Origin: a virus | Strand: one strand, 5' to 3' | Virus record (IMG/VR): IMGVR_UViG_3300044742_000113 | Span: 1 to 28,235 of that record | Length of the DNA: 28,235 nucleotides | Shown: positions 1-28,235 of the stretch, piece by piece | Layout: every line of letters begins with the position of its first letter | Position numbering within the stretch: position 1 is the first letter of the stretch | The notes under the pieces: model-generated | Told to the model about the DNA's origin: nothing | Seen by the model: only the letters and a program-made list of their open reading frames with translations | Databases searched by the model: none | Program-made: the position numbers and the translations under genes

Positions 1-249
1 TGGTCCATGCTTCAACTTGAAATACTTACCCAATCTATCTTGAGCCGCATCCTGTTCAGCAAAAGCTTTCTTAGATTCATGATAATCGCTGTTATAGCTA
101 TGTTTGGTGCCTAACCTATTGAAATAATATATTGATTTAGCTATATCAACGAAATGACGTTTTGAACCTTCATATTCATCTGCTTGTTTTGGAGTTGTTG
201 GAGGCGCGAAATGCTTGCCAAAGATATCGTCAAATGAATCTCTTGTCAT
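1..249 (-). CDS. Tagged paralogue A (MTRDSFDDIFGKHF N-terminus), partial
   Basis: This gene starts with ATG at 249 and runs off the left edge of the window, so 83 codons are visible and the C-terminus is missing. It opens with MTRDSFDDIFGKHF, followed by a Pro-rich linker and a block reading RHFVDIAKSIYYFN. Two other genes (start points 614 and 1882) begin with almost the same peptide and carry a similar HFxYLAK-type block further on, so the three are paralogues. The start overlaps the upstream stop by one base (TAATG), which suggests translational coupling. I do not recognise the family. The visible part is charged and soluble, with no membrane segment. The N-terminal peptide could be a sorting or packaging tag, but that is inference. 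Confidence 0.75.
   Translation of the reverse strand, partial: MTRDSFDDIFGKHFAPPTTPKQADEYEGSKRHFVDIAKSIYYFNRLGTKHSYNSDYHESKKAFAEQDAAQDRLGKYFKLKHGP
207..249 (-). repeat. 43-nt N-terminal tag repeat, copy 1
   Basis: This is the first of three near-identical 43-nt stretches, read on the minus strand, that encode the start of paralogous genes. Copies 1 and 2 share an uninterrupted core coding for FDDIFGKHF, and differences cluster around the variable fifth codon. The conservation holds at DNA level as well as protein level. Confidence 0.8.
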
Positions 250-614
250 TATGGTCGTCCAGTCATTGGCATATTTCTCATGACTTTCTTATAATAGAAG
301 TCCTCCAGGTCATTATCTGAATCATCTCTATGAACAGTTCCATGAGCACGAATATAATCATCAATATGTAGATTTTTAGTAAATGTTTCATGCATTTCTG
401 TATGGTGCTTTTCTAGAATCTTAGAATGGTTTTTATAACCTCCAGACTTATCAGGAAATGTATCACGTTGTTTATAGTGCCAGCGCATAGATTTAGAGAG
501 ATACTTGAAATGATTACAAGAGCCTAGAGCAAAATTAGTTTTTACAGGAGGACCAGAAGAAGAATCAGAGCCGAAATGCTTACCAAAGATATCGTCAAAT
601 ACGTCTTTTGTCAT
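249..614 (-). CDS. Tagged paralogue B (MTKDVFDDIFGKHF N-terminus)
   Basis: This is a 121-residue protein of unknown function. Residues 1-15 are the shared tag, followed by a Ser/Pro-rich linker (about 16-26) and then NHFKYLSKSMRWHYKQ, which matches the post-linker block of the other two paralogues. The rest is rich in His, Lys and Asp, with no membrane segment, and ends in an acidic patch followed by a basic tail. It lies in a tightly packed minus-strand operon: its stop overlaps the next start by one base and its own start is one base from the preceding stop. The layout of fixed tag, linker and divergent body resembles phage cargo proteins sorted by a leader peptide, but no such role is shown here. 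Confidence 0.8.
   Translation of the reverse strand: MTKDVFDDIFGKHFGSDSSSGPPVKTNFALGSCNHFKYLSKSMRWHYKQRDTFPDKSGGYKNHSKILEKHHTEMHETFTKNLHIDDYIRAHGTVHRDDSDNDLEDFYYKKVMRNMPMTGRP
572..614 (-). repeat. 43-nt N-terminal tag repeat, copy 2
   Basis: This is the second copy of the tag-coding repeat, at the start of the 249-614 gene. It is nearly identical to copy 1 over the FDDIFGKHF codons, including synonymous positions, which suggests recent duplication or recombination between copies. Confidence 0.8.
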
Positions 615-615
615 T

Positions 616-1224
616 TTAAGTAAACAATCCTTTTAGTCTCGTCAAGAGTGATTTTTTATTAGTATTAGGCGGTTTATCTCTTCTTGGATCAAAAGGTTTA
701 GCAGGGACTAGATTACCTTCCCCATCTCTCTTTGGGCCTTCATAACGTTGCTTATAGAAGGCGGAATCTGTATGACCAACTTTCACTGCACTGTCTGGAT
801 AATTGCCATTTCTGGTCGGAGCCACTTTGCGATGCTTCTCAAAGTTGTGCATCTGATCATGACTAGGATCAACATAATGTTTGATTTCTGGAATTTCTAC
901 CCAGCAATGGTCTACCATGCCTTTTTTGGGGTGTTTATACCAGCTGGAGCATACATGAGCCGAGGGGTAGTGTTTCTTGAGTTCATGCATGGCCGCGAAT
1001 GCAAGGGTGCCACACTCTCCATACCTGGAGAAATGATTGGGATGATTAGACTTACGTCGCAGGTCCACTGGATCATATTTACTCAATGGACCTTTTGCCG
1101 TTTTGTAATTGTATTTGTCACGATAATAAGATGTTCGCGCTCCAGAAGCTATTTGCCTGATATGTTGTTCATGTTCTGACTTAAATCGTTCAGTTAGTAT
1201 TCCACGCAATGGTTTCTTCTTCAT
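616..1224 (-). CDS. Transglutaminase-like cysteine protein
   Basis: This 202-residue protein shows a Cys-His-Asp arrangement typical of the transglutaminase/papain-like fold: Cys71 in RYGECGTLAFAAMHEL, His106 in VDHCWVEI and Asp119 in HYVDPSHD. In this fold the Cys lies at the start of a helix and the His and Asp on following strands, which fits the spacing seen. The likely activity is amide-bond hydrolysis or transfer, but the substrate is unknown. The N-terminus (about 1-60) and C-terminus (about 150-202) are basic and probably disordered. The start at 1224 overlaps the upstream stop by an ATGA. It does not carry the MTKD tag of its neighbours. The function call is from motif reading only. 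Confidence 0.6.
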   Translation of the reverse strand: MKKKPLRGILTERFKSEHEQHIRQIASGARTSYYRDKYNYKTAKGPLSKYDPVDLRRKSNHPNHFSRYGECGTLAFAAMHELKKHYPSAHVCSSWYKHPKKGMVDHCWVEIPEIKHYVDPSHDQMHNFEKHRKVAPTRNGNYPDSAVKVGHTDSAFYKQRYEGPKRDGEGNLVPAKPFDPRRDKPPNTNKKSLLTRLKGLFT

Positions 1225-1499
1225 CTCTTCTGTGGTTCCAACTCCTTTTTAAGTTGTTCCCGAGCCCAATCTACATATTGTTTCTTCATTTGCTCATTTG
1301 GAAACTTCTCAAGTAGTTCTTTATATAAAGGAGGATCATCAACACCAATAGTTTGAAGCGCATCAATAGTATCCTTGACTCGCACATGATGTTGTTCTTT
1401 CTTATGCATGATATATTCTTTGAGAGACAGAGACTCATGACCACAACGATTGCAGAAAACGATCATGTCTCCATTTTTACTATAACGAATCTTGCTCAT
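1221..1499 (-). CDS. Small C2H2 zinc-finger protein
   Basis: This 92-residue protein has one classical zinc-finger pattern near its N-terminus: CNRC, twelve residues, then H-x4-H (ending KEQHH), within about residues 15-38. The rest (about 40-92) is charged and predicted helical, with two Asp/Pro-rich turns. A single C2H2 finger can bind DNA, RNA or protein, and nothing visible decides between these. It sits in the overlapping minus-strand operon, sharing ATGA-type junctions with genes on both sides. C2H2 fingers are far less common in phages than zinc ribbons. The gene is certain enough from its coupling; the function is unknown. Confidence 0.7.
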   Translation of the reverse strand: MSKIRYSKNGDMIVFCNRCGHESLSLKEYIMHKKEQHHVRVKDTIDALQTIGVDDPPLYKELLEKFPNEQMKKQYVDWAREQLKKELEPQKR

Positions 1500-1882
1500 G
1501 GTAATTGGTCCTCTATATTATGATGATGCCAAACGTCATGAATGGATTGAGTTGAGACGTGATCATGTTTCATAGGATCAATAGCATCATCTAAATCTTG
1601 TCTTGCGTCATCTCCATGCACATGATCAAAGAAATGATGATTTATCTCACCATTTGCATCATCCCAAGCTTTATCATGAAGCTTTTTTGCTGATAAATCC
1701 TTTGCTTTGCTAGCAATCCACCAGCCTTTGATATGATGATGGAGTTTTCGCGCTAGATAAGTAAAATGCTCCAGACCGCCTTTCTTTCCAGCATACTCCC
1801 GCGCAGCATAAGGTATATCTTCTTTCTCAGCTGGAGGCCCAAAATGCTTACCAAAGATGTCATCAAATGCATCTTTTGTCAT
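1496..1882 (-). CDS. Tagged paralogue C (MTKDAFDDIFGKHF N-terminus)
   Basis: This is the third paralogue, at 128 residues. It opens with MTKDAFDDIFGKHFGPPAE, then has a short linker and EHFTYLARKLHHHIKGWW, which aligns with the post-linker blocks of the other two. The second half is strongly His- and Asp-rich and contains repeated DD, HH and HHH clusters, which could bind metal. There is no membrane segment or signal peptide. Its start overlaps the stop of the upstream gene (1879-1882), so the two are probably coupled. The body shares little with paralogue B, so only the N-terminal module appears to be under strong constraint. Function unknown. Confidence 0.8.
   Translation of the reverse strand: MTKDAFDDIFGKHFGPPAEKEDIPYAAREYAGKKGGLEHFTYLARKLHHHIKGWWIASKAKDLSAKKLHDKAWDDANGEINHHFFDHVHGDDARQDLDDAIDPMKHDHVSTQSIHDVWHHHNIEDQLP
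1840..1882 (-). repeat. 43-nt N-terminal tag repeat, copy 3
   Basis: This is the third and most diverged copy of the tag-coding repeat, at the start of the 1496-1882 gene. Several differences from the other copies are third-position changes, so the peptide is better conserved than the DNA. Confidence 0.75.
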
Positions 1883-2130
1883 GCTACTTCTGCTTTATCT
1901 GTCAAACACTTGAAGCCAATAATACGATACCTCTTCTTACCTTTGTAATACTGGATGCGTTCTTTCTTAGATAGCTTTTGTAGTTCCGCGACTCCAAAAT
2001 CATAACATCTGGCATCTGTAAACTCAGGAGGAACATAAGCTCTGAGTTCCAAATAACAAACATTAGCAGAGTAATCTGTTGGTTTTTTCACAGTAGACAA
2101 ACACATAACAAAATATAGTTCTTGAATCAC
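1879..2130 (-). CDS. Conserved small hypothetical protein
   Basis: This is an 83-residue protein that I do not recognise. It reads as a compact soluble domain: a hydrophobic N-terminal strand (ELYFVMCLSTV), a predicted strand NVCYLELRAYVPP, a helix around ELQKLSKKERIQYY and a final strand KRYRIIGFKCL. Three cysteines are present (residues 10, 25 and 42 approximately) but without a clear metal site. The start is uncertain: ATG at 2130 gives the full frame, and a second ATG eight codons later is also possible. It overlaps the next gene by an ATGA and follows the Lys/Pro-rich gene after three bases, so it belongs to the same transcription unit. Confidence 0.6.
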   Translation of the reverse strand: MIQELYFVMCLSTVKKPTDYSANVCYLELRAYVPPEFTDARCYDFGVAELQKLSKKERIQYYKGKKRYRIIGFKCLTDKAEVA

Positions 2131-2133
2131 TTT

Positions 2134-2544
2134 TTACCTCAATAGTTGTAGTTTTCCATCTTTATTAAGAACGCACTTCTTTACAACAGCTTTCTTTTTG
2201 GATATCTTTGATAGTTTCTTCTTTGTGGTTTTGGCCTTCTTTACTGCTTTCTTTGGAGTATGGAGTTGGGAATCAAATACCTGTGGATTGGGTTCAACTT
2301 TAGTGACTTCCTCAACAGGCACAACAGGCTTTGGAACATCAGTAACAACGGGAGTTTCCACTGGTTTTACAGTTGGAACAGTGACAGTTTCCACAACAAC
2401 TGGAGGGTTGGAGCGAAATTGTGGGGGAATAAAGACTTTCTCTAGGGCGGCTTTGGTTGGATGCCAGGGATTGATATTGGTCGCATAACATCCCGCTCCA
2501 ATAACAAGCGCAGCAGCAGCTATAGTTGGATAGCGTTTTTTCAT
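2134..2544 (-). CDS. Secreted or membrane-anchored Pro/Val- and Lys-rich protein
   Basis: This 136-residue protein begins MKKRYPTIAAAALVIGAGC, a short basic stretch followed by a hydrophobic run ending at Cys19. That looks like a signal peptide or anchor; the residues before the Cys are not a clean lipobox. A Pro/Val/Thr-rich stretch (about 40-85) follows, then a very basic tail of repeated KK and AVKK units. The start at 2544 is chosen over an in-frame ATG at 2595 because AAGGAG lies seven bases before it, and because a late promoter at 2584-2591 falls inside the longer version. The tail could bind nucleic acid or an acidic cell envelope. No family recognised. Confidence 0.7.
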   Translation of the reverse strand: MKKRYPTIAAAALVIGAGCYATNINPWHPTKAALEKVFIPPQFRSNPPVVVETVTVPTVKPVETPVVTDVPKPVVPVEEVTKVEPNPQVFDSQLHTPKKAVKKAKTTKKKLSKISKKKAVVKKCVLNKDGKLQLLR

Positions 2545-2583
2545 GGTTTTAGTCTCCTTTTTCAGGTTCTTCTTGATTGTTAT

Positions 2584-2591
2584 GTATTTAT
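2584..2591 (-). promoter_or_regulatory. T4-type late promoter (ATAAATAC)
   Basis: On the minus strand this reads GAATAAATACATAAC, close to the T4 late consensus TATAAATACTATT. It lies 40 bases upstream of the ATG at 2544, leaving room for a leader with a good AAGGAG site. Confidence 0.6.
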
Positions 2592-2625
2592 TCATTATAA
2601 GTTCTGGAATATTATTTACTTACAC

Positions 2626-2817
2626 TTACACTTTCTCTTTCTCCCAGATACAAGCACTTTGTTTCTGCACAAAGGCTTCAGCTGTGTCCTGATCCGCCCC
2701 AGTTTTGTCCATGATTGTAGCAACTATCTCCCAATAGAGTAAGGAGAAGATTTCAAACTTGCGAGCGAATCTGTGGTCCGGTAAAGGAATCATAGATCGG
2801 TGTCGCCTTGGCCTCAT
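2626..2817 (-). CDS. Small hypothetical protein
   Basis: This 63-residue protein starts at the ATG at 2817, chosen because GAGGAG sits six bases upstream. A longer frame from 2868 exists but would overlap the preceding gene more deeply. The N-terminus is very basic (MRPRRHRSMIPLPDHRFARK). It is followed by a helix with aromatic residues (FEIFSLLYWEIVATIMDKTG) and a short charged C-terminal helix. It follows the truncated DUF6197 gene directly, with the stop and start one base apart. I do not recognise the family; a small soluble regulator or structural accessory is possible. Confidence 0.6.
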   Translation of the reverse strand: MRPRRHRSMIPLPDHRFARKFEIFSLLYWEIVATIMDKTGADQDTAEAFVQKQSACIWEKEKV

Positions 2818-2818
2818 A

Positions 2819-3052
2819 TTATTCTCCTCGTGCATCAAGCTCTTCTGATTTTGCGATAGCCTGATCAAAGTAGGCTAAAACGTCTTTATGAGTTATTTCT
2901 TTATCATCATTGAAAATTACGATATCACCCTCCTCTAATAGCCTGTTTCCAGTAAAGCATTCAATTGCTGATTGATAGTCGTTATAGATAATCGCAAACT
3001 CAACACCAAGTTTTTGATACATATCCAGAGGATTTTCCTGAGCATGTTTCAA
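2819..3052 (-). pseudogene. Truncated DUF6197 family copy (C-terminal half only)
   Basis: The frame encodes up to 77 residues that match only the C-terminal half of the two DUF6197 proteins at 10560-11364. The shared block is FNDDKEITHKDVLAYFDQA here, against HEEVLQWFDDAIALS and HEEVLAVLDTIIAKS there. The N-terminal half, with the Cys/Gly-Ala core of the family, is missing. The only early start is TTG at 3052, one base after AAGGA, which is too close to work well; ATG at 3022 has no clear ribosome site. The truncated end lies 20 bases from tRNA-Cys. It may be a remnant left by recombination at the tRNA, or a short functional derivative. Its reading frame is still open. Confidence 0.55.
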
Positions 3053-3071
3053 TCCTTAGTTAGTAGTTGGT

Positions 3072-3146
3072 TGGAATGCACAACGGGAATCGAACCCGCT
3101 CATGACAGTTTTGCAGACTGCTGCGTTCCCATCTCGCCCTGTGCAT
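3072..3146 (-). tRNA. tRNA-Cys (GCA)
   Basis: The minus strand folds as a complete cloverleaf. The acceptor stem ATGCACA pairs with TGTGCAT. The D arm is GCG/CGC. The anticodon stem GCAGT/ACTGT closes the loop CTGCAAA, which has anticodon GCA. The T arm is GCGGG/CCCGT with loop TTCGATT. The discriminator is T, as usual for tRNA-Cys, and CCA is encoded in the DNA. It would read TGC and TGT codons, supplementing the host supply during infection. Confidence 0.93.
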
Positions 3147-3178
3147 CTCACTGTGTCCCCGCCATTTTCTCCGTTGTT

Positions 3179-3553
3179 TTAGAGGAAACCTGGATTACCT
3201 TCAACCCAAATATATTGATTTACAATATCTATGTTTCCTTCTAGCAGCTTTTCTCGGGGCGATTTATTTCCTAGTTCCGTCGCCTTTTGATTTAGCCAGT
3301 CTATCACTACATCATTATCATCAAAGAGTCCATCAGCAGCACAGAAAATGCGTAAGATAGTGCGCATTTTGATACCATTCTCATCGTTTGGAATCTTATC
3401 GCCACGTTTGAATTGATGTAGATAAGCATTAGATTCCTCAACCGTTGGAAAACCAAACATCGTTGCAATATCGGCATCAGAGAACTTGAAATCTCTTGCT
3501 GCCCTTACGAGAAGTAAAGGAGCGCCATGTTCAGGTTCATGTGCTTCAGACAT
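3179..3553 (-). CDS. Orphan MbcA/ParS/Xre antitoxin-like protein
   Basis: This 124-residue protein has an N-terminal helical region that could be a helix-turn-helix (about residues 14-60, around FSDADIATMFGFPTVEES). Its C-terminal stretch ATELGNKSPREKLLEGN reads like the toxin-binding domain (DUF2384) of MbcA/ParS/Xre antitoxins, where a Gly-x-x-x-Pro turn is followed by Leu-Leu-x-Gly. In bacteria these proteins neutralise RES-domain toxins and repress their operon. No RES-like gene lies next to it here; its neighbours are tRNA-Cys and a small membrane protein. It could silence a host toxin or act as a plain regulator. The start at 3553 overlaps the upstream stop by 8 bases and has AGGGA nearby. 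Confidence 0.5.
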   Translation of the reverse strand: MSEAHEPEHGAPLLLVRAARDFKFSDADIATMFGFPTVEESNAYLHQFKRGDKIPNDENGIKMRTILRIFCAADGLFDDNDVVIDWLNQKATELGNKSPREKLLEGNIDIVNQYIWVEGNPGFL

Positions 3554-3755
3554 TCCATTTCCCTATTGTTTTGAACCAAAGGTTAAACCACCAACCAAAA
3601 AGCTTAGCACAGATAACAACAGCTGGAGGAATGATAAGCATAACCATTATGAATATGCTACCAAAGAATAAGAAAAATCCTCCCATTCCAAGTGGTCCTC
3701 CAGGTTGAGTATAAGATGACCACAAAGAATAAAGGTTTAGGAGCCATTCTATCAT
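3546..3755 (-). CDS. Small membrane protein
   Basis: This 69-residue protein is very hydrophobic, with one long segment around GGFFLFFGSIFIMVMLIIPP (about residues 25-52) and aromatic, Trp-rich ends (MIEWLLNLYSLWSSY and LFGWWFNLWFKTIGKW). One or two membrane passes are likely. Its start at 3755 has GGGAGA eight bases upstream and follows the preceding stop by three bases. It could belong to the lysis or membrane-remodelling set, but the GH25 endolysin is several kilobases away, so a holin role is only one possibility. Confidence 0.65.
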   Translation of the reverse strand: MIEWLLNLYSLWSSYTQPGGPLGMGGFFLFFGSIFIMVMLIIPPAVVICAKLFGWWFNLWFKTIGKWNV

Positions 3756-3758
3756 AGT

Positions 3759-3905
3759 TTATTCTCCCGGTGTTTTAGGTTGTTCTAGTTTAGAGGGAGG
3801 AGGATAATAGTGCCCAGTAAAAATATAACCTATAATATGAGGGATTTGCAAAAGAAAGAAGATCATTAAAACCAGAGTAAATAGTATCTGGCTTCTCCTA
3901 CTCAT
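3759..3905 (-). CDS. Short single-pass membrane protein
   Basis: This 48-residue protein starts at the ATG at 3905, with AAGGAA six bases upstream, directly after gp6. It begins with a basic stretch (MSRRSQ), then a hydrophobic segment (about residues 7-30, ILFTLVLMIFFLLQI then PHIIGYIF) and a Pro-rich hydrophilic tail ending KTPGE. The layout (positive N-terminus, one membrane pass, short Pro-rich tail) suits a small inner-membrane protein. It is followed within four bases by another membrane protein gene, so the two may act together. No family recognised. Confidence 0.65.
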   Translation of the reverse strand: MSRRSQILFTLVLMIFFLLQIPHIIGYIFTGHYYPPPSKLEQPKTPGE

Positions 3906-3922
3906 AGCTGTTCCTTGTGGCT

Positions 3923-5725
3923 TTACGCCGTCAGAAACTCTACCGTTGCATTGATGCCAGCTGGTTCTATGCCAAGGATCGTGTTCTGTGCGGCTTTGAT
4001 ATCCAAATCCTTGGGTCGAGCATATATTCTTAGACTACCACCATCATAGCTGTCAACCATGAAATTCGCTAGTGTTATTTTTCCCATCTTGTAATCTATT
4101 GTGCCGATATTTCTAATAGTTGTGTAGTTCTTTCCATCATTCTTTACAATGCGAACAACTCCATTTCCATCATCAGCAAGAGTAACAGCCTGACCATTGA
4201 AACGAAAAGCAGAAGAGCGAATTGTCGTCAAGTCATCAATTGGATAAGTTGTTTCCGAATGAGAGAAAGAATCGTCCAGTTCTGTTGCAAAATTTACAAC
4301 CATATTTTGAGGTGTTGCAAGTAATGGAACAGTTTTCTTGTAGATTTGAAGTTTCGTTATATTTGAGATAATCGAAGGATCAACTGAATTTATGATATCT
4401 ATGAGTGTAGAAGAGCGCAGAACAACATTGAAGTTATTAAGGGAGTTCAAGTGATAATCATTGATAGCAGAAACAACAATAGTTCTTATGTTCTCTTCCG
4501 ACACACTTGATATGTTAATGTTATAGCGAACTAAAGTATCAACAAGAACGTAAGTAAATTCAGGCTGAACAAAGATAGGTTTGATGGACAGATTACAACG
4601 GCGTTTCAAGAAGTTGTAATACTCTGTTTTTTTGGAATCAGGAAGTCCATCAGTATCAGCAATATCAACAGAGACGAAGATTTTACCAAAGCGCGGAGGA
4701 TCAACATCTTCTCCCCCGAAAACTGCAACCGCTGTAATCTCGGGAAACTTCTCTCTTAGAAGGACTTCAGCATCTTGAGCAATAACAAGTCTTTCTTGCA
4801 CCTGAAAGTGTCTGGGCGCAATGAACCTGATTGAGTCATTGGTTTCAGGATCAGAACCGCCAGCAGAAACAGCTACCGTTTGCACATTTGGAGTGTTCGT
4901 TAGCTCATTACCAATTCCTGTTGGATCAAAGTTGATAGTGAAGAACTTAGCGCCCGCTGCTTTTGGGCCTTTGGTGATACGATAATCAAGAATAACAGTA
5001 GAGCCTGACTTTGGTTTCTGACCAATTATACCATTTCCAAAGAGAACTTCATAGAAACCAGCCTCAGAAGCTTGAAGAAAGAAGACTTTAGAAGAAGCAC
5101 CTAAATCAAGTAGTGTTGTTGCTAGAGTATATTTCTGACCAATACTTGAGTTATCTTCAAACACAACTACAGATAAGCTTTCCGTATCCACATTTTTATT
5201 AGTGATTCTGAAACGTTCATTTTCAATTGAGTTGGTAATGACATATGAATCCTTGAGATATACTCCTTCATAGATATCTGTTTCAAAAGAGAAGCTGGTA
5301 TTAGGGGAAGCACAGATAATAGTTTCAGGAATAGAAAAGATAAAAGATTCATTTTTAATAAGAGTTGAGAAGGATGAGCCCTTAGGTATGATGTAGGGCT
5401 GAGTTTCGCTTGTAGCCTCAAATGTGACACTCACAGTGGCCTTTGGGGAGCGAGCCGAGCGTGCAGTGTAGTTCAGGTCTTTGGCATGGGACAGGATTGA
5501 ATCGCGAAGTTGAGCCGAATCCAGAAAAGACTCCGCAATGTTCATATTGAGATAGAATATATTACGTTGCGTATTGATTGTTAGAAGGTCTAAAAGAACT
5601 GCCATAGCTGAACCTTCAAAATCGTAGTCACGTAGGATGTTTTGTGAACGTAAAAACTGCTTTAGTGCATTTCGTTGGAGGTCAAAATCTAAATCTACCA
5701 AATTCAAGCTTGTATTAGATGGCAT
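3923..5725 (-). CDS. 6: Baseplate wedge protein gp6
   Basis: This 600-residue protein is the T4 gp6-type wedge subunit, a member of the gp6/baseplate J family. gp6 dimers form the continuous ring that ties the six wedges together and rearrange when the tail contracts. The N-terminal signature is visible: DFDLQRNALKQFLRSQ, then FEGSAMAVLLDLL and NTQRNIFYLNMNIAESFL, followed by a DSILSHAKDLNYTARSARSP block typical of the family. The middle has the J-like core (FGNGIIGQKPKSGSTVILDY) and the C-terminus is beta-rich. T4 gp6 is 660 residues, so this is slightly short but intact. The start at 5725 has AAGGGA upstream. The neighbouring gp25 is its direct partner. Confidence 0.93.
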   Translation of the reverse strand: MPSNTSLNLVDLDFDLQRNALKQFLRSQNILRDYDFEGSAMAVLLDLLTINTQRNIFYLNMNIAESFLDSAQLRDSILSHAKDLNYTARSARSPKATVSVTFEATSETQPYIIPKGSSFSTLIKNESFIFSIPETIICASPNTSFSFETDIYEGVYLKDSYVITNSIENERFRITNKNVDTESLSVVVFEDNSSIGQKYTLATTLLDLGASSKVFFLQASEAGFYEVLFGNGIIGQKPKSGSTVILDYRITKGPKAAGAKFFTINFDPTGIGNELTNTPNVQTVAVSAGGSDPETNDSIRFIAPRHFQVQERLVIAQDAEVLLREKFPEITAVAVFGGEDVDPPRFGKIFVSVDIADTDGLPDSKKTEYYNFLKRRCNLSIKPIFVQPEFTYVLVDTLVRYNINISSVSEENIRTIVVSAINDYHLNSLNNFNVVLRSSTLIDIINSVDPSIISNITKLQIYKKTVPLLATPQNMVVNFATELDDSFSHSETTYPIDDLTTIRSSAFRFNGQAVTLADDGNGVVRIVKNDGKNYTTIRNIGTIDYKMGKITLANFMVDSYDGGSLRIYARPKDLDIKAAQNTILGIEPAGINATVEFLTA

Positions 5726-5964
5726 TATTATTTCCCTTCAAATATCTTCCAGTCTTATTGTCCCGTTCTATAATAGTAGTTCTTCCAAAATACCATCCAA
5801 TAGGCATTGTTTGCGCTGGTTTATCTGTCTTATTTAACCATTTTTTACTTTTCATTACATTCAGTCGTTTTAATGTTTTATACTCCCAATTCTGAACCAT
5901 AATACCAAGTATCCCAAATAGACCAACCAATCAGATATGTGTATGGAATATATTCTTTTTTCAT
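5715..5964 (-). pseudogene. Decayed homing-endonuclease-like gene
   Basis: Two out-of-frame pieces lie between gp25 and gp6. The first, from ATG 5964, encodes MKKEYIPYTYLIGWSIWDTW and then YYGSELGV before a stop at 5878. The second, in another frame, encodes WEYKTLKRLNVMKSKKWLNK. From memory, phage endonuclease-like proteins begin YxYLIGWxxxxxWYYG and end with WExxVLRRMNVxxxxKWLNKT, with about 60-100 residues between. Here both ends survive but the middle is gone and the frame is broken. A 71-residue frame from 5930 to 5715 covers the second piece and could still be translated. The start overlaps the gp25 stop (ATGA). This reads as a deletion remnant, and the family call rests on recall. Confidence 0.55.
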
Positions 5965-6380
5965 CGTAATAGACTTATATTAACATTGACGGAGAAAATT
6001 TGATTTGGAATATTCACAGATGAAAAGATAACAGTGATAGCATAAGTGTGTTGAGCCTGATCAGGAATAACTTCAACACCAAGAAGTTTGATTCTTGGCT
6101 CCAGTTTCAAGGTGGCTGTAACTGTAGTTTTTATGATACTTTCTGAGCCCGAATCCATCATCTCAAACAATGAGGTCTTTATTTTAGAGCCCAAAGTCGG
6201 ATGATAAGGACGTTCTGTGAAAGTTGTTAGGATTAGGTTCTTGATGGACTGTTTGATAGATTCTTCATTTGTGACGCGCGCCAGCAACCCAGTAATTGGA
6301 TGCATAGAGAAGTCCAACATGAAATCTGAGTAAAGTTCAAGTTGTTTCTCGGAAAAAGTAAACTTATCTGCGCGGCTCAT
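5961..6380 (-). CDS. 25: Baseplate wedge protein gp25
   Basis: This 139-residue protein is the gp25-type wedge subunit, a small lysozyme-like fold shared by T4 phages, type VI secretion (TssE) and other contractile machines. It joins gp6 and gp53 at the tube-proximal core of the wedge and helps start sheath assembly. The typical pattern is visible: an N-terminal segment ending in DFSMHPITGLLARV, then SIKQSIKNLILTTFTERPYH with the Glu-Arg-Pro motif characteristic of the family, PTLGSKI, and a C-terminal strand pair. T4 gp25 is 132 residues. A late promoter lies just upstream at 6400-6407, and AGGAT precedes the ATG. Confidence 0.93.
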   Translation of the reverse strand: MSRADKFTFSEKQLELYSDFMLDFSMHPITGLLARVTNEESIKQSIKNLILTTFTERPYHPTLGSKIKTSLFEMMDSGSESIIKTTVTATLKLEPRIKLLGVEVIPDQAQHTYAITVIFSSVNIPNQIFSVNVNISLLR

Positions 6381-6399
6381 TTTTATCCTGTGTTTCTTT

Positions 6400-6407
6400 G
6401 TATTTAG
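6400..6407 (-). promoter_or_regulatory. Late promoter CTAAATAC upstream of gp25
   Basis: The minus strand reads TTGATTTTCTAATCTAAATA and then CAAAGAAACAC. The same layout, with few changes, occurs at 19097-19104 ahead of the gp48-like gene. The -10 element ends 20 bases before the gp25 ATG, giving a leader of only about a dozen bases. Confidence 0.7.
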
Positions 6408-6421
6408 ATTAGAAAATCAAC

Positions 6422-6450
6422 TTGACAAGAGAGCCTTATATGGATAGGAA
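6422..6450 (+). promoter_or_regulatory. Sigma-70-like promoter for plus-strand island
   Basis: CTTGACA (box TTGACA at 6422-6427) is followed after 17 bases by TAGGAA. The gene at 6474 begins 24 bases downstream with a GAGGAG ribosome site. The same arrangement (CTTGACAA, 17 bases, TAGTAA) lies ahead of the 10560 operon. The -10 element is weak, so this is a candidate early promoter. Confidence 0.45.
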
Positions 6451-6473
6451 TACCTGAACTGAGGAGAAACCCA

Positions 6474-6893
6474 ATGTCAGAACAACTTACAACGAGACTT
6501 TGTGGATGCACAGTTGGTAAAATAGCAAGAGGCGATAGCAATTGGAAATCTGGTTTCTGGCACTTTGAATATCGGGAAAAGTGTCAAGGACCATTTTCTG
6601 ATTACCTTACGAATAGCAGAATAAAATGGGGTGATCCTATTCCTTCTCCTCCAGTAGAGATGTATCCGCAGGGTGTAAAAATGTGTGGATGCTCAAAAAC
6701 TAAAATAACTAAAACTGGATGGGCAGAAGGTCGCACTGGGTTTTGGCATTATAATATAGACGGTTGTTCAGGCCCCTACAGCAATACAGAATGTTGGGGT
6801 GAGCCTATCAATCCTAGAGGAGGAGCAATAAAACAAGAAGAAAAGATTGACTACATGAAAGCTGTGCATGATATCGTTGGAGGCAGGCGATGA
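6474..6893 (+). CDS. Small duplicated-domain Cys/His protein
   Basis: This 139-residue protein contains two similar units. Each begins Cys-Gly-Cys (residues about 10 and 70), has a GFWH block (GFWHFEYREKCQGPFS and GFWHYNIDGCSGPYS) and then WGDPI or WGEPI. Each unit thus keeps two Cys, one His and one more Cys in order, which could bind one zinc ion. The C-terminal tail KIDYMKAVHDIVGGRR resembles the tail of the 9043-9285 protein. It is the first gene of a plus-strand island with its own promoter-like sequence and a good ribosome site. No family recognised. A host-modifying small protein is plausible but unproven. Confidence 0.65.
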   Translation: MSEQLTTRLCGCTVGKIARGDSNWKSGFWHFEYREKCQGPFSDYLTNSRIKWGDPIPSPPVEMYPQGVKMCGCSKTKITKTGWAEGRTGFWHYNIDGCSGPYSNTECWGEPINPRGGAIKQEEKIDYMKAVHDIVGGRR

Positions 6894-6970
6894 CAGGCTT
6901 GGAAGTGTTGGGGATTATTTTATTTGTTACTGTTGTTGTTATATGGGGTTGGTTTTTGGGAGTTCTTTAG
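6890..6970 (+). CDS. 26-residue single-pass membrane peptide
   Basis: An ATG overlapping the preceding stop (ATGA) and preceded by GGAGG opens a 26-codon frame. After MTGLEV it is a continuous hydrophobic stretch (LGIILFVTVVVIWGWFLGVL), long enough for one membrane pass, and it ends at TAG 6970. The coupling to the upstream gene and the clean hydrophobic pattern support it, though so short a frame could arise by chance. It ends against the PAAR gene on the other strand, overlapping it by four bases. Confidence 0.5.
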   Translation: MTGLEVLGIILFVTVVVIWGWFLGVL

Positions 6971-7260
6971 TCATCCATTTTACAGTAATCATTTGCTGCC
7001 GCTGAATCGGGGTTATGAACGATTACAGGTATTCCAGCAATGAAAACAGTTGATCCTGAGTTGATCAGCTGCCCGTTTCCATGGTCACAAACGTCGCCTC
7101 TTACTGCCCAAAGAAGGGAATTGACGAATACACTTGACTGACCAATAACAATCGTTTTAGCTCCACAAACTCTTTTATGAGTGTGAAGATGATCCATTTT
7201 AGAATAGCAGAAAGTATTATCAGACCCCTGAGCAGTTTTAGGATTGCAATGTAAATTCAT
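6967..7260 (-). CDS. PAAR-type spike tip protein (gp5.4-like)
   Basis: This 97-residue protein fits the PAAR family, which caps the central spike of contractile tails and forms the sharp, metal-bound tip that breaches the cell surface. The visible pattern includes GDVCDHGNGQLINSGSTVF followed by IAGIPVIVHNPDS. Several Cys and His residues are available for metal binding (CDHG, KMDHLHTHKRVC). The length is right for a stand-alone PAAR protein such as T4 gp5.4. The spike beta-helix it should cap is encoded separately at 13567-14100. No strong ribosome site is visible directly before the ATG. Confidence 0.8.
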   Translation of the reverse strand: MNLHCNPKTAQGSDNTFCYSKMDHLHTHKRVCGAKTIVIGQSSVFVNSLLWAVRGDVCDHGNGQLINSGSTVFIAGIPVIVHNPDSAAANDYCKMDD

Positions 7261-7266
7261 AGTATA

Positions 7267-7854
7267 TTAAAATTTTCCTCTTTGTGGTCTGTTCCAGCTT
7301 CCTGATCGGATGCCAGTTCTAGTTTGATTTTGTGTTGCTTTGAAAGGCACGCGAGTTCCCCCCGATTGTTGTTTGTGATGAGCAAGAATATCGCGAGGCT
7401 TTGGCGCTGTGCGTCTTAGTCCAGGCATAGCATTTCCTGGCCGAGTTGATATTGGCCGGTTTGATCCTCCCATACCGCCGCCTGTTTTGAAGACACCAAA
7501 AGGCGTTTGCACAGGGATGTTGCCTTTTACAGCCTGACGCACCATTGCCATTTTTGGATTGTTATAGAGCCCAATCTTTTGATAAACAGATTGCTTCATG
7601 GCACCTATGCTATACAGCTTTCTTGGAAGTCCGCCGCGCAGTCTTTTGAAGACACTTTTCTTTAGGGCTGTAAGACCAATGGCTCTATCAGCAGAAACAC
7701 CAATATGTCTCATCGTCGCAATGTTAGTGCCTAAGAAACCACCACTTTCATCTAAAATTTCTCTAAGTTTTTTCAATTTGTTTTTATACCATCCAAAGAA
7801 GTGCGAGTGCGATTGACATGAAAAAGGAAACCTGTAGGGCGACCGAAACATCAC
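7267..7854 (-). CDS. Basic protein of unknown function
   Basis: This frame encodes up to 195 residues. The N-terminal 25 or so residues have an odd composition (MMFRSPYRFPFSCQSHSHFF). From about residue 26 comes a helical region (KLKKLREILDESGGFLGTNI, then LTALKKSVFKRLRGG). The last 90 residues are Gly-, Pro- and Arg-rich and strongly basic. The start is uncertain: GTG-ATG at 7854/7851 has AGGAAG upstream but lies inside another open frame (7784-7927), and TTG near residue 28 is an alternative. It sits between the endolysin region and the PAAR gene. The basic, low-complexity C-terminus suggests contact with nucleic acid or an acidic protein. No family recognised. Confidence 0.55.
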   Translation of the reverse strand: MMFRSPYRFPFSCQSHSHFFGWYKNKLKKLREILDESGGFLGTNIATMRHIGVSADRAIGLTALKKSVFKRLRGGLPRKLYSIGAMKQSVYQKIGLYNNPKMAMVRQAVKGNIPVQTPFGVFKTGGGMGGSNRPISTRPGNAMPGLRRTAPKPRDILAHHKQQSGGTRVPFKATQNQTRTGIRSGSWNRPQRGKF

Positions 7855-7927
7855 TTCCTGTTCTCTTGAAAAATAGAAAGAAGAACAAATAGAAGCCCAG
7901 AAACAAAAGCCCGAATCCTAACATCAT
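7784..7927 (-). CDS. Possible 47-residue membrane protein overlapping the next gene
   Basis: This frame starts at a double ATG (7927 and 7924) and encodes two strongly hydrophobic segments, MMLGFGLLFLGFYLFFFLFF (residues 1-20) and VSFFMSIALALLWMV (about 33-47), with a short charged loop KRTGSD between them. Such a clean two-pass pattern is unlikely by chance. It overlaps the start of the basic-protein gene by 71 bases in another frame. The late promoter at 7929-7936 is so close that its transcript would begin near the ATG, so expression would need a more upstream promoter. Confidence 0.45.
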   Translation of the reverse strand: MMLGFGLLFLGFYLFFFLFFKRTGSDVSVALQVSFFMSIALALLWMV

Positions 7928-7928
7928 T

Positions 7929-7936
7929 TATTTATA
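7929..7936 (-). promoter_or_regulatory. T4-type late promoter (TATAAATA)
   Basis: The minus strand reads GGACTATAAATAAATGATG, an exact TATAAATA. The likely transcript starts around 7922 and would serve the basic-protein gene starting near 7854. Confidence 0.55.
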
Positions 7937-8048
7937 GTCCTAACATGGTTACGAAATGGTATGTTACCTTGACCGCAAAGTTGCCACAATCGTCTTTCAT
8001 AGTCAGGTTGTTGGTGGGAAGCTTTGTGGGAAGCAGAAGGGAAACACG

Positions 8049-8450
8049 ATGGAAAGCTTTTATGGAGAGACTGTGCTACTAATAGAAGATGAGCCTTTGA
8101 TTGCCTTAGAACTACACGCTATCGTCAGTGAAGTTGGAGCCTCAGTTTTAGCCGCGTTGGATTGTAAAGAAGCGAAACAGATGATAGCCACATGCGACAT
8201 TTCAGTTGCAATCCTAGATGTAAACTTGAATAACAACGATTGTTCTGATTTGGTTGCTAACTACCTCAGAGCGCGCAAGATACCATTCATGTTCTACACC
8301 GGCTATCAAACGCATGATGTTATGTCTCGCTGGCCTGACATTCCAGTTCTTCAGAAACCAAGCACGCGCTTAGCTATTCTGGAAGGGATGAGCAAGTTGC
8401 TGCTTTCCAAAAAGGTTCACACAAACAGAACACAGCAGCAGCAAGTCTGA
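8049..8450 (+). CDS. Single-domain response regulator
   Basis: This 133-residue protein is a receiver (CheY-like) domain with no output domain. The acidic pair Glu13-Asp14 lies in VLLIEDEPLIALEL, the phosphoacceptor is Asp57 in VAILDVNLN, the switch Thr84 is in MFYTGY and the conserved Lys103 is in LQKPS. All key residues are present, so it should accept phosphate from a histidine kinase. The start at 8049 is chosen because GAAGGGAAA precedes it and the receiver fold begins at once; a longer frame from 7956 has no ribosome site. It lies alone on the plus strand among late genes and overlaps the convergent 8370-8864 gene by 81 bases. It may rewire host signalling. Confidence 0.85.
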   Translation: MESFYGETVLLIEDEPLIALELHAIVSEVGASVLAALDCKEAKQMIATCDISVAILDVNLNNNDCSDLVANYLRARKIPFMFYTGYQTHDVMSRWPDIPVLQKPSTRLAILEGMSKLLLSKKVHTNRTQQQQV

Positions 8451-8864
8451 AGGACTGATCTTGTTTACATCGTTGGAGAGCCGATATGGGAAGAATCCTG
8501 AAACCTCCAGACCCGCAGCAATCAACTCGGAGCAGAACCAGTTATCATTAGATCGCCAATCCCTATTGATTGCATAGCTTACCAAAGCTCCATAGTCATA
8601 TCTCTTGCCACATTGTTCATAGAGAAAGTCATAAAAGTCATCATGAATCTTTTTTGTGGTCGGGAGATAAACTACCTTCGTTCGCCGGAAACGCATATAG
8701 TTTGCCGGTCTAACCATGACTCCGCTCCAGGGTCTTGCCCCAAGTAAATCGCCCTTGGTATTCGTGACAGCATCAACATGTGCAGCCCATCCCCTGGTCC
8801 CAAAACTAATTATCAACGATCCTGGTGTATACTCAGAAGCAAATTGTAAAATTATCTCGCGTAT
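8370..8864 (-). CDS. Permuted papain-like amidase (NlpC/P60 superfamily), apparent ATA start
   Basis: The protein is about 164 residues. It has His29 in FGTRGWAAHVDAV and Cys111 in DNWFCSELIAAGLE, with CGKRYDYGALVSYAI between them. This His-before-Cys order is that of permuted papain-like amidases (YiiX/DUF830 type), which cut peptidoglycan peptides or lipid amides. The first conserved strand (residues 14-20, PGSLIIS) lies upstream of the only standard start, TTG at 8816, which would remove it. The frame stays open back to AGGGGGAG at 8872-8879, and seven bases after that comes ATA (8864), where a start is expected. Either ATA is used or an ATG has mutated. Its end overlaps the response regulator on the other strand. 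Confidence 0.6.
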   Translation of the reverse strand: MREIILQFASEYTPGSLIISFGTRGWAAHVDAVTNTKGDLLGARPWSGVMVRPANYMRFRRTKVVYLPTTKKIHDDFYDFLYEQCGKRYDYGALVSYAINRDWRSNDNWFCSELIAAGLEVSGFFPYRLSNDVNKISPSDLLLLCSVCVNLFGKQQLAHPFQNS

Positions 8865-8878
8865 AGTATTTCTCCCCC

Positions 8879-9037
8879 TTATTTCTTAGAAAAAACAAAT
8901 ATGTGTCGGCCGAAAAGATAGACATAATGTTCGCGCTTTTGTGATCTATCATTGAATTTGGTCATAGTTCCTGGAATCCTCTTCCACATTTTACTGATCC
9001 AACATGGCGGCGAACGCAATTCACTTCTTACCCGCAT
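8879..9037 (-). CDS. Small basic protein
   Basis: This is a 52-residue frame starting at ATG 9037, with GGAAGGG 11 bases upstream; internal ATGs at residues 17 and 25 are alternatives. The sequence is very basic, and its C-terminal part (EHYVYLFGRHIFVFSKK) looks like a beta hairpin. Its stop codon adjoins the AGGGGGAG ribosome site of the next gene, as expected for a packed operon. A late promoter overlaps the first ATG, so a transcript from it would favour an internal start such as MTKFNDRS or serve the next gene only. Function unknown. Confidence 0.45.
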   Translation of the reverse strand: MRVRSELRSPPCWISKMWKRIPGTMTKFNDRSQKREHYVYLFGRHIFVFSKK

Positions 9038-9038
9038 A

Positions 9039-9046
9039 GTATTTAT
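9039..9046 (-). promoter_or_regulatory. T4-type late promoter (ATAAATAC-TAT)
   Basis: The minus strand reads GGGAAATAAATACTATGC, matching AATAAATACTAT of the T4 late consensus well. It probably drives the papain-like gene at 8370-8864. Confidence 0.6.
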
Positions 9047-9285
9047 TTCCCTTCCACGATTGCCCGCACAGCCCCAAGATAGTCAGGGGTTTTAGGTTTG
9101 GCTGCTATTTTTTTGAAGCGCCAAGGAAAGTGCCCAGCAGCATTTCCTACAACATAAACATATCTTTCTGCATGATCAGATATAGCTATTACTGTATAGT
9201 GTCCAGGATGAATATGTGGACTTGGCTTGATGCATTCCACCTTATCTCCAATTTGAAATGTTTCTGTTGTTTGTTCTGTTGTCAT
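9043..9285 (-). CDS. Small SH3-like hypothetical protein
   Basis: This 80-residue protein has a beta-rich body: FQIGDKVECIKPS, then GHYTVIAISDHAERYVYVVG, then HFPWRFKKI. The order of Gly-Asp-Lys-Val strand, turn and strand resembles small SH3-like barrels. The C-terminal tail is DYLGAVRAIVEGK. The same tail pattern (DYxxAVxxIVxG) ends the 6474-6893 protein, which is otherwise unrelated. The start overlaps the upstream stop (ATGA), so the gene is coupled to the membrane protein before it. No known role. Confidence 0.6.
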   Translation of the reverse strand: MTTEQTTETFQIGDKVECIKPSPHIHPGHYTVIAISDHAERYVYVVGNAAGHFPWRFKKIAAKPKTPDYLGAVRAIVEGK

Positions 9286-9518
9286 CGCCCTATGATCCTG
9301 GTTTTCTTTGGCTTCTTTTTCCAGTCGCGCACAGCTTCAGTGAGTAGCCAAATCGTATAGATTGTCAGCGTGGGGATGGCAAGCGATAAAATGATCCTTG
9401 ATTGAAAATATTCAAGGAATTCTGTGGTAGTTGTAACTAGAAAGAAATCATAGATGAAAGAACTGCAAATAAATATCCATAAGGCTAGACCTATTAGAAT
9501 CAGAACCTTGCGGAGCAT
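9282..9518 (-). CDS. Two-pass membrane protein
   Basis: This 78-residue protein has two hydrophobic segments, LILIGLALWIFICSSFIY (about 6-24) and IILSLAIPTLTIYTIWLL (about 42-60), joined by a polar loop containing four Thr, and ends in a basic tail (DWKKKPKKTR). Short N-terminus, two passes and a basic C-tail is a common holin layout, and the GH25 endolysin gene lies 11 bases upstream in the same direction. It is therefore a holin candidate, though small two-pass proteins have other roles. AAAAGGTG precedes the start. Confidence 0.65.
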   Translation of the reverse strand: MLRKVLILIGLALWIFICSSFIYDFFLVTTTTEFLEYFQSRIILSLAIPTLTIYTIWLLTEAVRDWKKKPKKTRIIGR

Positions 9519-9529
9519 TTTTCACCTTT

Positions 9530-10360
9530 TTACTGGACCCATTCTTTCGCGAGTTCTTCAGCAGTTCCAGGAAAGCTGTTGATATCACATGGGCCTGATT
9601 TCTCGTTTTTTTTGCCGACGATTCCAGGTATCTGATGTGGCATTGGTCCATAGCGTCCATCTGTGAACTGCCATAGCCAATAATTGTTCCATGCTGGAGG
9701 AACAACAGCTTTAGCTCCATATTGGGCAATCCAAAGGCGATGCTGTGCAAGAAACTCATCCTTGTTTTTTCCCAGCTTTTCTTTGATTAGATTGCCTGAG
9801 TAAAGAACTGGTCTTTGTCCTGTTCTTTCATAAATTTGCTTCAAAAACTCCTTAGCCTGAGAAAGCGACATAGTTCCGCCGCTTCCTGGATTTGGTTCAT
9901 AGTCCAGGCAAAGAAGAGTCTGTTTTCCAAACGTTTCATACTCAACAGTTCTTAGGAAATTAATGACTTGCTGAGAAACAGAACTAGCATCACCGAAATG
10001 GTAAGCGCCAACAAGAAGTCCAACAGCAAGGGCTTCTTTTCTTCGGGTTGCAAACGCCTTGTCAACATAGCGGGCTCCTTGAGTTGACTTCAGGATCACA
10101 CCGACAATCTTTTCGTTCTTTATTTCAGCAAAAGAACGAATGACGTTATGATGTGATAAGTCAAGAACTAAAGGGTTGACTTTCGCATAGTTTCTCTTAG
10201 TTTTAACCACAACCTCTTGTTCAACAACGGCGGGTGCTTCTGGAGGAGAAACAGGCGTTGGTTGTGAGGTAGGGACAGCTATAACAGGTTCAGGTTGAGT
10301 GTCAACCTTTTGTTGTAGCGCATCCCAGATATTTTTTATTTTATCAACAAATCCAGCCAT
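9530..10360 (-). CDS. GH25 muramidase (endolysin)
   Basis: This 276-residue protein has a glycoside hydrolase 25 catalytic domain from about residue 62 to the end. It should hydrolyse the N-acetylmuramic acid to N-acetylglucosamine bond of peptidoglycan. The hallmark residues are present: Asp67 in LVLDLSHHN, and Asp153 and Glu155 in LLCLDYEPN. Further conserved blocks are GAYHFGDA, PVLYSGN, LWIAQY and YWLWQFTDG. The first 60 residues form a helix followed by a Pro/Val-rich linker with no signal peptide, so release needs a holin. The start at 10360 has GGAGA upstream, and a late promoter lies at 10485-10492. It is the best candidate for the lysis enzyme. Confidence 0.9.
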   Translation of the reverse strand: MAGFVDKIKNIWDALQQKVDTQPEPVIAVPTSQPTPVSPPEAPAVVEQEVVVKTKRNYAKVNPLVLDLSHHNVIRSFAEIKNEKIVGVILKSTQGARYVDKAFATRRKEALAVGLLVGAYHFGDASSVSQQVINFLRTVEYETFGKQTLLCLDYEPNPGSGGTMSLSQAKEFLKQIYERTGQRPVLYSGNLIKEKLGKNKDEFLAQHRLWIAQYGAKAVVPPAWNNYWLWQFTDGRYGPMPHQIPGIVGKKNEKSGPCDINSFPGTAEELAKEWVQ

Positions 10361-10368
10361 TTTTTCTC

Positions 10369-10452
10369 CTAAAGATACAGAGTGTTAATTAAGTCAATGA
10401 CAAAGGCCAAAACTATGACCAATACCATAAGAAGAATAAACAGACAAAACAA
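10369..10452 (-). CDS. 27-residue membrane peptide with TTG start (holin candidate)
   Basis: Between the late promoter and the endolysin gene is a short frame that starts at TTG 10452, with AAGGAG nine bases upstream, and ends at TAG 10371. The peptide is almost wholly hydrophobic (residues 2-20 FCLFILLMVLVIVLAFVID), long enough for one pass. Its stop overlaps the endolysin ribosome site, and it is the first frame on the late transcript. Short membrane peptides beside endolysins often make holes or regulate timing, but the non-ATG start and small size leave doubt. Confidence 0.45.
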   Translation of the reverse strand: MFCLFILLMVLVIVLAFVIDLINTLYL

Positions 10453-10484
10453 CTGTCTGAACTCCTTGTTTGTTATTACTCTAT

Positions 10485-10492
10485 TATTTATA
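10485..10492 (-). promoter_or_regulatory. T4-type late promoter (TATAAATA) for endolysin
   Basis: The minus strand reads TTCTTATAAATAATAGAG, an exact TATAAATA. The transcript would begin about 10478 and run through the small membrane peptide and the GH25 gene. Confidence 0.65.
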
Positions 10493-10501
10493 AGAAGGGA
10501 C

Positions 10502-10530
10502 TTGACAAAAAGCTGGTTTCAGGCTAGTAA
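10502..10530 (+). promoter_or_regulatory. Sigma-70-like promoter for the DUF6197 operon
   Basis: CTTGACA (box TTGACA at 10502-10507) is followed after 17 bases by TAGTAA (10525-10530), which continues as TAGTAAAAT. The first gene starts 30 bases downstream, with AAAGGGA before it. It is divergent from the late promoter ten bases away on the other strand, so this point may separate early and late transcription. Confidence 0.5.
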
Positions 10531-10559
10531 AATGGCTTAGCTCCAGAAAGGGAACCCCC

Positions 10560-10955
10560 ATGTCTGATCGCAGAATCTCCGAAAAAACGAAGATTTTGAT
10601 CAAAGCTCGCCAACTTATCTCTAAAAAGATAAATTGGACAATTAATATTTTGGCTAGAAATAAGAAAGGGGAAGTAACAGCCACATATCATGAAGATGCG
10701 TTTTCTTTTTGTGCTTGGGGTGCTTTAGATAAAATTGCTGGAACGAATATCATCACATATAATGATTTTGATGATAGATTTCATGCGCGTAAACCAATAA
10801 CTTATGAAGTCGGACATATTTTACAAGAAGTTTGCGGACAAGCTGTAGCTCCCTACAATAACAATCACACTCACGAGGAAGTTTTGCAATGGTTTGATGA
10901 CGCCATTGCTCTGTCGGTGGAAAAAGATCAGCTAGCGGAGAAGGCCAATGTCTAA
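10560..10955 (+). CDS. DUF6197 family protein, copy 1
   Basis: This 131-residue protein belongs to DUF6197, a family of small phage and plasmid proteins without a known job. Its features are an N-terminal helix with a Trp-ending segment (ARQLISKKINWT), a FCAWGALDKIAG block with the family Cys/Trp-Gly-Ala core, a helix (YEVGHILQEVCG) and the C-terminal signature HEEVLQWFDDAIALS. The second copy follows immediately, and a truncated third lies at 2819-3052. It heads a plus-strand operon under a sigma-70-like promoter, which suggests early expression and a host-directed rather than structural role. Confidence 0.75.
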   Translation: MSDRRISEKTKILIKARQLISKKINWTINILARNKKGEVTATYHEDAFSFCAWGALDKIAGTNIITYNDFDDRFHARKPITYEVGHILQEVCGQAVAPYNNNHTHEEVLQWFDDAIALSVEKDQLAEKANV

Positions 10956-11364
10956 CCGCAAAATCTCCGAGCGCACGAAAGTTTTTATTGGAGCAAGAGA
11001 ACTTCTTAGTAAAAAAGAGCGGTGGACACAGGGCACTACTTGGCGTGATGATGAAAATGGACTTCGTAGTTTCTGTATGATTGGTGCTTTAGAAAATCAG
11101 TTTTTGGAGCATTATGAGCGACGACAACTATTTTATTATTATACAGGTTATGCGGCGCGCATTATTGGAGGAAGTATCGCCGCATTCAATGATGACAAAG
11201 GACGACGGCATGAAGAGGTGTTAGCTGTGCTTGACACCATCATTGCAAAATCTATAGCCGATGATCAGAAGAAGAAAGGGGAGGCGAACAATGAAGGAGC
11301 CGAAGTATTCAAGGCGACAGACGATTGTAAAGTTTCACGATCAACACAGCTGGAATTGGCATGA
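10948..11364 (+). CDS. DUF6197 family protein, copy 2
   Basis: This 138-residue paralogue of the preceding protein begins MSNRKISERTKVFIGARELL, against MSDRRISEKTKILIKARQLI in copy 1, so the pair arose by tandem duplication. The core SFCMIGALENQF and the C-terminal HEEVLAVLDTIIAKSIADDQ are kept. After that the two differ, with an extra 25-residue tail here that overlaps the start of the next gene by 74 bases. It overlaps copy 1 by eight bases and has GGAGAAGG ahead of its ATG. The two copies may form a hetero-oligomer or act on different targets. Confidence 0.75.
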   Translation: MSNRKISERTKVFIGARELLSKKERWTQGTTWRDDENGLRSFCMIGALENQFLEHYERRQLFYYYTGYAARIIGGSIAAFNDDKGRRHEEVLAVLDTIIAKSIADDQKKKGEANNEGAEVFKATDDCKVSRSTQLELA

Positions 11365-11638
11365 AATCGCTGAACTTCTCAGGCTTCCAAGAAAAAAAAT
11401 TATCAATGAATATCATGCCTGGAAGAACAGAAAGAAGAATCAAGAAAAATGGGTAACACCTTGGAAGCAACGTAATCGTGAGAAGGTGAAAGCAATACAA
11501 TCAAGATGGTCTAAAAAGAATGGTCCTCGTGTCAATGCTTACAATACAAGCTGGCGACGAAGACACCCAAACAACGTGAGAGCAATGTGGCAAAGGCGAA
11601 AAGAGAAACTAAGGAGCCAAGCAGATGCCTCTCGATAG
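11291..11638 (+). CDS. Small basic HTH-like DNA-binding protein
   Basis: This 115-residue protein starts at ATG 11291, chosen because GGGGAGG precedes it by six bases. Residues about 13-38 (FHDQHSWNWHEIAELLRLP) look like a helix-turn-helix, with the Trp-x-x-Ile-Ala pattern of sigma-factor region 4 and related folds. The rest holds three degenerate repeats of about 15 residues around V-[KN]-A and W-x-[RK]-[RK] (KVKAIQSRWSKK, RVNAYNTSWRRR, NVRAMWQRRKEK). Such basic repeats are often found before HNH nuclease domains, but no HNH motif follows. It overlaps the genes on both sides. It could be a transcription regulator or a nuclease remnant. Confidence 0.55.
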   Translation: MKEPKYSRRQTIVKFHDQHSWNWHEIAELLRLPRKKIINEYHAWKNRKKNQEKWVTPWKQRNREKVKAIQSRWSKKNGPRVNAYNTSWRRRHPNNVRAMWQRRKEKLRSQADASR

Positions 11639-12122
11639 CACACCTCTAGAAGTAACTGATTTTGTTCTGAAGACGAAAGTAATCCCAAAGACAAGGAAAC
11701 AACGATTCGAGGAAGCAACAAAGCTTTGGCAAATCCTGGAAGTTGCTTTAGAGGATTATTATGAAATTCTAAAGAACGCGAAGTATGTTATAGACATGGG
11801 CAAATGGCATTCTCCATTGGCAAGTAAATGTTTTGTATGTTTTGCTGGCTGTGTCATGGTAAACACTCTAGGAGAGAACCGTTATACCCTAGTTATTCCA
11901 GAATCTTTCTCTTATTCAATAAGTCAGAAACTTCATGTTCTGAATGTTTTACGAATGGGACATATTGTTAATGCATATCATATGTTCTATGGAAACTATT
12001 TACAATATGCAAAATGGCCAGGGATGGTGAGAGTTTCAAATCCAGTAACTCCATTACAATACAAACATTTTGGAGATGATATGTACTCTTTGCTTAGCTG
12101 GCTGAAGGAGAAAGACCTATGA
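11625..12122 (+). CDS. Conserved hypothetical protein
   Basis: This 165-residue protein is of unknown function. After a 20-residue Thr/Lys-rich lead-in there is a long helix (RFEEATKLWQILEVALEDYY), then DMGKWHSP, a Cys-rich segment KCFVCFAGCVMVNTLGE, and a helical second half ending SLLSWLKEKDL. The block of Cys-Phe-Val-Cys-Phe-Ala-Gly-Cys followed by VMVNTLG seems familiar from other phage hypotheticals with the pattern VCLAGAVMAxTL, which I cannot name. The start has AAGGAG eight bases upstream, and its stop overlaps the next start (ATGA). It shares the promoter of the DUF6197 operon. Confidence 0.65.
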   Translation: MPLDSTPLEVTDFVLKTKVIPKTRKQRFEEATKLWQILEVALEDYYEILKNAKYVIDMGKWHSPLASKCFVCFAGCVMVNTLGENRYTLVIPESFSYSISQKLHVLNVLRMGHIVNAYHMFYGNYLQYAKWPGMVRVSNPVTPLQYKHFGDDMYSLLSWLKEKDL

Positions 12123-12259
12123 TATATTTGATCCAGCTGGTTATAACTGTAATGATCATCGGCGGCGTTCCTATCTATCTTCTTTTATGGGGACGTAATA
12201 AGGCAGCTGAAGTCTATGAACTTGAACTTATCGCAAAAGAGGAATCCCAAAAACAATAA
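12119..12259 (+). CDS. 46-residue single-pass membrane protein
   Basis: ATG 12119 overlaps the preceding stop (ATGA) and opens a 46-codon frame. The first 24 residues are hydrophobic (MIYLIQLVITVMIIGGVPIY then LLLW), followed by a charged amphipathic tail (GRNKAAEVYELELIAKEESQ). It ends at TAA 12259, overlapping tail-to-tail with a minus-strand membrane ORF by 32 bases. It is the last gene of the DUF6197 operon. Tight coupling and the anchor-plus-helix pattern support its reality; the function is unknown. Confidence 0.6.
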   Translation: MIYLIQLVITVMIIGGVPIYLLLWGRNKAAEVYELELIAKEESQKQ

Positions 12260-12380
12260 AAGCAGCAGCGGCGACAAAGACTAACATCACGACCCAATCG
12301 CGTAACCATTCTGGACCTTGAATGGTAAAGGGCTCAAATATTGCATTTGAGCGAAAGCGGAACCATTTAGTTCGCTTCAT
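12228..12380 (-). CDS. 50-residue membrane protein
   Basis: This frame starts at ATG 12380, six bases after the preceding gene's stop, and ends at TAA 12228. A basic aromatic N-terminus (MKRTKWFRFRSN) and a loop (FTIQGPEWLRDW) precede one hydrophobic segment, VVMLVFVAAAAFIVFGIPLL. Its 3' end overlaps the opposite-strand membrane gene by 32 bases. Codon pattern and position fit a real small gene, though no strong ribosome site is visible just before the ATG. Confidence 0.55.
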   Translation of the reverse strand: MKRTKWFRFRSNAIFEPFTIQGPEWLRDWVVMLVFVAAAAFIVFGIPLLR

Positions 12381-12386
12381 TTTTAC

Positions 12387-12932
12387 TTACTCTTTTTTCT
12401 TGGCCGTGAATCTGCTGTTTGAAAATTCTGGTGCATAATTGAAACCCCATTTCTCCCCAGTGTGTAGGTGTAATTTACTACGGAACAATCCCCCAAGTAT
12501 CCCAGGCCCGACATGCTGCATCTCTATATCAGAGTATTGAGATAGCTTGCGCCAAGTCTCACGTCCGCCCTTAGTTTGTATATCAGATGAATATAATGTC
12601 AAGCGATGATTTGGATGTGACATGAGATGATGATAGAATTCATGGGCCGTGATAGTTGATCCTTTTCGGCCCAAAAGATTAGCTATTTTGAAAATCCCAT
12701 TTCTTTCTGATCCATTGACTTGCATATCAACTTGCTTCATTTCTGGATTATAGGCATGATAAGCTATTACTCGGATGCCTTTACGAAATATCTGATGACC
12801 TGAAGGCATAGTTGAAACAGGTCTATTCCAACGCCAAAGATTAGCACGCACATCTCTGGGAGTATCGCTTGTAATTCTCTTATCATTCATGGGCCATGGC
12901 GATTCTTGAAGAAATTGCTTAAATGTGAGCAT
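12387..12932 (-). CDS. Putative internal head protein with capsid-targeting-like N-terminus
   Basis: This 181-residue protein begins MLTFKQFLQESPW. T4 internal proteins IPI-IPIII and related proteins begin MKTYQEFIAEA, the capsid-targeting sequence that directs them into the prohead and is cut off by protease gp21. The spacing of aromatic, Phe and Glu residues matches. The body has an AHEFYHHLMSHPNHRLTLYS block and then SDIQTKGGRETWRKLS, a pattern I associate with small acetyltransferase-like or cargo proteins in phages. A second gene with the same kind of N-terminus lies at 15063-15998. If the reading is right, it is packaged with the DNA and injected. The catalytic role is unknown. Confidence 0.6.
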   Translation of the reverse strand: MLTFKQFLQESPWPMNDKRITSDTPRDVRANLWRWNRPVSTMPSGHQIFRKGIRVIAYHAYNPEMKQVDMQVNGSERNGIFKIANLLGRKGSTITAHEFYHHLMSHPNHRLTLYSSDIQTKGGRETWRKLSQYSDIEMQHVGPGILGGLFRSKLHLHTGEKWGFNYAPEFSNSRFTAKKKE

Positions 12933-13512
12933 TTTTTGTGAGTCCTTTGTTCCAAGGAATATTTCCTTTTAGAGATTCAGATATCTTCTTCTTAGTTTCT
13001 TCTGAAGGACTTTCTTTATGTTTTCCAATGTTGCTCAAGCTTATTTTTCGTTTCGCTTCTTCAGTATGCTTAGACCCAAGCCGCGCTAGTCTCATTTTTT
13101 CTAATGTTTCTGGTGTCGCTTTTTTACCTTTTCTATTAGGTAGGCGATTTTTAGCAGCTTCTCGCATTTTTAATTTTGTTTCTTCAGAATGCTTTTTACC
13201 GTAAAAAGGATTATGTGCTCCATTTTGATCAAGATAATTCGTTACTCTACATTTATTATAGTATTTATTTCTAAGTTCACTATCATCTATTTTACTAAGC
13301 CATATAGCTTCTTTTTCTAATAATTCTTTTCTGTTGGTATAAACTTTTTCTATAATTCTGCGTTTGAAATCTTGTGGTCTACGACGATATGCATCTCTCA
13401 TACTATTAGAACTACATATATATCCATCATCTATTGTTCCCCAATGACTTCCTATATAAAATCGCTTGTATTGTTTATCACGCCAAATATACACAAATCC
13501 ATAGTTATGCAT
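12919..13512 (-). CDS. GIY-YIG homing endonuclease with NUMOD3 repeats
   Basis: This 197-residue protein is a free-standing homing nuclease. The GIY-YIG module is read as YGFVYIW (residues 4-10) and RFYIGSH (about 17-23), with the conserved Arg/Glu region KELLEKEAIWLSKI. The second half has three or four NUMOD3-type DNA-binding repeats built on HSEETKLKMREAAKNR, TPETLEKMRLARLGSKHTEE and SEETKKKISESLKG, ending in PWNKGLTK. T4 Seg enzymes have this layout. It sits between the spike beta-helix gene and a cargo gene, overlaps the latter by 14 bases, has AGGAG before the ATG and carries its own late promoter (13546-13553). It probably entered as a mobile gene. Confidence 0.92.
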   Translation of the reverse strand: MHNYGFVYIWRDKQYKRFYIGSHWGTIDDGYICSSNSMRDAYRRRPQDFKRRIIEKVYTNRKELLEKEAIWLSKIDDSELRNKYYNKCRVTNYLDQNGAHNPFYGKKHSEETKLKMREAAKNRLPNRKGKKATPETLEKMRLARLGSKHTEEAKRKISLSNIGKHKESPSEETKKKISESLKGNIPWNKGLTKNAHI

Positions 13513-13545
13513 GTTTTACTCCTAACATAAAAGTTACTGATAGGA

Positions 13546-13553
13546 GTATTTAG
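13546..13553 (-). promoter_or_regulatory. Late promoter CTAAATAC upstream of homing endonuclease
   Basis: The minus strand reads GCTAAATACTCCTATCAG, a CTAAATAC -10 element followed by a CTAT stretch as in the T4 consensus. It lies 34 bases ahead of the endonuclease ATG and is separate from the spike genes upstream. Confidence 0.6.
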
Positions 13554-13566
13554 CATTTGCGAGTGC

Positions 13567-14100
13567 CTATGGATTTATAGAAACGATTCCGCCAATTATT
13601 GTGTGAGTTCCACCTGTTTCAGTTGTCATATTACCAGCAACTTTCATATTCATATTACCTTTGATGTTCTGGTTCATGTTACCTTTCACCCCAAGATAAG
13701 CATCTCCAGCAACAGCAGCTTTCATGTTTCCGCCAACAACCATATTGGAATGACCCCCAACAACCACGTCAGCATCACCTTTTACAGTTACGATTGTTCC
13801 TCCGCTATTGTTTTCACGTTTATGTCCATGAGTTTTTACATCTTGGTTTTCATCAATAGTAATAGTCACGCCGCCTTTGTTATACTCTTGTTTATTGCCA
13901 ACAGTAAGCTCAACCTTGCGACCATCGGGAGAGATTTCTATATATGTCCCTTTCTTGTGGGCGAACCGAATCCGTTCCTTTCCAGGCGTGTTATCAATAT
14001 GAATCTCATGCCCAGCCTCAGAAATGAAAGCTTGATTATAAGGATACTTTGATTCATATGAAGTCTTTGCAATGCGCGTTTTTTTATCTTTACCAGCCAT
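13567..14100 (-). CDS. Central spike beta-helix protein (gp5 C-terminal part as separate gene)
   Basis: This 177-residue protein matches the C-terminal needle of T4 gp5. About residues 100-165 contain repeated short units with Val-x-Gly steps (VKGDADVVVGG, MVVGGNMKAAVAGDAYLG, VKGNMNQNIKGNMNMKVAGN) typical of the triple-stranded beta-helix, which trimerises into the membrane-piercing spike. The region before it (EIHIDNTPGKERIRFAHKKG, then TYIEISPDGRKVELTVGN) is the shared connector found in gp5 and VgrG proteins. In T4 this is fused to the OB and lysozyme domains; here it stands alone, downstream of a coiled-coil gene and the OB gene. The tip should carry the PAAR protein from 6967-7260. Confidence 0.85.
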   Translation of the reverse strand: MAGKDKKTRIAKTSYESKYPYNQAFISEAGHEIHIDNTPGKERIRFAHKKGTYIEISPDGRKVELTVGNKQEYNKGGVTITIDENQDVKTHGHKRENNSGGTIVTVKGDADVVVGGHSNMVVGGNMKAAVAGDAYLGVKGNMNQNIKGNMNMKVAGNMTTETGGTHTIIGGIVSINP

Positions 14101-14103
14101 GAT

Positions 14104-14493
14104 TTATGTAATTTCCTTTTCTAATTGTTCTAATTCATCTTCTAGCTTACTTATTGCTGCTCTTATTTCGTTTTCCGACTTAATAAGCTCTTCAGTTTGT
14201 GGCTCAATATCTAACAAATCCTGAAGCATCTGGCGAAGTCGCTCTAGTTCAGCTAGTATCTCATCTCTTCTCTTTTTCTTGTCTTCATTCTTTTGGTTGT
14301 TTGGATTAGAGAATGCTTGAGCTACTTCAGCCATCATACTTCCAAGATTACCAGCCCCAACAGCTTGTTCCATTGTTGGGTTGCCCTGAGACTCCCGTAA
14401 ACTCTTTACTAGGTCCAAAGCCTTTTTGATTGAGCCTGAAACATTATCTGGCGTTTTACTCTTTGTGAAGTCTGTCGCTGATTTTCTACTCAT
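14104..14493 (-). CDS. Coiled-coil protein between spike parts
   Basis: This 129-residue protein lies between the two spike genes. The N-terminal half is Ser/Lys- and Asn/Gln-rich (with a run NPNNQKNEDKK near residue 70). The C-terminal half is a long charged helix with Leu/Ile heptads, for example ILAELERLRQMLQDLLDIEP and AISKLEDELEQLEKEI, that should form a coiled coil. It may link or chaperone the spike parts, or replace the missing lysozyme segment structurally. The start at 14493 is preceded by AAAGG and its stop is three bases from the beta-helix gene. No family recognised. Confidence 0.65.
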   Translation of the reverse strand: MSRKSATDFTKSKTPDNVSGSIKKALDLVKSLRESQGNPTMEQAVGAGNLGSMMAEVAQAFSNPNNQKNEDKKKRRDEILAELERLRQMLQDLLDIEPQTEELIKSENEIRAAISKLEDELEQLEKEIT

Positions 14494-14502
14494 TATAAAC
14501 CT

Positions 14503-15063
14503 TTAGGCATAAGCATATTCCCCAATTGAATGGTTTTGTTTCTCATCTTCATCTACTTCTTTACCCTTTTTCTTTCCATAGGGATTGTCACTTTCTTTCT
14601 TTGCATAGTCTGTTATACCTTTTTGGTCATAGTCTTTTTTATCTGAGGCATAACGAAAATCGCCTCCACCTTTATCTTTGTCGCGAGAATGACGGTTCAA
14701 GTCATGATTGCGCCCTTGGTTGTTTAGTTCTCCTTCTCCACTTTCATCTTTACCTGTTTTACCGATTGAGCCTAAAAGCATAGGTTTCTGTTGATCGCCA
14801 TCCATATAGAAACCAATCATATAGGAATTTTCTGTAGCGCCTGTCAATGGGCCGCCGATGCCTCCATCTTGCGGATTTGAAACGCTGGCAATAGGTCTAG
14901 CCCAATGCAATTGATTGTCTGGAATACCGCCCTTGTCGTCCTGATAGCCTACAGCGCGAACACGCAAGCGGCCACCTTGCTCGGGGTCTTTGCGATCTAC
15001 GACTTCCAGAATAACATGTCTGCCTGCCCCACCATAACTTGACTTTGAAGGATGAGATGTCAT
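14503..15063 (-). CDS. gp5-type OB-fold spike protein
   Basis: This 186-residue protein matches the N-terminal OB-fold domain of gp5/VgrG. The beta-barrel core is GRHVILEVVDRKDPEQGGRL, then RVRAVGYQDD, with a second half around LHWARPIASVSNPQDGGIGG, SYMIGFYMDGDQQKPMLLGS. In T4 this domain binds the hub gp27 trimer. After about residue 100 the chain is a Gly/Asp/Lys-rich low-complexity tail to the end, with no lysozyme domain at all. The gene starts at the stop of the cargo gene (TAATG-type overlap). It works together with the hub gp27, whose gene follows two genes upstream. Confidence 0.85.
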   Translation of the reverse strand: MTSHPSKSSYGGAGRHVILEVVDRKDPEQGGRLRVRAVGYQDDKGGIPDNQLHWARPIASVSNPQDGGIGGPLTGATENSYMIGFYMDGDQQKPMLLGSIGKTGKDESGEGELNNQGRNHDLNRHSRDKDKGGGDFRYASDKKDYDQKGITDYAKKESDNPYGKKKGKEVDEDEKQNHSIGEYAYA

Positions 15064-15998
15064 TATTGTAATTTACCTCCGCGTCTTTTGAATGGAAGGA
15101 CGAACTGCCGAAATTGGCCTCTTCCTTCTCGCCCTTGTGGAATTTCTGGTTGTGGATGCGGTTTATTTAGCGGTCCACCAGATAGTCTTTGCTTCATTAT
15201 TTTTCTGACATGAGGATCAGGATCGTTGGCTAGATGTTGAATAGTATGAGGTTCCGCATAAGACGCAACATGGGCTCTTACTGTTGGATCAGGATCATCA
15301 GCAAAATGGTGCAGTTTGATGCCAGCGTTCAAAAGATGGGCATGAACTTCTTTTGTAAAATGTGTATCGTCATTATCAGTGCCAGGGATTTGATAATTAT
15401 CTGTTCTACTTACATGATCGCTTCCTTTAGCATGTAGATATTGAATATGTCCTAATCTATCCATCGCAGCAGTTGAAGTGCGTCCATGTAAATTTCTGCC
15501 TCCTGGAAGATTCTTAATATGATATATAAGCTCATCATGGGACATTTTTGTTAGAGGATGTTTAGGTCGCTCCCATTGTTCATCAAATCCAGTATGAGGG
15601 ATTCTCTCCATTTTCTCCCCCCACTCAACAGGAATTTGGTGATATGATAAAGCTCCTTGTGTTTGAGTTTCTGGAACACGATTACCATGGTTATGTTGTA
15701 TCCAATGCTGTGTTCTTTCATTTCCATGATGAATCATAAAAATATTTCCATTTCTTAGATAACCATGTGCATTCGTGTCCCCTGATCTATGAGGAGTATT
15801 CGTGCAGAAGTTTGTTCCTTGGCCAAAATCATAACAGGCTTGGGGAGTTTTTAGATGATAGATTTTTACATTATCCTCGCTGTGAATCAAGTCGGCGCCT
15901 GGATGATGTAATGCAACGCTTCCATCTGGATTAGCCAAATAATGATCTAGCTGCCGTTTTGACATTGATTCATAAAGAAACTCATAAAAGGTTAGCAT
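15063..15998 (-). CDS. Putative internal head protein with HEAT-like repeats
   Basis: This 311-residue protein begins MLTFYEFLYES, which like the 12387-12932 protein resembles the T4 capsid-targeting sequence. Residues about 45-65 have a FGQGTNFCTNT block; the pattern GxGTxWC is common in a group of phage proteins of unknown action. The middle is rich in His, Asn and Gln, with several HH and HHH groups. Residues about 230-280 contain two HEAT/LRV-type repeats (DDPDPTVRAHVASYAEPHTI and NDPDPHVRKIMKQRLSGG). Repeats of this kind mediate protein contact. It lies between the hub and spike genes but does not look like a baseplate part, so it is probably packaged cargo. Confidence 0.6.
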   Translation of the reverse strand: MLTFYEFLYESMSKRQLDHYLANPDGSVALHHPGADLIHSEDNVKIYHLKTPQACYDFGQGTNFCTNTPHRSGDTNAHGYLRNGNIFMIHHGNERTQHWIQHNHGNRVPETQTQGALSYHQIPVEWGEKMERIPHTGFDEQWERPKHPLTKMSHDELIYHIKNLPGGRNLHGRTSTAAMDRLGHIQYLHAKGSDHVSRTDNYQIPGTDNDDTHFTKEVHAHLLNAGIKLHHFADDPDPTVRAHVASYAEPHTIQHLANDPDPHVRKIMKQRLSGGPLNKPHPQPEIPQGREGRGQFRQFVLPFKRRGGKLQ

Positions 15999-16002
15999 CT
16001 TC

Positions 16003-17232
16003 TTATCCCTTTTTATTACAATTGAAAGTTGATGTTGCTTGCACAGTCTTGTTTACTAATTGAAGTTCATGACACACTTCAGTTACAAGATATTCTCCTG
16101 ACATATCTGAGCGACCATATCCATCAATATCACCCATTGGAGGCAAGAGATTCAGGTATATTCCTTTTCCTACTGTGACATACATTCCTGATTGAATAGG
16201 AACTTTCACCCGCATTCCTGGACCATTCTGAAACAACGCGGCAGAAAAGTGTTCTTGTGGGCTTTTCTGGTTTGGATCAACAGAAGTCGGCTGATGTGCT
16301 CCATCCATTACACCATAATTAGCAACGCCACCTAGTTTACCTCCAATACCTGGGATGCTGCCAAGGATAGAGCCCATACTTTTAGCTTGAATTTTGTCAA
16401 TAGCTCTGTTTTTGGTGCGCATATCAAAAAGAGACTGACCAGCACCTTGAGCCCTAGCAACGGAGTCTGTGCTGGCGCGGCCTTTGTCATCAACGTTCGC
16501 TTCAGCAACGATAATCACATTTCTTTCTCTCAGGATATCCAAAGGCCACTGTGAACCAAGGGTATGAATTTGGTTGAAGGTTTCTTGGATGCCCATCGTC
16601 GCAAACAGAACTTCCAAAGGAGAAAGGACATGGTGTTTTGCATCTTTGAAGAATAAACAGTTGCCCGAGCCTCCAAAGTTACAATGCTTCTTTATATCAT
16701 CAATCGCTTTGAATGGTTTGATAGCAGATTTGATATAGCCTTCCTTTGAGATAGGACCATTGGAAGGTTGTTTGATTTCCAAAGAGCCGCCAATATACTG
16801 ATTGAAAATAGCTGAAATAGCTGATGTGGCTGGAATGTTCTTATAGGAGTTTTGCACGAGGTTCTTTGCATCACTGAAGTATTCTGCACCGATCAACTCT
16901 ATATTATAAGTGACACAACGGGGATTACGACTGGTTTGTTGGCCATGAACAGAGAACACATAAAGTGTTGTCTCATATATCTTAGGCTCATCACAATCCC
17001 AGGCCACAGAACAAGCCTCACCACCACGTAGATTCATGTTTTCAATGATGTTATTGTGATCCTCAACGACAAGCTTTGCTGTATGATAAGGTTTATAGAT
17101 GCTTTCATAGATTGAAATAGAGCGAAGGTGGCCAAGAATATTCGCATCGGGAAGAGGATTACCAAAAGCATCCAAACTACCCGTTGACAAAGAAAAAGAA
17201 CGAATATTAACCTGGATTGGAAAATCAGTCAT
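16003..17232 (-). CDS. 27: Baseplate hub protein gp27
   Basis: This 409-residue protein is the gp27-type hub, a trimeric ring that joins the tail tube to the spike. The pattern fits the family: an N-terminal barrel half (ISIYESIYKPYHTAKLVVED), a middle half with IELIGAEYFSDAKNLVQNSY, then NCLFFKDAKHHVLSPLEVL, and a C-terminal barrel with MSGEYLVTEVCHELQLVNK. T4 gp27 is 391 residues. A Gly/Ala-rich loop (about 285-310) is longer than in T4. The neighbours are the spike OB gene, gp53 and the gp48-like cap, forming a baseplate cluster. Confidence 0.88.
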   Translation of the reverse strand: MTDFPIQVNIRSFSLSTGSLDAFGNPLPDANILGHLRSISIYESIYKPYHTAKLVVEDHNNIIENMNLRGGEACSVAWDCDEPKIYETTLYVFSVHGQQTSRNPRCVTYNIELIGAEYFSDAKNLVQNSYKNIPATSAISAIFNQYIGGSLEIKQPSNGPISKEGYIKSAIKPFKAIDDIKKHCNFGGSGNCLFFKDAKHHVLSPLEVLFATMGIQETFNQIHTLGSQWPLDILRERNVIIVAEANVDDKGRASTDSVARAQGAGQSLFDMRTKNRAIDKIQAKSMGSILGSIPGIGGKLGGVANYGVMDGAHQPTSVDPNQKSPQEHFSAALFQNGPGMRVKVPIQSGMYVTVGKGIYLNLLPPMGDIDGYGRSDMSGEYLVTEVCHELQLVNKTVQATSTFNCNKKG

Positions 17233-18110
17233 TATTCTTGTAGTTTCTTTCTACGCTCTTCAACTAGAGGTAAAGTATATTGTGCATCAATCAAATAAAT
17301 ATTCTTGTTTCTTTCATTGCGTTCTCTTTCCCAATCAAAGTAATAAGTCGGAGTCCAATAAACAAACTCTTCATCGGGAATAACTTTGTCTAGTATATCT
17401 TGATTGATTACATTAGCAAAGGCATTAGAAGAAAGTCCAGTCAGAATTTGATTTGCTGATGTGTTACCTGTGATATGCTGGATTTTCACAACGGAAGAGT
17501 TAGCTATGATCACTTCCCCATTGCCAACTGTCGCTGTGCTCATACTGTTTTTGACTAGAACACGCTCGCCATTAGAAAACCCTGTATTTGCATTCAGAGT
17601 GATTTCCAAACGAACAAGTTGATTGGTATTGATAACCCAATCTTCTTGCCTACGCCTATAATGAAGTATCTTTGTGCCTTTTCCGAAATAGGCTGAATAG
17701 TATTTCTTCAGGGCTTCCGGGAGTATATCTTGATAATGAGAAACTGAGATTTCTTTGGTATCATCTGGCCAGTTTATAGCATAGTGTCGGACTTTCTGTT
17801 GTGCTTCTTCAATAGATCCATATTTCTTCTTGATAAACTCAATGAAATCTTCATCAGAGAGATACCAGTCATAGTAAGGATCAAGGATACCATTAGCTAG
17901 AAAGATTAACCATTCCAGATAAGAATCATTATAGTAGCCATAAGAGACTACATCAGGACGCATGTTATGTTGAATCTCATAAGGATAGAAAAGAACAGGA
18001 CGCCCGGCTAGATTAGGATTGAGCGCAATATTCTTAGCAATGTTCACACACTTTAGTTGATCATCACCATATTCAATTACAGGAAAGCGAGAAAAATAAA
18101 ATTCAGGCAT
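17232..18110 (-). CDS. 53: Baseplate wedge protein gp53
   Basis: This 292-residue protein is the gp53-type wedge subunit, which clamps gp6, gp7 and gp25 and anchors the wedges to the hub. The N-terminal block is characteristic: FPVIEYGDDQLKCVNIAKNI, a long helical part with VSYGYYNDSYLEWLIFLANG and DPYYDWYLSDEDFIEFI, then KKYGSIEEAQ. The C-terminal end (IYLIDAQYTLPLVEERRKKL) matches the T4 tail of the protein. T4 gp53 is only 196 residues: about 90 residues (about 165-255, beta-rich, with Asn/Ser/Val stretches) are inserted here. The gene overlaps its neighbours by one base, as TAATG-type junctions. Confidence 0.85.
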   Translation of the reverse strand: MPEFYFSRFPVIEYGDDQLKCVNIAKNIALNPNLAGRPVLFYPYEIQHNMRPDVVSYGYYNDSYLEWLIFLANGILDPYYDWYLSDEDFIEFIKKKYGSIEEAQQKVRHYAINWPDDTKEISVSHYQDILPEALKKYYSAYFGKGTKILHYRRRQEDWVINTNQLVRLEITLNANTGFSNGERVLVKNSMSTATVGNGEVIIANSSVVKIQHITGNTSANQILTGLSSNAFANVINQDILDKVIPDEEFVYWTPTYYFDWERERNERNKNIYLIDAQYTLPLVEERRKKLQE

Positions 18111-19063
18111 TATGGTGATCTTGGATTTGGATCGTCATTAGGATTACCACCGACGCCGCCACCTGGAGGAAAGTTACTATCGCCAGAATCACTACGAGTA
18201 TCATTCGTTCTTGGGCCGGTTACATCTCTTGGATCATTATTATCTTTGAAGTCCCCAGTCAACCAATACTCTAGTTCTAGAAACTGCATAGAAATTTCAA
18301 AACCTTCCGGGGCATTACCTCTTCCGCCTGGATTTAGTGGTGTTTGATTCGATTCTCTATAGAAAGCTGGCTGCCCGCCTGGAGTATAGTTTACAACAAG
18401 ATTTTCTAGAACACAAGGTTTGAACTTATACATATACTGTGAGTTTGGGTGAATTTCAGGATAGAAGATTTTGGGCATTTTGAACCAAGAAACCAGTCCA
18501 AGAGCTTTACTTACAATAGACGGCGACATTGCATTATTCAATTTTCTGATTATATCTTTCATTGTTTTAGATTCGGCTGGAGTCTTAGGAGAAATACGCC
18601 AAGCAAACTGTATTCTTTTGTATTTCGGGCCTTTGAGAAAGATAGTCAAAATATTATTTGGAGTGTAACCAAGATTTTTTATGACATTAACATCTGTTAG
18701 AGAAGCTAATCCGCTTAGAACCTGATTCAAAGGTTGTTCTTCATAATCAACAATATGGTTATCAATCAAACCAATAGGCAAAGGAAGTCTAATAATACCT
18801 TCAGGATTTATTTGGACCCGACTTGTTAGTGCTCCCCCTGTTGGATCAAAGAAATCTCGTTGATAGTTTGAAACAATCAATTGAAAATAATACTTTGGTA
18901 AATCATGAGGATAAGTAAAGGTAAACATGCTTTTTATGCCAGCAAATCTATCCTCAATAATGACTCTTGGATCACCAGCTTGATCAGCTACATTCATGTC
19001 CCACCAAGGTTGAAGTGGTGATGCGGCAGCATTTGCATTAGATAAGCCGGGAGTGATTGCCAT
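18110..19063 (-). CDS. 48: Baseplate tail-tube cap protein (gp48-like)
   Basis: This 317-residue protein fits the T4 gp48/gp54 group, which joins the hub to the tail tube. The tell-tale block is ILTIFLKGPKYKRIQFAWRI, then SPKTPAESKTMKDIIRKLNN, WFKMPKIFYPEI, MYKFKPCVLENLVVNYTPGG, QPAFYRESN and MQFLELEYWLTGDF. In other T4-like phages the same run of signatures marks the tube cap. T4 gp48 is 364 residues. The C-terminal 45 residues are Asn/Asp/Pro-rich and probably disordered. It could equally be named gp54-like. A late promoter lies upstream at 19097-19104. Confidence 0.75.
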   Translation of the reverse strand: MAITPGLSNANAAASPLQPWWDMNVADQAGDPRVIIEDRFAGIKSMFTFTYPHDLPKYYFQLIVSNYQRDFFDPTGGALTSRVQINPEGIIRLPLPIGLIDNHIVDYEEQPLNQVLSGLASLTDVNVIKNLGYTPNNILTIFLKGPKYKRIQFAWRISPKTPAESKTMKDIIRKLNNAMSPSIVSKALGLVSWFKMPKIFYPEIHPNSQYMYKFKPCVLENLVVNYTPGGQPAFYRESNQTPLNPGGRGNAPEGFEISMQFLELEYWLTGDFKDNNDPRDVTGPRTNDTRSDSGDSNFPPGGGVGGNPNDDPNPRSP

Positions 19064-19070
19064 TAGGTTC

Positions 19071-19078
19071 CTAAATAA
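19071..19078 (+). promoter_or_regulatory. Plus-strand late promoter CTAAATAA upstream of gp4
   Basis: The plus strand reads TTCCTAAATAAAACTATCAG, a CTAAATAA -10 element with a following ACTAT as in T4 late promoters. It lies 50 bases ahead of the gp4 ATG and faces the minus-strand promoter at 19097-19104. Confidence 0.5.
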
Positions 19079-19096
19079 AACTATCAGTGTTTCTTG

Positions 19097-19104
19097 GTAT
19101 TTAG
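19097..19104 (-). promoter_or_regulatory. Minus-strand late promoter CTAAATAC upstream of gp48-like gene
   Basis: The minus strand reads TTGATTTTCCTATACTAAATA then CCAAGAAACAC. It shares most positions with the gp25 promoter at 6400-6407, including the TTGATTTTC block upstream and AAGAAACAC downstream. Together these define an extended element of about 30 bases. Confidence 0.7.
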
Positions 19105-19127
19105 TATAGGAAAATCAAAACGTAACA

Positions 19128-19646
19128 ATGGCTAAACGGGGAGAACAACAAGTCTTTTATGAGCGAAACAACAGTCATTTCTATAAAGGACTGTTCAAGC
19201 CTCGGAATCCTAAGAAATACCGTGGAAACGCTAAGAACATCGTTTTTAGAAGCCATTGGGAGCTGGAATACATGCGGATGCTGGATGAGAAGGATAATTG
19301 TATCTCTTGGGCCTCGGAAGAGTTCTCAATAAAATACTACCATCCGATCAAACTAGGCTATAAGCGTTACTTTCCTGATTTTTTTGTTGAAATGCGCCAG
19401 AAAGATGGTAAGATATTCAAAGCTATTGTAGAAATCAAGCCAGCCAATCAGATTGCACCTCCAAAACGAAGACGCAATGGTAAGATGCAGAAGTTTCTCT
19501 ATGAAAGTATGACGTGGGCTGTAAATAGGGCGAAATGGGAAGCCGCTATGAAATTCTGCAAAGAGCACAACTTGAAGTTTTATGTGGTAACTAAGGACAG
19601 CAAAGAACAATTTGTCCTATTGAATGAGGAACAACTACAATTATGA
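19128..19646 (+). CDS. 4: Head completion nuclease gp4
   Basis: This 172-residue protein matches T4 gp4 (head completion protein), which closes the packaged head and has a TnsA-like nuclease fold. The signature RNPKKYRGNAKNIVFRSHWE is followed by WASEEFSIKYYHP, then RYFPDFFVEM and IVEIKPANQIAPP. Candidate active-site residues are Glu45, Asp84, Glu102 and Lys104, in the E-D-ExK order of such nucleases. T4 gp4 is 150 residues. It is the first gene of the plus-strand late operon; no strong ribosome site precedes its ATG. It may trim or protect DNA ends before the neck is added. Confidence 0.88.
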   Translation: MAKRGEQQVFYERNNSHFYKGLFKPRNPKKYRGNAKNIVFRSHWELEYMRMLDEKDNCISWASEEFSIKYYHPIKLGYKRYFPDFFVEMRQKDGKIFKAIVEIKPANQIAPPKRRRNGKMQKFLYESMTWAVNRAKWEAAMKFCKEHNLKFYVVTKDSKEQFVLLNEEQLQL

Positions 19647-19846
19647 CCGCAAAGATTAAAGATAAGCATCCAATAACAGGAATAGAAACTGAGATAGATG
19701 AAGGTGAGCTTTTTAAAGATTTGAAATCACTTCGTATGTCTGATCCTATTGAAGTTTTAATTGGCATCCTTTTGAATCAAGATATGTCTCCTGAAGATAT
19801 GGATGAAATTATAGAACGATTCAAAGTCTGGCCTAACAAAAAGTAA
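19643..19846 (+). CDS. Small conserved hypothetical protein
   Basis: This 67-residue acidic protein is coupled to gp4 by an ATGA overlap and to the next gene by a TAATG overlap. It has a strand-like N-terminus (HPITGIETEIDEGEL), a central helix (MSDPIEVLIGILLNQD) and a final helix (PEDMDEIIERFKVW). The layout suggests a small helical adaptor. I do not recognise a family, and its place between gp4 and the next late gene suggests a part in head or tail assembly. Confidence 0.65.
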   Translation: MTAKIKDKHPITGIETEIDEGELFKDLKSLRMSDPIEVLIGILLNQDMSPEDMDEIIERFKVWPNKK

Positions 19847-20487
19847 TGCCTAATCCTTTTCTAGAACAACTTAAAAGACTAGCTGCCTCTATCGGCATAA
19901 CGAACCAAAACTCTTGGGCCGCGCGCAAGTGGTTTGAGGGAATGGCTAGACGTGTTGTTTCTATGGATGGCAACCAGTATATGAATGCTCAACCTGATAA
20001 GCTTTTGAAAACACGAAACATCAATGCTTCAATGATCGGAAAGATGATTATGTATTATTATGATCCAAAAACGAAAGACAAGCTCCCCTATTATGATCGT
20101 TTTCCTTTGGGTTTCATTGTGGACTTAGCGCCAAAAGGACACTATATGATCAATCTTCATTATCTGTCCCCATTTCAAAGAGCGAAATTGTTTGATGCTC
20201 TCTATCAAGCCACGTTACAAAACCCTGGAACTGAAAAACAACGATTGAAGATTTCTTATGCGATTTTGAAAAGCACATCCAGGCTTCAAGCCTATAAGCC
20301 ATGTTTCAAGCGATATCTGTCCCTGCATGTGCGTTCTCGTTATCTTGTTGTTGATCCGGCCGATTGGGGCACAGTCATGATGTTGCCTCTAGCACGCTTT
20401 GAGAGAGGTGGCAAAGGCGGCGGCACAGTTGGTTCGCCAATTTCACAGACTAAAGTTTGGGCCGATAGCAGAAAGAAAATAAAGTAA
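19846..20487 (+). CDS. Conserved T4-type structural-module protein, role uncertain
   Basis: This 213-residue protein contains a block I have seen in many T4-like genomes near gp4 and gp53: MIGKMIMYYYDPKTKDKLPY, YDRFPLGFIVDLAPKGHYMI, then NLHYLSPFQRAKLFDALY. The middle (SYAILKSTSRLQAYKPCFKR) and YLSLHVRSRYLVVDPADWGT also look conserved. It has an N-terminal helix (NPFLEQLKRLAASIG) and a basic C-terminal tail with a Gly-rich turn. No catalytic motif is visible. Its place in the late operon, between gp4 and a tube protein, suggests a head-tail or baseplate assembly factor. I cannot give it a T4 gene number. Confidence 0.7.
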   Translation: MPNPFLEQLKRLAASIGITNQNSWAARKWFEGMARRVVSMDGNQYMNAQPDKLLKTRNINASMIGKMIMYYYDPKTKDKLPYYDRFPLGFIVDLAPKGHYMINLHYLSPFQRAKLFDALYQATLQNPGTEKQRLKISYAILKSTSRLQAYKPCFKRYLSLHVRSRYLVVDPADWGTVMMLPLARFERGGKGGGTVGSPISQTKVWADSRKKIK

Positions 20488-20488
20488 G

Positions 20489-21157
20489 ATGCCAGAGATT
20501 CAAGGGTTTAATATTCAGAAATTTAAATCTGTTATTGAACAAAAAGGACTCCATAAAAATAACAAGTTTCTTGTTTATTTTCCAGTCCCACAATTTATGA
20601 TGCTAGGGAGCCAAGGACGGAGCCAAGGATTTACGGATACTAATAGAACTATGCATTTTTGGTGCGACTCTGCAACATTACCTGGAGTGCAATTATCTTT
20701 GCGACAAGTTATAAGATATGGCTATGGTCCTGTTGAAAAGAAACCATTTGCTCCAGTTTTCAATGATGTCACGTTCACAGTGATGCAAGATGGTTCTAAT
20801 AAGAATTGGTCTTATCTTCATGCCTGGATGAGCACTGTGGTTTTATGGGATGCGCGGCAAGGAATTAATGGTTCAAGGGAGCAACAAATTAAACCTTTTG
20901 AAGTATTTTATAAAGAAGATTATAAGGTAGATATGACCGTGATTGCTTTTAATGATATGGGTAATCCAACAACGAAGATTATTTTCCGAGAAGCTTATCC
21001 ATTCACAATGGGCGATCTGCCTTTGAATTGGGCTGATAACAACACGATTATGAGAATACCTGTTTCATTTACTTTTCATGATTGGTTTTGGGCCTCGGTT
21101 CCTGAAAATGAAATGTTGCCTATTCCAACTCAACAACCCGAAATACCCCTGAAATAA
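20489..21157 (+). CDS. Tail-tube-fold protein (gp19/gp54-like)
   Basis: This 222-residue protein has a tube-like signature: FWCDSATLPGVQLSLRQVIR, then YGYGPVEKKPFAPVFNDVTF, VMQDGSNKNWSYLHAWMSTV and a closing MRIPVSFTFHDWFWASV. The order of a Leu-Pro-Gly strand, a Tyr-Gly-Tyr-Gly-Pro loop, strands ending in T(F/V)xxM and a Trp-rich helix matches tail-tube proteins of contractile tails. T4 tube gp19 is 163 residues and gp54 is 320, so this is intermediate. It could be the tube initiator or the tube itself. It sits two bases after the preceding stop and 16 bases before the gp26-like gene. Confidence 0.65.
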   Translation: MPEIQGFNIQKFKSVIEQKGLHKNNKFLVYFPVPQFMMLGSQGRSQGFTDTNRTMHFWCDSATLPGVQLSLRQVIRYGYGPVEKKPFAPVFNDVTFTVMQDGSNKNWSYLHAWMSTVVLWDARQGINGSREQQIKPFEVFYKEDYKVDMTVIAFNDMGNPTTKIIFREAYPFTMGDLPLNWADNNTIMRIPVSFTFHDWFWASVPENEMLPIPTQQPEIPLK

Positions 21158-21173
21158 AATCTAAGGAGATATT

Positions 21174-21878
21174 ATGTTACCTAAAATTGTAACCCCAACT
21201 GCAAAACTAAAAATTCCAAGCACAGGGAAACCTGTTTCTGTGCGACCATTCCTTGTCAAAGAGGAAAAGATTCTGTTGATGGCCAAACAAGCTGGCGGCT
21301 ATACAGATATTCTAGGAGCAATCAAGCAAGTGGTTGGTAACTGTTTGCTGGAAAAAATGGATGTCAACAAGCTTGCTCTATTTGATATTGAGTATTTGTT
21401 TCTCAAGCTCCGCGCTCTCTCCGTTAATAACATCGTCAAAGTCACCTATAAGGACAATGAGGATGAGAAGGAGTATCCCTTTGATATTGACCTGGACAAG
21501 ATAGAAGTCAAGTTTCCTGATAAAGTAGAGAAAGTCATTGTTTTGAATGATGAATATTCTCTGCTCATGAAGTATCCAGAGTCAGCTATCTACTCCGAAA
21601 AGGAGTTTCAATCAGACGATCCTAGCTTGAATATTGAGTTCTTTGTGACTAACACCATTGATAAGATTTGTCAAGGCGATAAGATGATTGATCTGAGAAA
21701 TGCCACCAAACCAGAAATAACTGAGTTCGTTGAAAGCATTCCAGCCAAAGCTTATGACCAAATTAAAGAGTTCTGGAACAATATACCTAAATTACATTAT
21801 GAAATCAAGTATACAAACGCTAAAGGAACAGAAAGAAGTATCGTTCTGGAGAAATTAGCCGATTTTTTTACTTTTTGA
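21174..21878 (+). CDS. 26: Baseplate hub assembly protein gp26-like (tail assembly chaperone role)
   Basis: This 234-residue protein matches the T4_baseplate family, gp26. The core reads KLKIPSTGKPVSVRPFLVKE, EKILLMAKQ, then LFDIEYLFLKLRALSVNNIV. It is mostly helical and charged, with a C-terminal block beginning DLRNATKPEITEFVESIPAK. T4 gp26 (208 residues) is needed for hub assembly. A strong AAGGAGA lies before the ATG. The 3' end carries U UUU UUU in frame and is followed by a small -1-frame ORF, so it may work as the short partner of a frameshifted chaperone pair, as gpG and gpGT do in lambda. Confidence 0.8.
   Translation: MLPKIVTPTAKLKIPSTGKPVSVRPFLVKEEKILLMAKQAGGYTDILGAIKQVVGNCLLEKMDVNKLALFDIEYLFLKLRALSVNNIVKVTYKDNEDEKEYPFDIDLDKIEVKFPDKVEKVIVLNDEYSLLMKYPESAIYSEKEFQSDDPSLNIEFFVTNTIDKICQGDKMIDLRNATKPEITEFVESIPAKAYDQIKEFWNNIPKLHYEIKYTNAKGTERSIVLEKLADFFTF
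21863..21869 (+). other. Candidate -1 ribosomal frameshift site (U UUU UUU)
   Basis: The codons GAT-TTT-TTT place seven T residues so that the heptamer T-TTT-TTT is in the exact frame required for tandem slippage. A -1 slip avoids the TGA nine bases on and enters the 21878 frame, giving an extension that begins YFLMTHNSLENYY. Confidence 0.55.
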
Positions 21879-22030
21879 TGACGCATAATAGTCTCGAAAA
21901 CTATTATCGCACTAATTTTATGATGACATATCATCATCATTATGCTTTGAGTGATCTAGAGAATATGTTGCCTTTTGAATTGAATATATATTCGGATATG
22001 GTAAAAGAAGCACTACAAAGTAAGAAGTAA
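21878..22030 (+). CDS. Small tail-assembly protein, alone or as frameshift extension of gp26
   Basis: This 50-residue frame starts at ATG 21878, overlapping the gp26 TGA by one base, and reads MTHNSLENYYRTNFMMTYHH then HYALSDLENMLPFELNIYSD. Short C-terminal extensions of tail-assembly chaperones often show Leu-x-x-Tyr-Tyr, His-rich and Leu-x-x-[ML]-[LIP]-Pro blocks like these. It can be made by reinitiation at the overlapping ATG or by -1 slippage at 21863-21869. It lies directly before the tape-measure-like gene, where such extensions occur. T4 has gp51 at this place, but that protein is much longer. Confidence 0.65.
   Translation: MTHNSLENYYRTNFMMTYHHHYALSDLENMLPFELNIYSDMVKEALQSKK
21885..21907 (+). 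other. Hairpin 15 bases downstream of slippery site
   Basis: ATAATAGT (21885-21892) pairs perfectly with ACTATTAT (21900-21907) around the loop CTCGAAA. The stem is AU-rich and the spacer longer than the usual five to nine bases, so it may only modestly stimulate frameshifting, or could be a chance palindrome. Confidence 0.4.
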
Positions 22031-22036
22031 GTTTAA

Positions 22037-25000
22037 ATGGTTGCCCCAGTTTTCGCTAGATTGTTTGGAGGTATTGGAGGATTAGCTAAAGATTCAGCTA
22101 AGCTCGGCGCGGCTACATTTTTGTCCCGTCATGGAGGTATTTTCGGGCAAGCTGCCTCCATGGGTGTTCTTGGGCATAACTGGCAAGATATTCGCACAAC
22201 TGTTCTTGTGGGTTTAACTTATCAGGCGTTTCAAGGCACTGGTGTTATTGGTAATCTGGTTCAAGTCGGAGTTATGAAAGCTCTGACTCGGTCGTCTCTC
22301 AAAAACATTGAAGATGAAATAAAAAAGGCTGAAGTTACCAGAGTTGAGCCTAATCAAAAAAATGAGCCCAAAGATTTACTTGGTCTTATTCAGAAGATTG
22401 ATAAGAAGCATGTGGATTCTGTCAATCAAGTACGCCAAGCCATGCAAAAGACTAACACATATTTTTATAAGATCACTCAAGAGCATACCAAGGGATTTGA
22501 GAAGACTGGGAAACATCTTACTCTTCATCAACAGCATTTAGATAAACTTGAGCGAGATATCAGAAATATCACGACTCGGCTTAATATACTTGGCGGCGCC
22601 ACTTCAAAACTACAACAGTCTAGTCCTCTAAAACCAAATGTATATGATTCAAATCAGAAAGCGTTACCAAAACCATCTAATATCGTTGATGCTGATTATG
22701 AAGAAATCAAGGAAATCTTCTTACCAAGTACAAGCGGTAAAAAAGCTCTTCCAAGTCCACAGAATATAGGAAAAGTTGCTGATAAGGTTGGAGAACTAGC
22801 ATTTAAAGTTCCATTACAAAGAGGCGGCGGCGCTTTACAAAACATACAGAAACTCGTATCTGGTGTTTTATTTTCAATGCCGAGTTCTATGCTTGCTGGT
22901 TTTGCAGCTGGAACGCTTGGAGGACTTCTAGGTAGTTTTATTGGCAAGGCTATGGCTGGTGGTGGCGGAATGACTGATCTACCGAAACAAGTTGATTGGA
23001 CGCCTGATTATTTCAATCTCCGCGTAAAAAGCAATATCTTTATGGAAAGTAGTAAGGATATTATAATCAGAGGAAAAAATGTAACAATTCGCGCCGATAA
23101 TGAACTAAGACTTATTGGAGGAAAAATTATTGGTGGACCTGGAACGGGCGGAACAGGAAGCGGAAGAGGAGGACTAAACACTACTCATACGCCTGGTAAA
23201 GTTGGAACTGGTATTGGAAGCGATATGATTGGCGAGCCTGATAATCGTTCTCGTTTTGAGGCAATGAAAGATAGAGCATTTGGAAGAACACCAAGCGCTG
23301 CCCCAGATACCACAGGTAGTTATCCAACATATCCAGGTGGCTCTCCAACTCCCGGAGGTATGCTGCCTTCTCCAAGAACAGGTGGACCAGAATATAACAT
23401 ACCTGGGCTTACACCACAACCTAGTTTTCCTACTGATGGTCCAATAAGTCCTGAAACTTCATTAAATAAAGGTAAGGCCCCATTTTCAGGAATACAAACT
23501 CCTTCAACTCCATCAATAGATTATGGTCAAGGTTCACAAATTCCTGGATTTATGGGAAGACAACCAATTGCTCCTGGAACACAAGGAGGTCTTTTAGGAA
23601 CTACTGGAACAGCAATTGAAAGTGGAGAATTAACTCCCGGCGCTATGAAAATACGGCGTGATCTTCCTGTTATTCAAGGAGTTCCTGCTTCAATAAGATA
23701 TAATAATCCTGGAGCACAATATCCAAGTCTTGCAGCTGAAAAGTATGGTATGACAAGTTATGGTATCATTGGTGGTGGACATAAAATTGCGCAGTTTCCA
23801 ACCAGAGTTCATGGCTTGGCTGCTAACATGGATAATTTCAATCGTGGTTATGTTGGATTAACTTTAGAACAGGCTAAAAGTAAATGGCGAGATGATGCAA
23901 GAAATGGTGCAAGTCCTATGCCTGCTGGGTTTGATCCAAGTAAAAAACTAACAAAAGAAATGCTGCATGATCCTAATTTCATGGTTCCTTGGATGAAAGC
24001 TATGTCCAAACATGAAGCTGGAAAACATAATCCAATTACTGATGATGAATATAAACAAGCTCATGAATGGTTCAAACAAGGTGGAATAAAAGGAGCAACC
24101 GGGTCTTCTGGAGGAAATAGACAAGATCAATTCAATCCAAAAATGTCTTCCACGCCTGGAACTGCTTTGGATTTTAGCCAATCAACTCCAAAATCTTTAT
24201 TACCTGATCAAATGTCTCCTTCTATGGGGCCTTGGAGTAATTTTCATAGAAATGAAGCTTGGAATCCAAAAGCTCCATCACCTGATGCTCTAAAAAATAC
24301 TCCAGAAAGTATTATTAGTGACGCAATGTTTGGTAAAGGTGATCCGCGTTCTTTAGCTGTTGATCGTGCCTTAACTATGAGAGGATTACATGAACAAAAG
24401 GATAGAGAAGTAGTAAAACAATATCTCGCTAAAGGTGGAGCGGGAATGGACCCTGCACAAATTGCTTGGTGTGCTGCCTTTGTCAATTCAACTTTGCAAC
24501 AAGAAGGTATTCAGGGAACAACAGGTCCAAGTAGAATGATGGCGCGAAGTTTTCATTCTTGGGGAGATAATGTCAGAGGTGATCCACAAAAAGGCGATGT
24601 GATGGTGAAAGGATCACACGTCGGTATTTTTACAGGCATTACTAGACAACGTGGTGGACGTACTGAATATCAAATGGTTTCTGGTAACAGTGCTGATAAA
24701 GTTCAAGAAACATGGCATGGTGCAGGAGAATATCAATTTAGACGTGCTAGTGATAAAGAATTAGGTAAGCTTGGTGAAGATAAAAATCATTTACAACGGG
24801 AGCATGATAAAGAAGCAGCCAGTAAATTTCCTTGGCAGCCATTAGACCCAGAATGGCGAAAAATGGTGGGCAAAGATTCTAAAGGAATGAGTGCTCTTCA
24901 AAAAGCATATGAAGATCAAACTGGAAAGAAAGCAGCTGAAGACCCTGAAGCTTTTAAGGCATGGCATGATAATTTTGTGAAAAATCTTCCAGGAATTAGT

Positions 25001-25975
25001 GTAGATAAACCCCAACCATCCTTTACTCCACCAGCTGATTTTGGAAAACAACAACCTGATGCTACTCCAGTTGCAAAACCAGATACAAGAAGTGATTTTG
25101 AAATAGCAAATGATCCAAAAGGTAGGGGATTTCCAACTGATCTTTCAAGTGTTGAAAATAAAGTGTATCCTGATGGAACTGTAAGAAATAGAGCTATTGA
25201 AACTCAAAGAGATATTTTGAATAGAGCTTATGGAGAAAGATCAGAAGAAACACAGCGTTCCGAAATTGGAATACCTGGAAAAGTTGTTGGAACGGACAAA
25301 CCATATGACAAAGTTCCTTATGCTAATCCATTTCATCCAGATTCAAAAATACAAGATGCTACAGCTATTCCTAAACCAGATATGAATGAGGTATATCCGT
25401 CATCAGAAAGAATCTTTGATCCAAATGCTCAAGATCAATCTGGTAAAAAACATCCAATGAATAATATGCCAGTTCATCATCTCGGAAAAGATGGTGTCTG
25501 GCGTGAATACAAAGTTCCGGGAGCAACAGTTTCTCCTCAAGCTCGCGCCGAAACTCTGAGAAAATTAAAAGAGCATGTCGCAAGAAATCCTGGACAATCT
25601 ATAGAAGGTATGCCAAAACATGCCTGGAAACTAGATAATAAAATAGGTCCAAATGCACAAGAAGCATTGATGACTAATGCTCAAAACTATGCAGAAGGTG
25701 AATTTCGTGGAACAAAAACTCCTAATCCAAATGACTTAAAACCAGCCGATTCTTCTCCCGCGAAAAAAGACATTCAAAGTGACAGTGGTGACATTACCAA
25801 AGGTTCATCAGAAGAATTGAACAAACAAATTGACAGGCAGATTGAAACGAGGGAAACTAGCGATCAAGCTAACGATATCAAAGACCCACGGCACAGTCCA
25901 GAAACGAAATCTCCTGGTGTAAGTGATAACGGATACGGTTCAGAAAACAAAGGGAAGCCAGATGCATCAGACTGA
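22037..25975 (+). CDS. Tape-measure-like protein with embedded peptidoglycan hydrolase domains
   Basis: This 1312-residue protein follows the chaperone pair, where a tape measure is expected. Residues 1-75 are Gly/Ala-rich; about 85-195 are coiled coil; 268-310 form a hydrophobic Gly/Ala stretch (SSMLAGFAAGTLGGLLGSFI) that may insert in membranes; 331-364 have short beta units (SSKDIIIRGKNVTIRADNEL). A Pro/Gly/Thr-rich linker runs to about 538. About 545-685 resemble the phage structural P5-type lysin domain (ASIRYNNPGAQYPSLAAEKY, then MDNFNRGYVGLTLEQAKSKW). About 755-910 fit the TIGR02594/CHAP-like fold, with Cys812 in IAWCAAFVN and His861 in GSHVGIF. The rest to 1312 is charged and Pro-rich. 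It probably opens the cell wall during DNA entry. Confidence 0.75.
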   Translation: MVAPVFARLFGGIGGLAKDSAKLGAATFLSRHGGIFGQAASMGVLGHNWQDIRTTVLVGLTYQAFQGTGVIGNLVQVGVMKALTRSSLKNIEDEIKKAEVTRVEPNQKNEPKDLLGLIQKIDKKHVDSVNQVRQAMQKTNTYFYKITQEHTKGFEKTGKHLTLHQQHLDKLERDIRNITTRLNILGGATSKLQQSSPLKPNVYDSNQKALPKPSNIVDADYEEIKEIFLPSTSGKKALPSPQNIGKVADKVGELAFKVPLQRGGGALQNIQKLVSGVLFSMPSSMLAGFAAGTLGGLLGSFIGKAMAGGGGMTDLPKQVDWTPDYFNLRVKSNIFMESSKDIIIRGKNVTIRADNELRLIGGKIIGGPGTGGTGSGRGGLNTTHTPGKVGTGIGSDMIGEPDNRSRFEAMKDRAFGRTPSAAPDTTGSYPTYPGGSPTPGGMLPSPRTGGPEYNIPGLTPQPSFPTDGPISPETSLNKGKAPFSGIQTPSTPSIDYGQGSQIPGFMGRQPIAPGTQGGLLGTTGTAIESGELTPGAMKIRRDLPVIQGVPASIRYNNPGAQYPSLAAEKYGMTSYGIIGGGHKIAQFPTRVHGLAANMDNFNRGYVGLTLEQAKSKWRDDARNGASPMPAGFDPSKKLTKEMLHDPNFMVPWMKAMSKHEAGKHNPITDDEYKQAHEWFKQGGIKGATGSSGGNRQDQFNPKMSSTPGTALDFSQSTPKSLLPDQMSPSMGPWSNFHRNEAWNPKAPSPDALKNTPESIISDAMFGKGDPRSLAVDRALTMRGLHEQKDREVVKQYLAKGGAGMDPAQIAWCAAFVNSTLQQEGIQGTTGPSRMMARSFHSWGDNVRGDPQKGDVMVKGSHVGIFTGITRQRGGRTEYQMVSGNSADKVQETWHGAGEYQFRRASDKELGKLGEDKNHLQREHDKEAASKFPWQPLDPEWRKMVGKDSKGMSALQKAYEDQTGKKAAEDPEAFKAWHDNFVKNLPGISVDKPQPSFTPPADFGKQQPDATPVAKPDTRSDFEIANDPKGRGFPTDLSSVENKVYPDGTVRNRAIETQRDILNRAYGERSEETQRSEIGIPGKVVGTDKPYDKVPYANPFHPDSKIQDATAIPKPDMNEVYPSSERIFDPNAQDQSGKKHPMNNMPVHHLGKDGVWREYKVPGATVSPQARAETLRKLKEHVARNPGQSIEGMPKHAWKLDNKIGPNAQEALMTNAQNYAEGEFRGTKTPNPNDLKPADSSPAKKDIQSDSGDITKGSSEELNKQIDRQIETRETSDQANDIKDPRHSPETKSPGVSDNGYGSENKGKPDASD

Positions 25976-27806
25976 TAGCAATCTGAAACTTGTGATCTGT
26001 CCTGAAAAAACAAGTCACATCTTTAGCCCCCCGAAAAAAGCCGGACTTTCCACCTCTAACACTGTTCTCCTGACAACGCTGATCACTGGAGTTTGTTTTT
26101 CTTCTCCAGCCGCCATTTCAGCGATTCATAGAGAAGTGTTTGTTATGCCTGGGAATCTCTCAGGTGGCGACGTTCAGGCTGGCCGCACCTCATGGTTTGG
26201 TCAGTATGGCTTTGGCAAGCACGTTGACGGCCTCCACAAGCACGTCTGGCGCGACCCTGACAAGCCAGCTAATCGCGTCCCTGCCTCAGGCTTGCCTCAG
26301 ACGGTGCCAGGGATCGCGTTGCCGTCTCCTAAGACCCTGAAGCACTGGTATGAAGTAGAACTAAAAGGCAAGCGTTACAAGGTCCAACAAACGGATATCA
26401 TGCCGGATCAACGCAAGGGTCGCAAGATAGATATCAATGCGCCTCTAGCTGATATGGTTGGTTGGACTCCCGATGACTTTCCAACGGACTCTATTGTTCG
26501 CTTCCGTTATCTTGGAAAAGAACTACCTTTGTCCCAGCCGGAACTAAGTCTTGGAGGAAGTGAAACAAAATCTGAGAAAAAACAGGGAGAAATAGCACCC
26601 AGAAAAACTGGCATTGACAGGTCTATGTTTGCCAAGGAGCTAGAAGACGATAAAGTTTTAATTCGTCTTTATGCTCTCACTTTGGCTGAAGTTGGCGCAG
26701 AGCATGAAGATGCACAAACAGCCCTAATGGAAACTATCTTCAACAGAGCTTTTTATCGCAAGACTTCTCTCTGGGAGCAAATGCAAGCCAACTACTATGA
26801 GCCCTTGCAAACCGGCAGCTTCCAACGCAATGGAATGGGGCGCCTGAACAAAACAACAAGGGCTAAACTAGCGAAAGTTTTGGAGCGAGTGAAAGCTGGA
26901 TCAAATGTCAGCAACTTCGCTGTGCATAATAGTTCCGCTCACGTCGCAGCTAACGCCAAAAGAAATCATGGCTGGTATAAAACAATCGGCGGCGAAACTT
27001 TCTCAACCAAAATAGGCGCTCCTGGTGATCCTGATGAAACGGATATCATCAAGCGTCTGCCGAGAATAGAAGTTGCGGAGCTTCCAAAACTGGCGATGCT
27101 TGAAGCTGGCCCTGATATGAAAGAAAGATCGCTCACGGCTGGAATACCAAGACAAGAAAGTATGGATGAACTGAGTATCGGTCTTCCGCCTCCAGTTCTA
27201 TCGAAGAAAACTCTGAAAGACATGTCGCCAAAAATCCATGGCAAAGTACCCCATGGAATGCATCCTGTCATCAAAGCCAGTATGACAGAAGCCAGTAAGA
27301 TGCTGCCGGAAGGATATAGCGTGCGGTTTGATAATGCTGCGCGCACGTCTTCTTCAATCGGCGGCCGGTCTTATCATCTGCAATGGGATAGGCATGGCGC
27401 CCTCGCAGTTGATATTGAAATCAGAGGCCCAAAAGGCCCCTTGCGTAACATTGCTTCCCCGAAAAACTTTGCGATGTATAGGGACTTTATGCACTGGACG
27501 AAAAAAATCCAGTATGAATTGTTCCCGGATTACAGAGGAAAAGGGCGTTGGGGCGGCTACTTTACAGCTGGTGTTTCTCAAGACCTAATGCACTATGATT
27601 TAGGTCCAGAAAGAGGAACAATGGCAGGAAACTGGGAAGTCGGATTGAAGAAACAATGGCGTCACTTCGGTTTGCCCGGCGATGTGGGGAAGGGGATGGG
27701 AAGCCTCGCCGGGTTTAAGCTGCCCATGCCGATACCGCCTGATATGCGCACGGCCTCTATTGACTTCGTTCGCGCCGGTCGGCCTGGAAGGCATTCGCGC
27801 AGATAG
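25962..27806 (+). CDS. Three-domain cell-wall lysin (RlpA-like, SleB-like, M15-like)
   Basis: This 614-residue protein starts at ATG 25962 (AGGGAAG four bases upstream), overlapping the previous gene by 14 bases. A hydrophobic stretch lies at 33-56. About 72-185 form an RlpA-type double-psi barrel (GRTSWFGQYG, then RYKVQQTDIMPDQRKGRKID). About 230-335 resemble SleB/cell-wall hydrolases (TLAEVGAEHEDAQTALMETI, FNRAFYRKTSLW). About 430-575 resemble M15 peptidases, with His472 in SYHLQW, Asp484 in LAVDIEI and His544 in DLMHYDLG. It should cut glycan and peptide bonds of the wall. The DNA is visibly GC-richer than the 1312-residue gene in the first and last thirds, which suggests a mosaic origin. 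It ends before a strong terminator. Confidence 0.75.
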   Translation: MHQTDSNLKLVICPEKTSHIFSPPKKAGLSTSNTVLLTTLITGVCFSSPAAISAIHREVFVMPGNLSGGDVQAGRTSWFGQYGFGKHVDGLHKHVWRDPDKPANRVPASGLPQTVPGIALPSPKTLKHWYEVELKGKRYKVQQTDIMPDQRKGRKIDINAPLADMVGWTPDDFPTDSIVRFRYLGKELPLSQPELSLGGSETKSEKKQGEIAPRKTGIDRSMFAKELEDDKVLIRLYALTLAEVGAEHEDAQTALMETIFNRAFYRKTSLWEQMQANYYEPLQTGSFQRNGMGRLNKTTRAKLAKVLERVKAGSNVSNFAVHNSSAHVAANAKRNHGWYKTIGGETFSTKIGAPGDPDETDIIKRLPRIEVAELPKLAMLEAGPDMKERSLTAGIPRQESMDELSIGLPPPVLSKKTLKDMSPKIHGKVPHGMHPVIKASMTEASKMLPEGYSVRFDNAARTSSSIGGRSYHLQWDRHGALAVDIEIRGPKGPLRNIASPKNFAMYRDFMHWTKKIQYELFPDYRGKGRWGGYFTAGVSQDLMHYDLGPERGTMAGNWEVGLKKQWRHFGLPGDVGKGMGSLAGFKLPMPIPPDMRTASIDFVRAGRPGRHSRR

Positions 27807-27828
27807 CTTCCGCACCGACTGCGCGGAT

Positions 27829-27880
27829 ACCGGCTAGGAAGAAAAGATTCGCCTCCGATCTTCCTAGCCGGTTCTTTTTT
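27829..27880 (+). terminator. Rho-independent terminator of the plus-strand late operon
   Basis: A 14-bp stem (ACCGGCTAGGAAGA at 27829-27842 with TCTTCCTAGCCGGT at 27859-27872) with a 16-base loop is followed by TTCTTTTTTT-type poly-T to 27880. It lies 22 bases after the stop of the three-domain lysin and is the clearest terminator in the window. It ends against tRNA(CAU) on the other strand. Confidence 0.92.
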
Positions 27881-27957
27881 TGGTAGCCCTGGTCGGATTT
27901 GAACCAACGATCAATCACTTATGAGGTGACGGCTTTGACCAACTAAGCTACAGGGCC
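27881..27957 (-). tRNA. tRNA with CAU anticodon (Met elongator or Ile2)
   Basis: The minus strand forms a full cloverleaf. The acceptor stem GGCCCTG pairs with CAGGGCT (one G-U), the D arm is GCTTAGTTGGTCAAAGC, the anticodon stem GTCAC/GTGAT holds CTCATAA, and the T arm is GTTGG/CCGAC with loop TTCAAAT. A discriminator A and encoded CCA follow. GGCCC at the 5' end and the T arm resemble bacterial tRNA-Ile2, whose CAU is changed to lysidine and reads ATA; an elongator Met role is also possible. It is not an initiator, because G1 pairs with U72. Confidence 0.9.
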
Positions 27958-27960
27958 AGT

Positions 27961-28151
27961 TTATTTTTTCAGGTCTTTAAAATGACGCCAAGCGATGGCA
28001 TCATATATTTTTCCAAGCCGCCTCAGAACAAACTCAACAAAATCCTGAATCAAATCGGAGAAGACATACCAGAACATGCTTGCCCACCACAAAACAATCC
28101 AGGTGATAAACTTGCGTTTGTTTTTGAGAGCAACAGGATAAACTCAAACAT
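27961..28151 (-). pseudogene. Small membrane ORF with probable frame break
   Basis: AAAAAGGAG lies six bases before ATG 28151, which opens only 33 codons (stop at 28050). The neighbouring frame is open from 28143 to TAA 27961. It encodes a more protein-like sequence: LKNKRKFITWIVLWWASMFW with YVFSDLIQDFVEFV and a charged end, one membrane pass with basic flanks. A base change near the run CTCAAAAACAAACG would join the ribosome site to this frame. If intact, the gene may start at the internal ATG 28077 (38 residues). A sequencing error, a broken gene or an internal start are all possible. Confidence 0.4.
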
Positions 28152-28167
28152 AATACTCTCCTTTTTC

Positions 28168-28235
28168 TCAGGTTGATTTTGGTTGTTTGCGGATGATCAG
28201 ATAATCAACCCGCTTTCGGTCTTTGATACGATAGA
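28168..28235 (-). CDS. Partial gene, C-terminal end only
   Basis: The last 21 codons of a minus-strand gene are visible before TGA at 28168. They read YRIKDRKRVDYLIIRKQPKS and one more Thr, a basic end. The body lies beyond the right edge of the window. The ribosome site of the next gene begins seven bases after the stop, as in a packed operon. No identity can be given. Confidence 0.45.
   Translation of the reverse strand, partial: YRIKDRKRVDYLIIRKQPKST

Follow-up and report, generated by a model that had tools for sequence, protein, structure and literature searches.

The window analysed here, an entire virus record 28,235 bases long that encodes a T4-like contractile tail module, was found to harbor three genes which, judged from sequence, constitute a lineage-specific orphan family with a conserved N-terminal tag. 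The conservation of the tag exceeds chance, and this short peptide is under strong purifying selection of its own. As the leading explanation, with a probability of about 0.4, the tag would be a docking peptide that resembles capsid-targeting sequences, stays uncleaved and is shared by a family of three internal proteins; docking, location in the head, the absence of cleavage and injection are all properties that we infer for the tagged proteins. The tagged genes and the repeat at their starts are located as follows.

1-249, minus strand: tagged paralogue A, starting MTRDSFDDIFGKHF; the contig end cuts the gene after 83 residues (the orthologue in the related contig L004 has 206 aa)
249-614, minus strand: tagged paralogue B, starting MTKDVFDDIFGKHF; 121 aa
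1496-1882, minus strand: tagged paralogue C, starting MTKDAFDDIFGKHF; 128 aa
207-250, minus strand: near-repeat copy 1, 44 nt, tag of A
572-615, minus strand: near-repeat copy 2, 44 nt, tag of B
1840-1883, minus strand: near-repeat copy 3, 44 nt, tag of C

All three window genes begin with the 14-residue consensus MT[KR]DxFDDIFGKHF. The earlier note had described near-identical N-terminal peptides on three genes, and these N-termini were confirmed as quoted; because the genes lie on the minus strand, the positions 249, 614 and 1882 that it gave are the high-coordinate ends of the genes, where the start codons lie. The 43-nt near-repeats that it had also reported were recovered as a three-copy direct repeat of 44 nt, showing 84-89% identity to the reference copy and spanning the start codons of all three tagged genes. 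In addition, all three paralogues recurred, without change of order, in the second contig, L004, where they start with the tags MTKDAFDDVFGKHF, MTRDIFDDAFAKHF, and MTRDSFDDVFGKHF. The leader is common to the six proteins of the two contigs, with a pairwise identity of 10 to 13 of 14 residues.

A repeat that covers every start codon could itself be a DNA or RNA element, such as a translational operator or a recombination site, with the peptide as a by-product; however, the substitution patterns make this reading very improbable, as third positions are free, the amino acids are conserved and leader dS is about that of the bodies. In orthologue pairs, where leader and body had similar dS, dN was 0.03-0.17 in the leader and 0.45-0.57 in the body; in paralogue pairs it was 0.03-0.18 and 0.74-0.98, respectively. 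The leader values are rough, as they rest on 13 codons per pair. Third codon positions varied as freely in the leader as in the bodies. Because leader dS was close to body dS while leader dN was several-fold lower, the constraint on the tag acts on the peptide, and with leader dS undiminished, the leader is not explained by a nucleotide element or by recent gene conversion; the latter was rejected on this ground. Separately, an argument from an amphipathic helix in the tag was dropped, since its helical moments were not above those of shuffles.

The bodies behind the tag had been described as divergent and unrelated, which was refuted. After removal of the first 14 residues, the bodies aligned far above shuffles and are homologous, with z reaching 12.5 for window C against B of L004, 8.9 for C against B within L004, and 7.4 for B against A within L004; for some body pairs with the truncated window A, the alignment alone was not above shuffles. 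The HFxYLAK-type block claimed to follow the linker is real, and the linker between tag and body varies in length. In the AlphaFold2 model of paralogue B, the tag forms a helix over residues 3-13 (low confidence), followed by an unstructured linker to residue 32 and a four-helix body with pLDDT mostly of 70-90; no significant match to the model was found among solved or viral structures. Pfam and PHROGs assigned no family to the tagged proteins, and comparison of all three with isolate phages gave no matches. The bodies are predicted to represent one small orphan helical domain, that is, a single homologous family. A 736-aa protein (L004:14196-16406) whose C-terminus resembled the tagged-family domain was set aside, the likeness being by eye only and missed by the profile.

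The distribution of the tag follows the same family. Across 2.9 million viral contigs, FDDxFxKHF was N-terminal only in L004, and its matches in the remaining viral contigs were internal, in unrelated, short or chance frames; a scan for FDDIFGKHF returned zero matches, and a scan for MT[KR]DxF returned a varied set, none continuing into the tag. In genome contigs there were at least 119 motif matches, five of them near a possible start, with no convincing N-terminus among the matches listed. One further record (G023, IMGVR_UViG_3300043579_000150) equals window 13521-28235 over 14,715 identical bases and extends the phage by 19.4 kb; a profile search of these 19 kb revealed no tagged gene. The same search of 21 relatives besides L004 also revealed none, each absence being weak evidence in a set that consists mostly of fragments. 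The tag had been proposed to sit on variable cargo, yet in the viral contigs, the genome-contig matches listed and G023 it was seen solely on one homologous family, and no other gene of the same genome, where the earlier note had suggested looking, carried it, the 19 kb extension included. Because the bodies are homologous and the N-terminal occurrence outside the window is confined to L004, the tag is best regarded as the head of one paralogue family and not as a mobile tag on varied cargo. These results suit an ordinary paralogue family, nearly as likely as head docking, in which the N-terminal helix is a functional site for binding a host or phage partner or for oligomerising, while the rest has drifted and no packaging is involved: as the bodies are homologous, duplication is enough to account for the common start, the tag is restricted to the family, and the gp21 site is absent near the tag. 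Against this stand the adjoining and interleaved genes, which carry interchangeable head-type leaders, and the arrangement of tag, linker and domain, which resembles that of these leader-bearing neighbours.

616-1224, minus strand: probable papain/transglutaminase-like protein between tagged genes B and C, leader MKKKPLRGILTE
7267-7776, minus strand: basic protein with a TTG start, leader MKKLREILDE (MKKLREILTE in the orthologue L004:1663)
12387-12932, minus strand: protein with the T4-type leader MLTFKQFLQE, its sole L/I-x-E site at E10
15063-15998, minus strand: protein with the T4-type leader MLTFYEFLYE, its sole L/I-x-E at E10, and weak HEAT/LRV repeats

The earlier note was correct that the tag differs from the T4 leader, but had overlooked the T4-type leaders on these four genes. 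In the window and its relatives, T4-type leaders occurred on seven of 102 genes (five sequences), compared with 0.63 expected from shuffling, and a stricter scan uncovered more of them in further relatives; sequence comparison thus supports N-terminal leaders on cargo-like genes as a common feature of this phage lineage. No relative of three leader-bearing neighbour genes was found in isolate phages. Elsewhere, four consecutive genes with T4-type leaders (MLTFHQFLIE, MLRFSQFIQE, MKRFAQFIRE, and MLSFSQFIVE) were identified at L265:8675-13070 (G022), a run that may encode a cluster of injected proteins. In the window, the protein at 12919-13512, encoded immediately upstream of a leader-bearing gene, looks by eye like a GIY-YIG homing endonuclease (YIWRDKQYKRFYIGSHWG..., SEETKLKMREAAKNR...).

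The product of 616-1224 is probably a papain/transglutaminase-like enzyme, as indicated by its sequence and model: Cys71, His106, and Asp119 are conserved in its L008 homologue, and the papain/transglutaminase superfamily heads the list of its structure search (Z up to 7.3, at low model confidence). In its relatives the body is kept while the leader is replaced by MLSFGEFITLITE, MMKSFKQFIKE or MLTFKQFIVE. Because relatives swap T4-type leaders on the same body, MKKKPLRGILTE is placed in the T4-type class and is very probably equivalent in function to the T4 leader. The tag can be aligned to MKKKPLRGILTERF without gaps, with L/F6, I9, L/F10, E/K12, and F14, and has K where the protease-recognised E is expected. 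The similarity of the tag to MKKKPLRGILTE beats 99.7% of shuffles (0.003), MKKKPLRGILTE being one of six leaders compared and chosen post hoc, whereas similarity to the T4 leader itself was not significant (0.30 of shuffles reach it). A search of the six tagged proteins for L/I-x-E found no site near the tag, and four of them, one truncated, lack it wholly.

3923-5725, minus strand: baseplate wedge of the T4 gp6 family (phrog_219, E 2e-140)
22037-25975: hub/lysozyme-like protein

As the gp6-family wedge is present, the phage belongs to the T4-like group; by this protein, the nearest isolates, with an identity of about 35-37%, are Caulobacter phage Cr30 and Sinorhizobium phages. The tagged genes lie in the tail/baseplate region, flanked by the gp6 wedge and, in the L004 contig, by another wedge gene, with baseplate genes around them. 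This setting would accord with a tag by which small effectors are fixed to the tail hub or tube and so delivered. This tail-docking explanation is nonetheless improbable: position says little, since head-type leader genes occupy the same stretches, and the analysis found no precedent for a tag of this kind in tails. The known part of the window phage excludes the head module, and a gp21-type protease was seen in the relative G004, which encodes gp20, gp21 (phrog_207, E 3e-60), gp22, and gp23. Furthermore, G004 harbors an ADP-ribosyltransferase exoenzyme domain protein (L032:12454-13320; PF03496, E 5e-16) with the leader-like start MKKLRHIV, beside the gp6 wedge and thus in the gene neighbourhood that contains the tagged genes in the window. 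In T4, the ADP-ribosyltransferase Alt is an injected head protein (PMC9026906).

Two further arrangements were observed in these genomes. A baseplate wedge gene is one 836-aa frame in the relative L008 (6309-8819) and is split into two frames in L004 (9744-13104), of 200 aa and about 666 aa, the latter with its own ATG at 11104; between them are two inserted leader-bearing genes (MSKKLREIINES and MKTFKQFIDEG). At window 10560-11364, two adjoining plus-strand genes with similar starts (MSDRRISEKTKILIKARQLISKK and MSNRKISERTKVFIGARELLSKK) form another duplicate pair.

Under head docking, the tagged genes would have arisen by old duplications, and their products would be small helical proteins composed of a helix-forming docking tag, a flexible linker and a helical domain that evolves fast. 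The tag would bind the scaffold core during prohead assembly, a role like that of T4 IPI, IPII, and IPIII, so that the head would come to contain the three proteins and they would be injected along with the DNA; because no L/I-x-E site is present, the tag would remain uncut and stay on the protein, unlike T4 leaders. This reading is favoured because of the peptide-level constraint, the variable linker and the separate modelled N-terminal helix, together with the T4-type leaders nearby, the leader exchange on 616-1224 and the likeness of the tag to MKKKPLRGILTE. It is also favoured by G004, with gp20 to gp23 and a leader-like ADP-ribosyltransferase beside gp6, and by T4, in which targeting is separable from processing and IPII and IPIII offer a precedent (PMC9026906). 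Conversely, it is weakened because the tag is never on an unrelated body, the gp21 motif is absent, the hydrophobics are shifted by two, and neither the helical moment nor the similarity to the T4 leader is above shuffles. The acidic paralogue C, in contrast to the basic internal proteins of T4 (PMC9026906), and the location of the genes in the tail/baseplate region weaken it further. A more specific proposal, which we consider rather unlikely, is that the tag serves as a second signal for capsid loading, independent of the protease, beside the cleavable T4-type leaders, with the internal proteins keeping it after maturation and through injection.

If the tag loads heads uncut, this would be a natural case in which targeting and processing are uncoupled, something at which T4 mutants only hinted, and an additional short peptide would be available for packaging foreign proteins into phage heads. 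Moreover, the T4-type leaders, swapped among relatives on one body, are suggested to single out proteins of uncultured T4-like phages as candidates for injection.

In the T4 leader, residues 4 and 7 serve targeting and residues 8 and 10 processing, with cutting after L/I-x-E (PMC9026906; see also PMC9958956); an Asp-10 leader variant reaches the head although it is not processed, and a common leader on diverged bodies is seen in IPII and IPIII (PMC9026906). Unlike the T4 capsid-targeting sequence, the tag has its hydrophobics at 6 and 9 and not at 4 and 7, two positions later, and bears K in place of E without the L/I-x-E cleavage site of the T4 capsid-targeting family; it is also confined to one homologous body family. 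The local T4-type leaders, unlike the tag, carry L/I-x-E at residue 10 or 12, on unrelated bodies, whereas the tag is like them (MLTFKQFLQE, MLTFYEFLYE, MKKLREILTE, and MKKKPLRGILTE) in being N-terminal, of similar length and in the same gene neighbourhood. As in the capsid-targeting sequences of T4 IPI, IPII, and IPIII, a short N-terminal peptide of 10-19 residues is near-invariant across several small diverged proteins, with hydrophobics spaced i, i+3, i+4, in the same phage superfamily.
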